NCBI RefSeq assembly: GCF_014643735.1
Contig: NZ_BMKA01000009.1
Location: 31,704-95,703, forward strand
Length of the DNA: 64,000 nucleotides
Origin: Neptunicoccus cionae
GTDB taxonomy: Bacteria; Pseudomonadota; Alphaproteobacteria; Rhodobacterales; Rhodobacteraceae
Reading direction: 5' to 3'
Positions within the stretch are counted from its first letter, which is position 1, and each line of letters begins with the position of its first letter. Below the pieces are notes generated by a model that saw only the letters and a program-made list of their open reading frames with translations, was not told the DNA's origin and searched no databases. The position numbers and the translations under genes were made by a program. Positions 1 through 64,000 of the stretch are shown here, piece by piece.

Positions 1-570
1 TGGAGTAATCCTCGTTGCGACGTCGCTAGAAAGAGAGTTCATACGCGCAGCGTGGTTTGCCGCACTTCCGACCCATACGAGATCGTTGTTGTTACGTATT
101 CCACTTCTAACGACAAGCATATCAGATGTATCAATGCCGACAGTATGGCGCAGAGAGAAGTTTGTTGAAGTATATTGATTTTTTAGTGCTGGGTTAATTA
201 CCTTCTTGACCAAATAGTTGATCTGCATCCCCGTTTTAGCGGCATCAGAGTTCTTGCTGTCACCGATAAAGACACCCATCACCCGATCACCATCGAAGGA
301 TCGAACTTCACCACCGTTTAGGCGGATAGTCCTCGTCGCACACAGCAAGAATGCTTTGTACAGTTCAGCGGCAAATTTTACGTCGTACTGATCGACAATC
401 TCCGTTGAGCCGTCCATGTCTGCGTAAAGTACGGTCGCAGAGATAGAGCGGCCAACATTCGACAGCCCAATGTCTTGCGACTTTGGAACAACTTGACCTT
501 TGGTCTCAGTCCAAGCCGTCGTAAAGATTGCTCGGACGTTCTCGTGCATCTTGTCCTCAAATTCACTCAC
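1..570 (-). CDS. pycC: Class III nucleotide cyclase, PycC-like (3' end beyond window)
   Basis: Read on the minus strand from a GTG at 570 that overlaps the stop of the upstream effector gene by 8 nt (GTGAGTGA); an internal ATG at 549 is the alternative start. The translation has the class III cyclase landmarks: the first metal-binding Asp in YADMDGST, the second Asp in SFDGDRVMGVF, and the WVGSAANHAARM segment with the catalytic Asn and Arg. All catalytic positions are present, so a symmetric homodimer should be active. The reading frame is still open at base 1, so the C-terminus is missing. Gene order WYL regulator, cNMP-binding membrane effector, cyclase matches Pycsar anti-phage loci, where the cyclase makes cCMP or cUMP on infection. 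The base made cannot be read from the sequence alone. Confidence 0.75.
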   Translation of the reverse strand, partial: MSEFEDKMHENVRAIFTTAWTETKGQVVPKSQDIGLSNVGRSISATVLYADMDGSTEIVDQYDVKFAAELYKAFLLCATRTIRLNGGEVRSFDGDRVMGVFIGDSKNSDAAKTGMQINYLVKKVINPALKNQYTSTNFSLRHTVGIDTSDMLVVRSGIRNNNDLVWVGSAANHAARMNSLSSDVATRITP

Positions 571-1474
571 GTCTGTTTGAGCTCCTTCGCAAATCTCGAT
601 CTGCTAACCAAGACATCAAAGCCAGCCCTGCGAGAGAAAGATAAATTATGGCGACTCCCCACCATTTTTGCTCTGGATTCGAACTAAAATTCCAAAGAAA
701 CGGAAGTGGCTGCCGTGTCCCGTTAACCGAGAATGAAAGGCTAAAAAGGGTCTGGACTGCCTGAGCAATCATGGCAGTTCCCGAAAGCCAAAACATGTTT
801 CGATAAATAAAATCTGGGTTCATTCTTATTGCAACGAGAGTGCCGGACGCGCCAGCCCCAATGGCAAACAGGATAGCCACCCAAACCGGAGACCCACCAA
901 GTCCGAACCAAACTCCGCATAGGACTCCGACTACCGCTCCGAACACAACCGACGCCCATGTCCATGTGGTTCTGGATGAGCTCTTTCCGTCACCTAGTAA
1001 CCTAATGTTTTTTCGGTTCATGGAATCGACCATGTCAGACAATCGCTCACGAAACTCAGCGTTCTTCGACATTAGATCTCTGAAATCATGAGCGGAGATG
1101 ACTCGGGCCTCCACATTCGGTGTACTCACAATAACATCCGCAGATCGAGCCGATCCTGGCTTCATCGCTGCCATTTCCCCAACGGTTTCGGTTGCTTCTT
1201 TGGAGTCGATAAAATTTGAGTTGATGTATACCCCAACTGAACCGAACAATAAGAAATACACGTCGTCAGCGTCATCGCCCTGTTTCAGCAAGACGTGACC
1301 TTTCGGGAACCGAACCAATTTAGACCGGCTAACTATATCTTTGGCCAGTTCTTCATTGTTAGCAACAAGCTTGCTCCGGCAGATGATTTTGTGGTGTTTT
1401 TCCAACACGGATTCCAAGAGATGATCATTCTCCTCGGGTGGCGCTAGCTCTTCTATTTTCTTCTTTCTAAGCAA
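563..1474 (-). CDS. pycTM: Cyclic-nucleotide-binding transmembrane effector, PycTM-like
   Basis: 303 aa. Residues about 35-150 form a cyclic-nucleotide-binding fold (VRFPKGHVLLKQGDDADDVYF, then VGEMAAMKPGSARSADV, the phosphate-binding-cassette region). Residues about 170-295 carry four hydrophobic segments ending in a charged tail, DRDLRRSSNRRE. This is the PycTM architecture, in which cyclic-nucleotide binding is thought to trigger membrane disruption and abortive infection. The frame opens at a TTG (1474) inside the last codons of the WYL gene (22-nt overlap) after GGAAGAG; no in-frame ATG occurs before the conserved domain. It is translationally coupled to both neighbours, so the three proteins should be made together. 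It could also be a cAMP-gated membrane protein unrelated to defence, but the neighbour cyclase argues against that. Confidence 0.7.
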   Translation of the reverse strand: MLRKKKIEELAPPEENDHLLESVLEKHHKIICRSKLVANNEELAKDIVSRSKLVRFPKGHVLLKQGDDADDVYFLLFGSVGVYINSNFIDSKEATETVGEMAAMKPGSARSADVIVSTPNVEARVISAHDFRDLMSKNAEFRERLSDMVDSMNRKNIRLLGDGKSSSRTTWTWASVVFGAVVGVLCGVWFGLGGSPVWVAILFAIGAGASGTLVAIRMNPDFIYRNMFWLSGTAMIAQAVQTLFSLSFSVNGTRQPLPFLWNFSSNPEQKWWGVAIIYLSLAGLALMSWLADRDLRRSSNRRE

Positions 1475-2328
1475 GTCTCTATCTCTTCCAAGTTTGAAAT
1501 TTTTAGTCGGTAGCTACTCTTATTGCGCATCGCTTCGCCCTCGATCTCCAGAGGATCAAAGCCGTAGAACCTAAGATAGTAGAAGATCATTGCCTTGCGG
1601 ACTGGGAGCTCCAGACAACCATCGATCATACTATATTCGATTTCGACCTGTTCTTTCTGTCTTGCCGTAAGTCCCGGTTCCGCTTGAAGTTTCATCTTAA
1701 TTAATTGATGCCATTGCGTGTCTGGTCGAAGATCTGGGCATTGGTTACTCGACACGTTGGCAACCTCAATTCTTGAAAGCACAAAATCTGAGTATCTGTC
1801 TTTCTCAAGATCGAATGCACGCATGTGCCACCTGTGACCGTCGCTTGCCAATGCGTGTGGACAAAGCGTGCGCGCGCCTTCTGTGTCTGAACTCAAAGAC
1901 ACGTATTTGACCGTCAAACATGTTTTTGCATCGATGGCCTCTAATACGGCCCGAAGAACTTTGGAATCCATCTTACGGGACGCAACGGCAACAGCATCAA
2001 ATTCAGGAACTGACGCTGGCCAAATTTCGTTCGCCGTGCGGTAACCGTGATGATGCATTTCAAGTTGATGAAGGTACTCCGCAGCTTCGCCGCCGCTGAA
2101 GACAGGTTTGAAGTTCGACCGAGAAACGTATGTCCGGCGGCGTGTGTCATAAGCCATGTTCTTGGGTGCCAAGTCCAAGTAGGAAGTCAAATCAAGTGTA
2201 GCCTGCTGCGGCGATATCTCGAACTGCTCAGTCAGCAGCTTCCGTCCAACTGCTCCCTCCCACATAAGCTGAAATTCAATGAACTGGTAGCGCCTACGCA
2301 GGCTCGGCTTGATGCCTTCATGTTTCAT
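1453..2328 (-). CDS. WYL-domain transcriptional regulator (CapW/BrxR-like)
   Basis: 291 aa. An N-terminal winged HTH (about 1-70, RRRYQFIEFQLMWEGAVGRK), a linker, a WYL-type domain (about 125-195: TVKYVSLSSDTEGARTLCPHAL, then GHRWHMRAFDLEKDRYSDFVLSRI) and a C-terminal WCX-like region. This arrangement is that of CapW/BrxR repressors, which keep CBASS, BREX and other defence operons silent until a ligand appears. The start at 2328 is set by GGGAG six bases upstream. It is the first gene of the leftward operon and faces the tandem-cyclase operon across a 123-bp gap, so one repressor could control both directions. Ligand unknown; a nucleotide or nucleic-acid signal is the usual guess for the family. 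Confidence 0.8.
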   Translation of the reverse strand: MKHEGIKPSLRRRYQFIEFQLMWEGAVGRKLLTEQFEISPQQATLDLTSYLDLAPKNMAYDTRRRTYVSRSNFKPVFSGGEAAEYLHQLEMHHHGYRTANEIWPASVPEFDAVAVASRKMDSKVLRAVLEAIDAKTCLTVKYVSLSSDTEGARTLCPHALASDGHRWHMRAFDLEKDRYSDFVLSRIEVANVSSNQCPDLRPDTQWHQLIKMKLQAEPGLTARQKEQVEIEYSMIDGCLELPVRKAMIFYYLRFYGFDPLEIEGEAMRNKSSYRLKISNLEEIETCLERRK

Positions 2329-2335
2329 GTCTGGT

Positions 2336-2390
2336 CTCCCTACGATACTTTAGCATATTGACATTTAATATGGTAGTCCCAATATATAGA
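2336..2390. promoter_or_regulatory. Divergent promoter with imperfect inverted repeat, candidate WYL operator
   Basis: In the gap between the WYL gene and the tandem cyclase, CTACGATA (2340-2347) and TATGGTAG (2369-2376) form an inverted repeat (7 of 8 pairs, 21-bp spacer). Between and beyond the arms lies TTGACA (2358-2363), with AATATA (2381-2386) at 17 bp or TATATA at 19 bp, a plausible rightward promoter. One arm sits beside the WYL ribosome-binding site. A repressor bound here would cover both divergent start regions. Function is inferred from position. Confidence 0.4.
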
Positions 2391-2451
2391 ATGTAGTTAT
2401 AAAATAGGCTGGCTCGTGCTGGTCTATCGCATTCAACAGAAGGAATGAAAA

Positions 2452-4050
2452 ATGTCGTGGAGCGAACCCGAGGCGCGAACCCGAATTGAGAAGCTTGTTA
2501 GGGAAGTACCTGATGTGGGTGTCCGGCGTTTTGAGAAATACCTTCCGCTCTACGAGGCTGACAAGGCCCTTATGACGGCGCGAGATCAGCAAATCTCTCC
2601 GCCGCTATTTAGTCTTCCGCGAGGCAAAGCGGTCGTCGTAGACACTGTTCAGGTCTACATCGCGATTAGTAACTATGATGAGTACCGGCTGGAAGAAGGC
2701 CGTGAAACGGAAGCATCGCATGATCGTGCGCTACGTCTGCTTCATCTCTACTATAGCGCTGCAGATCGGGTGATCGAAAAGTCGCCTGCGCAGCGTGTCG
2801 ACTTTCACAATGGTCGGGTCCACGCGGTTGTGCTTGAACTAGAGGAGGGTGGCATAAGTCGCGACACGCTGGCGCAAGCAATGGCCTTCATTGAAGATTT
2901 CAAGCAGGTCGCCCACGCCGCCAACCAGCAGTTAGCAAACGGAGAGTTCAATGCGGTTTTCCGGATCGGAGTTGATGTTGGCACCTGTGTTGCAATCAAC
3001 AATGGAACTGGCTCTGAACAAGAACCCATGTTCTTGGGGCGACCAGCCAACCACGCGGCCAAGCTTGCTCACGGGGACGAACCTGGCGTTTATGTAAGCG
3101 ATGCAGTGCGCAAAATCTTGGGGCAGCCTGAACTCGGAGTTCTTGAGCAATTCAGAGGCCTTACCGATGTCGAGATCGCTACTAATTCTGCGAGACTGTC
3201 AGATGGTGAAAGCCTAGAGTTCGGGGTGCAGAACCGTCAGCAGTTCACGGACGAAGTCGTCGGGAACTGGCGCAAGGAAATCGCGAGTGGTGATTTTCCA
3301 GACTTTACCGATCCACGGTTCGTTTTCTCCTATCAAGAACCTCCGCTGAGCGAGATCGACTATGCTGAACTAATGCCCAGTAAGTCGATCAGAATGCCCT
3401 TAGTTTCGATGTATGCTGACCTGTCTGGTTACACGGACTATATTGATAGAGCTGTTGCAACCGGAGGGATTGGTGAAGCGGTTCGCGCACTCTACGTCAT
3501 GCGGCAAGAGTTTCAGAACGTAGTTGAGGAAGATTTTGGTGGCCGGAAGGTTCGCTTCATCGGTGATTGTATTCATGCGCTGATAGCTGAAGGATCCGAG
3601 AATGAGACGAGCTCACGCGATACCGTCGCCTCAGCTACTCATTGTGCAGGTGGGCTTCACTCTTCGTTCGCTCTTTGCCAATCGATCCTCGGAGGTTTGG
3701 ACAGTCTTGGCTTAGCGGTCGGCCTTGAACTTGGCCCAACTCCGATTTCACGGATTGGCATTCGCGGGGACCGCTCGGTTCGCGTGGCCTCCAGCATCGC
3801 CACAGCGCGCTCTGAGAAAATGCAGAAGGACTGCGAACACAACGGTGTGAAGCTTGGTGAAAATGCACTTGCTGCGGCACCGGTCGCTCTTGCCGATATC
3901 CTGACTGAAGGCTTTGCGGCAGAACTTGATTATGGAGATGTAGCTGTGTGTTTGGCTGCGCCCGCTCCTTCATTGGCAAGCCCTACTTACGCCCGCGCGC
4001 ACGTCCCGTCGCCAACACCGGAACCACGCGCACATTTGAAGACTGAATGA
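2452..4050 (+). CDS. Tandem (pseudo-heterodimeric) nucleotide cyclase
   Basis: 532 aa with two class III cyclase-like domains, about 60-225 and 313-460, joined by a roughly 85-aa linker. Aligning them by eye, domain 2 keeps both metal Asps (D323 in YADLSGYTDY, D372 in RFIGDCIHALI), while domain 1 has Ala71 and Gly121 there. Domain 1 instead keeps the Asn/basic pair (N200, K204 in GRPANHAAKLA), where domain 2 has Arg444 and Ser448. The halves therefore complement each other as mammalian C1/C2 domains do, predicting one working active site per chain. GRPANHAAKL is close to the PycC motif across the divergent promoter (GSAANHAARM), suggesting common ancestry. The last four bases, ATGA, start the E2-like gene. 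Product nucleotide and effector are unknown. Confidence 0.7.
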   Translation: MSWSEPEARTRIEKLVREVPDVGVRRFEKYLPLYEADKALMTARDQQISPPLFSLPRGKAVVVDTVQVYIAISNYDEYRLEEGRETEASHDRALRLLHLYYSAADRVIEKSPAQRVDFHNGRVHAVVLELEEGGISRDTLAQAMAFIEDFKQVAHAANQQLANGEFNAVFRIGVDVGTCVAINNGTGSEQEPMFLGRPANHAAKLAHGDEPGVYVSDAVRKILGQPELGVLEQFRGLTDVEIATNSARLSDGESLEFGVQNRQQFTDEVVGNWRKEIASGDFPDFTDPRFVFSYQEPPLSEIDYAELMPSKSIRMPLVSMYADLSGYTDYIDRAVATGGIGEAVRALYVMRQEFQNVVEEDFGGRKVRFIGDCIHALIAEGSENETSSRDTVASATHCAGGLHSSFALCQSILGGLDSLGLAVGLELGPTPISRIGIRGDRSVRVASSIATARSEKMQKDCEHNGVKLGENALAAAPVALADILTEGFAAELDYGDVAVCLAAPAPSLASPTYARAHVPSPTPEPRAHLKTE

Positions 4051-4856
4051 ACTCACTAGCCCTCCTCATCCGATCGAGCCCAAATTGGGTCGAAGTTCAG
4101 GAACAGAGCTTCGATGCTGCTGGCATAGTGGCGACACCACCTTTGCAGGGGGGCAAGCAGCCTAAGACTTTCTTTCTGAGACTGCGTCCCTCTTCTAGGG
4201 GAGGGGTGGCCGTGTATGAGCAAGCGTCTTCAAGGCAATGTCCCGGCTTTTGCCCTGAGAGACACATCAACCCAGACAGTAGCTTCTGCGTCTTCTATGG
4301 TTCGGAAGAGCGAATATCGGATACCGGACGTGCTGAGACTTGGTGGTCGCACCTCGCCCAGTTTCTTGAATGCCAAGTATTTGCGGAAAAAAGAGGCGTG
4401 TGGCCGCTGCGCTCGGGATTAAGTCATGGAGATGCTGCAGATCACCAAATCGCCATGGAAAACATTGCCGATAATCATGGCTGGGGGGATGAAATTCTTG
4501 AAGGGATATTTCGTCGTCGTGGGTGGCTAGCCGATAGGCTGCCTCCTGCGTCCAAAGACAAGAAAATGGTTCTTAATTCGCGCACGCCGTGTCCTCGCGG
4601 TTGTCGCTGGAAGCATAAGTTGCTGCGGAAGCGATCATGCCAGATAGAAGCGTGTTTTGTCGGATGCGGAAGGCAGCACAAACCAATTCTCCGTGCGGAT
4701 TGCCCTAATCGACGTAGCGTCGAAGACATCGTTCTTCATGAGCATAAACGCCGAAAGATCGAGCAAGACGCGATAAAGCACTTTTTTCAGAAGGGACATC
4801 GGTGTTGTGGTACGATGCAGCACTGTCCGCTCCGTGATTTGGAAGAGGCTGCCTAG
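4047..4856 (+). CDS. E2-like (ubiquitin-conjugating fold) cysteine-rich protein
   Basis: 269 aa, overlapping the tandem cyclase by ATGA, so translationally coupled. The first 165 residues resemble bacterial E2-like proteins found in defence loci: a CPERHINPDSSFCVFYG segment (Cys81 a candidate catalytic cysteine), a WW pair near 99, then WPLRSGLSHGDAADHQIA and a GDEILEGIFRRRGWL helix. The C-terminal third is cysteine-rich (C182, C186, C198, C203, C207, C219, C253, C254, C260), a likely zinc-binding module. I recall similar proteins annotated as E2-domain-associated cysteine-rich proteins, but the assignment is from memory and by eye. No E1, JAB or ubiquitin-like gene is visible between here and the insertion sequence. 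Partner and substrate unknown. Confidence 0.5.
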   Translation: MNSLALLIRSSPNWVEVQEQSFDAAGIVATPPLQGGKQPKTFFLRLRPSSRGGVAVYEQASSRQCPGFCPERHINPDSSFCVFYGSEERISDTGRAETWWSHLAQFLECQVFAEKRGVWPLRSGLSHGDAADHQIAMENIADNHGWGDEILEGIFRRRGWLADRLPPASKDKKMVLNSRTPCPRGCRWKHKLLRKRSCQIEACFVGCGRQHKPILRADCPNRRSVEDIVLHEHKRRKIEQDAIKHFFQKGHRCCGTMQHCPLRDLEEAA

Positions 4857-5112
4857 GTATTCATCGAGCTTCACTGAAGCAGGTTACCCTTTGGTTGAAG
4901 AACCTTAATAACTATGTGCTAATACCACTGGATTTTCAGGGCCATTATATACAATGTTCGCGATATATGTTCCTTATTTGTTCTGTAAACGCCATTCAGA
5001 AATGTCACTGGCCGTGCAAAGCAGAAGTGTCATCAAAGGCGCTAACGGTAGCAAGGCTTAGCAGCCCGAAGACCTCATATATCGCAGGGTTGGTAAGCCT
5101 TGCGGGGTCTGG

Positions 5113-5384
5113 TTATAGACCAAGCTTGCGACGCTCTTTCTTGTTGTAGAAGGCTTTGATGCCTTCTTCGCGCATGAGCTCTTCGAAGGCGCGCCAGGCG
5201 AGGACATCGCCGAAGAAGGGCGGGCTGTCGGAAATCGTCAACGTTCCAAACTGGTTCTCTACGGACAGGATCCAGCCGGGATGGATGCTGGTCTTATAAA
5301 TCTCGACGTCGAATGATGCCCGTCGATGGTCACGATCTGTGTGTAATCGGAGAATATTATATCTGGGTCGTCTTTGGTATCCAT
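5113..5384 (-). pseudogene. Frameshifted small passenger gene of the insertion sequence
   Basis: Downstream of the transposase on the same strand. The ATG at 5384 opens MDTKDDPDIIFSDYTQIV, continuing to TIDGHH; one frame over, the sequence continues as FDVEIYKTSIHPGWILSVEN, then SPPFFGDVLAWRAFEELMREEG and ends KKERRKLGL before TAA at 5113. Adding one base near 5310-5313 would rejoin the halves into a protein of about 90 aa. I do not recognise a function. The single-base break could be a real loss or a sequencing error. Nothing suggests it is needed for transposition. Confidence 0.55.
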
Positions 5385-5400
5385 GCCACCAATCTTGGGG

Positions 5401-6747
5401 CTATTCCGCCACGTGTACAATCTTCTTCTTGGCCCGTGATCCTGACGGCCGCCCAGGCGTTTTACCGTTTGGCTTGTAGCCCATCTTCTCAGAATTTGTC
5501 CTGACCGGGTATTTTGGTGGGGCCTTATCTTGCATCTCTTTGATGTACTCCAGCACGGCACCAAGGCACTTGTTGTCGGTGATGGCGGCGTGCGTCACGC
5601 GTTGATCCATGTCGAAGATTTTGTAGGGCAGGGATCGGCCTTTTGAGCGCACCTCAAACCGCCCATCAACAAATGCATAAGTGTCCACGTATTTACCGAC
5701 CAGACCGCGTGTCACATCGCTTTCTTCCAGCATGATCCGCTTGCGGTCATAGGAGAAGGTCAGTTGTTTGCCGACATAGCGTGTATCGCGCCAGCATAGC
5801 ACATCATCGAGCCGATCTGGCTCGACATTTAAGGCGCGGTGCAGGTTATCGGACTTGGCAGGAGCCTTTGCAAACTGCGCGTTGTGACGCTCCTTAAAGC
5901 CTTGCAGATAGGCGTTTCCGGCTTCCATATCCGAAATACTGGCAAGCCTCAGTTCCTTCACCAACCGGTCCTGTAGAGTCCGGTTGGCACGCTCAACGCG
6001 ACCCTTGGCCTGACTTGAATTGGCGCACAGAATCTCAACGTTCAGCTGGTTCAGCGCACGCCCAAACTGGGTCATACGCGCACCACCTTTGGCGTCTTCC
6101 TTGGCCACGCGAAACACCGTGTGCTTGTCGCTGTAGAATGCGACGGGACGACCGTGATTGAGCAGATAGCTCTCCAGTGCTTCGAAATAACTGAACGTGC
6201 TCTCGGATTTGACAAACAACAACTCCATCAAGGTGCTGGTGGCATCGTCGATAAAGACGAGCAGGGTGCAGGGACCAGAACGATCCTCAAACCAACGATG
6301 ATCCGAGCCATCGATCTGGATCAGCTCGCCGAAACATTCCCGGCGTAGACGCGGCTGGTGGAACTGGCGGCGCTGCTTGCGAGACAGCCAAATGCCATCT
6401 TCAACCATCCACTTCCGAAGCGTCTCGCGAGAGACTTTGAAGCCATGATGTTCGGCCAGCATCTCAGCCGCCAGTGTAGGCCCAAAATCCGGGTACTGTT
6501 CCTTGATCAGACTCAACGCATAGTCGCGTTTGGCTTTATGGATCTGATTGTTTGGAATTTTGCCACGCGATTTGTGCCGGATCGCCGCTGCGCCATCCTG
6601 ACGGTATCGCTTGAGCAGCCGGAAAACCTGACGACGTGTCAGGTCCAGCATGTTCGCCGCGTTGTCGACGCTCAGCCGGCCATCATCGACCTGTGCCAAA
6701 ACTTCCACACGGTTCAACTCGCGCTCGCTCATAACCACCCATCCCAT
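5401..6747 (-). CDS. ISNCY-family-like DDE transposase
   Basis: 448 aa. N-terminal HTH (about 10-60, LSVDNAANMLDLTRRQVFRLLKRY) and a second helical DNA-binding region, followed by an RNase H-like catalytic core. Candidate acidic residues are Asp in GELIQIDGSDHRWF, Asp in AFYSDKHTVF and Glu in SSQAKGRVERAN, which is the DDE pattern. A basic C-terminus (GRPSGSRAKKK) ends the protein. ATG 6747 is preceded by GAGGA at good spacing. The gene fills most of the insertion sequence and is intact, so the element may still move. Family assignment is by resemblance. Confidence 0.85.
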   Translation of the reverse strand: MGWVVMSERELNRVEVLAQVDDGRLSVDNAANMLDLTRRQVFRLLKRYRQDGAAAIRHKSRGKIPNNQIHKAKRDYALSLIKEQYPDFGPTLAAEMLAEHHGFKVSRETLRKWMVEDGIWLSRKQRRQFHQPRLRRECFGELIQIDGSDHRWFEDRSGPCTLLVFIDDATSTLMELLFVKSESTFSYFEALESYLLNHGRPVAFYSDKHTVFRVAKEDAKGGARMTQFGRALNQLNVEILCANSSQAKGRVERANRTLQDRLVKELRLASISDMEAGNAYLQGFKERHNAQFAKAPAKSDNLHRALNVEPDRLDDVLCWRDTRYVGKQLTFSYDRKRIMLEESDVTRGLVGKYVDTYAFVDGRFEVRSKGRSLPYKIFDMDQRVTHAAITDNKCLGAVLEYIKEMQDKAPPKYPVRTNSEKMGYKPNGKTPGRPSGSRAKKKIVHVAE

Positions 6748-6897
6748 GTCCGCGCATCCTCACATCGTTTTGCGAGGAGAGTGACACTTCTGCTTTGCTC
6801 ATGGGTGACATTATCGCTTTGCGGGTACATGTTCTTTTCGCATAATCTATCTTATGTTAAATATTGACAGTTTTGGACATCTTTTTTGAATGGTTTT

Positions 6898-7800
6898 TCA
6901 TTCAGCCGCAACTAAATCCGCCGTGTCGACAACGCCGTTTCTACTTACGAGTGCCACGCCAGCCACCGCTAGACCGATACCGAAAATTACTGCGGCACTT
7001 AGCGTTTCATTATAAAACAGAACGCCCATGGTTAGTCCGAAGAAGGGAACAAGGAAACTAAAGGCATTGGCCTGACTTAATGCGACTTCGGACAACACGG
7101 ACATCCACAACACGTAGACCAAAGCGGACCCAAGTACAGACAGGGTGATCAGGACCACGATGAAGGAAATAGACCAGTCAATCGCCAGCGGCGTTTCAGT
7201 GGATGCCGAGAGGATCGCAAGCGGAACCGCCCCAATTAGAAACTGCCATCCGATTGTCATCAATGGGTCTACCGTGGCGGCGATCCGTTTCAAAACAATA
7301 TTGCTGACAGTGATGCCAAGTGCTGCAAGCACGATGTAACTGACACCGATGATATAGTTGGATTGCGCCCCAGCAAAAAGGCCTGGCGCTGCAATCATGA
7401 CAATACCGGAAAAACCTAACGAAAGGCCAACTTTGCCCCGAAGTGTTAACCGTTCGCCAAGGACGACACCTGCAAGGCCCGCAGCGAGCAACGGTTGACT
7501 ATTGGCAATGACGGTCGCGATCCCGGGTGAGACCAATTCAGCTGCGTGAAACATGCCGAGAAACCCCAGGCTGGTTGCCCCAAGGCCAATTAAAGCAAGC
7601 GTCGACCATGTGCGAACACCTTTCGGGCTTGGCCGTCCAAGGGCCATAGCAAGACCAACTAGAATAAGTCCGGCAATGAGCGCACGTAGCGTCGCAAACG
7701 CAAGGTGCGGCGCGATTTTTATGCCGATCGTCAGCAGTGGGAAGCATGCAGCCCAAAGTATCATTGCCAACAGAATCTTCGCTAAAATGATGGCGCGCAT
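6898..7800 (-). CDS. EamA/DMT-family membrane transporter
   Basis: 300 aa with about ten hydrophobic segments in two similar halves, the standard EamA (RhaT-like) layout; MILWAACFPLLTIGIKIAPHLAFATLRALIAG is the typical first repeat. Family members move amino acids, metabolites or drugs across the inner membrane; the substrate here cannot be read. It lies 68 bp from the right end of the insertion sequence and is separated from the metal genes by a gap of about 120 bp, so it may be an unrelated neighbour. Confidence 0.85.
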   Translation of the reverse strand: MRAIILAKILLAMILWAACFPLLTIGIKIAPHLAFATLRALIAGLILVGLAMALGRPSPKGVRTWSTLALIGLGATSLGFLGMFHAAELVSPGIATVIANSQPLLAAGLAGVVLGERLTLRGKVGLSLGFSGIVMIAAPGLFAGAQSNYIIGVSYIVLAALGITVSNIVLKRIAATVDPLMTIGWQFLIGAVPLAILSASTETPLAIDWSISFIVVLITLSVLGSALVYVLWMSVLSEVALSQANAFSFLVPFFGLTMGVLFYNETLSAAVIFGIGLAVAGVALVSRNGVVDTADLVAAE

Positions 7801-7923
7801 ACAAACTTCCTAAGTGATAGCGGGATTTCTTTTGGGTAGACCCAAGGGAGATCCTCAGCGTCGCTGTTTTGGGTTTGATTTGTACCGTTAATATTGTCGT
7901 CCAGTGTCAAATCTTAGGATACA

Positions 7924-8094
7924 TCAATGTTCATCCTGTCGATCCGTTTCGGGGGCCGCGTTAGTTTTGGACACTTCATCAGGCTTCTTTTTGCCGTGCC
8001 CACCGTGCCCACCATGTCCGTGACCGAACAAGTGCATGGCAATCATGCCACCGCCGAAGAGAACGAGAAACCAGTTTTCTGCGAGCCATTGCAT
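7924..8094 (-). CDS. DUF2933-like small His-rich membrane protein
   Basis: 56 aa. The start MQWLAENWFLVLFGGGMIAM is chosen because it opens directly on the single hydrophobic segment and follows AGAAAG; the longer frame upstream has no such features. The tail is rich in His and Gly (HLFGHGHGGHGGHG) and then charged. Small His-rich membrane proteins of this kind are frequent beside copper and silver resistance genes and may bind metal at the membrane. It follows the DUF5676-like gene and probably shares its ECF-type promoter. Confidence 0.7.
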   Translation of the reverse strand: MQWLAENWFLVLFGGGMIAMHLFGHGHGGHGGHGKKKPDEVSKTNAAPETDRQDEH

Positions 8095-8137
8095 GAGTTT
8101 TCTTTCTGTTTGAAGTTTTCGAAATGGTGGGCTGATC

Positions 8138-8413
8138 TCAGCGCCTTTGCCGTGCGGAAAAGTAGTTGAACAACGGGCCAAAGATGAGGGCAACGAACCA
8201 GCCATAGGCAAAGGCTTCGATGAGTCCTAGGCCAAAGCTTGACCAACTAATCCAAGTGACCCACGGAAATAGCGGCAGCCATGCCTTAAACATTGTGGCT
8301 CCGGTAAAGATAAGTCCGAATGCCACGCAGATTGCAAAGGTGATTGCAAAAAATGCACCAAGACTCCATCCGAGCGCCTTGACGGGTATTTGGGGGGTGG
8401 TGGCAATGGTCAT
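8138..8413 (-). CDS. DUF5676-like small membrane protein
   Basis: 91 aa with two long hydrophobic segments (LGAFFAITFAICVAFGLIF, and SSFGLGLIEAFAYGWFVALIF). FGLGLIEAFAYGWFVALIFGPLFN matches what I remember of the DUF5676 family, found in metal-resistance clusters and without known function. First gene of a two-gene operon with the DUF2933-like gene; an ECF-type promoter (8475-8503) lies about 60 bp upstream, suggesting metal-responsive expression. Confidence 0.7.
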   Translation of the reverse strand: MTIATTPQIPVKALGWSLGAFFAITFAICVAFGLIFTGATMFKAWLPLFPWVTWISWSSFGLGLIEAFAYGWFVALIFGPLFNYFSARQRR

Positions 8414-8474
8414 AACATCTCTCCTTCTGTGCAGCGCTTAGTGTCCGATGGACAGGATAAGCGCTTTCAGTAAG

Positions 8475-8503
8475 GTAGACGTATGTGCCGCAAGAACATT
8501 ACA
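8475..8503 (-). promoter_or_regulatory. ECF-type promoter upstream of DUF5676-like gene
   Basis: On the minus strand TGTAATG (8497-8503) is separated by exactly 15 bp from CGTCTAC (8475-8481). The same two boxes with the same spacing occur at 14081-14109, 14450-14478 and, in slightly changed form, 14568-14596. The -10 box CGTCTA is typical of ECF sigma promoters. The ECF gene at 8563-9180 is the obvious reader. Confidence 0.7.
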
Positions 8504-8562
8504 CAATTGACCGCGGAAATCTGCGTTATGCTTTCAAATACAAGGTAAGTTGGTTTTTCGAC

Positions 8563-9180
8563 CTAGCAACTGGATTGCGTAGCTTTGTTTTGGCAGCCTC
8601 CCGGCGGGCAAGAACAATCACTAAAGCCGTCTTTGCAACAGCCGCCGCAGTGGTCCAGCAAACTGTCGCGTAATGCCGCGCGCGCACGGTGGAGCCGCAC
8701 ACCTAAGGCCCCGACAGATACACCAAGGTCAGCGGCAACGGATCGCCGGTCGTCGTCTTCAATATCCACGCGACGTATCAGATCACTTTGATCCGGGCGC
8801 ATGAATGGCATGAGCCCCGTTACACATTGGCAAACGTGGTCGAATTCTTCGGCTCCGTCTTCGCTTACGTCCGCCGTTTTCTGTTCATTCTCGAAAGCGG
8901 CGCTAAGCCTGCGACCACGCCCGATCTTGCGGTAGTGATCATTTAAAGTAGAGCGCAGGACCGCATAGAGCCAAGCTGTCAGTTTGTCGGTTTCACGCAG
9001 CTGGTCTTTGCGTTGCATGACCCTGATACAGAACTCCTGCAAAACATCCTCGGCCTCGGTTACGTTTCCCAATCGCTTGACCAGAAAACCAAGAAACATC
9101 TTCCGGTTAACAGAAAGCGCCTCAACAGAGGGGTCAGTCGTCGGTAGGACGTCGCCGGAAAAATGATCGTCATTGCTCAA
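8563..9180 (-). CDS. ECF sigma factor with cysteine-rich C-terminal tail
   Basis: 205 aa. Sigma region 2 (about 28-95: LGNVTEAEDVLQEFCIRVMQ, then LTAWLYAVLRSTLNDHYRK) and region 4 (about 130-180: SVAADLGVSVGALGVRLHRA). The tail (about 185-205) is packed with cysteine: HCGGCCKDGFSDCSCPPGGC. No anti-sigma gene is adjacent. This resembles metal-sensing ECF factors such as CorE, in which a C-terminal cysteine domain binds copper or cadmium and replaces the anti-sigma factor; equivalence is inferred. Probable targets are the four TGTAATG-N15-CGTCTAC promoters at 8.5 and 14.1-14.6 kb. Confidence 0.85.
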   Translation of the reverse strand: MSNDDHFSGDVLPTTDPSVEALSVNRKMFLGFLVKRLGNVTEAEDVLQEFCIRVMQRKDQLRETDKLTAWLYAVLRSTLNDHYRKIGRGRRLSAAFENEQKTADVSEDGAEEFDHVCQCVTGLMPFMRPDQSDLIRRVDIEDDDRRSVAADLGVSVGALGVRLHRARAALRDSLLDHCGGCCKDGFSDCSCPPGGCQNKATQSSC

Positions 9181-9289
9181 TTGACCGGACCTCTCTTAAA
9201 ATAGAAATGTGGCCCGTGCGCTTGTCAAAAGTGGCGGCACAAGACCCACCAAGTTGTAGTCCAAAATCAGCAGAAATGCAAATACCGCG

Positions 9290-9700
9290 TTAGCGCCACA
9301 GGCCCCAACTGATCGCGAGCGCCGCCGCCAGTATGACATCAATTATGATGCAGAACGGGACATACCACTTCGGGACATCCGTCAGGAAATGGGATTTCCT
9401 ATAGTGAAGCATGTCCCAAACCGCGTGTCCCGCCAAACCAAACGGAATGATCCAAGGCGCTATGACCAATCCACCCAAAGCAAGCACCCCAAAGGTAATG
9501 GCAACGGAGACTTCTGACACGAAAGCCTGTTCCTGGCCATGTATCACAGTAAATCCAACATATATGCCCGCAATGAACGCTAGGGTTAGGGCCGCTGCCG
9601 CAACCGACCAATCCATCGGCAAAAGCAGGTGTGGGACGCTGACCGCAAGTGCGACGATCAGACCACTCCGCATCGGATGGTTTCCAATAAACGTCAGCAT
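9290..9700 (-). CDS. Small membrane protein (DUF6010-like)
   Basis: 136 aa from ATG 9700, one base past the permease stop and eight bases after GGAGGG, which is why this start is preferred to the longer frame. Four hydrophobic segments are visible, with GLAGHAVWDMLHYRKSHFLTDVP between the last two. It resembles, from memory, DUF6010 proteins; function unknown. Tight spacing makes it co-transcribed with the permease and probably the Cu ATPase. Confidence 0.6.
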   Translation of the reverse strand: MLTFIGNHPMRSGLIVALAVSVPHLLLPMDWSVAAAALTLAFIAGIYVGFTVIHGQEQAFVSEVSVAITFGVLALGGLVIAPWIIPFGLAGHAVWDMLHYRKSHFLTDVPKWYVPFCIIIDVILAAALAISWGLWR

Positions 9701-9701
9701 G

Positions 9702-11060
9702 TCACATGCCCTCCATGGCATGATCTTTGTCGTCGGATGGGGCGACATACCATTGTTTCAAATATATCCGCTGGAACACAAAAACGGCCCCAATAGCGAT
9801 GGCTGCAATGAAAACAATAATCGGGTCCGACCCCAGTTTCATCACGGTGAATGCTGCAAGAACAACCGCGTCAAACGCCAGTGCGCACATCAGAATGATG
9901 CCGTTCGCGCCAATTTCATGCCGCAAGTGCCGGAACACGCCCCAGTGCACCAACATATCCATGACCAGGTAAAAGAACGCCCCAAGTGACGCGATCCGGC
10001 TGAGATCGAAAAAGACCGCCAAAATTGATGCCATCACCACGGTATAAACCAAGGTGTGGCTGCGAACTGGACCAGACATTCCGAAATGCCGGTGCGGGAT
10101 CATTTTCATGTCCGTTAGCATCGCCAACATCCGCGAGACGGCAAAAACGCTTGCCAAAACACCAGATGCAGTCGCTACGGCGGCCAAAACAACCGTGAAA
10201 TAGAACCCCGCTTGGCCAAACGCAGGTGCGGCGGCTTCGGCCAGTGAATAGTCTTTGGCGGCAACGATCTGATCAATGGTCAGGTTGGATCCGACCGCCA
10301 GTGCAACCAACAAATAGATCACAACACAGATCGCGATCGAGATCATGATCGTGCGCCCTACATTGCGGTGAGGGTCCGTGATTTCCCCGCCGCTGTTCGT
10401 GATTGTTGTGAAGCCTTTGAACGCAAGGATCGACAACGCAACAGAGGCCACAAATCCGGTCGCGTCAAATCCGGCCCCACTGCTGCTGGCATTCGGGAAA
10501 CTGAACCCGCCAGCCCACAATGCGACAATGCCAAACACCGCAATGCCGCCAATTTTCACGACGGCCATGATAATCGACAGCAGGCCCACTGATCTGTTGC
10601 CCGAGACATTCACAAGAAAAGCAAACAAGATCACGCCGACGGCCAAGAGAGGAACCAACGGGCCGCTGGATATGTCAAACGGGCGCAGCACATAGGTCGC
10701 AAATGTCCGTGCCACAAGGCTTTCTGAAATCACCATTGAAAGCGCCATCAACAAGGCGGCCGCCGCAGCAATCGCACCCGGCCCGTATGCCTTTTGCAAA
10801 ATCATCGCGACGCCACCTGACGACGGCCACGCATTGGACATCTTGATGTAACTGTAGGCACTTAACGATGTGATGATCGCGCCCAATACAAATGACAGCG
10901 CAAAATATGGTCCTGCCAGCTGGGCGATCTGACCAGTCAAAGCAAAGATCCCTGCCCCGATCATGACCCCCGTCCCCATGCCCACAGCGCCACTGAGACT
11001 GATCGAGCCTTTGTTCAGGTCTGTATCGTTCGTATCAGCGCCGCTGTGGTCATGTTGCAT
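9702..11060 (-). CDS. APC-family permease
   Basis: 452 aa, about twelve hydrophobic segments. The first carries GVMIGAGIFALTGQIAQLAGP, the glycine-rich motif of the amino acid/polyamine/cation superfamily. The short N-terminus contains MQHDHSGADTND, very like [11 protein letters not shown] at the start of the Cu ATPase upstream, a curious local similarity that may reflect metal binding. Between the Cu ATPase (16-bp gap) and a small membrane protein, it is likely part of one operon. Substrate unknown. Confidence 0.8.
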   Translation of the reverse strand: MQHDHSGADTNDTDLNKGSISLSGAVGMGTGVMIGAGIFALTGQIAQLAGPYFALSFVLGAIITSLSAYSYIKMSNAWPSSGGVAMILQKAYGPGAIAAAAALLMALSMVISESLVARTFATYVLRPFDISSGPLVPLLAVGVILFAFLVNVSGNRSVGLLSIIMAVVKIGGIAVFGIVALWAGGFSFPNASSSGAGFDATGFVASVALSILAFKGFTTITNSGGEITDPHRNVGRTIMISIAICVVIYLLVALAVGSNLTIDQIVAAKDYSLAEAAAPAFGQAGFYFTVVLAAVATASGVLASVFAVSRMLAMLTDMKMIPHRHFGMSGPVRSHTLVYTVVMASILAVFFDLSRIASLGAFFYLVMDMLVHWGVFRHLRHEIGANGIILMCALAFDAVVLAAFTVMKLGSDPIIVFIAAIAIGAVFVFQRIYLKQWYVAPSDDKDHAMEGM

Positions 11061-11075
11061 TGGATATCCTTGGGT

Positions 11076-13412
11076 TTAGATTTTTGCACTGCGCAGCCGT
11101 AGTGCGTTGAGCACAACGGAAATCGAAGACGCGCTCATGGCGAATGCTGCGAACATTGGGCTGATCAATATTCCGAAGAAGGGGAACAGAATGCCCGCAG
11201 CGACCGGAACACCTGCAGTGTTGTAGATCAGTGCAAAGAACAGGTTCTGGCGAATGTTGCGCATCGTCGCACTTGCCAGCTTGCGCGCACGCACGATCCC
11301 GTCAAGATTCCCTTTCAACAGGGTAATCCCTGCGCTTTCAATCGCGACATCCGCACCTGTGCCCATCGCAATACCGACGTCAGCCTGTGCCAAGGCAGGT
11401 GCATCGTTCACGCCATCACCCGCCATCGCAACTTTTGCGCCAGCTTCCTGCAATTCGCGCACGATACGCGCCTTGTCTTGCGGCAGAACGTCGGCACGGA
11501 TTTCGTCAATCCCCAGACGGACACCGATTGCCTTGGCGGTGCGTTCGTTGTCGCCCGTTGCCATGATGATCCGGAAGCCCAGTTCGTGCAGCGCTTTTAG
11601 GGCCGCAGGTGTGGTTTCCTTTACAGGGTCCGCAACGCTGACCAGTCCTGCAATTTTGCCATCAAGAACGACAAACATAACTGTTTCGCCTTCGTCACGG
11701 CGCAGGTTGGCCTTGTCGATCAAATCCCCGCCTTCAAGGCCCATATCGGTGATCAACGCGCGGTTACCAAGTGCTACGCGCTTGCCATCAACAACACCTT
11801 TCACACCCTTACCAGTGATGGCTTCAAAGTCGGTTGCCGTGACCATGTCAACGCCACGTTCCTGCGCACCGCGCACGATTGCCTCGGCAAGCGGGTGTTC
11901 TGACCCGCGCTCAAGTGATGCGGCAAGGCGTAATACCTCCGCTTCATCGTGGCCAGCCTCGGGCAAGACGGCAACTAAAGTTGGCTTGCCTTCAGTCAGC
12001 GTGCCGGTCTTGTCGACAATCAAGGTATCGACCTTTTCAAACCGTTCCAGCGCCTCGGCGTTTTTGATCAGAACACCCGCTTGCGCCCCGCGACCAGTGG
12101 CTGTCATGATTGACATGGGTGTCGCCAGACCAAGCGCACAGGGGCACGCGATGATCAGCACCGCAACCGCAGAGATCAGCGCATAGGACAGTGCAGGTGC
12201 CGGACCCCAAAGCGCCCACGCAGCAAAGGCAAGAACCGCCACCAAGATCACAATCGGCACAAAGTACCCTGCAACTTGATCCGCATATTTCTGGATTGGT
12301 GCGCGGCTACGTTGCGCGTTTGATACCATTTCGACGATTTGGGACAACATCGTATCGGACCCGACCCGGGTGGCCGCAATCACAAGACTGCCCGTGCCGT
12401 TGATCGTAGCACCCGTGACGGTGTCGCCTTCGACCTTTTCGACAGGAACAGGTTCGCCTGTGATCATGCTCTCGTCGATGGACGATCGCCCTTCGGTCAC
12501 TGTGCCGTCCACCGGAACCTTGTCGCCGGGGCGCACACGGACGTGGTCCCCAACAAGAACATCCTCAAGTGGGATTTCTTCTTCAGTGCCATCTTCGCGA
12601 ATGACACTTGCGGTTTTGGCCGCCATATCAAGCAGTGCGTGGATCGCCTTGCCTGTGCCTTCGCGTGCGCGCAATTCCATTACCTGCCCCAACAAGACCA
12701 ATGTGACAATCACGGCGGCGGCCTCGAAGTAGACGCCGACATTACCGTCGACATCACGAAAGCCGCTTGGAAAAATGGACGGCACAAGAACAGCAACGAT
12801 ACTGAATATCCACGCGGCCATGACGCCCATAGCAATCAACGAGAACATGTTGAGGTTCATGGTTTTGAAGGAGTTCCAGCCCCGTACAAGAAACGGCCAA
12901 CCGCTGTAGAGTACGACAGGCGCGCCAAGGACCAGTTCGATCCAAAGCGTGGCGCGTTCTCCAAATATGTCGCGGACAGGCAGACCCAGATACGGGCCCA
13001 TTGTCAGGATCAGCAGAGGGATTGTCAAAATTGCCCCAAACCAGAACCGGCGCGTGAAATCGACAAGCTCGTGGCTGGGTCCGTCGTCCATTGTTGCCGA
13101 TTCCAACTCCAGTCCCATTCCGCAAATCGGACAGGACCCTGCATGCGGCTGGCGCACGTCTGGGTGCATCGGGCACGTGTAAACAGCGCCGTCAAATCCG
13201 GCAGGAACACCATCCAAATCACCAGCGGGCACCTTTTCGGCCCCATGATGACCGTGGACTCCATACCCTGTATGTGCAGCGGCGTCTGCCTCTGCCTTTG
13301 GCACCAGATGCATACCGCACTTGGGACAATCCCCCGGCCCGTCTTGTTGAACTTCCGGATGCATGGGACAAACGTACAAGGACGTATCAGCGGGTGAATG
13401 TGAGTGTTGCAT
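11076..13412 (-). CDS. Copper-type P1B ATPase with two heavy-metal-binding CPMHP domains
   Basis: 778 aa from ATG 13412 (the longer frame adds 24 non-conserved residues). Two N-terminal HMBD modules, [10 protein letters not shown]...CPKCGMHL (about 12-40) and [10 protein letters not shown]...CPICGMGL (about 77-105), stand where HMA domains usually are. The core has the P1B-1 signature [10 protein letters not shown], the phosphorylation site [19 protein letters not shown] in the nucleotide-binding domain, and [12 protein letters not shown]. It should pump Cu(I) (possibly Ag(I)) out of the cytoplasm. It differs from the HMA-type copA at 26.7-29.2 kb, so two exporter classes coexist. It heads the ATPase, permease, DUF6010-like cluster. 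Confidence 0.92.
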
Positions 13413-13709
13413 GATGCAGACGTTCCTTAAATATGCTGTCTTTGCGACAAGACGGCTTGCCGATTTCTGTTGTGATCCAATCAAGGAAACCCAACCATTT
13501 AATGTCCCACACCCTCGACCACGACGATTTGCAAGGGCTCGGTTGTCGCTTGGTCAACGTTCATTCTGCAGGAGCGGCCCACGATGATACGGCAAATTCG
13601 CCGAGCTCGAGAATACTGGGTAAATGGTAGAGTTCGAGGGCGAGCGATGCAAATATAGCCAGACCCTCGGTTTTCCATACAATATCACCCAAGGCCGCAT
13701 CCTGGACCG

Positions 13710-13817
13710 TCAGGATTTAATCCGAACCAGCATAAGCGCACGCTGTGTCTGCGTTTTCTTCCGTTTGGAAAGTAAAAGCAGATAACCCGCTGCTATGGTC
13801 AGAAAAATCAAAGTCAT
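13710..13817 (-). CDS. 35-aa single-span membrane peptide
   Basis: A short frame, MTLIFLTIAAGYLLLLSKRK then KTQTQRALMLVRIKS, opens at ATG 13817 after AAGGA at proper spacing. One membrane segment is followed by a basic tail (positive side in). It lies 44 bp after the Cys-rich 60-aa gene and probably shares its ECF-type promoter. Function unknown. The strong ribosome-binding site and clear topology make translation likely. Confidence 0.5.
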   Translation of the reverse strand: MTLIFLTIAAGYLLLLSKRKKTQTQRALMLVRIKS

Positions 13818-13861
13818 TGTCGTGTTCCTTCACTCAGAGAACTGGGCTTGTTGGTCCGCAA

Positions 13862-14044
13862 TTATTTACCGCAGCAGCTGTGGGATTGATCTTTAGTTGG
13901 GTTAGATGTGGGTGCGCCTGACAAATCGGCGGTCTTCGCACGCTGGTTATCCACGGTTGCGCTGATCGTCTTAGACGACGCACAGCAACAGCCGCCTTGT
14001 GCCGGCTGAACGGTTTTTTCGTGTGGTGTTATATCTGTTCTCAT
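13862..14044 (-). CDS. Small cysteine-rich protein
   Basis: 60 aa, beginning MRTDITPHEKTVQPAQGGCC and carrying a CCCASS cluster near residue 20 and a terminal HSCCGK. No signal peptide or membrane span. AAGGA precedes ATG 14044. The paired cysteine clusters suggest soft-metal binding in the cytoplasm. It sits directly behind the ECF-type promoter at 14081-14109. I do not recognise a named family. Confidence 0.65.
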   Translation of the reverse strand: MRTDITPHEKTVQPAQGGCCCASSKTISATVDNQRAKTADLSGAPTSNPTKDQSHSCCGK

Positions 14045-14080
14045 GTCTCATATCCTTTGGCCAAAACGGTGTTGTATAAA

Positions 14081-14109
14081 GTAGACGTTCCATCCCGTAA
14101 GGCATTACA
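14081..14109 (-). promoter_or_regulatory. ECF-type promoter upstream of the Cys-rich peptide gene
   Basis: TGTAATG (complement of 14103-14109), 15 bp, CGTCTAC (complement of 14081-14087), 37 bp before ATG 14044. Same boxes and spacing as the sites at 8475 and 14450. Confidence 0.7.
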
Positions 14110-14126
14110 AAATTAGTTTGAGAAAA

Positions 14127-14417
14127 TTAGTGCGGCCTGTGATAACCGCAGCTTGTCGGTCCATCCTGCGATGGGCCGACGAACAATTCGCCGATGTGTG
14201 CGTTCAGGGTCTGTCGTCCAAACTTTAGTCGCTTAACCACTTCCGTCAAACTTATCTCTAGCCTAATTGCGACGATCAGAAGTGATATTCCTTCAAGATC
14301 AATCGCTCGGACGATTAACGCCTGATCCAATGGAAGTATCGGCAATAACAAATCCAGGCAGTCGCAAATCACGACTTTCATTTCATCGTCTAACTGTGTT
14401 TCTTGATGTATGTTCAT
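14127..14417 (-). CDS. Stand-alone sigma region-4-like protein
   Basis: 96 aa. The segment ICDCLDLLLPILPLDQALIV, continuing RAIDLEGISLLIVAIRLEIS, then LTEVVKRLKFGRQTLNAHI, resembles region 4 of the ECF factor at 8563-9180, whose equivalent begins VCQCVTGLMPFMRPDQSDLI. There is no region 2, so it cannot be a complete sigma factor. It ends TSCGYHRPH, a possible metal ligand set. It might compete with or modulate the ECF factor or act as a metal-sensing DNA-binding protein. An ECF-type promoter lies just upstream, and the Rieske gene diverges. Confidence 0.6.
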   Translation of the reverse strand: MNIHQETQLDDEMKVVICDCLDLLLPILPLDQALIVRAIDLEGISLLIVAIRLEISLTEVVKRLKFGRQTLNAHIGELFVGPSQDGPTSCGYHRPH

Positions 14418-14449
14418 CGCATGCTCCAGCGCGGGATCTTTGTCGAAAC

Positions 14450-14478
14450 GTAGACGTTAACAGTGCCAATCCATTACA
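14450..14478 (-). promoter_or_regulatory. ECF-type promoter upstream of the sigma-4-like gene
   Basis: TGTAATG (complement of 14472-14478), 15 bp, CGTCTAC (complement of 14450-14456), 33 bp before the ATG at 14417. Identical boxes and spacing to the 8475 and 14081 sites. Confidence 0.7.
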
Positions 14479-14567
14479 GGTTCGCCAGAAGTTGGAGGCC
14501 TTTGGGTGGAACTCGTAGCGCTTAGCGCATTCATTCGGTCTAAAAGATTGGGTCAAAGCGCAATCCT

Positions 14568-14596
14568 TGTAATGTTTTCGCCCGACATGCGTCTTC
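14568..14596 (+). promoter_or_regulatory. ECF-type promoter upstream of the Rieske gene
   Basis: Plus-strand TGTAATG (14568-14574), 15 bp, CGTCTTC (14590-14596), 66 bp before ATG 14663. One base in the -10 box differs from the other three sites. It diverges from the 14450 promoter. Confidence 0.6.
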
Positions 14597-14662
14597 TTAT
14601 CAGAAGCAACGTGTTCAGCTTTGGAAACGAAGCACGGAGTGCAAAAATTTGTGGAGAAAATC

Positions 14663-15232
14663 ATGACTGATGCGGAAAAATCAGCCGAAAGGTGCAACCA
14701 CCGCAACGGGACGACTACGATTCCAGTTCGCCGCGATTTTTTGTATTTTGCTACGGCAGGAGCGGGTGCCGTAGCCACCGGTGCTGCGGTTTGGCCACTC
14801 TTGAACTCAATGAACCCAAGTGCCGATGTCACCGCGTTGTCCACGATCGATTTAGATCTGGAGGGCATCGAAGTAGGCACACGCATTACACTAACCTGGC
14901 GTGGCAAACCGCTTTTTGTAGATCACCGCACGCAAGAACAAATTGCGTTGGCGCGGGCCGATGACGGTGCTGACCTGATTGACCCGGCACTGGACTCCGA
15001 AAGGGCACAACGCCCTGAATGGCTGGTGGTCATAGGCGTTTGTACGCATCTTGGGTGTGTGCCTCTGGGTCAGAACAGCAGTGAACCGCTTGGCGACTGG
15101 AAGGGTTGGTTTTGCCCTTGCCATGGATCACATTACGACACTGCGGGGCGGATACGCAAAGGTCCTGCCCCGCGCAACCTTGATCTGCCACCTTACGAAT
15201 TCGTGACCAATTCGTGGCTACGGATTGGCTGA
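14663..15232 (+). CDS. Orphan Rieske [2Fe-2S] protein (petA-like)
   Basis: 189 aa from ATG 14663, preceded by GGAG; the frame upstream lacks conservation. After a Tat-like start ([21 protein letters not shown]) comes the Rieske domain with CTHLGC and [20 protein letters not shown], the cluster ligands and proline loop of cytochrome bc1 iron-sulfur subunits. No cytochrome b or c1 gene follows, so it is an isolated copy. It could replace the chromosomal subunit when copper damages the [2Fe-2S] cluster, consistent with the ECF-type promoter ahead of it; that role is inferred. Confidence 0.88.
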
Positions 15233-15480
15233 AACGACACCAAAATCGCAGTTTGGTTGTTGGTATCGGTAGTGGCTTAGAGCATATCGAGGACCACATA
15301 AGCGCGAGCGTATGTACCGTGAGAATGTTCCATCAGATTATTTGCCGACAAATAAGTGGAAAAAATCCCATCCGAAACTTACCGTTCTTGACCGGTATTT
15401 AGGACCATCCTTCAGCATTTATTGATAAATGACAGCGCACATCTTGTTAAAAGGCTATCAAGATTAAAGATACGGCTTTG

Positions 15481-16020
15481 TCACTCAAACTCAACCATCT
15501 GCTCTTCAAAAAACGAAATCGCTGAATCGCTGTCCCATTCAGCTGGCCCGGGCTTGCGACCTATTTCGCGTCCCTGAGGGTCAATCAGAAGGGTTGTCGG
15601 CATCGCAAAAATTCCAAGCTTGCGCATGGCTGATCCGGTTTGGTCTATGAATATGCTGTCCTCATCGAGACCAAGTTCTTGATAGAGGCGGAGCACGCTG
15701 GCGCGTTTTCCGGCATCGGTAGAAAGGGCAACGACCTGGAATTGTTGTCCCCCGAGTTCTTGCTGCAAACCCTGCAAGTCGGGGAGTTCCTTGCGACATG
15801 GCGGACACCACGTTGCCCAGACGTTCAGGAGAAGGTATTTTCCTTCGAAATCCTCAAGCGTAAACTGCTGCCCTTCCAAATCTTCAAACGCGATTTCTGG
15901 GATTTCTTTAGGTGTCGGATGAATGCCGAAAACGAACCTTTTTCCCTCTGCGAATGTCGTACCCGGCAAGATTGCAAGCAACATCACGAAGGGAAGAAAC
16001 CGCTTTATGAATTGTTTCAT
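15481..16020 (-). CDS. TlpA-family periplasmic thioredoxin
   Basis: 179 aa. Signal peptide (MKQFIKRFLPFVMLLAILPG), then an AhpC/TSA-type thioredoxin fold with NVWATWCPPCRKELPDLQ as the active site and a cis-proline region MPTTLLIDPQG. Such proteins reduce periplasmic disulfides, often in cytochrome or copper-site assembly. It overlaps the upstream sialidase-fold gene by ATGA, so the two are co-translated. Confidence 0.88.
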   Translation of the reverse strand: MKQFIKRFLPFVMLLAILPGTTFAEGKRFVFGIHPTPKEIPEIAFEDLEGQQFTLEDFEGKYLLLNVWATWCPPCRKELPDLQGLQQELGGQQFQVVALSTDAGKRASVLRLYQELGLDEDSIFIDQTGSAMRKLGIFAMPTTLLIDPQGREIGRKPGPAEWDSDSAISFFEEQMVEFE

Positions 16021-17297
16021 TTCAACTCCTCCGTTCGTGCCAACACCGTGCGTATTGTCGTCCCGCCTCTGGGTTGGGTCACGGATGGGTTTGTGGGTTC
16101 TGTCCAGGCGATGAACACGCCCTCATTGCCAAGTGTCATTCTGGGGAAACCGACTGTTCTCCCGCTTGGGCTGATCGCCACGACTTCGGGGCGTACGCAA
16201 CCTTCTTGCGGTTTGACGGCACAGATCAGAATTGCTTCACCCTGCACTGTTTGTTTGACCCAAGTCACCAGCGCAGAGCCATCTTTCAATTGTATGACGT
16301 CGACCCTACCGGACGGTGCACTGGTGTCAATTTCCAGCGCTTTCGCAAAGGTTATGCCATCATCGCTTGAAAACGCGACTTTGACCTTGGGAATATCATT
16401 TGCCGCGGTGAACCACGCCACAGCGGAGTTGCCATCTACCGTATCAATCGCGGGGCCGTTCACGGGGCAGCCTTCGATGTTCCATCCGTCTATGCTGACT
16501 GGTTGCGGGGTGGACCATCCCTGCGATGTTTCGCGCACGATTGATATGTCCCGTATCTCTTCGAGCGACCGGTCCCTGTAGACGACAAGAAGTTCGTTAT
16601 CGCCGGTTACCGCAGCGGAAGTCTGACAACATGTACAGGTACGCGCGTCGAGCAATAGATCCTCTCCCATGGAGCTATCGGCCGAAAATTTGCGCATACG
16701 CAATTGCATGGCGTTATCTGCAACATCTTGTGACGTGTAGGTGTCATAGCTCTGCCCATCCAACCAGATCACCGAAAAACCGCCGCCATCGTTTGGCAGC
16801 AGTGTCGCGAAACCGTGCTGGCGTTGTGAACGATCGTCGTGAGGAATGATTGGTGTTGACCAAGTCACACCTTCGTCCTGTGAAAAGGCGATATTGATAT
16901 CGTAGAAATAGTCATCATCACCATTGGCGCGAAGCCAATGCGCAACAAGCGAGCCATCTTCCAAAGCGATAGCAGATGGAAAATCTGCCCAATTTACGAA
17001 GAGATCATTCCGCTCAACCACGGTTTGTGGCCTAGACCATTCGGTACCATCAGAAATTGCGACTTTTACTACAAAACTGTCTCCTTGAGGTTCAGTCCAA
17101 CTCATCAGCACGCGACCATCGTTCATGGTGGAGAGAGATGGCTCACGTGCCCCTTTGGTCACAGGCGGAGATAGTTCCTTGATAGAAGAAAAAACTCTAT
17201 TTTCAGCATTGCTATCAGAAGCGCCGAGCCACAGAACGCACAACGATGCAAGCGCAGATCTCAGAAATTGGGTGAGCTGTTGGCATTTCAGTTTCAT
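16017..17297 (-). CDS. Exported sialidase-fold (BNR-repeat-like) protein
   Basis: 426 aa with a signal peptide (ending about GASDSNA). Repeated blocks such as DGRVLMSWTEPQGD, FSQDEGVTWSTP and FSSDDGITFAKAL are Asp-box-like turns of a six-bladed sialidase propeller. A CTCC motif occurs in ARTCTCCQTSAAV. True sialidase activity is not implied; Asp-box propellers occur in many exported proteins. Coupled with a TlpA thioredoxin and followed by cytochrome c genes, it may be a copper- or haem-related periplasmic assembly factor. Confidence 0.65.
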   Translation of the reverse strand: MKLKCQQLTQFLRSALASLCVLWLGASDSNAENRVFSSIKELSPPVTKGAREPSLSTMNDGRVLMSWTEPQGDSFVVKVAISDGTEWSRPQTVVERNDLFVNWADFPSAIALEDGSLVAHWLRANGDDDYFYDINIAFSQDEGVTWSTPIIPHDDRSQRQHGFATLLPNDGGGFSVIWLDGQSYDTYTSQDVADNAMQLRMRKFSADSSMGEDLLLDARTCTCCQTSAAVTGDNELLVVYRDRSLEEIRDISIVRETSQGWSTPQPVSIDGWNIEGCPVNGPAIDTVDGNSAVAWFTAANDIPKVKVAFSSDDGITFAKALEIDTSAPSGRVDVIQLKDGSALVTWVKQTVQGEAILICAVKPQEGCVRPEVVAISPSGRTVGFPRMTLGNEGVFIAWTEPTNPSVTQPRGGTTIRTVLARTEELK

Positions 17298-17340
17298 TTG
17301 CTCACGATCACTTCCCTTGGCTTCAGCACTCTTACCGTAA

Positions 17341-17790
17341 CTATTCCACTACTTCTGGCCCAACTGAGACAAGATATGCCCAAATGTCTCTGGCATCGTC
17401 TACTTTTTTCAGCTTGAATCCCATCTTGGATTTAGCCTGCTTGTCGTCCAGGTAAACTGCCAAAAATTTCTTTGGGTCCGCAACGTAGCTCATGAAATCA
17501 GTTTCGCTCCACGCCAAACCACTTTCACCGGCCTCAACGATGGAACTGCCGTACTTGTCGCTAAAAACTGGGTCGGTTCCCGCAATGCGATTATACAGAC
17601 CATAGAGGTTCGGCCCAACGGCGCCACCTTTTTGAATCACGTCGCCACTTGTATCGATAATTGAATGGCATGCCTTGCATCTCTTAAAGACTTTCTCGCC
17701 TGCGTTGGCATCACCGGTTGCATGGCCATCAGCAAATACTGGCATCCCCAAAAATGCCAACGCAAGTGTTGTAAACATAACAGATTTCAT
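17341..17790 (-). CDS. Class I cytochrome c
   Basis: 149 aa from ATG 17790 behind AGGAGAGG; the longer frame is rejected. Signal peptide MKSVMFTTLALAFLGMPVFA, haem motif CKACH at about 39-43, and a distal methionine probably in KSKMGFKLKK. Resembles the small cytochrome c2/c552 group of alphaproteobacteria. Periplasmic electron carrier, perhaps serving the metal-island oxidoreductases. Confidence 0.88.
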   Translation of the reverse strand: MKSVMFTTLALAFLGMPVFADGHATGDANAGEKVFKRCKACHSIIDTSGDVIQKGGAVGPNLYGLYNRIAGTDPVFSDKYGSSIVEAGESGLAWSETDFMSYVADPKKFLAVYLDDKQAKSKMGFKLKKVDDARDIWAYLVSVGPEVVE

Positions 17791-17885
17791 TCTAGCCTCT
17801 CCTTTGGTTTGTTTGGTTTGGATCTTCATCCGGATTTTGGCGGGGCTCAGTTTCGATCTGATTGCACGACCACTTAATGTTTTGG

Positions 17886-17916
17886 TTGACCTTCCGGCGC
17901 GGGAAGCTGTTAAACA
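17886..17916 (+). promoter_or_regulatory. CueR-type promoter of copZ
   Basis: TTGACC (17886-17891), a 19-bp spacer and TAAACA (17911-17916). The spacer holds a TTCC...GGAA dyad, as expected where CueR untwists an over-long promoter. Compare TTGACC-N19-TATCTC before copA (29249-29279). Confidence 0.7.
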
Positions 17917-17940
17917 ACCACTGAGATGACAGGAGCAAAC

Positions 17941-18141
17941 ATGACAAAATTTTCCGTGCCACAGATGAGTTGTGGCCATTGCAAATCTTCGATCGAGAAA
18001 GCCGTTGCATCAGTGGATGCGGATGCTGTCGTCGACGTTGATTTGACAAGTCGAGAAGTCTCAGTACGAAGTTTCTCCAACACTGGGATGTTGATCGAAG
18101 CCATGAAGTCTGCAGGCTATGAAGCACATGTCCTGTCCTGA
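17941..18141 (+). CDS. copZ: CopZ-type copper chaperone (HMA domain)
   Basis: 66 aa from ATG 17941, chosen because AGGAGC lies just upstream. One HMA domain with MSCGHCKSSI (CxxC copper site) near the N-terminus and the KSAGYEAHVL end typical of the fold. It carries Cu(I) to P-type ATPases or to CueR. It is the only rightward gene here and has its own CueR-type promoter. Confidence 0.9.
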   Translation: MTKFSVPQMSCGHCKSSIEKAVASVDADAVVDVDLTSREVSVRSFSNTGMLIEAMKSAGYEAHVLS

Positions 18142-18215
18142 TCGCGGGCGTTGCCGCTGAAACCAGCTGGCCCGAGAATATCTTGCGTTTAGTAAGAAGA
18201 CGCGGTTGCATGACT

Positions 18216-18656
18216 TCAATTGATCCCATTTTCTCTTTGTAGTGCGCGCACATAGGCCACGATATTCAGAACGTCTGCCTGTGACACATTTTCAACGGCA
18301 GGCATGTTACCAAATTTCCAATGATGAGCGCGAACACCGTTTTTCGCGGCCAGCACAAAAGCCATATCACCGTGGTGGCCAGGTTCGTAGATTCTATGAA
18401 CCAAAGGCGGGGCAATACCATCCCTGCCCTGTGCATTCTTACCGTGGCAGGTAGCACAAACGGCATCATAGGCGCGCTGCCCAATCTCTTCTTGGTTTGA
18501 GAACGAAGCGGGCACCTGGACAGTGACAATCGCACCGTCCGCCAGAGTCGCGGTTCCGCGTTTTTGGGTGTCTACGTTGGGGCTTGCTGATAACGTCAAA
18601 TACCATACCGCTGCAGCCAGCGCGACCAGTGCAAAGAATATTGCTCCCCGCCTCAT
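18216..18656 (-). CDS. Membrane-anchored or secreted cytochrome c
   Basis: 146 aa from ATG 18656 after GGAAGGAGG. N-terminal hydrophobic segment (GAIFFALVALAAAVWYLTL), haem site CATCHGKNAQGRDG, and candidate axial methionine in KFGNMPAVENVSQADV, the usual class I arrangement. Probably a periplasmic electron carrier. It is followed on the same strand by the cytochrome c at 17341-17790. Confidence 0.87.
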   Translation of the reverse strand: MRRGAIFFALVALAAAVWYLTLSASPNVDTQKRGTATLADGAIVTVQVPASFSNQEEIGQRAYDAVCATCHGKNAQGRDGIAPPLVHRIYEPGHHGDMAFVLAAKNGVRAHHWKFGNMPAVENVSQADVLNIVAYVRALQRENGIN

Positions 18657-18690
18657 TTTTGTTCCTCCTTCCAAAACGGGTCATTATGTT

Positions 18691-19929
18691 TCATCCGCGT
18701 AACATTGTCAGTGACGGTTCTCGAACCTTTACCACTTTTATGGGTCGTGGGTTTTTCGAGAAGAACAAAGTAATCTCGTGATACCGGATCCGGGTGTCTT
18801 CCAAGGTTTGATAGTAGCGAAAGAGTTCTTTCAAAGGCGCCGAGAAGTCTTTGTGTGCGGCCAACACAGCAACAAGCGCTCCAAGGCTGATCCGACCCTC
18901 AATCACGAAGTAGCCACCAAGAGAATAAAACAGAAACGGTGTGATCGCTGTCAGGAAGTTGTTCAGGGCTTTAATGAAAAATTTCAAACGAAAGATTTGC
19001 CGCCTGACGACCTCTAACTCCCGAAAATTCTTGCCGGCTTGCTCAAATCCCGAATGACAGGATTGCTCGGCGCTTAGCTGATCGCTGAGTTGCTTGCCCA
19101 GCAGTCTGACTTCTTTGATCCTCTTGCGCGAAAGTATGTTGACGCGGCGTTGAAGTCTAGGGAGCAAGATCAATTGTATGGGCAGTACGGTTAGCGCTGC
19201 AGCACCCAAGACCGGATCTTGCATGAACATAAACAGGAGGATGGTCAGCAACGTACCACCCTGCAAGATTGGCAATGTGATCACATCCGCGGCAAAACCT
19301 CCAACGGGTTCGACCTCTTGTGCAAGGATCGGGATGATTTCACTTTGTTTTTGCGCTTCCACATCATTGCGCCATTGCCGATAGATCAGCAGCCGGAAAC
19401 GACGCAAAAATCGTTCAGCCACATAACCCTTAAAAACGTTCAGTACATATTTGTTCAACCCATTCAGGCTGATCGCCATCAGATAAAGGCCGGACAAGAC
19501 CATCAGCAGCGTGACTTGATCAAAGCCATACCCGAAAAACTCAAGCGGGAAACGCTCTGCATTCAAGGCATTATTCACAATCTGTTTAGGCAGCTCCAAT
19601 GTGACATAAAGGATCGGCATCGCAACCAAACTGAGCAAAATCATTAATACCTGTTGCTTTCGAGTATACTGCAACACCGTCTTGAAAAGACTTGTATCCA
19701 GTCCACGAACTGTTTCTGGCTGTGGAACATAGACGTTTTTCCGGCTCAATCGACGAAGGATACCGGTTATGGTCAAATACAAAACAACGCTGACAAGCAT
19801 CGCAGGTACCACCACAAAGATTACATGGATGAAAGGGTGGATCCAGTCGGGGGCTGTTTCGTCATACTGATAGCCAACGAATGCAGTGAAATCGTGGAGC
19901 AGGTCATGATATCTGTCTAGGAGAGTCAC
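18691..19929 (-). CDS. ABC-exporter transmembrane domain without its ATPase
   Basis: 412 aa. Six hydrophobic segments in the type I exporter pattern, with coupling-helix and EVEPVGGFAADVITLPILQG features of ABC membrane domains. The protein ends NPRPIKVVKVREPSLTMLRG, just where the linker to a nucleotide-binding domain would start; no Walker A, ABC signature or Walker B is seen here or in the next gene. Either truncated in the past or working with an ATPase encoded elsewhere. Next upstream is the cupredoxin gene. Confidence 0.75.
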   Translation of the reverse strand: MTLLDRYHDLLHDFTAFVGYQYDETAPDWIHPFIHVIFVVVPAMLVSVVLYLTITGILRRLSRKNVYVPQPETVRGLDTSLFKTVLQYTRKQQVLMILLSLVAMPILYVTLELPKQIVNNALNAERFPLEFFGYGFDQVTLLMVLSGLYLMAISLNGLNKYVLNVFKGYVAERFLRRFRLLIYRQWRNDVEAQKQSEIIPILAQEVEPVGGFAADVITLPILQGGTLLTILLFMFMQDPVLGAAALTVLPIQLILLPRLQRRVNILSRKRIKEVRLLGKQLSDQLSAEQSCHSGFEQAGKNFRELEVVRRQIFRLKFFIKALNNFLTAITPFLFYSLGGYFVIEGRISLGALVAVLAAHKDFSAPLKELFRYYQTLEDTRIRYHEITLFFSKNPRPIKVVKVREPSLTMLRG

Positions 19930-19938
19930 TCTAAACCT

Positions 19939-20469
19939 TCAATTCTCTCGCGTAGGGGCCAAGTGATCGTGAACCATGATCACACCCCACATCCCAGCCT
20001 CGCGATGGCCGGGGATCAGGCAAGCGAATTCCATGTTGGTGGCATCGGAAAACTGCCAAACAAGCTCTTCTACTTCACCGCTCCTGATTGATACAGAATT
20101 GGCATAATCATGTTCCATGTCTGGAAATTTCCGCATCCAGTGTTGGTGTTTTGCGATTTCGTCGAAGGAGCCCAACATGAACTCGTGATCAAGCGCTCCA
20201 GAATTGATTATGATAAACCGAACGACCGAGCCGCTCGCTATCTGGATCGCATCAGGTTCGAAGAGCATATATCCGCTCTGTGTTTCTTTGATATTCACCT
20301 TAATTATTCTATCGACTGGAACTCCGTCATTTGGTTTTCCCATAGGTTCATGTCCGGGCGTTTCGTAAGGCCGCTCGTGTGGCTGACCCTTCGGTGCGGC
20401 CTCAGCATTCCCAGCCCACGTAGGGAGAGCGACAGAAACAAAAGAAATGCATATCAAAGTCAGCAGCTT
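19939..20469 (-). CDS. Periplasmic cupredoxin-fold copper protein
   Basis: 176 aa from ATG 20469, chosen because it begins a signal peptide (MKLLTLICISFVSVALPTWA); an ATG 33 bases upstream is possible. The domain has HEFMLGSFDEI and a C-terminal FACLIPGHREAGMWGVIMV, giving the Cys-His-Met ligands of a type 1 or CopI-like site. It resembles the N-terminal half of the fusion protein at 20590-21303, so the two may be duplicates. Likely binds periplasmic copper. Confidence 0.8.
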   Translation of the reverse strand, partial: KLLTLICISFVSVALPTWAGNAEAAPKGQPHERPYETPGHEPMGKPNDGVPVDRIIKVNIKETQSGYMLFEPDAIQIASGSVVRFIIINSGALDHEFMLGSFDEIAKHQHWMRKFPDMEHDYANSVSIRSGEVEELVWQFSDATNMEFACLIPGHREAGMWGVIMVHDHLAPTREN

Positions 20470-20552
20470 CATAATTTGCGTGATCCACTGGAATTTTAAC
20501 ATTTTGCTGCGCTCACCCTGTTGACCGCCGCTTGGATAAATTCGGGAGGTTA

Positions 20553-20579
20553 AGGGGCACTGAACCTATCAATGCCCCT
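20553..20579 (-). terminator. Hairpin after the cupredoxin-CusF gene
   Basis: AGGGGCA (20553-20559) pairs with TGCCCCT (20573-20579), 13-nt loop, eleven bases beyond the stop at 20590. No long T-run follows on the minus strand, so it may be a weak terminator or an mRNA-stabilising stem. Confidence 0.45.
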
Positions 20580-20589
20580 CCATTCCGCG

Positions 20590-21303
20590 CTATTTTAGTT
20601 GAGTAACGGTCAGTTTCCCTTTGACTCGATCAGCGACAAACTCGATATTCTGACCTTCAGACAAACTGGCAATCATTGCTTCGTCAGCACGAAACACCAT
20701 CGTCATCGCAGGCATGTCGAGGTTGACCAGTGGGCCATGAATGATGGTCACTTTTCCAGCCTTGGCGTCGACTTTCTTGATTTTGCCAGACGTGTATTCC
20801 ACGTCAGCCTGCGCCATCTGCTCGCCGACAGCAACTTCGCGGTGCATGCCGGACTCGTAGTGGCCAGGGATCAGGCAAGCCGCTTCAAACGTACCGGCAT
20901 TGGCAAAAGTCCACACCACTTCACCAGATGCGCCAGAATCAAGGCGAATGCGATTAGGATCGTCATGCTCCATGTCCATTTTTGCCATCTCGATCTTGTG
21001 CTCGGCATTGCGCTCCACAGTATCAAGGACAAACTCATGCTCTAGCTCGCCTTCGTTCTTGATCTTGAACAGAATGGTCTCACCTTGCTTGATATTCATC
21101 TCTTCGCTCTGGATCAGCATTTCGCCGTCATCGTTTTCGAGCAGAATGACATCGATTGTACGATCAACCTTTGCTGAATCGCCCGGCATACCGATCATCA
21201 TTTCCGGTGCTTCGGATGTTTCTTTCTTGGCATGACCGGCATCTGCAAAAGCGCCTGTTGCGAATGCAAATGTGATAGCGGTACTCAGAAGTAGTTTTTT
21301 CAT
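20590..21303 (-). CDS. Cupredoxin-CusF fusion protein
   Basis: 237 aa. Signal peptide (MKKLLLSTAITFAFATGAFA), a cupredoxin domain (about 45-155, with HEFVLDTVERNAEHKIEM and ACLIPGHYESGMHREV), then a CusF-like OB fold (about 165-237: SGKIKKVDAKAGKVTIIHGP, and MPAMTMVFRADEAM). CusF domains bind Cu(I) or Ag(I) through His and Met, and the MPAMTM segment supplies them. A two-domain copper carrier could pass metal to the multicopper oxidase or TolC partner upstream in the operon. Confidence 0.87.
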   Translation of the reverse strand: MKKLLLSTAITFAFATGAFADAGHAKKETSEAPEMMIGMPGDSAKVDRTIDVILLENDDGEMLIQSEEMNIKQGETILFKIKNEGELEHEFVLDTVERNAEHKIEMAKMDMEHDDPNRIRLDSGASGEVVWTFANAGTFEAACLIPGHYESGMHREVAVGEQMAQADVEYTSGKIKKVDAKAGKVTIIHGPLVNLDMPAMTMVFRADEAMIASLSEGQNIEFVADRVKGKLTVTQLK

Positions 21304-21350
21304 TTTTTCGTCCTGTTTTTAAGTTTGGTAAAGTTAAGACAGAGGGCCAG

Positions 21351-22709
21351 TTAGCCCTTCTGCGTTGGTTTAGGTGTCAGTAGTGTTTTTGGGCTTTTGT
21401 TGGAGGCAAATTCGGGAAGTTCGCCTGTCCATTCGTAAGCCATCTCACCCGGAGGATTTTCGTACCACCCGGGATCTTCGTAATCGTCCGCGTCGATGCC
21501 ATCCCGCACCTTCACAACCGAAAACATGCCGCCCATCTCAATCGGTCCATACGGCCCCCATCCTGTCATCATCGGAATGGTGTTGTCTGGAAGTGGCATG
21601 GACATTTTGGCCATGTCCCCCATTCCAGACATGCCCATAGGCATGTATTCGGGCTGGAATTGCCGGATTTTCTGGGTGAGCGGTTTCTTGTTCACGCCGA
21701 TGAACGTGGGCACATCATGCCCCATTGCGTTCATCGTGTGATGTGACTTGTGACAGTGGATAGCCCAATCCCCCAGATGTTCTGCCACAAACTCGTAAGC
21801 GCGCATCGCGCCTACCGGAATGTCGATGCTAACCTCGGGCCACTGCGCTTCAGGCGGCACCCAGCCACCATCGGTACAGGTGACCTTGAAGTCGTAGCCA
21901 TGCATGTGGATGGGATGGTTTGTCATCGTCAGGTTGCCGACGCGAACGCGCACCTTGTCACCTTTGTTCACGACAAGCGGATCAATGTCGGGGAAGATCC
22001 GGCTGTTCCAGGTCCAAAGATTGAAATCCGTCATCGTCATGATGCGGGGTACATAGGTCCCCGGATCGATGTCGAAAGCATTCAGCATGATCAGGAAATC
22101 ACGATCCACCGGCATGAATGTGGGATCCTTGGGGTGGACCACGAACATGCCCATCATCCCCATCGCCATCTGGGTCATTTCATCGCCGTGGGGGTGGTAC
22201 ATGAACGTTCCGGACTTCACCAAGTCGAATTCATAGACGAAGGTTTTGCCCGGCGGGATGCTTGGATGGCTCAACCCGGAGACCCCATCCATGCCTGAGG
22301 GGAGAATGAGCCCGTGCCAGTGCACCGTAGTGCCTTCCGGCAGCTTATTGGTGACGTAGATGCGCACCCGGTCGCCTTCGACAGCTTCTATCGTCGGGCC
22401 GGTGGATTGGCCGTTATAGCCCCACAAATGCGCGATCATGCCATCGGCCAGCTCGCGTTCGACCGGTTCGGCCACAAGGTGAAATTCCTTCACGCCGTTG
22501 TTCATCCGGTGTGGCAGGGTCCACCCGTTCAATGTGACCACAGGTGTGTAATCCGGGCCAGAACTGGGACGCGCGGTGATCGCCGTTGCCGCACTGTCCA
22601 TCTGCGCGGCCTCGGGCAAACCCATGTTCAGGGTTTGACCCCAGGCTTTCGAAGAGACCAGCGTTGCACCTGCCGCGCCGGCTCCGAGTAATTGACGTCT
22701 GTTCAACAT
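21351..22709 (-). CDS. Multicopper oxidase (CopA/CueO-like)
   Basis: 452 aa. Tat signal (LNRRQLLGAGAAGATLV). Copper sites: TTVHWHGLILPSGMDG, TFMYHPHGDEMTQMAMGMMG, HPIHMHGYDF and WAIHCHKSHHTMNAMGH, the four ligand motifs holding T1 and T2/T3 copper. Met- and His-rich stretches near 370 (MPMGMSGMGDMAKMSM) are common in cuprous oxidases. Oxidises periplasmic Cu(I) to the less toxic Cu(II). In an operon after TolC and a small lipoprotein, before the cupredoxin-CusF gene. Confidence 0.92.
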   Translation of the reverse strand: MLNRRQLLGAGAAGATLVSSKAWGQTLNMGLPEAAQMDSAATAITARPSSGPDYTPVVTLNGWTLPHRMNNGVKEFHLVAEPVERELADGMIAHLWGYNGQSTGPTIEAVEGDRVRIYVTNKLPEGTTVHWHGLILPSGMDGVSGLSHPSIPPGKTFVYEFDLVKSGTFMYHPHGDEMTQMAMGMMGMFVVHPKDPTFMPVDRDFLIMLNAFDIDPGTYVPRIMTMTDFNLWTWNSRIFPDIDPLVVNKGDKVRVRVGNLTMTNHPIHMHGYDFKVTCTDGGWVPPEAQWPEVSIDIPVGAMRAYEFVAEHLGDWAIHCHKSHHTMNAMGHDVPTFIGVNKKPLTQKIRQFQPEYMPMGMSGMGDMAKMSMPLPDNTIPMMTGWGPYGPIEMGGMFSVVKVRDGIDADDYEDPGWYENPPGEMAYEWTGELPEFASNKSPKTLLTPKPTQKG

Positions 22710-22720
22710 GTCAGTTCCTT

Positions 22721-24181
22721 TCAGTGTCCTGCGCCGCCACCGGCGGCAAGTGTCGCGCCTTCTCCACCAGCACCACCGCCATCGCCGCCGCCATAGATCG
22801 CAGCGGTCAGGTCAGCCTGAGCCATGTAGAATTCGCGTTTTGCATTTGCCGCTTCCAGCGATGCGCCAAGTTTCTCCCGCACATCTGTCAGCAGCTCGAA
22901 AGTGTTGGTGATCATGCCGTTGTAGGACAGCAGACCCTCTTCTTCGACGGTCGTGCGTAGCGGCACCAGAACGTCGCGATAGTGGCGGGCGATCTTATAC
23001 GCGGCGTGATAGGAGGCTTCAGCACCACGCGCTTCGGACCGGACGTTGACGGCTCTTTCTGCCAGCACGTTGGCTGCTTGCAGGTACGACAATTCCGCCT
23101 TGCGCATCCGTGCCTTCCCGGTGTCGTAGATAGGGATTGCGAACTCCACCTCCACCTGAGGGGTGGTCACGGTCTCCGTTTCTCCGTCCTCAATTTCCCG
23201 CTCCGCTTCGAACCCGGCAATGAATTCGAGATCGCTGATAATGCGAGTCTGATCAGTCAGACCAAACGCCTTGGCCTGTGCTTCCAGGCCAAGTTTGGCA
23301 ACGCGCAGATCAACCCGATTTCGCAATGCTTTCGCTTCGATGTCAGTCACACGGCCGACGGAACGCGGCAGCGCAGGAAGGGCATCGGGCACATAATAGT
23401 CGACTTCGGTGCCCCAAAGTCCCATGAGCCTGGTCAGCTGCTCTTTGGACCGGGTAGCATTCAAGCGTGCCTGGGCAAGTTGTCCGGCGAGTTCGGCATT
23501 GAATGCCTGTTCACGGGCCTGCCCGGCTGTGTTGAGCGCGCCGGTCTCGCCAAGCCTCATCGCCAATTCCGATCCGGCGTCAGAGGTCGCTTTCGCACGG
23601 CGCAGATAGCTCACGGCCTCGAAGGCGGCTACGGCATCGACCCATGCCTTCCGCGTCTGATTGGCCAGCGCGAGTGTGTCGTTCACCGCGTTGAGCTGTG
23701 CCTGCCGGAAGCTTGCGTCAGCAATGGCCACACGTTGTTTACGGGTGGTGGCATCGAGTACGTTCGACCGTATCAGTCCTTCGATCGCTCTGTAGGCACC
23801 CAGTTCGGGCGCACCGATGCCCAATACACCAATCGAAACGATCGGGTTTTCCGGGGTCGATTGCTGCCAGGCCTCAGCGGCGGATAGGCCGACATTCGCA
23901 TAAGACGCCTGCAACCCCTTGTTGTTCAGAAGCGCAACCTGAACGGCGGTGTCCGCCGAAATGGTCTTGCGGTGCACCATTGCGTGCACCTGCTTCTTCA
24001 AGGCCTCGTTTTCGGCCTGGGTTTCGGCGAAGGCTGTCCGTTTGCCGATGGCTGGTGTGACCTGGCTGGAAATATTGGCGAAGCCAGCTTTTGGTTCCGT
24101 GTAGATGCCCGGCACTGCTGTAGCACAGGCACCCAAGATTAGCGGAAAGCCGAAAACCAGCGGAAATTTCGATACCCGCAT
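22721..24181 (-). CDS. TolC-family outer-membrane efflux protein
   Basis: 486 aa. Lipoprotein-type signal (FPLVFGFPLILGACATA, Cys lipobox), then two OEP repeats of long helices (about 60-290 and 290-470). The tail ends in a glycine-rich segment (GGGDGGGAGGEGATLAAGGG) not typical of the fold. Outer-membrane duct, CusC-like by context, yet no RND pump or membrane-fusion gene is in the window. The start overlaps the end of the lipoprotein gene by one base. Confidence 0.88.
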   Translation of the reverse strand: MRVSKFPLVFGFPLILGACATAVPGIYTEPKAGFANISSQVTPAIGKRTAFAETQAENEALKKQVHAMVHRKTISADTAVQVALLNNKGLQASYANVGLSAAEAWQQSTPENPIVSIGVLGIGAPELGAYRAIEGLIRSNVLDATTRKQRVAIADASFRQAQLNAVNDTLALANQTRKAWVDAVAAFEAVSYLRRAKATSDAGSELAMRLGETGALNTAGQAREQAFNAELAGQLAQARLNATRSKEQLTRLMGLWGTEVDYYVPDALPALPRSVGRVTDIEAKALRNRVDLRVAKLGLEAQAKAFGLTDQTRIISDLEFIAGFEAEREIEDGETETVTTPQVEVEFAIPIYDTGKARMRKAELSYLQAANVLAERAVNVRSEARGAEASYHAAYKIARHYRDVLVPLRTTVEEEGLLSYNGMITNTFELLTDVREKLGASLEAANAKREFYMAQADLTAAIYGGGDGGGAGGEGATLAAGGGAGH

Positions 24182-24402
24182 CAGTTGCCCTCCGTCTGTT
24201 CTTGATTGACGGAACGCCAGTCGCGGGGACCTGTAGGGCCGCGATAGGTGTAGCCCGCCAAGGGGTCCTGATAGCTGATCGGTGACGAAACTGCCGCGTT
24301 GACGACGGCCTGTTGGGTCGCGACGGACGGCAAGGGGGTGGGCTCATAGGCGCATGCGCCAAGCCCGAGGGCCGAAGCCCCCACAAGTAGATGAATTTTC
24401 AT
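24181..24402 (-). CDS. Small lipoprotein
   Basis: 73 aa. Signal MKIHLLVGASALGLGACAYE with a clear lipobox (LGAC), then a short Pro- and Tyr-rich domain (YQDPLAGYTYRGPTGPRDWR). First gene of the TolC, multicopper oxidase, cupredoxin-CusF operon. Function unknown; probably outer-membrane or periplasm-facing. Confidence 0.75.
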   Translation of the reverse strand: MKIHLLVGASALGLGACAYEPTPLPSVATQQAVVNAAVSSPISYQDPLAGYTYRGPTGPRDWRSVNQEQTEGN

Positions 24403-24423
24403 GAATAGTACCTGACTGATGAA

Positions 24424-24458
24424 CTTCGGACTTACGCACAGCCGTGCGTAAAACGAAG
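24424..24458. repeat. Inverted repeat between operons
   Basis: TTACGCAC (24432-24439) and GTGCGTAA (24444-24451) pair around AGCC, with outer arms CTTCG (24424-24428) and CGAAG (24454-24458). It lies after the 24479 stop and before the lipoprotein start. No T-run follows on either strand, so an operator or processing stem is as likely as a terminator. Confidence 0.45.
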
Positions 24459-24478
24459 ACTCCGCTAAGAGCCGTAGA

Positions 24479-24874
24479 TCAGATCAAGAACTGGGGAGGC
24501 CGTAGAAAACCCGATGAATCAATCGAGTTTGTTTGAGCATGAAGCATCAGATATACTTCATTTGTCGCTTGGTCGACCGAAAATACATCGGTGTCCGTGA
24601 TCGCAACGGAGATACAGATACCATTGCAACACTCGCTTGATGCCTGTGTCTCATCAGCCGTTTCGGTTGCAGCTACAGGCATGTCATGCAGTGTCATTGC
24701 ACCGTGAGCCTGACTGTCGACTTTATGATCGGAGCTTTCAGTCGCAGCATGTTGACCACCGTGCATACCAGATGCAGCATGTGACGCGGAAGGAGCAGAA
24801 AACACCAGCGCAATGGCGAACGACAAACACGTCAGTGCCCTTATCCATGCTGAAATCGTATTTTTCACTTTCAT
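24479..24874 (-). CDS. Exported His/Cys-containing protein of unknown function
   Basis: 131 aa from ATG 24874 (AAAGG upstream). Signal peptide to about residue 36 (LVFSAPSASHAASG), then a His-rich segment (MHGGQHAATESSDHKVDSQA) and ASSECCNGICISVAITDTD with three cysteines. The C-terminus ends SSGFLRPPQFLI. Not recognised; composition suggests periplasmic metal binding. A palindrome (24911-24928) lies just upstream and recurs before the next operon. Confidence 0.65.
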   Translation of the reverse strand: MKVKNTISAWIRALTCLSFAIALVFSAPSASHAASGMHGGQHAATESSDHKVDSQAHGAMTLHDMPVAATETADETQASSECCNGICISVAITDTDVFSVDQATNEVYLMLHAQTNSIDSSGFLRPPQFLI

Positions 24875-24910
24875 TACACACCTTTGGGGCACCCTTTATC
24901 CCCTGTCAAT

Positions 24911-24928
24911 CCATCCAGCGCTGGAAGG
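24911..24928. promoter_or_regulatory. Palindrome CCATCCAGC/GCTGGAAGG, candidate operator (copy 1)
   Basis: An 18-bp dyad with one mismatched pair, 37 bp upstream of ATG 24874. Its core CCAGCGCTGG is shared with the perfect 16-bp palindrome at 26278-26293. The half-site spacing differs from the CueR sites, so a different regulator is possible. Confidence 0.45.
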
Positions 24929-24983
24929 TTTCCAACTTTTTTGTGAGAGTGGCGTAGAACCGCTGACCTTACTGGCACTACGT

Positions 24984-25748
24984 TCAAGATGAGAACATCT
25001 TACCAAGCATCCAGAAACCCATCACGAACATCATTATGTTTTCTGTAAGCGATATGAATCCCAACGGGACGTTGCTGGCCCCACCTACGCATGCACATTT
25101 AAGCTCTCGCTTGTCGATATAGACCGCCTTTATAACCGACACCGCGCCGATGCAGCCTATGAAGATGGCAACAGGAGCCGATATCCACGTCAGCGCCCCT
25201 GCGGTCATCAAAATACCCGCGATCGCCTCACCGAATGGATAGACCTTGCCGTAAGGAACCCAGCGTTGCGCCAGCAGATCGTAATTCAAAAACATGGTCG
25301 AGAATTGTTCAACGTCCTGAAGTTTTTGGACAGCCAGCAAGCACATCGAAAGTGAGATAAACCATTCAAAAGCGCGCAGGGTAAAGACTGTATCAAAGCT
25401 GTACCAAGAAAGCGCAAGCGCAATCAGAAATGCCATCCCAAATATCGCGATGATGGGCTGGTAGGTTGTATCAGACTCTTCGTCATCGGGATCGTCCAAT
25501 CCAAAATGGATGCGCAGTGCGTCATAGCCCCCTACCCGCTCACCATCAATGAAGGTCTGGGGCGTAGTGTCTACGCCATGTTTCTTCATGAACGCGTCAG
25601 TCTCGTCACGGGTGGTCAGATGATGGTCTTCGACATCGAAGCCATGACGCTGCAGCAAATCCTTTGATTTCAAACCGTAAGGACAGGTATGGTCGGTCAT
25701 AACCATGCGATAGAGCTTTGCGATTTTGTCGGATTGATCCTGTGGCAT
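24984..25748 (-). CDS. Glutaredoxin-MauE fusion membrane protein
   Basis: 254 aa. Residues 10-80 are glutaredoxin-like (VMTDHTCPYGLKSKDLLQRH, active site CPYG; TPQTFIDGERVGGYDAL). The rest has four membrane segments of the MauE/DoxX group (AFEWFISLSMCLLAVQKLQD, YPFGEAIAGILMTAGALTW) and a CACVGG pair near the end. Likely passes electrons across the membrane to periplasmic thiols. Eleven bases after the DUF305 gene, so one operon. Confidence 0.85.
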   Translation of the reverse strand: MPQDQSDKIAKLYRMVMTDHTCPYGLKSKDLLQRHGFDVEDHHLTTRDETDAFMKKHGVDTTPQTFIDGERVGGYDALRIHFGLDDPDDEESDTTYQPIIAIFGMAFLIALALSWYSFDTVFTLRAFEWFISLSMCLLAVQKLQDVEQFSTMFLNYDLLAQRWVPYGKVYPFGEAIAGILMTAGALTWISAPVAIFIGCIGAVSVIKAVYIDKRELKCACVGGASNVPLGFISLTENIMMFVMGFWMLGKMFSS

Positions 25749-25759
25749 AGCAGTTTCCT

Positions 25760-26236
25760 CTATTTTCCGTCGAGTTCCGGCGTTGCAGCAGGGCCGCCTT
25801 CCAAGTCCGCGATCAACGCTTTCATCTCTGCGATCTCAAGGCGCTGTGCTTCTATGATGCCATCCGCAAGCCCGCGCACGCGCGGGTCTGAAATATTGGC
25901 CCGTTCACTTGTCAAAATCGCAATTGAATGGTGAGGGATCATCGCCCGCATCCACGATGTATCATCCACAGTCGTCTGGCTACGCACAAGGAACACAGAC
26001 ACAGCAAAAACGACGGCACTGCCCAGGAATATCGCGATGTTTGCGCGACGATTTCTATACATACCCAGCATGAAGCCGAGCATGATCAAGGCCATTACCG
26101 CCCCCATATAAATCGCCATGTAACTGCGCGTTTCGCTAAAGAAAACGTGATCCAGCGCATAGGTGTTCAGGTACATCAAGCTAAACATCACCACTGTCGA
26201 TGTGATGATCATTGCGAAAAAACGCCAGTAGGACAT
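25760..26236 (-). CDS. DUF305 membrane protein
   Basis: 158 aa. Three N-terminal membrane segments, then a truncated DUF305 domain with MRAMIPHHSIAILTSERANI and EAQRLEIAEMKALI. DUF305 proteins are helical, His/Met-bearing and frequent in copper-resistance clusters; mechanism unsettled. First gene of the operon with the glutaredoxin-MauE fusion; the palindrome at 26278-26293 is about 40 bp upstream. Confidence 0.87.
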   Translation of the reverse strand: MSYWRFFAMIITSTVVMFSLMYLNTYALDHVFFSETRSYMAIYMGAVMALIMLGFMLGMYRNRRANIAIFLGSAVVFAVSVFLVRSQTTVDDTSWMRAMIPHHSIAILTSERANISDPRVRGLADGIIEAQRLEIAEMKALIADLEGGPAATPELDGK

Positions 26237-26277
26237 GCAAAGTCTCCGTAATTTTCATTTGTTATTGTGTTAACCAG

Positions 26278-26293
26278 ATTCCAGCGCTGGAAT
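26278..26293. promoter_or_regulatory. Perfect 16-bp palindrome, candidate operator (copy 2)
   Basis: ATTCCAGCGCTGGAAT, perfectly self-complementary, in the gap between cueR's stop and the DUF305 gene. Shares TCCAGCGCTGGAA with the site at 24911-24928. Both lie just upstream of leftward genes. Confidence 0.5.
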
Positions 26294-26299
26294 GTTCCG

Positions 26300-26695
26300 T
26301 TATTGTTTTGAAATATTTTCTAGAGTCTGTAAAATAGGGCAATCTGGACGGTCATCCCCTGCGCATTCCTTCACAAGATGGGTGAGGGTCTTTCGGATAT
26401 CCTGCAGGTCCGCAATCTTGCTTTCAATTTGTGTCAGATGTTCTTTTGCGATTGCCTGGACATCCGCGCTTGCCCGATCCTTATCGTCCCAGAGTGCCAA
26501 GAGATTGCGGCAGTCTTCTATCGTGAACCCCAATGCGCGGGCGCGACTCAAAAAGGCGAGCTTGTGCATGTCGCTGCCGCGAAAACTGCGATACCCGTTG
26601 GGATCACGCAATGGGGTCACCAGACCGATATCCTCATAATAGCGGATGGTTTTTGGCGGCAACCCCGCACGCTTGGATACGTCTCCGATATTCAT
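26300..26695 (-). CDS. cueR: CueR-type MerR regulator
   Basis: 131 aa from ATG 26695. MerR HTH (MNIGDVSKRAGLPPKTIRYY), a dimerisation helix (about 75-110), and the metal loop CAGDDRPDC with seven residues between the cysteines, the spacing of the CueR Cu(I) site. It follows copA by 10 bp and is co-transcribed. Targets in this window are the three 19-bp-spacer promoters before copA, copZ and the 52.7-kb gene. Confidence 0.92.
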   Translation of the reverse strand: MNIGDVSKRAGLPPKTIRYYEDIGLVTPLRDPNGYRSFRGSDMHKLAFLSRARALGFTIEDCRNLLALWDDKDRASADVQAIAKEHLTQIESKIADLQDIRKTLTHLVKECAGDDRPDCPILQTLENISKQ

Positions 26696-26705
26696 GTTGA
26701 GATCC

Positions 26706-29219
26706 CTATTCTGCGGGTGCTGAAACAAGTTTACGATTTTGGCGGGCGTTTGCGGCGGACTCAGAAAGTTCAGGCGCAACCCAACGCAAGCGGAGTGCAT
26801 TTGACAGCACGAACACGCTGGACAGGGCCATGGCCCCCGCCGCAAGTGCGGGTGACAGCATCAAGCCAGCGACCGGATAGAAAACGCCGGCCGCAACCGG
26901 GATCAGCAATGCGTTATATCCAAAGGCCCAAAACAGGTTTTGGCGAATATTGCGCATGGTCCGTTGGCTGACGTGCAAAGCGTTCACCACACCCTTCAAA
27001 TCGCCAGACAGCAACACGACATCTGCCGATTCTATCGCAACATCAGTTCCCGTGCCGATCGCAATGCCAACATCTGCGCGGGCAAGTGCCGGGGCATCGT
27101 TGATACCGTCACCAACAAAGGCAACCTTGCTCCCACCGGTTTGCAGCCTTTCGATCGCTGCGACTTTGCCCTCTGGCAACACTTCCGCGACCACCTCGTC
27201 GATGCCCAGTTTTGCTGCAATTGCCTGCGCTGTGGCTTCGTTGTCGCCCGTTATCATCGCAACCTTAAGTCCCAGATCATGCAGCGCGCCGATTGCCTCA
27301 GCTGTGCTGGCCTTGATCGGGTCGGACACAGCAATGACCGCAGCAAGCTGCCCGTCAATAGCCGCGAAAAGGGGTGTTTTACCCTCCTGCCCAAGGGTTT
27401 CGCCAACACTTTTAACAGCGTCCAAATCGATCCCTTCACGGGACATCAGCCGATCGGCACCGACAAAAACTTTGCGGCCCTCAATAACCGCACTGACGCC
27501 AAATCCAGTGATTGAGCTAAAATCGTCAATTGATGCGAGTGCCAGACCGTTCTGCTTTGCATGTCGGACAATGGCCGCAGCAATCGGATGCTCCGACATA
27601 GCCTCGACAGAGGCGACAAGGCGCAGCACATCGGCCTCCTCGAACCCTTTGGTGATCGTCAGATCCGTTAACTCCGGATGACCCTCGGTCAATGTTCCGG
27701 TCTTGTCTAAAGCAACGGTCGTTACATCGTTTAACGTTTGAAGCGCGTCACCGCGCCGAAACAGCACACCCAATTCGGCGGCGCGGCCGGTTCCGACCAT
27801 GATCGACGTCGGCGTGGCCAAACCCATTGCGCAGGGACAGGCAATGATCAGAACCGCCACTGCCGCCACTAATGCAAAACTGAGCGCGGGGTCGGGCCCG
27901 ACCAATAACCATGTCAGAAATGTCAGCGCCGCGACGCCCATCACAGCAGGCACAAACCAAAGTGTGATCCGGTTCACGAGGTCTTGGATGGGAAGTTTTG
28001 CCCCCTGTGCCTCTTCGACCATGCGAATGATTTGGGCCAGCATGGTATCGCCGCCCACCTTTGTCGCACGAAACATAAGCGCACCGGAACCGTTGATCGT
28101 GCCGCCGACAACCTCGGCGTCCGCCAATTTTTCTACGGGGATTGGTTCTCCGGTGATCATGCTTTCATCGACATAAGACGCACCTTTGACGACGACACCA
28201 TCGACGGCAATCTTTTCACCTGGACGCGCTTGGATAAGGTCATCTACAACGATATCGTCCACAGGCAATTCGACCAATTGCCCGTCCCGTTCCACCTGCG
28301 CTGTCTTGGCCCGCAGACCCACCAGTTTGCGGATCGCCTGACCTGTGCGCCCTTTCGCGCGTGCCTCGAGAAAACGACCCAGCAGGATAAGCGTCACAAT
28401 CACTGCGGCCGCCTCAAAATAGACGACACGCGTGCCATCCGGCAAAAGCGACGGGGCAAAAAGCGCGACTGTGGAAAACCCCCAAGCTGCAGAAGATCCT
28501 AGGGCTACAAGCGAATTCATGTCAGGCGCGCCTTTAAAGAGCGCCGGAAAACCCTTGAGATAGAATTGTCGCCCCGGCCAAGCCAGAACAACGGTGGTCA
28601 GAACAAATTGTATGCCCCAGTTGACGCCCATCCCCAGTGAATTCATGATCCAGCTGTGAAGAGCCGGGATCAAGTGGCTCCCCATTTCGAGGATAAAGAC
28701 CGGCAAGGTGAATACTGCAGCAACCAGTGTCATCCGGCGCAGATGGGCCGCTTCTTCCACTTTGCGATCGTTTGTCGCGTCTGTCGCTCCGGGATCGGTG
28801 ACCAATGTCGCTGGATAGCCCGCAGCGCTCGCAGTTTCGGCAATGTCCGCAGACGATACAGCAGCGCCCAAAACACGCACTGCCGCTTCTTCCTTTGCGA
28901 GATTAACCGTAACAGAAACGACGCCAGGAATCGCAGATAGCGAGCGCTCGACCCGCCCCACGCACGACGCGCAAGACATGTTTTCGATGCTGAAACGATA
29001 GGCCTTCAGTTCTGCAGGATAGCCCGCCGCGTCCAGCGCGGTGATCACGTTTTGAGCATCAAACGTGCCATCGGCGGTTATTGTGGCCGTTTCAGACGCC
29101 AGATTTACATGCGCCTGAGAGACGCCCGTTACCGCGCTCAATGCTTTTTCCACACGGCCGACACAGGATGCACAACTCATCTCTTTTATGCCGAACGTGA
29201 GTGACTTTTCGCTTTCCAT
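26706..29219 (-). CDS. copA: Cu(I)-exporting P1B-1 ATPase
   Basis: 837 aa from ATG 29219 (GAGG upstream; the longer frame runs through the CueR promoter and is rejected). Two N-terminal HMA domains with [14 protein letters not shown] and [14 protein letters not shown], eight predicted membrane segments, [10 protein letters not shown], phosphorylation site [23 protein letters not shown] and [15 protein letters not shown]. Pumps cytoplasmic Cu(I) to the periplasm. Expressed from the CueR-type promoter at 29249-29279 and followed by cueR. Confidence 0.96.
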
Positions 29220-29248
29220 AGTGAGACCTCTTGCTCCGGATAACTTTA

Positions 29249-29279
29249 GAGATAGAGGTTCCAGCAGGTGGAAGGTCAA
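29249..29279 (-). promoter_or_regulatory. CueR-type promoter of copA-cueR
   Basis: On the minus strand TTGACC (29274-29279), 19-bp spacer, TATCTC (29249-29254). The dyad CCTTCCA...TGGAACC spans the spacer, matching the MerR/CueR layout. It is 30 bp upstream of the copA ATG. Confidence 0.85.
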
Positions 29280-29315
29280 GGCTTATAAGGTTTGGTTTCG
29301 CAATATTCGCCCAAT

Positions 29316-30050
29316 TCACTCGGGGACGAGGACTGCTATCTTTTCAAGTAGGGCGCCGCGCTCGATAACACCGGGGATTATTTCGTCACCCAATACGAAC
29401 GTCGGCGTTCCAGTTATACCCAAGGCTTCTGCCAAACGCAGAGAGGCAGCAATGTGTTCGTTCACGAGGTCTGATTGCATGTCTGTTTTCAAAACTTCGA
29501 GATCGAGCCCCACATCGCCTGCAATTTTCATAACGCTTGCTTCAACGGCTTGCCCGTTCAATGCCATCATTGCCTCGTGAAACTGCTGATATTTACCTTG
29601 GTTTCTCGCGGCAAGTGACGCGCGCGCCGCAACTTCGGAACCGGGCCCTAGGATCGGGAATTCACGATAAATAATGCGGACATCCTTGCTTGCCTCCAGT
29701 ACCGCTTTGACCTCTGGTGCAGCGCGGCGACAATACCCGCAGTTATAGTCAAAGAACTCGACAAGTGTGACGCTGCCATCCAAGTTCCCGAAGATCGGGG
29801 CATTCTGTTCGAAATCATCGCGCAACTCAGACAGGGCGTCAGTCTGCGCTTCGGCGAGCGCCACATTTTCACGTTCCTGAAGGATTGAAAGCGCTTCGAT
29901 CAGAATTTCGGGTTTTTCCAAGATCGCTTCAAGTGCGAGACGCTTGATATCGGCTTCATTGAGCTCTTGTGCAGCCACAGTAGTGAAAGAAAATGCTGCT
30001 ACTACTGTTGCAAGAACAATTTTTGACAGGCCGCGTCGCGCTGATAACAT
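29316..30050 (-). CDS. DsbA-family periplasmic thiol oxidoreductase
   Basis: 244 aa. Signal peptide (IVLATVVAAFSFTTVAA), a helical N-terminal segment, then a DsbA-type thioredoxin fold with FFDYNCGYCRRAAPEVK (CGYC) and the cis-Pro loop GITGTPTFVLGDEI. The N-terminal helical extension is seen in ScsC/Com1-like proteins involved in copper tolerance. Between the copA promoter and the L,D-transpeptidases. Likely repairs or forms disulfides under copper stress. Confidence 0.88.
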   Translation of the reverse strand: MLSARRGLSKIVLATVVAAFSFTTVAAQELNEADIKRLALEAILEKPEILIEALSILQERENVALAEAQTDALSELRDDFEQNAPIFGNLDGSVTLVEFFDYNCGYCRRAAPEVKAVLEASKDVRIIYREFPILGPGSEVAARASLAARNQGKYQQFHEAMMALNGQAVEASVMKIAGDVGLDLEVLKTDMQSDLVNEHIAASLRLAEALGITGTPTFVLGDEIIPGVIERGALLEKIAVLVPE

Positions 30051-30162
30051 CTTGAATCCTTCCTAGGATTGAGGGGGATCCGGGGGTGATTGAGTTATCT
30101 TCCCCAGGAATTCTTCTGCTGAAAAGCTATCAAAAACACGCTGATCTCGCCAAGGCAGTGTT

Positions 30163-30738
30163 CTAAGTTGCGGGGTACAGGATCACACGGGTGTCAAGCG
30201 GGACCTTATCATAGAATTGTACTATCTGATCGTTCACCAATCTGGCGCACCCGTTTGAGACTGCGCGGCCGATAGTGCTTGGGTCATTTGTGCCATGCAC
30301 GCGTAAAAAGGTATCGCCGCGACCCGGTTGAAAGAGGTAGAGGGCCCGCGCACCTAGAGGGTTGCTCAGACCGCCAGGCATTCCATTCCGTAACGGCCCA
30401 TATTTCTGAGGCTCACGACGCAACATGCCCGGGGTCGGTGTCCAACTGGGCCATTCCTTCTTTGCCCCCACATAGAATTCTCCGGCCTCATAAAGACCCG
30501 GACGACCAATCCCGACGGTGTACCGAATTGCAGTATTATCCGGTTGGGTCCAGAACAGGGCAAATTGGCTTGGAACGACATGGATTTCGTAGGGAGCAGC
30601 GCCTTCTGGGATGCTTACTACTTGAGGCAAGTACTCCGGCGGCAAATCATACTTTGGCAGCACTATATGAGCTGAAACCGGTTGACTGGCCAAAGCACTG
30701 ACAGCCCCAGCGGCAAGGAGGAATTTTCTTCGTTTCAT
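30163..30738 (-). CDS. L,D-transpeptidase (YkuD), copy 1
   Basis: 191 aa. Signal MKRRKFLLAAGAVSALASQP, then the YkuD domain with HGTNDPSTIGRAVSNGCARL, containing the catalytic His and Cys of the HxxxxxxSxGCxR motif. Forms 3-3 cross-links or attaches proteins to peptidoglycan. One of three similar leftward genes here (also 30815 and 32085), whose C-terminal halves are clearly related. Confidence 0.92.
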   Translation of the reverse strand: MKRRKFLLAAGAVSALASQPVSAHIVLPKYDLPPEYLPQVVSIPEGAAPYEIHVVPSQFALFWTQPDNTAIRYTVGIGRPGLYEAGEFYVGAKKEWPSWTPTPGMLRREPQKYGPLRNGMPGGLSNPLGARALYLFQPGRGDTFLRVHGTNDPSTIGRAVSNGCARLVNDQIVQFYDKVPLDTRVILYPAT

Positions 30739-30814
30739 GAGGCTATGGCTTTCGGATAGTGGACGTAGAATGAGCCCTGGTACACGAGCTCAGACTTTAA
30801 CAAGTCATGCGGAA

Positions 30815-31405
30815 TCAAAACAGTTTCACTTGTGTTCCTACTTCGGCCAAAGCGAACAATTCTTTGATATGTTCGTTGTAAAGACCGATGCATCCGTTCG
30901 ACGATTGGCGGCCAATCTTCCGCGTGTCCCCCGTTCCGTGGACGCGATAATATTGCCATGAAAGGTAGAGCGCATGCGTGCCCAAGGGGTTGTCTGGACC
31001 GGGTGGAAAATAATCCGGCCAATCAGGGTTGCGGATTTTCATCGAAGGGGTGGGACGCCAGCTCGGCCCTTCCACTTTCTTGATAACGCTGGTGTATCCG
31101 CGTTTTGTCAGTTCTTCAGACTCTGGAACGCTGGATGGATAGAGCTTATAAACGCTTTCATCCTCTGAACAATATTGCACCGCCCGGGAATCGATGTCGC
31201 ACAGGATTGCTCCGTTATTTAGGTTGTCAAAATGATCCCTCCAATTTGAGACAGCGAAGGACGAAATATTGCGGCGCACTGGTGGTGAAGCAAGTGGTGC
31301 TGTGGTTTGCGCGGTTGCAACGCCCGTTCCTAGGAACACCCCACTTGCGGCCGCACCGAGCAGTGCTCCACGACGTGAAATAGATGAGTCTTTGACTAGC
31401 TTCAT
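30815..31405 (-). CDS. L,D-transpeptidase (YkuD), copy 2
   Basis: 196 aa from ATG 31405 (AAGGA upstream). Tat-like signal (SISRRGALLGAAASGVFLGTG), YkuD domain with HGTGDTRKIGRQSSNGCIGL as catalytic segment. Compared with copy 1 the N-terminal half differs, but GPSWRPTPSMKIRNPDWP and PLGTHALYLSWQYYRVHGT align with it. Separate copy rather than tandem duplicate frame. Confidence 0.92.
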   Translation of the reverse strand: MKLVKDSSISRRGALLGAAASGVFLGTGVATAQTTAPLASPPVRRNISSFAVSNWRDHFDNLNNGAILCDIDSRAVQYCSEDESVYKLYPSSVPESEELTKRGYTSVIKKVEGPSWRPTPSMKIRNPDWPDYFPPGPDNPLGTHALYLSWQYYRVHGTGDTRKIGRQSSNGCIGLYNEHIKELFALAEVGTQVKLF

Positions 31406-31738
31406 GATGAATCCTTCGTTCTTGCCTGTTTTCGTTGGTTTACAACCTTCACCCACTGGAGCTTCAAACAACTTGTAATCACAAAAGCGTGAGGGGAATG
31501 ATGGGGGGGGCGCAGGTCAGCCAATCACATTTGTCTTATGCCCCATTATCTTGGAGGTTACACAAGCACGTCCGTGGCTATAGGATGCAGTGGTCAAAGC
31601 TTATAGTGAGATCATTCGCGCTATGATGGCTTGCATAGGTTGATCTGGTCCTAAATGAGCTGTTCAATGATGAAAGAGGGAATGCAGCTTTCGCTCGCGT
31701 TTCCAAGGAACACTACGACATCAAAAGGAACGGTAAGA

Positions 31739-32029
31739 ATGAAATTTAGCACGAGTGGTCTTGGTTTTGCGATACTGGCGCTTGGAGGGTGCGCTGATTT
31801 TGACGGCCAAGCAGGCACCTCAACCGACGGATTCATCAAAGAATTGCCAGAAGGTGTTCTTGAAATAGCCGCGCCGTTCCAAGATTTGAACGCCGTTCGG
31901 ATTGAGCCGACAGACGGATGCTTCGTTTATCGTTATGTCGGTCCCGTTGAGACAACCTATTTGCCGTTGAGATCGAAAAGGGGCAACCCAATTTGTACCA
32001 GGCCGCAAGGGGTGCCCGCGACTGGTTGA
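31739..32029 (+). CDS. Small lipoprotein
   Basis: 96 aa from ATG 31739, preceded by AAAAGGA. Lipoprotein signal (TSGLGFAILALGGCADF; Cys after LGG), then a short domain with two further Cys (DGCFVYRYVG, NPICTRPQG). It is the only rightward gene between two leftward L,D-transpeptidases. Function unknown; possible anchor or partner of cell-wall enzymes. Confidence 0.7.
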   Translation: MKFSTSGLGFAILALGGCADFDGQAGTSTDGFIKELPEGVLEIAAPFQDLNAVRIEPTDGCFVYRYVGPVETTYLPLRSKRGNPICTRPQGVPATG

Positions 32030-32084
32030 TACAGGCGCAGGCATGAATTATCTCGATAATATTAGGTGCAGACCGGCTGCATGC

Positions 32085-32750
32085 TTAGCTCTGTGCGGTG
32101 ATTCGATCTTCAGGCGGATACAAGAACGCTGTCGATCCAGTGGATACCTGATCATAAAGCCCATTGATGTGAGCCATAACCATACGCACACATCCTGAAC
32201 TTGCGCGTCCTCCAATCGATTTTGGACTGGGTGTGCCGTGGATGCGCAAATACGTATCGCGATTGCCAACAAAAAGGTAAAGCGCCCGGGAACCAAGCGG
32301 ATTGGTAGGCCCTCCATCTACCCCGTCGGCGACAGGACCGTAAACTGACGGTTCCCGCTCGATCATCGCAGGTGTAGGCGTCCACGTTGGCCACTGGGTT
32401 TTTCGCCGGATCAAATATGTGCCTGGCTCGTATAGATTGCCCTTAGCAATCGCAACGCCATATCTCATCGCTGTTCCGTCGTTGCGGATATGATAGATAT
32501 AGCGTGCGACGGCATCGACATGGATGTCACCCGGCGTAAGGCCGTCGTTTGCCTGCACGAGCTGAGGAAGAAAACGTGGGTGAAAGCCCCACGGATTGGA
32601 CGTAGAAGGATCATAGTTTGCTGGCGTTACTTGTGCATCCCAAGCCGACCACTTCGATCTATCAGATGTTGGAGCGGCCAATGCTGCCTGCGGTATAGGC
32701 GTCGAGAACAATGCGGTGGTTGAAAGGACAAAGTGGCGTCTGGTTAACAT
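32085..32750 (-). CDS. L,D-transpeptidase (YkuD), copy 3
   Basis: 221 aa. Signal (LTRRHFVLSTTALFSTPIPQ), YkuD domain with HGTPSPKSIGGRASSGCVRM as catalytic segment, and RTKTQWPTWTPTPAM-like core shared with copies 1 and 2 (actual: RKTQWPTWTPTPAMIEREPS). Periplasmic. Three paralogues within 2.6 kb point to a need for alternative peptidoglycan cross-linking. Confidence 0.92.
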   Translation of the reverse strand: MLTRRHFVLSTTALFSTPIPQAALAAPTSDRSKWSAWDAQVTPANYDPSTSNPWGFHPRFLPQLVQANDGLTPGDIHVDAVARYIYHIRNDGTAMRYGVAIAKGNLYEPGTYLIRRKTQWPTWTPTPAMIEREPSVYGPVADGVDGGPTNPLGSRALYLFVGNRDTYLRIHGTPSPKSIGGRASSGCVRMVMAHINGLYDQVSTGSTAFLYPPEDRITAQS

Positions 32751-32934
32751 AACAATGTAACCTCCTAGTTAGTGTAATGGGAAAACATATGTCAGTGACC
32801 GGATGTAATTCCAAGTGGAACCAATCACATGTTCGTGCAAAGGCTATGGTCGCAACGTCCTGTTTCCTGTTTAAAGTTCCTTGGAGATGCGCCCAAAGGG
32901 TCCAATGCACCACCTGCCCCACTTGCGTTGTTCA

Positions 32935-33498
32935 TTAGAAGAACCTTCTGGTCGCCCTCAGATATTCTGCATAGGCGTCACCGTATTTTTCCAACAACCA
33001 AGGCTCTTCCGAAAAGGGTGCCAGAGCAAGCGCCACAATGCCTGTGATGATCACCGGCCAAGACATAATCGAAGCAGAAAGGATTCCAATCCCAACAAGG
33101 ATCGCGATATCTGCCAGATATTGAGGGTTTCGGGAATATCTATAAAGGCCAGTGGTTCGCAGAGATCCTTTTGCTCCGCTCGTCGCCGCGAAGCCAAGAT
33201 GAAGTACGCCAGCCCACACCACGACATTCCCAAAAATGAGCAGGACCAGCCCCAATCCCCACCGCAAGAATGCAGGGACATCCAAAATGCCCCATTCGAC
33301 AAAGCCTATGAAAATTGCTGAGCCGAAGCCGATACAAGTGAGAGTCCAAACCGCGATCCGATGCATCGCTGTCGACTGTTCGGGCGGCCAAACAAGCTGT
33401 TTTGGTCGGTAAATTGACCATGCCAAACCAAGAATCAATAAACTGTTGGCAAGGCACCCAAGTATTGCTGCAAGCACTGTGAACTCATTCATGGCCAT
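32935..33498 (-). CDS. ICMT/PEMT-like membrane methyltransferase
   Basis: 187 aa, five hydrophobic segments. The C-terminal signature GLYRYSRNPQYLADIAILVG and EEPWLLEKYGDAYAEYLRAT is that of isoprenylcysteine-methyltransferase-like and phospholipid-methyltransferase-like membrane enzymes using S-adenosylmethionine. Bacterial substrates are mostly unknown. It overlaps the upstream CDF gene by 14 nt, a coupling seen in other metal clusters. Confidence 0.83.
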   Translation of the reverse strand: MAMNEFTVLAAILGCLANSLLILGLAWSIYRPKQLVWPPEQSTAMHRIAVWTLTCIGFGSAIFIGFVEWGILDVPAFLRWGLGLVLLIFGNVVVWAGVLHLGFAATSGAKGSLRTTGLYRYSRNPQYLADIAILVGIGILSASIMSWPVIITGIVALALAPFSEEPWLLEKYGDAYAEYLRATRRFF

Positions 33499-34390
33499 AC
33501 CGTGTGGCCTCTTCGTGCTTGTCGCATGATCGCTCGAATTCCAGTGTCGAATGAGAAATGCCGAACTCCTCTTCCAGGCGGGCTTTGATTTTCTTCTTCA
33601 GAGTCTCCAGATCGTCCCAGCGTGCGTCCTCGATCACCACATGAGTGTCGAGCGCCGCTTGATGTTCCTGCATTTGCCAGAAATGCGCGTGATGCAGTTC
33701 TTCGACGCCGTCGATGTCCTCAATGGCCGCAATCACAGCGTCGATGTCCACATCCGGTGGACTGCCGAGCATAAGTGTCCGAATAGGTCCGCCGATTTCG
33801 GTAAAGGCGAGCCAAAGTATATATGCAGCGATACCTATGGTAATTGCCGGATCAACCCAACGGATATCGTAGAGCAGGATCAGAACGCCGCCGACGATAA
33901 CTGCGACGGATGCCAAAGCATCACTGAGGTTGTGCAAGAACAACGCACGGATGTTCACGCTCCCCTTTTGCATGGAATACGTGAGCATCGCGGTGAGCGT
34001 GTCGACCGCTAAAGCGATGCAACCAAGAATTACGACTGTCCAGCCCTCGATCTGCGGTGGATCCGCGAAGCGCATTGCACCCTCGTAGACAAGATACATC
34101 CCAATGATAATCAGCGACGTGTAGTTGATCAGCGCTGCAACGATTTCGATCCTGCCATAGCCAAAGGTCATCTTTGCATCTGCCGGGCGGCGGGCGATTT
34201 TGCGCGCGCCAAAGGCGATGACGAGTGAGGCCATATCCGAGAAGTTATGTATGGCATCGGCGATCAACGCGAGGCTTCCCGAAAGAATTCCGCCAACGAT
34301 TTGAGCAACGGTCAGCAGACCGTTCGCCCAAATGGCGACTCCAACGCGACGGTCTCCCGACTGCGGGTCTATTCCGTGATCATGAGGCAT
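33485..34390 (-). CDS. Cation diffusion facilitator (CzcD/ZitB-like)
   Basis: 301 aa. Six membrane segments with HNFSD in TM2 and HNLSD in TM5, the tetrahedral Zn(II)/Co(II) site of zinc CDFs, and a cytoplasmic ferredoxin-like domain (from about 210) with HAHFWQMQEHQAALDTHVV. Exports Zn/Cd/Co from cytoplasm to periplasm by proton exchange. In the transglutaminase, CDF, methyltransferase operon behind a MerR promoter at 35416-35446. Confidence 0.92.
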   Translation of the reverse strand: MPHDHGIDPQSGDRRVGVAIWANGLLTVAQIVGGILSGSLALIADAIHNFSDMASLVIAFGARKIARRPADAKMTFGYGRIEIVAALINYTSLIIIGMYLVYEGAMRFADPPQIEGWTVVILGCIALAVDTLTAMLTYSMQKGSVNIRALFLHNLSDALASVAVIVGGVLILLYDIRWVDPAITIGIAAYILWLAFTEIGGPIRTLMLGSPPDVDIDAVIAAIEDIDGVEELHHAHFWQMQEHQAALDTHVVIEDARWDDLETLKKKIKARLEEEFGISHSTLEFERSCDKHEEATRYGHE

Positions 34391-34411
34391 TCAGTGCCCT
34401 TCTCTCAATAT

Positions 34412-34600
34412 TCAGGACCATCCCATTGCCCCTCCCTTCGAAGACAAACTTAGGCGCCTAACAAAAAGGTCGCTGGTCATGGCCAGAAGCCCCTCGGTCG
34501 CGAGTAAAATTGCGGAAACAATTGTTAACGGAACAGCGATGATGACATGAAACATTGGAATTGCAGTTATTACCCGCAAATGGAGCCAACTAGCGGTCAT
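34412..34600 (-). CDS. Small membrane protein
   Basis: 62 aa. ATG 34600 overlaps the transglutaminase stop (ATGA), the main reason to accept it. One or two hydrophobic stretches (HVIIAVPLTIVSAILLA and LLAMTSDLFV). No known family. It lies between the transglutaminase and the CDF and would be co-translated. Confidence 0.45.
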   Translation of the reverse strand: MTASWLHLRVITAIPMFHVIIAVPLTIVSAILLATEGLLAMTSDLFVRRLSLSSKGGAMGWS

Positions 34601-35382
34601 GACGATCCAACCCCGCCTTCACGAACAAACTGTACAGAATTGGTTTCAGCCATCGGGATCACTGGAACAACCCCACTGCGTATTCGTCGCACGCGGGCAT
34701 TCATCCAGTGACGGATCAGATATCGATAAAGCAGCCCACGAAGACCTCCAAAGGATTGTTGATGCTGCGCATAAAAGTCGTCTGGCGTGTCGAACAGACC
34801 AAGATCGGCGTTAATGCCGGTTTTTTGGATGAAGGTATCTGTTCCGCTCCATTCGATGGATGGTGAAGAAAGGCGGTCTGTTCCGACCCCATAGCCACAC
34901 AGACTGTCGTTATCGCGAACAAATCTGTCCTGAAGAGCAGACAAGACCGCGTCGTCCAAAATAAAGCCTTCCAGATTGATCCAACGCCCTCGATGCAAGA
35001 TTTCCACCCAGCTATGAAGGATGCTCTCAGGCGCAATCGGATAGATGAGTTCTGGTACGATCCCACGCTGCAAGGATTTATGGATTGTGAAGCCGTGCAA
35101 TCGACAAGGGATGTCGACCGCACGCAACAAAGCCATCAATAGCGTGGCCTTGGTGTTGCATTGACCATATCCGTCACGCAGTACCGCTGAGGCTGGCATG
35201 TCGTCTGCAGCATTGTAGCCAAAAATGATTTCGTTGCGCACGTAGTCGTAGGCAGCACCAATCCGGTGGAATTCGTCCAAAGACAACCATCCGCGCTCAC
35301 GGATCAGATTTGCGATGGCGTCCCCATCGAAATCGAGTAATGGCGAAACGCCCAGATGGGTCTTGTTGTCTTCATTCTTCAT
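34597..35382 (-). CDS. Transglutaminase-like cysteine-protease-fold protein
   Basis: 261 aa, no signal peptide. Core motif DGYGQCNTKATLLMALLRA (nucleophile Cys), then ILHSWVEILHRGRWINLEGF (His) and ILDDAV (Asp), the triad of the transglutaminase-like family. Bacterial members act as proteases, amidases or cross-linkers. First gene behind the MerR-type promoter at 35416-35446, which suggests induction by zinc-group metals. Target unknown. Confidence 0.85.
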   Translation of the reverse strand: MKNEDNKTHLGVSPLLDFDGDAIANLIRERGWLSLDEFHRIGAAYDYVRNEIIFGYNAADDMPASAVLRDGYGQCNTKATLLMALLRAVDIPCRLHGFTIHKSLQRGIVPELIYPIAPESILHSWVEILHRGRWINLEGFILDDAVLSALQDRFVRDNDSLCGYGVGTDRLSSPSIEWSGTDTFIQKTGINADLGLFDTPDDFYAQHQQSFGGLRGLLYRYLIRHWMNARVRRIRSGVVPVIPMAETNSVQFVREGGVGSS

Positions 35383-35415
35383 AGCTCTATCCGACGCATC
35401 GTTTGCGATATTCGA

Positions 35416-35446
35416 AAGATAGGAGCTACAGTGCCTAGAGGTTCAA
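35416..35446 (-). promoter_or_regulatory. MerR-type promoter of transglutaminase-CDF operon
   Basis: On the minus strand TTGAAC (35441-35446), 19-bp spacer CTCTAGGCACTGTAGCTCC, TATCTT (35416-35421). The spacer sequence recurs at 36010-36028 and 46656-46674. Confidence 0.75.
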
Positions 35447-35465
35447 GAACTTTCTTCCATTCTTA

Positions 35466-35894
35466 TCACGCTCCGATTTCATCATGATTAGTTAGACATT
35501 CAGAGTGATCTCGCAGCACTTCAAGAACCTTGCATTCGGCAACGCTTTCGCCATCACACTCGGCAACCATCCGTTTCAACTCCTTCTTGAGGGCCTGAAG
35601 GCGTTTGATCCGCTGCTCGACCTGGCGAAGTTGTCGCCGCGCGATAGAATCCGCCTCTGCACAGGATTGAGACGGGTTGTCCGACAGGTCCAGAAGTTCG
35701 CGGATTGAGTCGAGCGAAAAACCAAGTTGACGCGAGTGTCGAATAAAGGCGAGGCGATCGAGATCTTTTTCATAATATCGCCGTTGCCCACCTGACGTCC
35801 GTCCGGCCTCGTTCATCAATCCAATCTGTTCGTAGTAGCGGATTGTTTGAACTTTGGTTCCAGTCTTCCGCGAGAGTGTACCAATTGCCAGCAT
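35466..35894 (-). CDS. ZntR/CadR/PbrR-like MerR regulator
   Basis: 142 aa from ATG 35894 (AAAGGA upstream; 8 residues shorter than the longest frame). MerR HTH (LSRKTGTKVQTIRYYEQIGL), dimerisation helix, and cysteines at about 78, 113, 121 and 133, a pattern nearer ZntR/CadR/PbrR than CueR. It should sense Zn, Cd or Pb. Four operator-like sequences with a shared core (35416, 35909, 36010, 46656) mark its probable regulon. Not co-oriented with its SCO neighbour. Confidence 0.88.
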   Translation of the reverse strand: MLAIGTLSRKTGTKVQTIRYYEQIGLMNEAGRTSGGQRRYYEKDLDRLAFIRHSRQLGFSLDSIRELLDLSDNPSQSCAEADSIARRQLRQVEQRIKRLQALKKELKRMVAECDGESVAECKVLEVLRDHSECLTNHDEIGA

Positions 35895-35908
35895 GTGCAT
35901 TCCTTTAT

Positions 35909-35926
35909 CTAAAGTCACTGTAGCTT
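35909..35926. promoter_or_regulatory. Operator-like site over the MerR start
   Basis: CTAAAGTCACTGTAGCTT resembles CTCTATCAGCTGTAGCTT before the SCO gene, sharing CTGTAGCTT. It is 15 bp upstream of the MerR ATG. No good -35/-10 pair frames it, so it is best read as an autoregulatory binding site. Confidence 0.4.
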
Positions 35927-36003
35927 ATCAAAGTTCTAACTCGCTTGAAAAGCCAAAGGTTTCACAAAGTCGTGACATAATATCCTACCAAGCATCTTTT
36001 TGC

Positions 36004-36034
36004 TTGAACCTCTATCAGCTGTAGCTTGTATCCC
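36004..36034 (+). promoter_or_regulatory. MerR-type promoter of the SCO-Lnt operon
   Basis: TTGAAC (36004-36009), 19-bp spacer CTCTATCAGCTGTAGCTTG, TATCCC (36029-36034), 37 bp before the SCO start. Same boxes as the promoter 600 bp away on the other strand. Confidence 0.75.
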
Positions 36035-36071
36035 CCCCAAGAGGTGACTTGTTTTAAGGGCGAAACTGGCA

Positions 36072-36680
36072 ATGACAAATGTGCGGATAATTCTCTGGTC
36101 CATAGTTGCGGTGGCGATCGCCATTGTTGGTGGTTTTTGGATATCAGAGCGTGGCCAGCTACCGGTTGCAGCCACTCGCCTGCCTGCAGCGGAGACTGTT
36201 TTGGCTGATTTTGAATTGACCGATCACAATGGCATGGTGCAAACCGACGAAGATTTCCGTGGGCGATGGATGCTCGTCTTCTTTGGGTTCACCAACTGTC
36301 CGGACGTCTGCCCCATGGGCCTGGCAACAATCGCTCAGGTAATGGACGATCTGGGCGCAGAAGGTGAAGCAGTACAGCCCCTTTTCATCACAGTTGACCC
36401 GGAACGGGACACGCCCAGTGTTCTGGCCAACTATATCCCACAATTTGGCCCCAGCATCCTCGGGCTAAGCGGCCCGCAGGAACAGACCCAACAAACTGCC
36501 AAAGCTTTCAAAGTCTATTATCAGCGCAATGAGGATGAATCTGCACCCGATGGATACACCATGGGCCATACTTCATCTTTTCTTTTGTTCGATCCGCAAG
36601 GCGAATTTGTTCGAATATACGAGTACGATTTGGATCCTTCTCAGATCGCCTCTGACCTTCAACAAAGGATTGGATCGTGA
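36072..36680 (+). CDS. SCO1/SenC-family protein, copy 1
   Basis: 202 aa. N-terminal membrane anchor (IILWSIVAVAIAIVGGFWI), thioredoxin fold with FTNCPDVCPMGLATI (CxxxC) and the copper-binding His in GYTMGHTSSFLLF. SCO proteins deliver copper to cytochrome oxidase CuA or act in thiol redox. First gene of a long rightward operon, with DsbB overlapping (GTGA). Confidence 0.93.
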   Translation: MTNVRIILWSIVAVAIAIVGGFWISERGQLPVAATRLPAAETVLADFELTDHNGMVQTDEDFRGRWMLVFFGFTNCPDVCPMGLATIAQVMDDLGAEGEAVQPLFITVDPERDTPSVLANYIPQFGPSILGLSGPQEQTQQTAKAFKVYYQRNEDESAPDGYTMGHTSSFLLFDPQGEFVRIYEYDLDPSQIASDLQQRIGS

Positions 36681-37120
36681 CAATGGCTTCCGATCCATCA
36701 ACGCCAGACAGTCGGTCAGTAACGTTCCTGTTCGCGGCTTGGTTTCTCGCCTTGGCCGCTTCACTTTCCGTTCTGTTCATCGGTGAGGTATTGGGCCAGA
36801 CCCCGTGTCATCTTTGTTGGTTGCAGCGCGCCTTCATGTTCCCACTCGCCGTCATCCTTGGTATTGCGGCATGGCGTTCCGATCTGTCCATCTGGCGATA
36901 TGCGGTGCCGCTCGCCGTTATAGGCGGTGCTATCGCGCTCTATCATTGGCTGCTATATGCTGGGGTCTTGCCCGAGCCGATTACGCCCTGCACCGCCTCC
37001 GGACCATCTTGCACGGATGACGCAATGCTGATCCTTGGCCTGCCAATTCCCGCTCTCTCCTTTTTGACCTTCGGGGTAATATCTGCCCTGCTCCTCCAAC
37101 TTCGACGGATTGCCTCATGA
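36677..37120 (+). CDS. dsbB: DsbB-type disulfide bond formation protein
   Basis: 147 aa from a GTG overlapping the SCO stop; ATG 36683 is the alternative. Four membrane segments, first periplasmic-side pair in GQTPCHLCWLQRAFM (CxxC) and second pair in PITPCTASGPSCTDDAM. It reoxidises DsbA and passes electrons to quinone. The next gene is a DsbA-like protein overlapping by ATGA, giving a matched pair. Confidence 0.92.
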   Translation: MTMASDPSTPDSRSVTFLFAAWFLALAASLSVLFIGEVLGQTPCHLCWLQRAFMFPLAVILGIAAWRSDLSIWRYAVPLAVIGGAIALYHWLLYAGVLPEPITPCTASGPSCTDDAMLILGLPIPALSFLTFGVISALLLQLRRIAS

Positions 37121-37779
37121 CACGCAAAACCCTTGTTCTCGTAACCCTGACCGCTGTACTGGCGCTTTTCGCCATCGGTGCCTGGTTTGTCTCTCGTCCT
37201 AACGTGACCCCGACTGCGACAGCCGCTCCTATTGAGCAGCAAGACCAACTCGTTCGCGCTTACTCGCCTGTTTTGGGCCGCAAAGACGCTCCGGTGACGA
37301 TTGTAGAATTTTTTGACCCAGCCTGCGAGGCGTGCCGCGCGTTTCACCCGATTGTGAAACAGATACTGGCGGATAATCCCGATGATGTCCGCGTGGTGTT
37401 GCGGTACACGCCATTCCACGGGGAAGGGTCTGAGCTGGCAATCAAAATCTTGGAAGCAGCAAGATTACAGGATGTCTTCATGCCCGTGCTTGAAGCGCTG
37501 CTGGAAAATCAACCGACTTGGGCATCTCATGGTGCGCCAGCCGCAGAACAGATTATCCAGATCGCGGCGACAGCAGGTTTGGACGTAAATGCCGCCGCGA
37601 CCCAGATCAAATCCCCAAGTATCGTCGGTATCCTCAATCAGGATCGGGCCGATGTTAAGGCAGTTGGGATCGAGGGCACCCCGACCTTTTTCGTCAACGG
37701 AAAGCGATTGACCGACTTCGGTCCAGATCAACTGATCGCGCTTGTACAGGCAGAAGTCCAAGCTACTGCAAACAACTAA
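37117..37779 (+). CDS. DsbA-family protein
   Basis: 220 aa. N-terminal signal anchor (LVTLTAVLALFAIGAWFV), then a thioredoxin fold with VEFFDPACEACRAFHPIVK (CEAC) and GIEGTPTFFVNGKRL (cis-Pro). Differs from the DsbA-like protein at 29316 in lacking the N-terminal helical extension. Partner of the adjacent DsbB. Confidence 0.91.
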   Translation: MTRKTLVLVTLTAVLALFAIGAWFVSRPNVTPTATAAPIEQQDQLVRAYSPVLGRKDAPVTIVEFFDPACEACRAFHPIVKQILADNPDDVRVVLRYTPFHGEGSELAIKILEAARLQDVFMPVLEALLENQPTWASHGAPAAEQIIQIAATAGLDVNAAATQIKSPSIVGILNQDRADVKAVGIEGTPTFFVNGKRLTDFGPDQLIALVQAEVQATANN

Positions 37780-37802
37780 CATCAGATTGGATAACCCTGA
37801 CA

Positions 37803-38282
37803 GTGAGACATATTACAAATACCTTGCGCTGCCTGTCCTTCGGTCTACTGATGGGACTTTCCACAGTTTCTGCAGCGCAAGAAAACGCAGGCGATATCAA
37901 GATCGTTGTTGAACAGCCATGGGCGCGTGCCAGCATTGGAACTTCACGCCCCGGTGGCGCGTATCTGGCGCTTCGGAACGAAGGAGATGTACCAGTTTAC
38001 TTGGTAGGATTGCGGGCCGATATCTCGGCGATGGCTTCCATCCATGAAACCCAGACGAACGACGAAGGTGTCAGCCGCATGGTGCCTGCAGGTGACATTG
38101 AAATCCCAGTTGGAGGAACGCTGGCACTCGAACCGGGTAGCTATCATATCATGTTGATGAAATTGCAGTCGCCACTCGTGGAAGGCGAGACTTTCCCGAT
38201 GACCCTACTCTTTTCGGATGGGTTGGAGATTGAAGTTGTAGTGCCTGTCCTGCGTATCGGCGCACGCGGCCCTGAAGGCTGA
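37803..38282 (+). CDS. PCu(A)C copper chaperone
   Basis: 159 aa. Signal peptide to about residue 25 (LLMGLSTVSAAQ). Cupredoxin-like domain with the metal motif IHETQTNDEGVSRMVP and a later YHIMLMKL, giving His/Met ligands as in PCuAC. With SCO proteins on both sides it forms the usual copper-delivery pair for cytochrome oxidase. Start as read: GTG or ATG is uncertain; CAGTGAGACATATTAC gives a GTG at 37803. Confidence 0.88.
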   Translation: MRHITNTLRCLSFGLLMGLSTVSAAQENAGDIKIVVEQPWARASIGTSRPGGAYLALRNEGDVPVYLVGLRADISAMASIHETQTNDEGVSRMVPAGDIEIPVGGTLALEPGSYHIMLMKLQSPLVEGETFPMTLLFSDGLEIEVVVPVLRIGARGPEG

Positions 38283-38289
38283 CGCCAAC

Positions 38290-38913
38290 ATGAAACAGAT
38301 TGGTAAAATCTTGATTGCCTGCGGCTTGGCGATATTAGCCGTTCTTTTCATCGGATGGTGGCAGGTTGATGGGCCGGGTGCGGCGTCGGTGCCGGGAAAA
38401 CGTTCCCTACCGCTGACAGAAATGGACTTTGAGTTGACCAATCAGAACGGGGAAGCTGTCGGCCCGAAAACGCTCATTGGCCAGCCAAGCCTTGTCTTCT
38501 TTGGCTTCACCTATTGTCCTGACGTCTGTCCAACGACGCTTTCGGACATTTCCGCGTGGCTCGACGAGATTGGGCCGGACGCAGAGGCCCTTAACACCAT
38601 CCTCATTTCCGTGGATCCAGACCGAGATACCGTCGAAGTGATGGCCGAATATGTCTCCTACTTCCATCCACAGATTCAAGGTTGGACTGGTTCAGATGTC
38701 CAAGTCGCCTCTGCTGCGGCAGGGTTTCGCGCAGTCTATGAAAAGGTGATGCGCGAAGACGGCGACTATACGATGAACCACACAGCAGGGGTTTTCCTGT
38801 TCGACGCGACAGGTCGCTTCGTTACCACGATCGATTATCACGAACCGCGCGAATTCGCCGTGCCTAAGATAAGGCGCGCAATGCAAAGCCAAGACGAGAG
38901 GCCAGAAACTTGA
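38290..38913 (+). CDS. SCO1/SenC-family protein, copy 2
   Basis: 207 aa. Signal anchor (ILIACGLAILAVLFIGWW), thioredoxin fold with GFTYCPDVCPTTLSDI and copper-ligand His in DYTMNHTAGVFLFD. The second SCO of the operon; moderate similarity to copy 1. Seven bases after the PCuAC stop. Confidence 0.93.
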   Translation: MKQIGKILIACGLAILAVLFIGWWQVDGPGAASVPGKRSLPLTEMDFELTNQNGEAVGPKTLIGQPSLVFFGFTYCPDVCPTTLSDISAWLDEIGPDAEALNTILISVDPDRDTVEVMAEYVSYFHPQIQGWTGSDVQVASAAAGFRAVYEKVMREDGDYTMNHTAGVFLFDATGRFVTTIDYHEPREFAVPKIRRAMQSQDERPET

Positions 38914-40256
38914 GATTGAAATATTTCGTGCTGGGAACAGCTGTCAGCGCAGCTGCTATGGCGTCGCTGACCGCCAGAACCATGATGACACCGAACGCGC
39001 CAGCTCCGGAAGTGATGGTTCGGGCTGCAGAGCTTTCGCAACCACCAGCAGAACCCTCTTCTTTGGATTTATCCGTTACCTTTGCAACAGAGGTGGTTAA
39101 CAGGAATGCTACTCTGGCCCCATTGCTTCATTCGTCCGATTTCACTCGGCCTGATGAGCTGACGGCAGTCACACAAGCTCTTGCTATCCCAGCTTGGGAA
39201 GCGACGGTAACAGATGGCGATACGCTTGAATCAATCCTAACCCGCGCCGATATGGACGCACCGCTGCGGGCCGAAGTAGCTCTTGCCATTGCTGCAGAAT
39301 ACGACTTGCGCAGATTAAGACCCGGCCATCAGCTGCGCGTCAATTTTCAGCCCAACGGGTCCCCGTCATTCGTCGCTTTAACAGTCGATGAAGGTGTTCA
39401 AATCGAAGTCACACTCGATGGTAAGGTCGCTGGTCGCACTAGACCCCCCGTCCTTACGTCTGTCGAGCAAGCAGGTCAGCTTGTCGTCAGCGGATCCATT
39501 TATACTTCCTTGGATGCAGCCGGCATTCCTGCTCGCTTTGCGGTCGATCTGGCCGAAATTTTAAGTGATGCAATCGATTTTCGGCGAGATCTTAAAGGCG
39601 GCGAGAAACTCAACATCCAATGGGCACAATCGGTCCTTGCTGACGGGTCGAAAGTTGGGCAACCGAAGCTAACCTACGCGGCTCTTGATTTAGCGAAGGA
39701 TATATTTGAAGTCGTTTGGTCTGACGAGGATAGCGGCAAGGCGACTGTCTATCTGAATGGGGATGTCCTGCGAAGAATAGCACCACCTGTAAAGGGCGCG
39801 CGCCTATCTTCGGTTTTTGGCCGACGCAAACATCCAATTTACGGCAACGTTCGAATGCACACTGGTGTCGATTACGCAGCCGTTAAAGGGACGCCAATCA
39901 GCGCGACCGCACCGGGCCGGGTTTCCTTTATTGGATGGCAGAACGGATATGGCCAAGTGGTGGAGATATCTCACGGCTCCAACACGATGACCCGGTATGC
40001 CCATTTGAGCGCCGTACCCAATGGATTGAAAACCGGAAAGCGTGTTCTTGCTGGAGAAGTGATCGGTCAGGTCGGCAAGACAGGTACGGCGACAGCTCCT
40101 AACTTGCACTACGAAGTGCATGTAGACGGGCGTCCGATCGACCCGCTTGGAAAGGAACTGATCGCCTCGGTAGAAAATCCTGATACCGCGGGTGCGTCAG
40201 CGCTCCTTGAGAAAACACGCGCGCTGTTTACAGCGACGCTCAGCGACGAAATATGA
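38910..40256 (+). CDS. M23-family murein endopeptidase
   Basis: 448 aa from a TTG overlapping the SCO stop. N-terminal hydrophobic segment, an OapA/LysM-like region (about 100-170: DGDTLESILTRADMDAPLRA), then the LytM domain with HTGVDYAAVKGTPI, RYAHL and LHYEVHVDGRPIDPL, the zinc ligands of active M23 peptidases. Cuts peptide cross-links in the cell wall. In a metal operon this pairs with the many L,D-transpeptidases. Confidence 0.9.
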   Translation: MRLKYFVLGTAVSAAAMASLTARTMMTPNAPAPEVMVRAAELSQPPAEPSSLDLSVTFATEVVNRNATLAPLLHSSDFTRPDELTAVTQALAIPAWEATVTDGDTLESILTRADMDAPLRAEVALAIAAEYDLRRLRPGHQLRVNFQPNGSPSFVALTVDEGVQIEVTLDGKVAGRTRPPVLTSVEQAGQLVVSGSIYTSLDAAGIPARFAVDLAEILSDAIDFRRDLKGGEKLNIQWAQSVLADGSKVGQPKLTYAALDLAKDIFEVVWSDEDSGKATVYLNGDVLRRIAPPVKGARLSSVFGRRKHPIYGNVRMHTGVDYAAVKGTPISATAPGRVSFIGWQNGYGQVVEISHGSNTMTRYAHLSAVPNGLKTGKRVLAGEVIGQVGKTGTATAPNLHYEVHVDGRPIDPLGKELIASVENPDTAGASALLEKTRALFTATLSDEI

Positions 40257-40276
40257 ACAATCGAATTGGATAACGC

Positions 40277-40729
40277 ATGCTCCCCAAAATTGAACTGATC
40301 TTTGGCGCTGTGCTGCTTGCGACCGTGTCAACGGCCGCCGCAGCCCAGACGGCCATTCAAGTCGCAAAGACGCGCGGCTGCGGATGCTGTGTGGCTTGGA
40401 TGGACAGACTTTCAGACGCTGGTTTCTTACCGGAGGGCGAAAATATTGGAGGAGCACTGATCCGTTTGAAAATGGATCGGGGTATCCCTGTTGCAATGTT
40501 TTCATGCCACACCGCAACGGTCGAGGGCTACACGATAGAAGGGCATGTGCCACCTGCCGACATCACGCGTCTTCTTGAGGAACGCCCGGATGCAGTCGGT
40601 CTTGCTGTGCCCGGAATGCCAATCGGCTCACCCGGCATGGATTTTGGGGAAACTTCCGACGCCTATGATGTCTTTCTGGTGAAAAAGGACGGTAGCACCG
40701 AGATATTCTCTTCCTATCCGGCAAATTGA
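40277..40729 (+). CDS. DUF411 metal-binding protein, copy 1
   Basis: 150 aa. Signal peptide (to about AAAAQ), then TRGCGCCVAWMDRLSDAGF (CxCC) and FSCHTATVEGYTIEGHVPPA, ending PGMPIGSPGMDFGE. These are the DUF411 landmarks; family members bind copper in the periplasm. A second copy is at 50296-50751. Confidence 0.92.
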   Translation: MLPKIELIFGAVLLATVSTAAAAQTAIQVAKTRGCGCCVAWMDRLSDAGFLPEGENIGGALIRLKMDRGIPVAMFSCHTATVEGYTIEGHVPPADITRLLEERPDAVGLAVPGMPIGSPGMDFGETSDAYDVFLVKKDGSTEIFSSYPAN

Positions 40730-40731
40730 AC

Positions 40732-41523
40732 ATGGAGGCGCTCACGACCCTATCTCCTATCGCCTTGGGCTTTTATGGAAGCCTTGCAGCTGGTCTTATA
40801 ACGTCCGTCGGTGCCGTTCCGGTTCTCTTTGGCAGCACTCCCTCGCGAAAATGGCGCGACATCTCTCTTGGCTTTGCCGCAGGGGTGATGCTGGCGGCTT
40901 CGTTCTTCTCGTTGATCATTCCAGCGCTCGATGTTGCTGAAATTCGATACGGGGATGGGGCGATCCCGGCATTGATCGTCTGCGTTGCGATCCTGCTTGG
41001 GATGGGGGCAGTTGCCATTATGAACGAAGTGATCCCGCATGAGCACTTCAGTTCAGGGCGCGAAGGTCCTGAGGCCGCATCTCTGCGTCGAGTTTGGCTA
41101 TTTATCATAGCAATCACCATTCACAACGCCCCAGAGGGTCTGGCCGTTGGGGTCGCGTTCGGCGCGGACGGGTTTGCGGGGGGATTTCCAGTTGCATTGG
41201 GTATCGGATTGCAGAACGCGCCAGAAGGACTGGCGGTCGCGGTTGCATTGCTCGGTGAGCGATACTCTGCAAAACGGGCCTTTAGCATCGCAGCTCTCAC
41301 TGGCTTGGTTGAGCCTGTCACCGGCTTTCTTGGTGCTGCAGTTATCGTGGTTGCTCAACCCCTTTTGCCTTGGGGTCTCGCCTTCGCGGCGGGCGCTATG
41401 CTCTACGTCATCAGTCACGAGATCATCCCCGAAACCCACCGCAGTGGACATCAGAAACAAGCAACGACCGGGTTAGCAGTCGGTCTGGTTGTCATGCTGT
41501 TCCTCGACGTTTGGTTAGGCTGA
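40732..41523 (+). CDS. ZIP-family metal transporter
   Basis: 263 aa from ATG 40732; a TTG at 40726 overlapping the DUF411 stop is possible. Eight membrane segments; TM4 ITIHNAPEGLAVGVAFGADG and TM5 GLQNAPEGLAVAVALLG carry the HNxPEG and NxPEG metal sites of ZIP/ZupT transporters. Usually imports Zn or Fe, occasionally exports; an importer in a resistance operon is notable. Confidence 0.9.
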   Translation: MEALTTLSPIALGFYGSLAAGLITSVGAVPVLFGSTPSRKWRDISLGFAAGVMLAASFFSLIIPALDVAEIRYGDGAIPALIVCVAILLGMGAVAIMNEVIPHEHFSSGREGPEAASLRRVWLFIIAITIHNAPEGLAVGVAFGADGFAGGFPVALGIGLQNAPEGLAVAVALLGERYSAKRAFSIAALTGLVEPVTGFLGAAVIVVAQPLLPWGLAFAAGAMLYVISHEIIPETHRSGHQKQATTGLAVGLVVMLFLDVWLG

Positions 41524-41526
41524 AAC

Positions 41527-42003
41527 ATGGCAATCCGTTCTCTGGGAATTTGTGCAGCCGTCATTGCATTTGCTGCCGACCAAGCGTCAAAAGCATTCCT
41601 GCTTATAAATGCAGAAACGTTAGCCGCTGGCGTCAATGTCGCGCCCGGTTTCAACTTGGTTTTTCACCGTAACACCGGCGTTACCTTTGGTCTTCTAAAG
41701 GGCACGCCATGGTGGGCGCTAGCTATCGTTGCGACCGCTGTTGTCCTGTTTCTGGCCATTTCGCTGGTACGGTCGACTGCAATAAGTGAAGCCGTTGCCT
41801 ATGGTGTGGTTATAGGTGGTGCTCTTGGAAATATTCTGGATCGCATCCGCTTCGGCGGCGTAACTGATTTTCTGGATTTCTATATTGGAACGACACACTG
41901 GCCTGCATTCAATTTGGCAGACGTGTTTGTGGTTTGTGGCGTTGGTCTTCTGCTGATCACTGCTGGTCGGGAACATGCCGCCATAAAAAAAGCGCCTGAG
42001 TAG
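41527..42003 (+). CDS. lspA: Lipoprotein signal peptidase
   Basis: 158 aa. Four membrane segments with the LspA catalytic aspartates in GNILDRIRFGGVTDF and AFNLADVFVVCG, plus FHRNTGVTFGLL. It cuts prolipoproteins before the modified Cys. Followed by Lnt. LspA-type genes also occur in lead-resistance (pbr) operons, and the regulator here is PbrR/CadR-like. Confidence 0.95.
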   Translation: MAIRSLGICAAVIAFAADQASKAFLLINAETLAAGVNVAPGFNLVFHRNTGVTFGLLKGTPWWALAIVATAVVLFLAISLVRSTAISEAVAYGVVIGGALGNILDRIRFGGVTDFLDFYIGTTHWPAFNLADVFVVCGVGLLLITAGREHAAIKKAPE

Positions 42004-42006
42004 AGA

Positions 42007-43545
42007 GTGAGACCCTCAATTAGCATTTCCAGTCTTGGTCCAAGGTTTAGGACGAACATAGTCCCGCTTATCGTTGCAATTGTTCTCGGGGCCGGTGTTG
42101 TTTTTGCGCTACCGCCGTTCTCAACTCCGTTTGTATTGCCCATCTGTTTTGGTGGGCTGTTTTACCTCACCACCAGCAAGGCCCGAACAAGAGCGTTTCT
42201 TACCGGATGGGCTTTCGGCTTCGGCTTTTTCCTGTTCGGACTGTCATGGATTGCGGAGAGCTTTTTTGTTGATGCTGAACGTTTCGGTTGGATGGCCGCT
42301 CCTGCAGTGATCGCACTGGCAGGGGGGCTTGCGCTCTTTCCAGCGGCGGCGATGGTGGTTTTCGCCGCGACCAAGACGACAGGGGTATCAGGCGCGCTTG
42401 TCTTTGCTGCCTGCTGGTCTGGGTCCGAATGGCTGCGCGGCACCATTCTTACTGGCTTTCCCTGGAACCTGATTGCTTACGCATGGGTCGATTACGATGT
42501 CCCGCGTCAGATGGCGGCACTATTCGGCAGCTATGGTCTAGGGTTGCTCACAGTGTTGCTCTCTACCCTGCCCACCGTGATTTTCACGCGAAATCGTCGA
42601 CAGAGTGGGCTTGCAGCCACGATGTTTGTCATATTGGTCGCGGGTATATGGATAAATGGTGAAGCCAGTCTGACCGGTGAAGATCAGAAAACCGCGGCCA
42701 ATGTTAGAATTGTTCAGGGTAACATCCCACAGCGGGAAAAGTGGGATCCAGCGTTTCGCGACCGCAATATCGCCCGTTATCTGGATTTGTCTGCTCAGCC
42801 GGGCCAATTTGATATCCTGCTTTGGCCCGAGAGTACCTTTCCTGGATACCTCGAAGAAGATCAGTGGATGCTGGGAGAGATCGCGAAGCTTTTGACTGAT
42901 AGTGCCGTCCTGTTAACGGGGGCGCAAACGCGCGAAAACGTTGACGGTGAACAGCAATACAAAAATGCGGTTCTCGCAATCGATTCAACAGCTCAAATCA
43001 TAAACCGCTACGCAAAGCACCACCTCGTCCCGTTCGGCGAATACGTACCCTTTCGAGACCTCCTGCCGCTTAGGCGGCTAACTGCTGGATTGGGTGACTT
43101 CACGCCAGGGTCCGGGCCGAAGACGTTTCGCATGCCGCAACTGCCCGGTGTCGGTCTATCAATCTGCTATGAAGCAATCTTCCCCGGAAAAATAATAAGT
43201 TCGAAAGAGCGGCCTGAATGGATTTTCAACGCCACGAACGACGCCTGGTTCGGCGCATCAATTGGCCCGAACCAGCATTTGGCATCTTCAAGAATGCGCG
43301 CCGTCGAAGAGGGGCTTCCCTTTATCCGCGCAGCCAATACCGGCATTTCCGCCATCATAGATGGTAATGGTCGCCTGATTTCGCATCTCGGTTTGGGCGA
43401 GACCAATATACTGGACGGCGCTCTGCCTGCGGCGCTCTCACCAACACCATTCTCGAGCTATGGACAGATGATGCTCTGGTTGGTCTTTGCAGTGAGCCTA
43501 GCGATGGCGGCATTACTCAACTTTAGAAAGGACAGCGTATCATGA
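42007..43545 (+). CDS. lnt: Apolipoprotein N-acyltransferase
   Basis: 512 aa from a GTG at 42007 (GAGAG upstream). N-terminal membrane half, then nitrilase-like domain (about 230-480) with the catalytic Glu in LLWPESTFPG, Lys region, and Cys in GLSICYEAIFPG. N-acylates lipoprotein Cys after LspA action. Together lspA and lnt cover the last two steps of lipoprotein maturation. Confidence 0.95.
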   Translation: MRPSISISSLGPRFRTNIVPLIVAIVLGAGVVFALPPFSTPFVLPICFGGLFYLTTSKARTRAFLTGWAFGFGFFLFGLSWIAESFFVDAERFGWMAAPAVIALAGGLALFPAAAMVVFAATKTTGVSGALVFAACWSGSEWLRGTILTGFPWNLIAYAWVDYDVPRQMAALFGSYGLGLLTVLLSTLPTVIFTRNRRQSGLAATMFVILVAGIWINGEASLTGEDQKTAANVRIVQGNIPQREKWDPAFRDRNIARYLDLSAQPGQFDILLWPESTFPGYLEEDQWMLGEIAKLLTDSAVLLTGAQTRENVDGEQQYKNAVLAIDSTAQIINRYAKHHLVPFGEYVPFRDLLPLRRLTAGLGDFTPGSGPKTFRMPQLPGVGLSICYEAIFPGKIISSKERPEWIFNATNDAWFGASIGPNQHLASSRMRAVEEGLPFIRAANTGISAIIDGNGRLISHLGLGETNILDGALPAALSPTPFSSYGQMMLWLVFAVSLAMAALLNFRKDSVS

Positions 43546-43706
43546 TGACGATAATAGCAGCTTTTGCAGGAGCCATATGGGGTGCGTATCTTGCGAAGAA
43601 GCGCGGTGGTAACAAGAAAGACATTGCTCAATACGCAGTGAGTTCCGCAATGGTATTTGGCCTTTTCGCAATGGTTGTCTCAATCATTCTCTTAAGGTTC
43701 ATTTGA
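43542..43706 (+). CDS. 54-aa two-span membrane protein
   Basis: ATG 43542 overlaps the Lnt stop (ATGA). MMTIIAAFAGAIWGAYLAKK then a hydrophilic GGNKKDIAQ loop and a second span (VFGLFAMVVSIILLRF). Small and not recognised. Coupling to Lnt and clean topology support translation; function unknown. Confidence 0.6.
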   Translation: MMTIIAAFAGAIWGAYLAKKRGGNKKDIAQYAVSSAMVFGLFAMVVSIILLRFI

Positions 43707-43732
43707 ACAAAGCTGCAGATCTTTACGAAAAT

Positions 43733-44236
43733 CTAGGCGAAGATGTCGATTGGCGTTCCGTCACGAACCATAGCGTAAATATCTTCTATCTCGCGATCAG
43801 ATACTGCAATACATCCGGCTGTCCAGTCGGGTTTGATCGGGTCAATACCCGCTCGCGGCCCGCCATGTATAAAGATATCTCCACCAGGACTGCGGCCCTG
43901 TGCGGCTGCATAAGCAATATCCGCTTCATTCGGATAGGATATCCCGACAGACAGATGGAACATGCTGTTTGGATTGCGCTTGTCGACAGTATAAGAGCCT
44001 TCCGGTGTTTTTCCGTCACCTTCAAACTGCTTGGGACCCGCGGGTGCAAAGCCGAGGTCAAATTTATACGTCTTCAGCACCTTTGAATTGTTGTAAAGGA
44101 AGAGGGTTCGATCGCCCTTGAACATCTGCAAGCGCGTGACCTCTGGACCGTTATAGGTTCGAAACTTGTTCGCGCAGCCAGCCAAAGTAAGAGCCAACCC
44201 ACCCAGAACGGCGAAACGGCGTGTTGTACGTATCAT
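43733..44236 (-). CDS. L,D-transpeptidase lipoprotein, YafK-like
   Basis: 167 aa. Lipoprotein signal (LGGLALTLAGCANK), YkuD domain of the short YafK/ErfK kind with FIHGGPRAGIDPIKPDWTAG and CIAVSDREIEDIY (catalytic His and Cys). Fourth L,D-transpeptidase-type gene in this metal island, of a different subgroup from the three at 30-33 kb. Convergent with the Lnt operon. Confidence 0.88.
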   Translation of the reverse strand: MIRTTRRFAVLGGLALTLAGCANKFRTYNGPEVTRLQMFKGDRTLFLYNNSKVLKTYKFDLGFAPAGPKQFEGDGKTPEGSYTVDKRNPNSMFHLSVGISYPNEADIAYAAAQGRSPGGDIFIHGGPRAGIDPIKPDWTAGCIAVSDREIEDIYAMVRDGTPIDIFA

Positions 44237-44298
44237 TTTTTGCTCGACCTCTTTTTCTTATTGGCTCAGTTAATATTTGCACAAAGGGGTTTTTGAAA

Positions 44299-46620
44299 TC
44301 AATGCCCATGCACCAAGGCACCCTGTGCCATCGTTTCTCCAATTTTCTCGCCCCCTGATGGGTCGGACCGATCCTTCTTGGCCCGAAGCAGCCTCAGCGC
44401 GTTGGCTACGACCAGCAGGGAAACGCCGACATCCGCAGCGATGGCACCCCACATCGTTGCCATCCCGAAAGCTGTTAAGCCGACGAACAGCGCCTTGGTG
44501 GCCAGTGCGATGCCAATATTCTGATGAATGATATTCATGGTTCGGCGCGAATGACCGACGAGCCACGGTACCTTGCTGATATCGTCCGTCATCAGGGCGA
44601 TATCGGCGGTCTCGATGGCGGCATCCGATCCGACAGCACCCATTGCAATCGCGAAATGTGCCCGCGCCATGGCCGGTGCATCGTTCACACCATCGCCGAT
44701 CATCGCCACGACATCGTAGTTGGCAACCAACTCCTCAATCGCCGTCACTTTGTCCTCGGGCAGCAGCTCTGCGCGAACTTCGTCAATGCCGACCTCTGCC
44801 GCGACGGCGCGCGCTGTGCGCTCGTTGTCACCGGTTAACATGATGATCTTTTTCACCCCTTGGGCATGAAGGAGTGCCACCACTCCCTTTGCATCCGGCC
44901 GAATGCGGTCGCGCAATTCGATCAGACCCAGCAAACGATCCCCGGACCCGACTGCGACAAGCGTACTTCCCGCTCCCTCAATTCGTTCCAATAGGTCACG
45001 AGGAATGGCATCACCCACGCCTTTTTCGGTGGCAAAACGGTCGGAGCCCAGCCAGACAGATTGCCCTTCCCAAGACCCCTCTACGCCGCGACCCGGTACT
45101 GTTTTCGTGTCGCTAGCAACCACTTGTTTCAATCCGTCGCGTTCACCACGTGCAAGGATAGCGCGTGCCAGCGGGTGGGATGAGCGGGCTTCCAGCGCGA
45201 CAGCGGCGCTCAAGAGATCACGTTCTTTCGTGTCACCCAAGGGATGCAGGCCTGCGACTTCCGGTTCACCCATGGTGATCGTTCCGGTCTTGTCCATGGC
45301 CAGCGCGGTTAGGCGTGAGGGTGCCTCGACATAAGCGCCACCCTTGATCAGAACACCGTTGCGTGCCGACGCCGCGAGAGATGCCACGATGGAGACAGGC
45401 GTGGAGATCACCAGCGCACAAGGGCAAGCGATCACGAGCAGCACCAGCGCATTATAGAACCAGTAATTCCATGCCCCTGAAAACAAAAGTGGCGGCACGA
45501 TTGCAATCAGCACCGCCAATATCATGACGATGGGCGTGTAGATGCGTGCAAATTTCGTGACCCATTGTTCAACCTCGGCTCGGCGCGAATGCGCATCGCC
45601 TACCATGCGGATGATCTTCGACAGGACGGTATCGCCAGCGGCCTTCGTGGCCTTGACCGTTAGCGTCCCGTTACCATTGATCGTACCGGCATAGACCTCG
45701 TCGCCGATTTCTTTGGCGACCAAAGCGCTTTCTCCTGTGATCGGGGCCTGATCGACATCGCCGCGACCTTCAGTCACTTCTCCATCGAGTGGGATACGAT
45801 CCCCGCCCCGCACAACGAAGCGATCTCCAATGGTAACCTGAGCCGCAGGAACATCGGATTCCGAACCATCGTCACGAATAACGCGTGCCGTCGGTGGTGC
45901 AAGATCGAGCAACGCCGAGACCGCATTTCGCGCACGTCCCACGCTCCAAGATTCCAAAGTTAGCGACAGGGCAAAGAAGAAAGCGACCGTCGCCGCTTCA
46001 AAGAATTCACCCAGTCCGATCGCACCGGCCACGGCGACGATCATCAATAGGTTCATATCCGGCGACAACCGGCGCGCAGCCGACCAGGCTTTGGGCGCGA
46101 CCAGCCAGGCACCGAACACGATTGCCAGCAAAAACAGACCCATCTCGATCAGAGGCATTGAGGTTTCGCCATGACCAGAAAACAGCCGCAACGCACCCCC
46201 TGCCCCGGTCTCAACGATATGGTAGAGGAATCCCGCCGCCCACAAACCGCCGCTCAGACCTGTGAACAGACGCTGGCGGGCGAAATGCTCCGCCTGATCC
46301 GCTTCAGCGCTTTCGGCGTTCCACATTTTCGCGCTCATGCCGGTCGAGCCAACGATCTTGATAATTTTGTCATCGCTAAGCGGCTTGGCGCCTTCGAGGA
46401 TGGTCATACGCCCATTGATCACGTCGAAAGCCAGATGCTCACTCCCTCCGACCTCCGGCCCGACAACCTTGCTCAGGATCGCAACCTCGTCCGCGCAGTC
46501 GAGGCCATTTACGCGAAAACTGCGGCCTGAATTTGGCGGCGGCGCTGGCTGCGCCAATGTATCCGCGGAAGCGCCGCAGCAAGTATCTTCTTCGTGACCG
46601 TGAGCGGCATCATGTGGCAT
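44299..46620 (-). CDS. zntA: Zn/Cd/Pb P1B-2 ATPase
   Basis: 773 aa. His/Cys N-terminus (HDAAHGHEEDTCCG), one HMA domain with NGLDCADEVAIL, then the P1B-2 signature CPCALVISTPVSIV, phosphorylation site DKTGTITMGEP, SSHPLARAI and [16 protein letters not shown] followed by ALVIS marks Zn/Cd/Pb exporters. Controlled from the MerR-type promoter at 46650-46680. Confidence 0.94.
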   Translation of the reverse strand: MPHDAAHGHEEDTCCGASADTLAQPAPPPNSGRSFRVNGLDCADEVAILSKVVGPEVGGSEHLAFDVINGRMTILEGAKPLSDDKIIKIVGSTGMSAKMWNAESAEADQAEHFARQRLFTGLSGGLWAAGFLYHIVETGAGGALRLFSGHGETSMPLIEMGLFLLAIVFGAWLVAPKAWSAARRLSPDMNLLMIVAVAGAIGLGEFFEAATVAFFFALSLTLESWSVGRARNAVSALLDLAPPTARVIRDDGSESDVPAAQVTIGDRFVVRGGDRIPLDGEVTEGRGDVDQAPITGESALVAKEIGDEVYAGTINGNGTLTVKATKAAGDTVLSKIIRMVGDAHSRRAEVEQWVTKFARIYTPIVMILAVLIAIVPPLLFSGAWNYWFYNALVLLVIACPCALVISTPVSIVASLAASARNGVLIKGGAYVEAPSRLTALAMDKTGTITMGEPEVAGLHPLGDTKERDLLSAAVALEARSSHPLARAILARGERDGLKQVVASDTKTVPGRGVEGSWEGQSVWLGSDRFATEKGVGDAIPRDLLERIEGAGSTLVAVGSGDRLLGLIELRDRIRPDAKGVVALLHAQGVKKIIMLTGDNERTARAVAAEVGIDEVRAELLPEDKVTAIEELVANYDVVAMIGDGVNDAPAMARAHFAIAMGAVGSDAAIETADIALMTDDISKVPWLVGHSRRTMNIIHQNIGIALATKALFVGLTAFGMATMWGAIAADVGVSLLVVANALRLLRAKKDRSDPSGGEKIGETMAQGALVHGH

Positions 46621-46649
46621 CTTGGCGTCCTTTCACACTTTTCCTTTCC

Positions 46650-46680
46650 GGTGTAGGAGCTTCAGTAACTAGAGGTGCAA
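46650..46680 (-). promoter_or_regulatory. MerR-type promoter of the Zn/Cd/Pb ATPase
   Basis: On the minus strand TTGCAC (46675-46680), 19-bp spacer CTCTAGTTACTGAAGCTCC, TACACC (46650-46655), 29 bp before the ATPase ATG. Same spacer motif as 35416 and 36004, 10 kb away. Confidence 0.75.
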
Positions 46681-46832
46681 GTCAAAAGTTTGTATATCTA
46701 AAAAGGTGAACGCGACCGCGCTGGTCTTCGAAAGGTCCCGTGTTTCAAGAACTATAGCGCCAGTTCCATGAGTGAACGCGCATCCCAGCAGATAATCCCT
46801 TAGAACTCAGGATCTGCACCGCTCACTCAGAT

Positions 46833-47570
46833 CTATCCGATCGTCGAAAGAATGGGAAAGGTGCCAAGCAGCCAATACGCAAACCGCGAAAGCTGCCCGG
46901 TGATGACAGCAACGCCCATAACGACCATGGCAATCCCCGCTCCCATGTAAAGCCAGCGTCCCGCTTTGCTGATCCCCCGGATGCGCGCTGCGATAGCATC
47001 GGTAAAAAGCGCAGCAAGCAAGAACGGGACACCAAGCCCTGCCGAGTAAATTGCGAGCAACGAGACACCGTTAGACATCCCGCCTGAGGTCGAACTCAGC
47101 GTCAGGATCGCACCGAGTATGGGACCAATGCAGGGTGTCCAACCAAAGGCGAATGCAAGACCCAGCACGTAAGCCCCGAATGGACGTCCCCCCGGAATGT
47201 TGAGGTTCAACCTGGTATCACGCGACAATGCCGGAATGCGGAACACGCCCAGCATAACCAAACCAAACAGTATGATGATCCCACCACCAAGATAATTGAG
47301 TTCAGCCCGCCATGTCAGCAAAAGCGATCCGAGCGCGCTGGCACCGGCCCCAAGGGCGATAAAGACCGTCGAGAAGCCCAGAACGAAACAGGCGCTTAAC
47401 CCCAAAGCTCCGGCCCGTGCCCGCATCCCAACCTGACGGGTCGTGCGCAGACCGGGCTGACCGGCGATGAAAGAGACATAGCCAGGCACCAAGGGAAGAA
47501 CGCAGGGTGACAGAAACGATATGGCCCCCGCCAAAAAGGCCGCAAGGATACCAATACCCGAAATATCCAT
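46833..47570 (-). CDS. ccdA: CcdA-type cytochrome c biogenesis protein
   Basis: 245 aa. Six membrane segments in two related repeats with SFLSPCVLPLVPGYVSFIAG and FGWTPCIGPILGAILTLSS, the CcdA cysteines and prolines. Transfers electrons from cytoplasmic thioredoxin to periplasmic thioredoxins such as the TlpA and DsbE proteins at 48.4-49.5 kb. In an operon with small membrane proteins. Confidence 0.93.
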   Translation of the reverse strand: MDISGIGILAAFLAGAISFLSPCVLPLVPGYVSFIAGQPGLRTTRQVGMRARAGALGLSACFVLGFSTVFIALGAGASALGSLLLTWRAELNYLGGGIIILFGLVMLGVFRIPALSRDTRLNLNIPGGRPFGAYVLGLAFAFGWTPCIGPILGAILTLSSTSGGMSNGVSLLAIYSAGLGVPFLLAALFTDAIAARIRGISKAGRWLYMGAGIAMVVMGVAVITGQLSRFAYWLLGTFPILSTIG

Positions 47571-47572
47571 CG

Positions 47573-48061
47573 CTATAACTCATCTGCTTTAAAAGGACGC
47601 GAGGCCCACCAAAAGGCCGCTATCGGGATAACGATCCACTGCAAGACGGGCGACAGTCCCGCATCAAGAACTGGAATAATTGGCATGAGATCCGAATAGG
47701 CCCAGGCCGCACGGATCACAATATTCAGCCATTCACTGAACAGCGTGTAACCAAGGCCGAATGCAACAGTGAGAACAGTCACCTGCTGGCGTGTCTGTCG
47801 GGCGAAGGGCCAGCCTTGACCGGCCAGCATCAACGCCAGCATGAGCGCACTCATCGCGATTAGAATGTCTCCCCCTGTACAATGAAGCGCCGCGAAAACA
47901 ATCTCGCCCCAGCTGCCCTCATTCCAGATCGTATAGAGCGGCATGTGCGCGAATTCCCAGATCAGGTTTGCGGGAATGATCACTGAAAAATAGCGGCGCA
48001 GGGCGCGCAGTGAAATTTGCGCTCCGTGCCTGCCAATTGACCGGGTGGACGCAAGGCTCAT
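47573..48061 (-). CDS. Membrane protein of unknown function
   Basis: 162 aa from ATG 48061, which overlaps the upstream stop (ATGA); the longer frame is discarded. Five hydrophobic segments; NLIWEFAHMPLYTIWNEGSW and ALHCTGGDILIAMSALML are distinctive but not recognised. Two bases before ccdA. Probably co-expressed with CcdA and the metal redox genes. Confidence 0.7.
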   Translation of the reverse strand: MSLASTRSIGRHGAQISLRALRRYFSVIIPANLIWEFAHMPLYTIWNEGSWGEIVFAALHCTGGDILIAMSALMLALMLAGQGWPFARQTRQQVTVLTVAFGLGYTLFSEWLNIVIRAAWAYSDLMPIIPVLDAGLSPVLQWIVIPIAAFWWASRPFKADEL

Positions 48062-48333
48062 CGAAAAATACCACTCAGCCGACTCCACCAGCTCGTGCCA
48101 GTGCCGCCCTTCATGCAAAGCCCCAGTCCGCACATGACGCCACAGGGTGCAAGCGATACAAGGATCGGCGCAAGCCCTGCTGCGGTCAGCCATCCCCAAT
48201 TCAGGGCCATTCCGCTCCCGATCATAATGGTCACACTAACAAGCAGTAAGCGCCTGCGCGTTATCCATTGCGGCCGAGGGCCAATGACTGACGCATCCTC
48301 GCTGCCAGTGTCATGCTGTGAAATTTGAACCAT
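48058..48333 (-). CDS. Small membrane protein with CGxMCxxxLC motif
   Basis: 91 aa from ATG 48333 (AAGG about 10 bases upstream); an ATG at 48369 adds 12 residues. Two spans (LLLVSVTIMIGSGMALNWGW and LTAAGLAPILVSLAPCGVMCGLGLC), the second ending in three cysteines that could bind metal. Overlaps the next gene by 4 bases. Unrecognised. Confidence 0.6.
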   Translation of the reverse strand: MVQISQHDTGSEDASVIGPRPQWITRRRLLLVSVTIMIGSGMALNWGWLTAAGLAPILVSLAPCGVMCGLGLCMKGGTGTSWWSRLSGIFR

Positions 48334-48414
48334 CTGGTTGCTGCCTTTTGATGTTGGGCGTTCGATCATTCCAGTTGCTGTAGGGTCAAGGTGCCGTGAT
48401 GAAATTCAAACCGT

Positions 48415-48927
48415 TCATTCGATAAACCCCCTCAGGAACGCTATCATCTCAGGATCATCCCATTCCGCCGGTCCGACAAGCCGCCCTAGTTCCTGACCTT
48501 GTCTATTGATCAGGATTGTCGTTGGTAAACCAACCGTGCGTAAAGCAGTTGCTGACAACATGGTCTTATCGACATACGTTTTCAGATGTTTCACACCGAT
48601 TTCATCATAGAACTTCCGTACAACCGGCGTTCCGGCGCGGTCGATAGAGAGGGCAACAACCTCAAAATTGTCGCCGCCGAGCGTCGCCTGCAATGCGTCT
48701 AACGTCGGCATTTCTTCGCGACACGGAATGCACCAGGTGGCCCAGACGTTTACCAAAAGCACCTTGCCTCGCAGCGATTCCATATCTTTGCGTGTGCCGT
48801 CCTCAAGCAAGAAGCGCACGTTGATTACGGGTTGCGGCTCGTCATGCAGCGCAAAACCTTGCGGCGCTGCAAATGCGCCGGTGACCCACACCAGGAAAAG
48901 AACGACTGTCAGTTTCAGCGAAGTCAT
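48415..48927 (-). CDS. TlpA-family periplasmic thioredoxin
   Basis: 170 aa. Signal peptide (LTVVLFLVWVTGAFAAP), thioredoxin fold with NVWATWCIPCREEMPTLD and cis-Pro LPTTILINRQG. Very like the TlpA protein at 15481-16020 (shared WATWC, PCR, EWD endings), suggesting duplication of metal-redox modules within the island. Overlaps the DsbE gene by ATGA. Confidence 0.9.
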   Translation of the reverse strand: MTSLKLTVVLFLVWVTGAFAAPQGFALHDEPQPVINVRFLLEDGTRKDMESLRGKVLLVNVWATWCIPCREEMPTLDALQATLGGDNFEVVALSIDRAGTPVVRKFYDEIGVKHLKTYVDKTMLSATALRTVGLPTTILINRQGQELGRLVGPAEWDDPEMIAFLRGFIE

Positions 48928-49520
48928 TGTGCTACCTTCTCAGGGGTTGAAGATTTCAGTTCGCGAACCATCGGCATGATTGTGTCTTGCAGAATTGTGC
49001 GTGTAATAGGCCCGACATGGCGATAGGCGATGGTTCCATCAGCGGCGATGACATATGTTTCGGGTACGCCATAAACACCCCATTCGATGCCGACGCGGCC
49101 ATCTCTGTCCGCGCCGATGCGGGTATAGGGGTCACCCAGTTCATCCAGCCATGCCCGTGCCTGTTCGGGCGGGTCCTTATAGTTGATACCATAAAGCGGT
49201 ACCTCGCCAATTTCGGCAAGCTCGATGAACAGCGGATGTTCCGCGCGACATGGCACACACCAGGATGCAAACACGTTCACCAGTGAAACATGCCCGGCCA
49301 GGTCTTGTGTCGACAACCCGTCGTCCCTGCCAAGGACGGGGGGGAGCGAGAATTCTGGCACAGACTTATCAACCATTGCCGAGGGCAGCGCGTCGTCACG
49401 GTTGAACAGCCCCCAAGCGAAAAACGCCATCAGTACAAAAGCGACAGCTGGCGCCACGACAAGACCTGAGACGCGATACCACGGCCGTTTTTGCTGCATT
49501 GATTTGTCCGCCCCCCTCAT
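48924..49520 (-). CDS. DsbE/CcmG-type thiol-disulfide protein
   Basis: 198 aa. ATG 49520 overlaps the cytochrome stop; GAGG upstream. Signal anchor (VVAPAVAFVLMAFFAWGLF), thioredoxin fold with VNVFASWCVPCRAEHPLFIE, and GVYGVPETYVIAADG, the CcmG fingerprint. Reduces apocytochrome thiols for haem attachment, drawing electrons from CcdA. Confidence 0.92.
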   Translation of the reverse strand: MRGADKSMQQKRPWYRVSGLVVAPAVAFVLMAFFAWGLFNRDDALPSAMVDKSVPEFSLPPVLGRDDGLSTQDLAGHVSLVNVFASWCVPCRAEHPLFIELAEIGEVPLYGINYKDPPEQARAWLDELGDPYTRIGADRDGRVGIEWGVYGVPETYVIAADGTIAYRHVGPITRTILQDTIMPMVRELKSSTPEKVAQ

Positions 49521-49942
49521 TGCTGTGCCTCGATGTCGGCACGCGTTATATCTTCTTGCGCAGCCTTCTCACGATCGGGCCATGTGCTCTTGATGTAATC
49601 GAGGATCGCTTCGATATCTTCGCTCGAAAGTGTGTCTGCAAATCCTGGCATGTCGCTTTCGTACCCGTTCCCGACAATCGCCGCCGTTCCCCGTGTGATG
49701 ATGTCTGTCAACACGCGGTCGGCATGATGCCAGGTATGTCCCGAAGCATCGTGAGGCGGTGCTGGTAGCCTTCCGTTTGGCAACCGCGAGCGCCAGTCGG
49801 GCTGGCCCTCCAGATTTGCGCCATGACAACTTGCGCAGTTTTCCTGATAGAGTGTCTCACCCTTCAGAAGTTCAGTATCTTGCGCTGCCGCCGCGCCAGC
49901 CGCCGCCAATGTAAAGACCCAAAGGCCGAGCCACTTTATCAT
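49517..49942 (-). CDS. Secreted cytochrome c
   Basis: 141 aa from ATG 49942. Signal (LGLWVFTLAAAGAAAA), haem motif CASCHGANLEG, distal Met in GYESDMPGFADTLSSEDIEA. Resembles cytochromes at 18216-18656 in being a small single-haem protein of copper clusters. In the operon with CcmG and TlpA. Confidence 0.89.
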   Translation of the reverse strand: MIKWLGLWVFTLAAAGAAAAQDTELLKGETLYQENCASCHGANLEGQPDWRSRLPNGRLPAPPHDASGHTWHHADRVLTDIITRGTAAIVGNGYESDMPGFADTLSSEDIEAILDYIKSTWPDREKAAQEDITRADIEAQQ

Positions 49943-50085
49943 TTTTTCACCCACCTTCTTCGGAGCCAGATGCAGAATAGCGCAATCGCGGCGAGCCCGA
50001 TCAGTATCAGCAAGACACAAAATGACCAGATCAACCCCATCGACAGCAAGCTGTCACCACTGGCAGCGCCGCTACTACGCATCAT
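49939..50085 (-). CDS. 48-aa single-span membrane protein
   Basis: MMRSSGAASGDSLLSMGLIW then a membrane span (SFCVLLILIGLAAIALFCIW) and a basic tail LRRRWVKK. Its TGA overlaps the cytochrome c ATG (ATGA), so it is probably translated with it. Unknown function. Confidence 0.55.
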   Translation of the reverse strand: MMRSSGAASGDSLLSMGLIWSFCVLLILIGLAAIALFCIWLRRRWVKK

Positions 50086-50094
50086 CTGACACTG

Positions 50095-50229
50095 TTATTT
50101 CACGCCATCAGAGCGGATATATTTAACCAATGCGATTGCCGCGAGCACCAGCACAGCCACGATCAGCAAACACACGAGACCCATACCGATCATCATGCCG
50201 CCGCCCATCGTTCCACCATCCATCCACAT
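50095..50229 (-). CDS. Small Met/Gly-rich membrane peptide
   Basis: About 44 aa. MWMDGGTMGGGMMIGMGLVC then a membrane span (LLIVAVLVLAAIALVKYI). ATG 50229 has AAAGGA at 8 bases; ATG 50238 is the alternative. The Met-rich N-terminus could hold Cu(I). Between the DUF411 gene and the small 48-aa gene. Confidence 0.55.
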   Translation of the reverse strand: MWMDGGTMGGGMMIGMGLVCLLIVAVLVLAAIALVKYIRSDGVK

Positions 50230-50295
50230 GTACTTCATCCTTTGATTTGTTCTGGGTTGTGTCCGGCACGGTTTCGCGCCGGACAATTGGTTTGC

Positions 50296-50751
50296 CTATT
50301 CGACCGCATAAACTGTGGGGTCCACGCCTTCTTCAATGGCGTAAACTTTGAATGGCTCTTGCTTTGCGCCGCCCATACCGGGTGATCCCATCGGCATCCC
50401 TGGAAGCGTGACGCCGGCGATGTCGGGTTTTTCAGACATGACCTTGTTGACCACATCAATGGGCACATGACCACTGATCACATAATCCCCGATAAAGGAC
50501 GTATGGCATCCCTGAAAGTCTTCCGGAATACCGGCATCACTGCTGATCTGCACTAGATCATGGGTTGGCTTGACGTCTACTTCAAAGCCATTTTCACGCA
50601 GGTAATCAGCATAGCTCTCGCAACAACCGCACTGGGGGTTTTTGTACAGCGTGACCGTTTCGGCGGCCAAGGGAGCTGCGTTCAGGCTCATTGCCAATAC
50701 GGCGGCACTTCCTGCAGCAGCCAGACTGGTAAATCCGAACAGTTTTTTCAT
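50296..50751 (-). CDS. DUF411 metal-binding protein, copy 2
   Basis: 151 aa. Signal (LAAAGSAAVLAMSLNAAPLA), YKNPQCGCCESYADYLRENG (CxCC), FQGCHTSFIGDYVISGHVPI, and PGMPMGSPGMGG. Second DUF411 protein of the window, with more Met near the end than copy 1. Probably carries copper to the multicopper oxidase encoded just upstream. Confidence 0.92.
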   Translation of the reverse strand: MKKLFGFTSLAAAGSAAVLAMSLNAAPLAAETVTLYKNPQCGCCESYADYLRENGFEVDVKPTHDLVQISSDAGIPEDFQGCHTSFIGDYVISGHVPIDVVNKVMSEKPDIAGVTLPGMPMGSPGMGGAKQEPFKVYAIEEGVDPTVYAVE

Positions 50752-50788
50752 GATCTTCTTCCTTTTCTTCCGTTAATTCTGCGTATTT

Positions 50789-52228
50789 TTAAGTTTTTGT
50801 CGCATCCAATTCGACGCGGATAACCCCCATCATCCCTGCGGCCTGATGCTCCATGATGTGGCAGTGAAACATCCAGTCTCCGGGGTTGTCGGCCACAAAG
50901 GCGATGTCGACCTTTTCCCGCGGTGCCATCATGACAGTATCTTGCCACTCGAGGTACTGTGTCGCTTGCCCGTTTCGAGCAATTACGCGGAAAGTATGGC
51001 CGTGAAGATGGATCGGGTGCGGCCAAGCGGTCCGGTTCTCCATTTCAAGGATATGTGAAGTCCCAAGCGGCAGTGTCAGCAGCGGGTCCATAATCGGCCC
51101 GTTCGCGGCCTTTCCATTGATGAACCAAATGTTGCCTTGGCGCATCTGACCCATCATCGACCCCATGCCGTCGCCCATCATCATCTGGCCCATCATCCCG
51201 CCGTTAAAGACAATCTGATGCCGAGTTGCCTTTTTGATATCGGGATCAGCCAACGGGTTAGGCGCAAGAACCATTGACCAGTCCGGCACCGATTGGCGCA
51301 GAGCCTCAGACCCATAGACAAAATCGACCAGCCGGAATTCGAGGTCTTTGTAATAGACGTCGTTCACGCTCAGAAGATCGCCGGGCTTTCCAGTGAAATC
51401 GATCACAACATCAACGCGCATAGCGGGTCCAATGACGATAATCCCGTCATCTGGCGCGTGCGGCGCAACGGGCTGGCCGTCCATCGCGATTACCACAGGA
51501 TCAAGATCGCCAAAATCCAACCCGAATATCCGGGCATTCGCGGCATTGATCAGGCGCAGCCGAATACGTTCACCAGCCTGAACCGCCATGCGATCAGGTA
51601 TTTGGCCATTTATCGTGACAGTGTTACCGATCCGACCGCCATGCATAGCATCGCCTTGATTGCCGAAATCATTCGAGAGCTGACCGTCGTTTGTCATCCG
51701 CCAGTCATCCAGCATCCAGGTCACATCACGGTCCACGCGGATCGGCTCAGCCTCTTCAACAATCAGCGGACCGTAAAGGCCGCGACCCAACTGTTCGAAA
51801 CTGCGTTGATGCGGGTGGTACCAGAATGTTCCCGCATCCAGAGCGTCGAACTCATATTGGAAATCACCATTAACCGGAATCGGATCTTGTGTAAGAAACG
51901 CCACTCCATCCATCGCATTTGGCGTACGAATGCCATGCCAATGAATTGTAGTCTCTTCCTCCAGACGATTTTCAGCCAGAACGCGTATCCGGTCGCCTTG
52001 ACGGACCCTGATTTCCGAACCGGGAACGGCACCGTTATAACTCCAGACGTCAGTCAAGCCGTATGGTGCAGGGCGCAGCCCGGCCTTCGAGGGTGCAGCG
52101 CGCAAGCGAAGCGGCTCGTCGGATTGCTGCGCTACCGCTGCCCGCATTGGCGAGAGTGGCGATAGAGATGCGAACGCCGCACCGGTGCAAAGCACGCCCC
52201 TTCGTGTCATTGGAACTTGTTTGGTCAT
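50789..52228 (-). CDS. Multicopper oxidase (CueO-like)
   Basis: 479 aa. Tat-like signal (MTRRGVLCTGAAFASLSPLS). Copper motifs TTIHWHGIRTPNAMDG, TFWYHPHQRSFEQLGRGLYG, HPIHLHGHTFRV, MFHCHIMEHQAAGMMG. A Met-rich loop (MMGQMMMGDGMGSMMGQM) near 350 resembles the CueO substrate helix. Differs from the other oxidase at 21351 in subgroup. Oxidises Cu(I) in the periplasm. Confidence 0.92.
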   Translation of the reverse strand: MTKQVPMTRRGVLCTGAAFASLSPLSPMRAAVAQQSDEPLRLRAAPSKAGLRPAPYGLTDVWSYNGAVPGSEIRVRQGDRIRVLAENRLEEETTIHWHGIRTPNAMDGVAFLTQDPIPVNGDFQYEFDALDAGTFWYHPHQRSFEQLGRGLYGPLIVEEAEPIRVDRDVTWMLDDWRMTNDGQLSNDFGNQGDAMHGGRIGNTVTINGQIPDRMAVQAGERIRLRLINAANARIFGLDFGDLDPVVIAMDGQPVAPHAPDDGIIVIGPAMRVDVVIDFTGKPGDLLSVNDVYYKDLEFRLVDFVYGSEALRQSVPDWSMVLAPNPLADPDIKKATRHQIVFNGGMMGQMMMGDGMGSMMGQMRQGNIWFINGKAANGPIMDPLLTLPLGTSHILEMENRTAWPHPIHLHGHTFRVIARNGQATQYLEWQDTVMMAPREKVDIAFVADNPGDWMFHCHIMEHQAAGMMGVIRVELDATKT

Positions 52229-52321
52229 CGAGACTTTCCTGATCTAAATTGGGGGAGCACACAGCCCTACATGGGATATGCACCGCTCAGTCTCCCTGCA
52301 GATTGCAAGGCCGAGAACGTA

Positions 52322-52663
52322 TTAGATCGGAAGTTTCGGGGGGAAAGGATCGAGTGCCGGTGCTGTCCCTATTGGAAGCAACAGATCAATGCTCGACCGC
52401 ATGAGACCGAATGGCTTAGAAAATTGTGTTGAAGATATCTGCGGCGCAATCATTGCAGATGAACCGCCCAGGCCGCAGGGCACAGTACATCCACTGTCAC
52501 AGATGATGCCCGCACCATCAGTTGACGGGCATCCCGCACAAGTCTGATCCTGACCGTCCATCTGCATTGCCATGCTGGGTTCTTTGGCCGAACCATATTC
52601 AGGCGCAACTACCACGCCAATAGTCAGGATAAGAATCAGGAAAAGGTGCAGTACTGGTCTCAT
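52322..52663 (-). CDS. Exported Cys-rich protein of the copper regulon
   Basis: 113 aa. Signal peptide (LFLILILTIGVVVAPEYG), a Met/Gln stretch, then CAGCPSTDGAGIICDSGCTV followed by PCGLGG, with five cysteines, and a tail ending DPFPPKLPI. Its CueR-type promoter (52671-52701) lies 8 bp upstream of the ATG, which points to a copper role. I do not recognise a named family. Confidence 0.7.
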   Translation of the reverse strand: MRPVLHLFLILILTIGVVVAPEYGSAKEPSMAMQMDGQDQTCAGCPSTDGAGIICDSGCTVPCGLGGSSAMIAPQISSTQFSKPFGLMRSSIDLLLPIGTAPALDPFPPKLPI

Positions 52664-52670
52664 GAGAGCA

Positions 52671-52701
52671 CTTATGCAGCCTTCCAGTTGGTGGAGGTCA
52701 A
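52671..52701 (-). promoter_or_regulatory. CueR-type promoter at 52.7 kb
   Basis: On the minus strand TTGACC (52696-52701), 19-bp spacer with TCCACC...CTGGAAGG, then CATAAG (52671-52676). Closely parallel to the copA promoter. The -10 box is weak and the ATG is close, so transcription may be nearly leaderless. Confidence 0.6.
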
Positions 52702-53687
52702 GTGCATTTTGGTAACTTGAGCGTGACTATGTGAAATGAAGGTCGAAAGATCAAAGGTATCAAGATTCAAATTGACCTCGCTTCATCCATTCCACTGTTT
52801 TGTTACGTTTGAAGCTGAACCAGCACCACTCTTGCTATGTAGTGCGGGCGCAACTACCAGAATGTTGCTTTTTTGAAAGATTATCCGTGAGCGACATGCT
52901 TGTCGTGAGATTGCGGCACCAGAAAAGCAGTGTTTGCGTTTCAGTTTCGGTGGGAGTTTTCACCACGCGCCATCATCATATGATGTTCTTTGTGGTGACC
53001 CGCCTTCAAGTGCCGCCACGCAGTGAACTCTGTGCCACGAACAAAGTTGATCGAGCGGCGCGTCATTGCGGGCAAGGGATATAAGCTGTCGATCAGGCTC
53101 AACGCGCCAGCAATGAAATACTTCGCCTGCGGCGCGTATCGGACCGATTGGATGCTTGGCTGGACCTATTTGGTGAACCAACAAAAGGGGAATGGGTGCA
53201 TATTGCTGATGCTACAGGTGAGTCCCCGTCTTCACTTTATAGGGAGCTTGCCCGGAGGCATCATTGAGTCCTGAATCAACTCAGCCTTTGGAGGGGGCAT
53301 TCATAGCGGAAAGGGAGTTTAATGAGGTCCCAATAAATGGAAATATTGAAGGTAAGACTTTAGCAGCGTTGTGCCAGAGAATTTGTTTGCCAGATTATAA
53401 AACCTTTCAACGTTGAGATTACATATGAGATTATAGGGGCTTCCACCTTGATCAGGGTAAATTTTTGTAATCACATGCTAACCAACTAGCCCATTCATCG
53501 GGGACAATGCCTTATTTTTTAATGTGCGGGTCATCAATCCGTCCAGCATGCTCGAGGCCCTCGCCACGGCGAAACTTTCTTGGTGCTATTTCAAAATGGG
53601 GAAATTGTATCACGGCCTGCACGCACAACTTCGAAAGTGATATGTATCGCGTGGTGAAATACATAGCCTTATGGCGCTCTGCGTCTT
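52702..53687. other. Intergenic region without supported gene
   Basis: About 1 kb between the copper island and the plasmid backbone. Several short frames exist, none with a ribosome-binding site plus recognisable content. It may be eroded coding sequence. Nothing else is supported here. Confidence 0.4.
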
Positions 53688-53897
53688 ATGACTTCACGCG
53701 ACCGCCTTGCTCACAACATTCTAGACCGACGCCATGCAATGGGCATCAGTCAGGAAGAACTTGCTCACCGGGCGGGAATAAGTCGGGGGTACATGGGCCG
53801 CGTCGAGAACTCAAAGTTTTCCGCGACGCTCGACTTGCTAGATAAGATAGCACGCGCTTTGGAAATCGACCCAATGCTGTTGTTAGAAAAACGCTGA
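53688..53897 (+). CDS. XRE-family HTH regulator
   Basis: 69 aa, essentially one Cro/CI HTH: HNILDRRHAMGISQEELAHR and AGISRGYMGRVENSKFSATL, then LDLLDKIARALEIDPMLLLE. Small stand-alone regulator of the kind that controls plasmid copy number, conjugation or restriction-modification. No partner gene is adjacent. Confidence 0.85.
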   Translation: MTSRDRLAHNILDRRHAMGISQEELAHRAGISRGYMGRVENSKFSATLDLLDKIARALEIDPMLLLEKR

Positions 53898-54260
53898 CGA
53901 GGATGCTAGCTGACCCTCAAACTACACCTGTGCTATTCTTTGCCCCCACACACGACGCCAAAATCGGTGTTTTTCAGCTTGTTCCGCACTGTCTCCCACC
54001 CTGGGCTTTTGCGGATATCGAAACCGTTCTCCGGAAGCAACAAACCGTGTGGGGCCGACTTCTTTGAACGGATCGTGGACCGTTTTTCTGGGGCCTGCAT
54101 CTACCATTGGGTTTGGTAATCGGGCGCAATTTTGGTGTTTTCTCCAGTTGAAGGCAAATCTCAGAAAGAGATTGAAAACATCTGGTCTTTGGGCCATTAA
54201 ACGATATTATAACATCGTGGACGACTTATAACCGAATAATCTTCTGTGGAGGAGACATCC
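53898..54260. other. Intergenic region without supported gene
   Basis: About 360 bp between the XRE gene and the TrbM-like gene. I see no supported gene. It holds TGGTGTTTTC-like repeats only, plus an upstream region for the next gene, whose ribosome-binding site GGAGGAG is at 54249-54255. Confidence 0.4.
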
Positions 54261-55028
54261 ATGCTGAAAATTTTCCGCACAAGCGCACTGGTATTGGTAA
54301 CTGCATGCGCTAGTTTTTCTGTGGCCCCCGATCGCGCCCAGGCTCAGTCATATCAGATTGATTGTGCGATCCTGCTTTGTCTATCTGGCGGCTGGCCCGC
54401 ATCGGTTCCTTGCGCTCGCGCCCGCGCCGAATTTATCCGCCGTATCACGCCTTGGCCTGTTGAACCGCCCCTGCAAATCTGGCGTTGTCCAATGGGCGCG
54501 GCATTCGACGTTGATCCATCAACTCAGAACGCCGAGCGCATTTACGAAATCCTGATGAATGACAGCACCCCATTACAGTCATTTCCAACTGCAGCACTCA
54601 CGGACTATCAGGTGGAATTGCAGCCTGCCGTTCTTCGCAGGAGCGGCGGACCCGCAGTACGCTTGCCCGAAAACTTCATGGTGCAGCTTGTTCAAGACTA
54701 TCGCAGCAGCAACCAAACTGCGGACATCGACATAAGCGGCGGAGAATTCAATTTCGTCCGCTCGATCCGTGTGTTCAATGTGCAGTATGCATCACAGCGT
54801 CGTGCCGGTCGTGATGACGAATGCAGGCGCGGTGCCAACGTCACCAAAGGGCTGTATGGCAGGCAAGGCGACTTCGCGTGGCACGGTTCGTCTGTCTCGG
54901 AGCTTCCAGCCGCTCATACCGGCATGGAAGGCTACGGCAGCGATTGCCCTAACATTAGTCACAGATCTGTCTTCGTCGATTGGCGTGACTATCAGGGCAA
55001 CTATGGCTTTGAGCAGGTCAACTACTAA
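54261..55028 (+). CDS. Exported protein, TrbM-like
   Basis: 255 aa from ATG 54261 behind GGAGGAG. Signal peptide to about residue 28 (VAPDRAQAQS). The segment IDCAILLCLSGGWPASVPCA then RARAEFIRRITPWPVEPPL resembles the start of TrbM-type conjugation proteins by its Cys-LL-CL pattern and length; the rest is not recognised. It precedes the repC leader. If correct, it is a remnant or accessory of a conjugation system not otherwise seen here. Confidence 0.45.
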   Translation: MLKIFRTSALVLVTACASFSVAPDRAQAQSYQIDCAILLCLSGGWPASVPCARARAEFIRRITPWPVEPPLQIWRCPMGAAFDVDPSTQNAERIYEILMNDSTPLQSFPTAALTDYQVELQPAVLRRSGGPAVRLPENFMVQLVQDYRSSNQTADIDISGGEFNFVRSIRVFNVQYASQRRAGRDDECRRGANVTKGLYGRQGDFAWHGSSVSELPAAHTGMEGYGSDCPNISHRSVFVDWRDYQGNYGFEQVNY

Positions 55029-55086
55029 GCCTTGTGCTGTTTCGGCGTGACGATACTATAATTGTGACAGGTATCTAAATATTGTA

Positions 55087-55133
55087 TGCCTGTTGCCAAT
55101 CAGAAGAATCGACAATCGATTCTCAGACAGGCA
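55087..55133. repeat. Nested inverted repeat upstream of repC
   Basis: TGCCTGT (55087-55093) pairs with ACAGGCA (55127-55133), enclosing AGAATCG (55105-55111) and CGATTCT (55117-55123). A two-part stem followed by AAAAAGGAGCAG, a ribosome-binding-like sequence without a start codon. Likely a structured RNA element in the rep control region. Confidence 0.45.
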
Positions 55134-55164
55134 AAAAAGGAGCAGTAACCCCCCCAAAAGCAAA

Positions 55165-55198
55165 CCCCCGCAAGGCATCAACCTAACGGGGGGTTTTT
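55165..55198 (+). terminator. Terminator-like hairpin, copy 1
   Basis: CCCCCG (55165-55170) pairs with CGGGGG (55187-55192), followed by GTTTTT. A second, closely similar hairpin sits 286 bp downstream. Good intrinsic terminator on the plus strand. Confidence 0.65.
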
Positions 55199-55429
55199 GA
55201 TAAAGCCTAGGGACGGCAATCCCGAATAAGCTCCTGAAGTTAGCTCTGATTTTATCATCAACAAAACATCGTCGGCAAGCAAAAACGCATTTGTGCGATT
55301 GTTCAAATTGCGGCTTGGCCTAACTCTTGGAAAAGCCACAAGAATTAGCCCCAGACGCAAGACCTAGCACCACTCAGACCACTATATACGAGGCCTTGTG
55401 TGCTAGGTTCGACAGGATGAAAGGAGGAA

Positions 55430-55447
55430 ATGAACTCTAGAAAATAG
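55430..55447 (+). promoter_or_regulatory. Leader peptide MNSRK before the repC terminator
   Basis: A consensus ribosome-binding site AAGGAGG (55421-55427) precedes ATG AAC TCT AGA AAA TAG, encoding MNSRK. The stop is three bases before the CCCCCG hairpin at 55451. Ribosome occupancy could affect hairpin folding, an attenuation arrangement. The corresponding position in copy 1 has GGAGCAG but no start codon. Confidence 0.5.
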
Positions 55448-55450
55448 AAA

Positions 55451-55482
55451 CCCCCGCAAGGCGGAAACCTAACGGGGGGGTT
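55451..55482 (+). terminator. Terminator-like hairpin, copy 2
   Basis: CCCCCG (55451-55456), loop CAAGGCGGAAACCTAA, CGGGGG (55473-55478), then TT only on the plus strand. On the minus strand the same stem is followed by TTTCTATTTT, so it may also end a leftward antisense RNA. Confidence 0.55.
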
Positions 55483-55639
55483 CTGAAACCAAAGAACGCC
55501 AATTCTTCAGTAGATCATCAAAGCTGTTGATCTCGGTTTTACCACCCCCTCTTCGAGCTGGCAACAAAAAACGCATTTGTGCGAATGATAAAGATTTGCC
55601 CGCCGCCGCCTTGCTTCACGAACGAGCAAGGACAGAACA

Positions 55640-56842
55640 ATGACTGACAGGACTTTCCCGACACTACCTCAAGGGCATCAACGATTTTCCGTTGAGCAGC
55701 TTCTTATAGAACTGGCCCCTGCCCTCGGGCTGCGCGGAGGTCGCCTGCACGCACTGCTTTACATGATGAAGCAGACCGCTCCGGGTGACTGGACAAGGCC
55801 AGATCGCGAGCCGGTGTATTTTGCACCCCAGGACCAAACCGCCGAAGCCCTCAACAAGACTCGTCGCGCCCTCTACGACGACGAGGCCGCTCTTGAAGCC
55901 GCGGGCCTGATCGAGAAACGCGTGAAGGGCAACGGATCCCGTTCACCGTTTGGCGGTTGCGGCATCGTTTTTTCCAGATTGATAGCCTTGGTTCCCGATC
56001 TTATGCACCTAAAAGAGCAGGTGGCGGCTGAGAGACTGCGCCGGAAAGAGCTGCGCAACCGTCGCAGCACATACGTCCGCCACATTAAACGCCACCTGAG
56101 AGACGCCACAGATTCCTCCCTGGCCCATCCCCGCCTCTTGAGCATCATTGAGGTGTTCGACGCTTGGCCCGAGGCCTCCCGTCTCGCGAACATGCAGATT
56201 GGGGCGCTTGAGCACCACATTTCAGAGGCGCAGGCCCTGTGCACAACCTTGGATGATTTCTTTGAAACACGTCGAGATTCTACCGCTAAAGCGGCAGAAA
56301 ACTTCCCGTGCTTTATACAAGAGAACAACCAAGATAACTTATCTGTAATCTGTAACGCCAACGTAGATAAAGGGAGCACGGGCAAGCCCGCGCACACTGA
56401 ACTTATTTGTTCGGAGCCTATCGGCCCCGAAGGTTGCTTAGAAAATAAGTGTGGGGCTGAGAGTGCAGCGCGCAATACCCAATTTATCACCCAGTTGACC
56501 CCAGAGCGCATTTTCAAGCTCGCCAGTAGCGACATGCAGGCTTACATTCTGGCCTGTCAGGGTGAAATCCCCACCCTTCGTGAACTTCACATCATCGACG
56601 CAGCGACCCGGATCATTCATCCGCTCGGCATCAATCACGACGCCTGGATCAAGGCCGTCAACCTCATGGGCGATGTGGGGGCAGCCCTTTGCGTCTTGCT
56701 GATCGATGCCAACAGAAGTCACCCAACAACGCCGGTTCGCAATCCGGGCGGGGCGCTGCGTGCCATGACCGCCCGCCACAAATCCGGCAAGCTGAACCTG
56801 GTCGGAAGCCTCATTGGGCTTGCGCGGCGGCGTGGTCTGTAA
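55640..56842 (+). CDS. repC: RepC-family plasmid replication initiator
   Basis: 400 aa. N-terminal winged-helix region (about 20-135: LAPALGLRGGRLHALLYMMK, QTAEALNKTRRALYDDEAA), a helical middle, and a C-terminal domain (about 310-395) with LGINHDAWIKAVNLMGDVGA, then NPGGALRAMTARHKSGKLNL, as in RepC. No repA or repB partition genes precede it. Ahead lie leader and hairpin elements that likely govern copy number. A second initiator, RepA, lies 2.4 kb away, so this may be a fused or two-replicon plasmid. Confidence 0.82.
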   Translation: MTDRTFPTLPQGHQRFSVEQLLIELAPALGLRGGRLHALLYMMKQTAPGDWTRPDREPVYFAPQDQTAEALNKTRRALYDDEAALEAAGLIEKRVKGNGSRSPFGGCGIVFSRLIALVPDLMHLKEQVAAERLRRKELRNRRSTYVRHIKRHLRDATDSSLAHPRLLSIIEVFDAWPEASRLANMQIGALEHHISEAQALCTTLDDFFETRRDSTAKAAENFPCFIQENNQDNLSVICNANVDKGSTGKPAHTELICSEPIGPEGCLENKCGAESAARNTQFITQLTPERIFKLASSDMQAYILACQGEIPTLRELHIIDAATRIIHPLGINHDAWIKAVNLMGDVGAALCVLLIDANRSHPTTPVRNPGGALRAMTARHKSGKLNLVGSLIGLARRRGL

Positions 56843-56907
56843 TGCGCTTGTCCGGACAGAATATCTCGCGCAGTGCTGTTTCAACCAGCCCCTGCAAACC
56901 GCCCGAT

Positions 56908-57618
56908 TTAGGGGGTTTGCCCCCCAAATTCGGTCGGCAGATCGCGTTTCTCGTTGATCCCGTGCCTGACGATACGCATCTGTGTCGACGAGAACGGTCT
57001 GAGAAGCGCCCGTGCTTGCTCTGGCGAGCCTGTCAGCCAAATTTTGTAGTCCGCAGGGTCGAGGACCACCGGCATCCGTCCTTTCGCATGGATAGGCCGT
57101 ACCAAATCATTCGCCGCTGTTGTCACCATCGTATGCCGCAGGCCTGTTTCGCCCTCCCCGCGCAATTCTTCACGCTCGATGCGCCAAAGTCCGGCTATCG
57201 CAAAGATTGGTCGCGCATCCGCGTTATCCGCCGCCATGCCGAACCAGAAATCCTCAGCAGGCTTTTTCCCTTTCGTCTCGTTGAAGCTCGTTGCTGGAAC
57301 CAAACAACGGCGGTGCAAAAAGCTGTCTTTCCACAGTCCCGTCGCCTTCCCGAAAATGCTGTCGTCTCTCGCATTATTCCAAGCGCGAGGCTTGATCGGA
57401 GATCCATCACGTTTGGAAAAATTTGGGGTCAAAAATCCCCAATTCATTTCCACCAGCTCGCGCCCAACGTTCTCCACCTGCCGCACGACCGGCGCCGGAT
57501 AGTTCGGGTGGATACTTGGCCGGGACGGCGCATTCCCGAGGTGGTCCTGTTCGGATTCAATCTGAAAAAGTCGGCGCATGGCCTCAGCGGTCGCAATATT
57601 GGCATACAAATTGCACAT
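56908..57618 (-). CDS. SOS-response-associated peptidase (SRAP, YedK-like)
   Basis: 236 aa. Catalytic Cys2 exposed after Met removal (MCNLYANIATAEAMRRL). NNARDDSIFGK, RRCLVPATSFNETKGKKP (Glu) and RPIHAKGRMPVVLDP (His) are the SRAP motifs. The family covalently attaches to abasic sites in single-stranded DNA. With the Y-family polymerase across a LexA box it forms an SOS cassette. Confidence 0.93.
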   Translation of the reverse strand: MCNLYANIATAEAMRRLFQIESEQDHLGNAPSRPSIHPNYPAPVVRQVENVGRELVEMNWGFLTPNFSKRDGSPIKPRAWNNARDDSIFGKATGLWKDSFLHRRCLVPATSFNETKGKKPAEDFWFGMAADNADARPIFAIAGLWRIEREELRGEGETGLRHTMVTTAANDLVRPIHAKGRMPVVLDPADYKIWLTGSPEQARALLRPFSSTQMRIVRHGINEKRDLPTEFGGQTP

Positions 57619-57627
57619 CGGTCTGTC

Positions 57628-57864
57628 CTATAGTCCGGCCCACCTCCGGATCATCTTCGCCACGCGCGTTGCTTCAGATTTGCGGAGGGTCTGGTTTTCG
57701 ATCCGAAGGGCTTTGAAAAATGCGCCGCAGAGCATCGGCCCCTTTTCTATGTTCTGACGAACATAGAGCAAGGCCGCCAAAAGTTCTTCACTTTCTACAT
57801 CCCTGACTGCGCATTCAGCAGCGGCCGTCTCGACCAGGCCAAGCACTCGGCGCAACTCATCCAC
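57628..57864 (-). CDS. Hypothetical small helical protein
   Basis: 78 aa, mostly charged and helical (LLAALLYVRQNIEKGPMLCG, KSEATRVAKMIRRWAGL). Ten bases from the SRAP gene, so they share a transcript. No recognised domain. A LexA box lies about 75 bp upstream, so it is likely DNA-damage induced. Confidence 0.6.
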   Translation of the reverse strand: MDELRRVLGLVETAAAECAVRDVESEELLAALLYVRQNIEKGPMLCGAFFKALRIENQTLRKSEATRVAKMIRRWAGL

Positions 57865-57935
57865 GATCAGAATTTCCTCTGACCAGTCGCCACCAAAGGC
57901 GACATTTCGAAGATGATCCTTGCGTTCCGCCGTGA

Positions 57936-57950
57936 GAACAAAATAAGAAC
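57936..57950. promoter_or_regulatory. LexA box (GAAC-N7-GAAC)
   Basis: GAACAAAATAAGAAC: direct repeat GAAC with seven bases between, the alphaproteobacterial LexA site. It lies between the leftward SRAP operon and the rightward polymerase, so can repress both. This also argues against the polymerase start at 57913, which would place the box inside the gene. Confidence 0.7.
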
Positions 57951-57984
57951 ATTTGTCCTCTTCTTACAATCGGGAAATCCCTAC

Positions 57985-59184
57985 ATGACGCTGATGCGCT
58001 CATTATACATTGATATGAATAGCTTTTTTGCGAGCGTAGAGCAGCAGGAAGATCCGGCGCTGCGCGGAAAGCCTGTCGGTATCACCGCAATCAGCGCCGA
58101 ATCCGGGGCCTGCGTTGCCGCCTCTTATGAGGCGAAATCGTTTGGCGTCAAAACCGGAACGCGCGTGTTTGAGGCCCGCCGCATGTGTCCAGACATCGTT
58201 TTCCGCTCAAGCCGCCATCGCCTCTATGTCCGCGTGAACCAGAAAATCGCCGCCGTGGTGGACGAACTGGCTGAACTCGAAGCCATCCGCTCTGTCGATG
58301 AGTTTCAGGTTGCCCTGGGTGGGCAAACGGCAGAGCTGGCCGCTGCGCTGGACCTCGGCCGACAAATCAAGGCCGCCATCCGCAGTCGCGTCGGATCCGA
58401 ACTGCGATGCTCCATCGGCATTGGACCAAACCATCTTCTCGCAAAGATCGCTGGCAAGCTTGAAAAACCCGACGGCCTGCAATGGCTTTCACCCGACAAC
58501 ATGCCTGACCGTATCGCACACCTGAAGCTTGACGATCTGCCGGGTATTTCTCACGGCATCAAAGCCCGGCTTTCTCGCGCAGCGATCTGGGGTATTCCTG
58601 AGCTCTATGCGCTCGACCCGCGCCACGCCCGCTTGATTTGGGGATCCGTTGAAGGCGAACGGTTCGTCCGGGCCTTGCAAGGCATGGATATTCCTTTGTT
58701 GCCGACCGTGCGGAACGGATACGGCAATTCGAAGGTTCTCGCGCCCCACTATCGTCCGCCCCACGCGGCAATGCTCGTGGGGCGTTGGTTGATTGAAAAA
58801 GCTGTAGCACGGATGAGACGGGACGGGTTTTGTGCGCGGCGATTGTCCCTATTCATTCGCTGTTCTGATGACCGGGGATGGTCGCGCAAACAGTCGTGCA
58901 ATGCGAGTCAGGACACGCGCCTGTTTTTGTCGATATTCCAAACTTTGTGGAACGGTTTGCCGCTTAGGTCGGGCGTTGTCATTCTTTCTGTTGGCGTCCA
59001 TTTGGGCGACGTCATTGCACTTGCAGACCGTTCCGGGGAGTTGTTTTTGCCTATGGAGCCAGGTCGGAAGAATCGTGACGAGAAATTGGCCCAAGCTGTC
59101 GATCGTTTGAACCGTCGATATGGTCAGCGCGTCGTGACATTTGGGCTTCAACAAGATCATCCGGGGTTTTTCGAAAAGGGATAA
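57985..59184 (+). CDS. Y-family DNA polymerase (UmuC/DinB-like)
   Basis: 399 aa from ATG 57985, downstream of the LexA box; a longer frame starts at 57913. Palm motifs LYIDMNSFFASVEQQEDPAL (Asp) and RSVDEFQVAL (Asp-Glu), then IGIGPNHLLAKIAGKL and the HhH region LPGISHGIKARLSRA. Finger, palm, thumb and little-finger domains seem complete, so translesion synthesis is likely. UmuD is not adjacent. Confidence 0.92.
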   Translation: MTLMRSLYIDMNSFFASVEQQEDPALRGKPVGITAISAESGACVAASYEAKSFGVKTGTRVFEARRMCPDIVFRSSRHRLYVRVNQKIAAVVDELAELEAIRSVDEFQVALGGQTAELAAALDLGRQIKAAIRSRVGSELRCSIGIGPNHLLAKIAGKLEKPDGLQWLSPDNMPDRIAHLKLDDLPGISHGIKARLSRAAIWGIPELYALDPRHARLIWGSVEGERFVRALQGMDIPLLPTVRNGYGNSKVLAPHYRPPHAAMLVGRWLIEKAVARMRRDGFCARRLSLFIRCSDDRGWSRKQSCNASQDTRLFLSIFQTLWNGLPLRSGVVILSVGVHLGDVIALADRSGELFLPMEPGRKNRDEKLAQAVDRLNRRYGQRVVTFGLQQDHPGFFEKG

Positions 59185-59257
59185 TTTCCGGCGTTTTTGT
59201 TGGTTGCCCTTGGTCGTTAGGTTTTCGCAAGCTGCGTCAGAGGACCCCACCTGACGG

Positions 59258-60313
59258 CTATGGTTTGCCGCGCTTTTCGAACCAACTTTGACAGAACTTC
59301 ACAAAGTGCTTTGCCGGGTGTTTGGGTTCGATCTCTTCCTTGCCGCACCAGGCACGCCACTCGCGCTCGATCATGCGCACATCCCAACCAGGGGCGGCCG
59401 TTCGAGCATCGTGGTAGGCTTCAGGGTCTAGCCTGCCCTCGAATACCTCCACCATCGGGACCGGGACGGTCCCTTTGCTTCGAAACACAACGATGTTGCC
59501 CTCAAGCGAGGGGATATAATCTGGAAAATGGCCATGTTCTGCGCTGTCGGAGATGATGTTGGTCACCAAACGCTTGAACTCTTTTGCTGAAGAATGTGAA
59601 CCGCATTTGAGATGCAGTTTTTCTAACCCGATGCGCCATTCAGCTGATTTTCCGCAATGTTTGCGCGCAATTTCATACATGCGCCGCTCTAAAGGCTTTT
59701 TCAGTCTGAAATAGTCCCGGCTGATCGTCAAAACTTCCTTGGCCTGGATGGCGTTAAAAACCCAATCCGACAATGTGACCTGCACATCCTGAAGAGCGCC
59801 ATCACTATTGCGACGGATAGTTTTGGCGCTATCGACCAATCCAAACACTTGCCACTGCCGCTCAGAGCCCGTGACGATATTGGTCTTGATCGATGTGCCA
59901 CGCAGCCGCTCAAGAGCATCTTCTGCGCGTATATACGCACTGCCCCCTACCGGCTTGCCCGTGGCCACGAGGTAGTCGATGATTTTGAAGCTGACTGTCT
60001 TGGATACCTCCTTGCCGTCATTCAAAGCAGCGATCAGCTGAGAGATGCAGAAAATTAGGATATCGCGATCAAACACCGTCGCCATACCCTTGGCGGAGGG
60101 CGTGATTTCGATGAAGTTATCGTTGTTCTCATAGCGTCGCGTTTGATGGTCTGGCTTCTTTGAGATGGAGAACACAGGGTGCTCCATTCCAGCCATGTCG
60201 CTCTTAGGAGCTGCATCAAAGATGTCGCAGATGAACAGATCCGGCTGCTGAAACCGGTCTGGTAGCAGCGGATTGGCTAGACGCTTCGTTGGCTTATCAC
60301 CCACCGCTCTCAT
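59258..60313 (-). CDS. repA: Plasmid replication initiator RepA (RPA family)
   Basis: 351 aa. LLPDRFQQPDLFICDIFDAA then PKSDMAGMEHPVFSISKKPD is typical of RPA-type initiators; the middle has LIRNDGKE... replaced here by AALNDGKEVSKTVSFKIIDY and the winged helix region RLRGTSIKTNIVTGSERQ. C-terminal WRAWCGKEEIEPKHPAKHFV. The start codon overlaps iteron 1 of the origin, as in some rep genes that autoregulate. Initiates replication at the adjacent iterons. Confidence 0.9.
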   Translation of the reverse strand: MRAVGDKPTKRLANPLLPDRFQQPDLFICDIFDAAPKSDMAGMEHPVFSISKKPDHQTRRYENNDNFIEITPSAKGMATVFDRDILIFCISQLIAALNDGKEVSKTVSFKIIDYLVATGKPVGGSAYIRAEDALERLRGTSIKTNIVTGSERQWQVFGLVDSAKTIRRNSDGALQDVQVTLSDWVFNAIQAKEVLTISRDYFRLKKPLERRMYEIARKHCGKSAEWRIGLEKLHLKCGSHSSAKEFKRLVTNIISDSAEHGHFPDYIPSLEGNIVVFRSKGTVPVPMVEVFEGRLDPEAYHDARTAAPGWDVRMIEREWRAWCGKEEIEPKHPAKHFVKFCQSWFEKRGKP

Positions 60314-60545
60314 TTGATTGTCCTATCACCCACCGATTCGCACCCTCATTGGCTTATCACACACTATTGGCTTATCACACACCGCGTCAATCCCTTGGCT
60401 TATCGCCCACCAAGAGTCAATTTTTATTGGCTTATCGCCCACCAAGCCAACGCTCAGTCATCGGTGTAATAAGGCATTACATCATTGGCCTGTGACACAC
60501 CGAATCTTGGCTTATCACCCACCACTTGTTGGCCTATCACCCACT
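60289..60545 (+). repeat. Nine 17-bp iterons (origin of replication)
   Basis: Consensus TTGGCTTATCACCCACC, at 60289, 60318, 60349, 60367, 60395, 60427, 60485, 60507 and 60529, all in one direction, spaced about 18-58 bp start to start. Variants include TCGCCCACC and TCACACACC. Binding sites for the adjacent RepA; the spacing is uneven, unlike a CRISPR. Confidence 0.9.
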
Positions 60546-60598
60546 AAAGTTTTTGTAAGCCATTGTTTTTAAATAATGAATGTGAGTTTTTAGATTCG

Positions 60599-60624
60599 TA
60601 ACCCATATAAATAACCCATATATA
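60599..60624. repeat. AT-rich 13-mer tandem repeats (unwinding element)
   Basis: TAACCCATATAAA (60599-60611) and TAACCCATATATA (60612-60624), 12 of 13 identical, just past the iterons in a strongly AT-rich stretch (60545-60630). Typical DNA unwinding element of iteron plasmids. Confidence 0.65.
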
Positions 60625-60730
60625 ACACCAACCCTTCATGGACTGAGTGATCCAAACCAGTGTACTGCTGGTTGCCAACGATGAATTGCTTAGAAAGCTG
60701 TGGTGATGAAGCATTTAGTTTGGACACAGC

Positions 60731-60780
60731 GTACGGTAATTTGCCGTACACTTGACACGTACGCCTATTTGCCGTACGTA
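60731..60780 (+). promoter_or_regulatory. Promoter and double operator of the toxin-antitoxin pair
   Basis: TTGACA (60752-60757), 17 bp, TACGTA (60775-60780). Two 19-bp dyads GTACGGTAATTTGCCGTAC (60731-60749) and GTACGCCTATTTGCCGTAC (60759-60777), 28 bp apart, flank and overlap the core promoter. Likely bound by the antitoxin for autoregulation. Confidence 0.75.
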
Positions 60781-60842
60781 GGATCCAACGAGAGGCCTTA
60801 AGATGTCCTTTCCCGTGAACCGTTTGCTGAAAGGAGACTATA

Positions 60843-61157
60843 ATGTTGGCGTTTCAAGACACGACAAGTGCTGTCAACGAGCCCAAGAGCGCTCGTCTGG
60901 AATCACGCACGCAACCCAGTGTAAAAGCTGACATTCTCCGAGCCGCGACCCTAAATGGCGTGGACATCAGTGCTTTTGTGGTCAGTGCAGCCTATAGTGC
61001 GGCACGATCTACCATTGAGGCCCATGCGATCACCGTGGTAGAGAGCGAGGCGGACAGAAACGCATTCTTTGATGCTCTGGAAAACCCACCCAAACCAACC
61101 AAGCGACTGGCGAATGCTTTCGCATTGCGAAAGAAACTGATTGCGAATGCCGACTGA
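60843..61157 (+). CDS. DUF1778 antitoxin (TacA-like)
   Basis: 104 aa. ATG 60843 after AAAGGAG. An N-terminal ribbon-helix-helix (ARLESRTQPSVKADILRAAT, LNGVDISAFVVSAAYSAA) and a C-terminal toxin-wrapping segment (DRNAFFDALENPPKPTKRLA). Pairs with the GNAT toxin and overlaps it by 11 nt. Binds the upstream dyads. Confidence 0.87.
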   Translation: MLAFQDTTSAVNEPKSARLESRTQPSVKADILRAATLNGVDISAFVVSAAYSAARSTIEAHAITVVESEADRNAFFDALENPPKPTKRLANAFALRKKLIANAD

Positions 61158-61695
61158 CCCAGCAGACCAACCTCCATTTGAAATCCAGCCGTTCGATCAC
61201 AAAGTTCATGATCGAGCGGCTTTTTCTTGTGGCGTCCCACAAATTGACAACTATCTCAAGCTGACCGCCAAAAAAGGCAGCAAGGCAGATGTTGTCAGGG
61301 TCTGGGTTGTCATAGACGCCAAAAGCCAGATTGTCGGCTTCTACGGCATCAATATGCATTCCGTTGATGTCAAAGACATGCCCCCCGCCTACGCAAAACG
61401 GGCGATGAACCACGGCATGCTACCGGCCGCCTTCATCGCAATGATCGGTGTTGACGCAAACCAGCAGGGCAACGGCATCGGCAGTGCTCTTGTGGCAGAC
61501 GCTTTGAGCCGGATCGCACGGGCATCAGACGATATCGGCACCTGTGTCGTTATGCTTGACGTTTTTGATGATGGAGAGGCCGCAGCAGTCGCCCGGCGCA
61601 AATCATACTACGAAGACTTTGGCTTTATTCCGCTGCCGGACCAACCCCTGCGTCTCTTCATGCCAATTGCGACCATACGCGCGTTGTCGGGCTGA
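61147..61695 (+). CDS. GNAT-family toxin (TacT-like)
   Basis: 182 aa from ATG 61147. GNAT acetyltransferase fold with FSCGVPQIDNYLKLTAKKGS near the start and the acetyl-CoA loop ANQQGNGIGSALVADALSR; ends KSYYEDFGFIPLPDQPLRLF. TacT-type toxins acetylate charged tRNA to stop translation. With the DUF1778 partner it stabilises the plasmid. Confidence 0.9.
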   Translation: MPTDPADQPPFEIQPFDHKVHDRAAFSCGVPQIDNYLKLTAKKGSKADVVRVWVVIDAKSQIVGFYGINMHSVDVKDMPPAYAKRAMNHGMLPAAFIAMIGVDANQQGNGIGSALVADALSRIARASDDIGTCVVMLDVFDDGEAAAVARRKSYYEDFGFIPLPDQPLRLFMPIATIRALSG

Positions 61696-61698
61696 GCG

Positions 61699-61803
61699 AT
61701 GAATGATCTGCGCCACATGGACCAAATGACGCTCAGCGACACCAAGCTGTACCACCTAATTGATATAGGACCGGACGAACTGCTCAGGGGTCGCAATGCC
61801 TGA
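61699..61803 (+). CDS. 34-aa linker ORF between toxin and AbiV-like gene
   Basis: MNDLRHMDQMTLSDTKLYHL then IDIGPDELLRGRNA. Starts three bases past the toxin stop and overlaps the next ATG. Too short to judge; may be a real small partner or only a translational bridge. No ribosome-binding site stands out. Confidence 0.35.
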   Translation: MNDLRHMDQMTLSDTKLYHLIDIGPDELLRGRNA

Positions 61804-62692
61804 TATTCAAAACGCGCGACACATCGGCATGCGCCGCGCAGCGGCCCTCGCGAACTTATCGCTTGATCAGCAACTGGACCTGATCTGCGAGGGCCTCCCT
61901 GCCCTCATGGGCAGTGTTCAAAGCCTGTTAGATGCGGCAAAAGAACTCTCGGATCATCCGCGCAGTGCGGCAATCCTGAGCCGGAATGCTTCAGAAGAAA
62001 TCGCCAAAATACTCATTTTGGTCGATTTGGTCAGATGTCCCAATCGTTTGCGTGCTTCAAAGACGAGCGCGATGATCAAGTGGTTTTACAACCATCTGGC
62101 GCGCTTGATCTATGTTGAGGCCCAAAGCTGGAAGCCAATGAGCGTTCAACAACTCCAGGACTACATCGATACGCGCCGCCCCTCCCACTATCTGGAAGGT
62201 GCGATTGGTGAGTACATTCTGCCAAACCACGAGGTATTTCAGCGAGAAAGCGACATGTACGCCGATATCATATGTCATGACGACGGCACCTTGCATTGGC
62301 ATGACCCAAACGAGATGCATCGCAATTCTGACCTACCCTTCGACTTTCTTGGCGAATGCAGCGCGCCACGGCCTTGGCAAGTCTGTGTAGCCTTGCGTGA
62401 TTTTGGCCTTTTTACGCGCGAAGGCCTGGGCATCATGTCGGATGCGTGGAGTAAGACAGATTTCCGCGAGGAAGAAACCTGGCATGATGCGAAGGCTAGA
62501 GTTGAAGAAATGTTGGTTGCTTGCGAGAAAGCCGGGGTGATCGCAAAGCACGCCCAACAGGATCAAGTCAGTTGTTTGTATAACAGCTGGCAGATGCCGA
62601 TGTATCATCTGGAATTCTCTCAGATAAATGTTTCCTTGGACGAACTAAGAGCTCAACAAGAGCGCAACCTTGCGATGGAAATGGGGTATTGA
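61796..62692 (+). CDS. AbiV-like abortive infection protein
   Basis: 298 aa. The segment AAILSRNASEEIAKILILVD resembles the AbiV family motif (helix with EEIAK), and the remaining sequence is rich in helices and acidic residues (SDMYADIICHDDGTLHWHDP). AbiV blocks phage translation in lactococci; this distant relative lies beside a toxin-antitoxin pair on the plasmid. Identification is from one motif, so it could be another HEPN-like protein. Confidence 0.5.
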   Translation: MPDIQNARHIGMRRAAALANLSLDQQLDLICEGLPALMGSVQSLLDAAKELSDHPRSAAILSRNASEEIAKILILVDLVRCPNRLRASKTSAMIKWFYNHLARLIYVEAQSWKPMSVQQLQDYIDTRRPSHYLEGAIGEYILPNHEVFQRESDMYADIICHDDGTLHWHDPNEMHRNSDLPFDFLGECSAPRPWQVCVALRDFGLFTREGLGIMSDAWSKTDFREEETWHDAKARVEEMLVACEKAGVIAKHAQQDQVSCLYNSWQMPMYHLEFSQINVSLDELRAQQERNLAMEMGY

Positions 62693-63242
62693 AGGCTCCT
62701 TTTTGATAAACTGCCTTTGAAGACTACGGTTTACGTGGCCCCTGCCCCGCCCGATGGCCGGGTCACCGCGCGTCTCAGGTTCCAGCCGGCAGAGCGGCTT
62801 GCACCCAGAACATCCCCCACCAATTCACGCTGATCCAATCGTCAGGCCTGCGTCTCGTCACCGAGCCGCAGGCTTCCCTTGTTTCATGCATGTCTTGGTA
62901 TGGGCTGATCTGCCCTGCGGGTCACGATCGCTGGTGCATCGGATCTCGCCCGATCCTGATTTCATGGTCCTTTCGGGGTTCGCGCAAGCGCGATACGCCG
63001 CTCCAGGACGATTGCTTTAGAACCCGCTGGGTTCTCGCGCACGCAACCCCAAAAGAGCAAAACCGTGTCCTCGGCTGGCGCCTGCGGGCCGCACCACTTT
63101 TGCGCTTTTCGGGTATGCATTTGCTCACTCCGGCACTTCGCCAGTGGGTCAGGTTTTAGAGACGACGCCCTAAAGGGCTTTTTCTCAAAACCAGACGACC
63201 AAAGGGGCAAAGACCCCATCCACACCACAAAGGAGTAAGCCC
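62693..63242. other. Intergenic region without supported gene
   Basis: 550 bp. Open frames of 88-100 aa occur on both strands but have no ribosome-binding site or recognisable domain and are rich in Arg, Ser and Trp in shadow style. No repeat or RNA gene seen. Confidence 0.4.
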
Positions 63243-63611
63243 ATGGGCCTCGATCAATACGCATATATCAAACACGACGATGGCGCTGACGACGACCGCG
63301 CCGCCGATTTCGTATGGCGCAAACATTCCAAGCTGCAAGCTTGGGCAGAGACGCTCTTTACCGCCAAAACTGGTCAATCAGCCGACAAGCTGAACTGCGC
63401 AGAACTGGTGCTAGAGGCAGCAGACATCGACACCTTAGAGGCACTTGTCAAACAAAAGGCCCTTCCAAAATCCGATGGCGGGTTCTTCTTTGGGCATCAA
63501 TTTCAAGATGAAGCCGCTGACGAAAACGCAGCCCAAGACCTCGCATTCTGCGCATGGGCGAAAGATGTAATCACCAACGGTCAAACCGTTGTTTATTCGT
63601 GCTGGTGGTGA
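63243..63611 (+). CDS. Plasmid/phage-type hypothetical protein (MGLDQYAYI family)
   Basis: 122 aa. Begins MGLDQYAYIKHDDGADDDRA and contains WRKHSKLQAWAETLF and a terminal WAKDVITNGQTVVYSCWW. I recognise the MGLDQYAY start from small phage and plasmid proteins, function unknown. AAAGGAG precedes the ATG. Confidence 0.75.
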   Translation: MGLDQYAYIKHDDGADDDRAADFVWRKHSKLQAWAETLFTAKTGQSADKLNCAELVLEAADIDTLEALVKQKALPKSDGGFFFGHQFQDEAADENAAQDLAFCAWAKDVITNGQTVVYSCWW

Positions 63612-63616
63612 GCGTC

Positions 63617-64000
63617 ATGACCGAGCAACAAACATTCAGCGCGACGGCCCTAGCAATCGCCGAGCAAAACGACCGATTTCGCACCACTTGGGGCGCAGAT
63701 TTCAGCGTTCCCGGCCAGATCGTGATGACGCGCGGCGTGGCAGACCTGTCACCAGCAGCCAAAGCCATCATCATGCAGCGGGTTCAGACGTTCTCGGTCT
63801 TTAACGAGGATAACGACCCCTACGGCGATCACACCTTTGGGGCCTTCGAGTTCGAAATTGCTGGCAATACCTACAGCATTTTCTGGAAAATCGACCTGCA
63901 TGAGGAAATTACATTTTCAAGTCCTTTTCTTTCTGTGCAACGCTGGTTTGGCTCCTCGATTATGCTCACTCCAGTGGCATCGACTTGCATACGGTGGGCG
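63617..64000 (+). CDS. DUF3768-like protein (runs past window)
   Basis: ATG 63617, six bases after the previous stop. The frame stays open to the window end. Conserved parts: LAIAEQNDRFRTTWG, GQIVMTRGVADLSP, FNEDNDPYGDHTFGAFEF and IFWKIDLHEE, all DUF3768 features. After KIDLHEE the sequence no longer resembles the family's usual end (the RVLTIMLA type), suggesting recombination or an insertion near 63900. Function unknown. Confidence 0.7.
   Translation, partial: MTEQQTFSATALAIAEQNDRFRTTWGADFSVPGQIVMTRGVADLSPAAKAIIMQRVQTFSVFNEDNDPYGDHTFGAFEFEIAGNTYSIFWKIDLHEEITFSSPFLSVQRWFGSSIMLTPVASTCIRWA

Follow-up and report, generated by a model that had tools for sequence, protein, structure and literature searches.

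A clade A Pycsar locus of Neptunicoccus cionae with a probable protein-conjugation module, and cyclase tails that go with the type of conjugation partner

In the 64-kb window (the whole 64,000-nucleotide stretch of Neptunicoccus cionae DNA that was analysed), a gene for a tandem-domain cyclase is followed by a gene for an E2-like protein, and the locus is probably a Pycsar system of clade A that includes its own module for protein conjugation, in which the E2 would act on the cyclase tail and tune cyclase activity. Across relatives of the locus, the last residues of the cyclase go with the type of conjugation partner encoded beside it, an association that is apparently new. Tail tags that vary with the partner type suggest that the partner grips or joins the cyclase by its tail to control the anti-phage alarm that the cyclase would raise, and from these tails, together with the invariant residues of the E2, we infer that the cyclase may be under ligation control, the possibility raised in the earlier note.

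The cyclase gene (2452..4050, + strand) encodes a 532-aa tandem-domain, or pseudo-heterodimeric, class III cyclase of the PycC clade A type. The PADLOC PycC model PDLC00762 covers residues 1-525 with 573 bits, and PDB 6YII, the only solved structure matching the protein at E 0.001 or better, is homologous to it over residues 29-517 (E 4.6e-69). Pfam Guanylate_cyc matches the N-terminal half only (92-225, 26.3 bits); both halves can be taken as real because the PADLOC model and 6YII run through them nearly end to end, so the two cyclase domains that the earlier note had read in this one protein are indeed there. An alignment of 45 sequences shows no variation at N200, which lies in the N-terminal half, or at D323 and D372 of the C-terminal half. 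From what is known of class III cyclases, this pattern fits a single active site built from two unequal halves, and the two halves of the window cyclase would form such a site. According to PMC11224242, 6YII is the P. aeruginosa enzyme PaPycC and belongs to clade A, whose members have two consecutive cyclase domains, and the PycC enzymes of clades A-D make cUMP; the window cyclase, too, has two such domains. By analogy with those clades the window cyclase would make a cyclic pyrimidine nucleotide, presumably cUMP.

The second gene (4047..4856, + strand) encodes a 269-aa protein with a cysteine-rich C-terminal domain. Its start overlaps the cyclase stop in an ATGA at 4047-4050, which confirms the coupling of a cyclase to a cysteine-rich E2 described in the earlier note. 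Pfam E2-ntca (residues 44-120, E 8e-18) and E2-Crich (residues 202-262, E 1.1e-12) both match above their curated cut-offs, and the PADLOC E2 model PDLC00878 spans residues 1-264 with 362 bits. Residues P66, C69, H73, F80, C81 and H127 are invariant in 90/90 sequences; among them are the candidate catalytic cysteine, Cys81, in RHINPDSSFC (codon 4287..4289, +), and His127 of an HG motif (codon 4425..4427, +). A profile of these proteins matches the profile of the E2s of E2-only CBASS loci with 98.1% probability (E 6.8e-14), and C81 and H127 align by hhalign with the conserved Cys and HG of those proteins, ten of which have an H..C motif and an invariant HG in common. The E2-only CBASS profile in turn matches ubiquitin-conjugating enzymes in the PDB, with a best E of 2e-7; a PDB sequence search with the E2 queries P0002 and alignment A2 (61 sequences) gave no match. 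At the level of profiles, the Pfam match, the link to the CBASS proteins and the conserved candidate cysteine place the protein in the E2 superfamily and support its earlier reading as E2-like. No E2 relatives were found in viral contigs and phages.

The pairing of cyclase and E2 is not by chance. In tblastn searches of plasmids, the E2 query found 23 records and the cyclase query 28, and all 23 were among the 28. The best places of the two queries lay no more than 450 nt apart in 22 of the 23; for the 23rd record, from Moraxella, the listed places belong to different copies, and an adjacent pair is present in that plasmid (L009). Of the 28 cyclase records, 22 were fetched, with an E2 directly downstream in 18 and an E1-E2 fusion in 3 (L007, L010, L011), while plasmid L023 has an insertion-split cyclase and then the E2. 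Genomes were scanned by cyclase alignment alone, which gave 177 relatives, of which the best 80 loci were kept and 97 weaker ones left out; as L055 ends inside the cyclase and L099 has two cyclases, these loci hold 80 testable genes in 79 loci. In 80/80 of these genes, taken from the best 80 of 177 loci, a conjugation gene starts within 300 nt of the cyclase end: an E2 in 70, an E1-E2 fusion in 8 and an E1-E2 fusion with JAB in 2, with none lacking a partner.

Further searches gave the same picture. PF20298 (E2-ntca) and PDLC00765 (PADLOC PycC), searched separately in 398 Pseudomonadota genomes, found the same 3 genomes at adjacent coordinates, although only one of them, G517, was new (nearest 63-65%); its tail ends in ...LRPHAQR. 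Among 385 genomes from the class, the E2 query (P0002) matched a single one, in which the cyclase lies alongside (L001). The 390 genomes of the order yielded 5 loci, with an E2 in 5/5, which are not independent: compared with loci included earlier, four of the cyclases show 100% identity and one remnant 96%. An in-frame E2 start overlaps the cyclase stop in the ATGA fashion in 51/89 E2 pairs. The known structure also belongs here: a P. aeruginosa plasmid gene identical to 6YII over 514 aa has as its neighbour a 257-aa E2 ORF, which is missing from the gene table of the record, a table known to be incomplete. The co-occurrence check called for in the earlier note therefore excludes chance adjacency, on the plasmid and genome counts alike.

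The window cyclase ends in the tail YARAHVPSPTPEPRAHLKTE-COOH, which holds RAH in two copies, at residues 515-517 (3994..4002, +) and 526-528 (4027..4035, +). On the broad-motif counts below, the second copy is the proposed E2 recognition and acyl-donor motif, and the LKTE that follows it (residues 529-532; 4036..4047, +) is the proposed leaving peptide, corresponding to the 2-9 trailing residues of relatives after a putative cleavage point. The E2-linked tails come from 89 genes, of which 79 are distinct by their last 14 residues; a strict R[PAS][HYFW] occurs twice within the last 40 aa in 31/89. A broad [RKQATNE][PAS][HYFW] followed by 2-9 residues is present in 79/79 distinct tails (in 1000 rounds of shuffling, 19.5 on average and 34 at most) and the strict form in 63/79 (shuffled, 3.5 on average and 11 at most), where the shuffle figures are descriptive and not a test, since the patterns were written after viewing the same tails, the CBASS ones included, and are to be read in the light of the tails being related to each other. 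Among controls, the broad motif was found in 1/36 single-domain PycC, 0/22 WYL proteins, 3/49 TIR proteins, 2/10 4TM effectors, 0/7 PycTM and 2/13 cNMP-cyclase fusions.

Cyclases linked to an E1-E2 fusion have tails of another kind. In 13 genes, with 10 distinct tails, neither the broad nor the strict motif was found (0/10), and the final residue was Ala in 8 and Ser in 2. The endings are GF[SA] where JAB is present (L010, L011, L099, L101) and R[HN]A where it is not. A cyclase tree from which the tail was left out requires no fewer than 4 switches of partner type, and all pure E1-E2 groups on it show endings typical of E1-E2 linkage; one of these groups, L011 with L101, is weakly supported (0.694). 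When viral contigs were scanned for the cyclase, one locus turned up, L121, whose tail ends in GFA, a JAB-type ending; the contig stops before the next gene.

These observations are best explained by a reaction in which the invariant Cys81 of the E2 attacks the cyclase tail, at the RAH motif or beside it, perhaps with the help of the invariant His73 or His127. The last few cyclase residues would be released, the cyclase would be held on the E2 as a thioester, and the E2 would then pass it to an amine on another cyclase or another protein, a conjugation step that would tune when the cyclase is active. A phmmer search of the 687 window frames of 50 or more aa with three E1-E2 fusions and one JAB found no relative of either in the 64-kb window (E 0.01). 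As no E1 was found in the window, and a short trailing peptide always follows the motif, the reaction would need neither E1 nor ATP, with the trailing peptide as leaving group. Sortases likewise cleave at a C-terminal motif, form an acyl-enzyme and, independently of ATP, pass the acyl group on to an amine; the likeness is an analogy with the proposed reaction only, and no relation in sequence or fold is claimed. Sister systems have an E1-E2 fusion, in some cases with a JAB peptidase, in place of the E2, and Ala or Ser as the last residue of the tail; there the free terminal residue would be adenylated and then transferred.

A close parallel outside Pycsar is the E2-only, or type II-short, CBASS, in which a cyclase gene is likewise followed by a single E2 with H..C, HG and a conserved cysteine-rich C-terminal patch. 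Ten such loci were examined (three genomes and seven plasmids, 9 distinct CD-NTase tails), an eleventh, L120, having been dropped because a transposase gene stands in the place of the cyclase. Their CD-NTases end in RPHRC, SPWCDN, KPWRK, KPWFPGE, KPWFKQ, KPWGDTY, KPWCRS, KPWRN (twice) and KPWKNI, so that a basic-Pro-aromatic/His type of motif, KPW, RPH or SPW, followed by 2-4 residues ends the cyclase in 10/10 loci and 9/9 distinct tails; the broad pattern as written fits 8/9 of these, the ninth being SPW. All of these cyclases have a DncV-like nucleotidyltransferase domain (L118 was assigned through an accession in common with L117). The common tail is hard to explain by inheritance, since the CD-NTase and class III cyclase folds are unrelated. 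We would put forward, as a tentative reading that we do not yet lean towards, that class III PycC and CD-NTases arrived by convergence at one type of C-terminal donor tag, a basic or small residue, then Pro or Ala, then His or an aromatic residue, with a short leaving peptide behind it. Related E2s working without an E1 would recognise this tag, cleave it and rejoin it without ATP, and the tail would be a code that predicts the conjugation machinery of a defence locus.

The window locus itself cannot be classed as type II-short CBASS, as its single E2 stands beside a class III cyclase and not a CD-NTase, and the CBASS E2s also differ in having no Pfam E2-ntca match (5/5 scanned). Type II CBASS with Cap2 and Cap3 was rejected as well, because no E1 and no JAB were found among the window frames by phmmer, and the cyclase tail is not a bare C-terminal Gly or Ala. 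The likeness to that type lies in the sister Pycsar loci L010, L011, L099 and L101, which have a cyclase, an E1-E2 fusion and JAB in the same order and cyclases ending in a small residue. Type II CBASS cyclases end in G/A, and in the E. coli cGAS a change of the terminal Gly to Ser abolished conjugation, according to the part of PMC10097602 that was available. Given this effect of Ser, the two JAB-type PycC tails that end in Ser count against the proposed model. So does the comparison of the E2-ntca profile with those E1-E2 fusions whose cyclases end in R[HN]A, which revealed no similarity (probability 4.8%), and the text of Jenson et al., as far as it was accessible, does not support an internal tail motif in CBASS, which counts against such a motif there. 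An internal motif with a varying number of trailing residues could, however, escape the fixed-position test of Jenson et al. For a lone E2, Yan et al. (2024) are said to have obtained C-terminal processing of cGAS, cysteine conjugation and lysine ligation.

Another explanation of the tails, which we consider unlikely, is that the motif is a docking peptide and that binding of the E2 holds the cyclase off, or on, non-covalently, its cysteine being structural or vestigial. A docking peptide would indeed look like this, a short motif close to the terminus of a tail that varies; the cysteine-rich domain could be its reader, and the association of tail and partner fits binding as well as it fits catalysis. 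However, C81, H73 and H127 are invariant in 90/90 sequences, C81 and H127 have invariant counterparts in the E2-only CBASS proteins, and the E1-E2-linked cyclases end exactly at Ala or Ser, as would be expected if the C-terminus were used chemically.

It is less probable still that ligation takes place but marks a target, the cyclase serving as a sensor or anchor once it is joined to a protein of the phage or the envelope, without the attachment itself being activating. There is a precedent in the type II CBASS of B. cereus, where the cyclase is conjugated to PspA and is inactive there in the proposed model; the accessible part of the same paper also cites cyclase-cyclase conjugation as a proposed means of activation for the lone-E2 type (PMC11153139). 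Against target marking, no acceptor was identified here, and in another system conjugation raised cGAMP, according to the available text of PMC10097602.

A conventional use of the E2, in which an E1 from elsewhere would load it with a separate ubiquitin-like protein for attachment to the cyclase or to phage proteins, is very improbable. E2 enzymes usually require an E1, and the sister systems carry one. With the queries used, though, no E1-E2 or JAB relative was found in the 64-kb window or beside the E2-only cyclases, except for a 34-bit match upstream in L079 and a separate E1-E2 system in L099, and the tail of the cyclase itself varies with the kind of partner. That the genes are chance neighbours, or that a CBASS E2 has been stranded beside a cyclase, might be thought from PADLOC giving the same name, E2, to the proteins beside CD-NTases and beside PycC, but this is refuted by the linkage in every testable plasmid and genome case.

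Pycsar is usually drawn as a cyclase and an effector, with its trigger unknown. The clade A systems have the same tandem-domain cyclase family as the window locus, and effectors of the Pycsar kind (cNMP-binding, TIR, PycTM) are near most of the relatives. PMC11224242 describes Pycsar as a cyclase with a receptor protein, whereas here an obligate-looking E2 or E1-E2 partner is added, and the gene of 6YII has one too. Should a conjugation enzyme that acts on the tail be a regular part of clade A Pycsar, the missing control step would become testable without delay, in a cyclase family with a crystal structure. A tail code common to Pycsar and E2-only CBASS would, if true, make ligation of the cyclase tail a general control principle of nucleotide-based immunity, and E1-free ligation by an E2 would be a small protein-joining chemistry in its own right.

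The component families are already catalogued. The PADLOC E2, E1-E2 and JAB models match the Pycsar-linked proteins nearly end to end, and Pfam holds E2-ntca, a name that we take to mean 'nucleotide cyclase associated', so the pair may have been seen before. In our literature searches no paper was found on the pair, the tail motif or the CBASS match, although Tal et al. 2021, Burroughs and Aravind 2020 and Yan et al. 2024 might treat them; Pycsar together with 'E2-like' gave no paper, and the names E2-ntca and E2-Crich were absent among the matches listed. The pair is not described in the available parts of PMC12657218 and PMC10952713, and those of PMC4886424, PMC10910872 and PMC7159879 hold nothing bearing on it. 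The earlier suggestion of an undescribed variant thus stands as far as the pairing goes, since no paper on it was found, and has to be given up for its components, as the E2 families are in Pfam and PADLOC and the clade A cyclase is known and solved (6YII).

The genes upstream of the cyclase lie on the opposite strand. The nearest (1453..2328, -) encodes a divergent WYL-domain protein (Pfam WYL, 45.5 bits) that is likely a regulator. The next (563..1474, -) is a likely effector, with a cNMP-binding domain (Pfam cNMP_binding) and a C-terminal part that is hydrophobic as judged by eye; it matches the PADLOC PycTIR/Effector models at 161/145 bits and has a SLATT match under its cut-off. A cyclic-nucleotide-binding effector, as expected of clade A Pycsar, is thus present in the locus, divergent from the cyclase and not co-directional. 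The cyclic nucleotide would activate this effector and infected cells would stop growing, which would be the anti-phage function of the system. The third gene, cut by the window edge (1..570, -), encodes a single-domain PycC (PADLOC PDLC00766, 274.5 bits). A scan for consensus promoters and terminators gave no more matches than in shuffles.

The earlier note had taken these genes as an adjoining Pycsar-like operon. The operon is real, but it is better read as part of one composite locus with the cyclase and E2 genes, because relatives keep the WYL protein and the effector while the single-domain cyclase can be missing. In the stretches fetched, the plasmid relatives L002, L012 and L013 have the WYL protein, the effector, the tandem cyclase and the E2 without the second cyclase, and L003 and L021 carry all five genes including the single-domain cyclase. 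For 21 of the 80 genome cyclase genes no known effector could be identified nearby, which counts against the proposed model; in its place, 15 of these 21 have a fusion of a cyclase with a cNMP-binding part. A WYL protein and an effector of the same type as in the window are near 16/80 genome cyclase genes, and 6 of the 16 also have a second cyclase.

Another cyclase lies close by at 50 of the 80 tandem cyclase genes examined (loci L024-L103, the best 80 of 177 genome relatives), this second enzyme being a single-domain PycC at 35 genes and a fusion of a cNMP-binding domain with a cyclase at 16, with both kinds present at one gene. The fusion mostly lies directly upstream of the tandem cyclase. 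A two-cyclase relay is possible, in which the messenger of one cyclase turns on the second.

Both partner types can occur in one genome. In Bradyrhizobium sp. CSA207 (L099), the E1-E2 variant (644-4408; cyclase, E1-E2 and JAB, with the cyclase tail GFA) adjoins the E2 variant (5643-9208; cyclase fusion, cyclase and E2, with ARSH in the cyclase tail). On a viral contig (L121), a tandem PycC also has a tail ending in GFA, which would predict E1-E2 as the next gene, before which the contig ends.

The E2 ORF is absent from the gene tables of both the P. aeruginosa plasmid (L004:7518-8291) and the S. stutzeri plasmid (L022:7518-8291), and in each case it overlaps the pycC stop codon. In L126, from the genomes of the order, the cyclase match is confined to approximately the last 110 residues, the tail motif is kept and an E2 frame is next; this locus is a remnant.

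Along positions 1-4856 of the window, the top identity to relatives is uneven from gene to gene: 87% for the single-domain PycC (1-570, minus strand), 70% for the effector (563-1474, minus), 71-72% for WYL (1453-2328, minus), 70% for the tandem cyclase (2452-4050, plus) and 55% for E2 (4047-4856, plus). Directly after the E2 gene there is a transposase-like ORF with several HTH domains (5401-6747, minus). Further along, approximately 20600-24424 (15600-19424 in the numbering of the query, whose first base is window position 5001) resembles copper-gene-bearing roseobacter plasmids, with identity up to approximately 92%.
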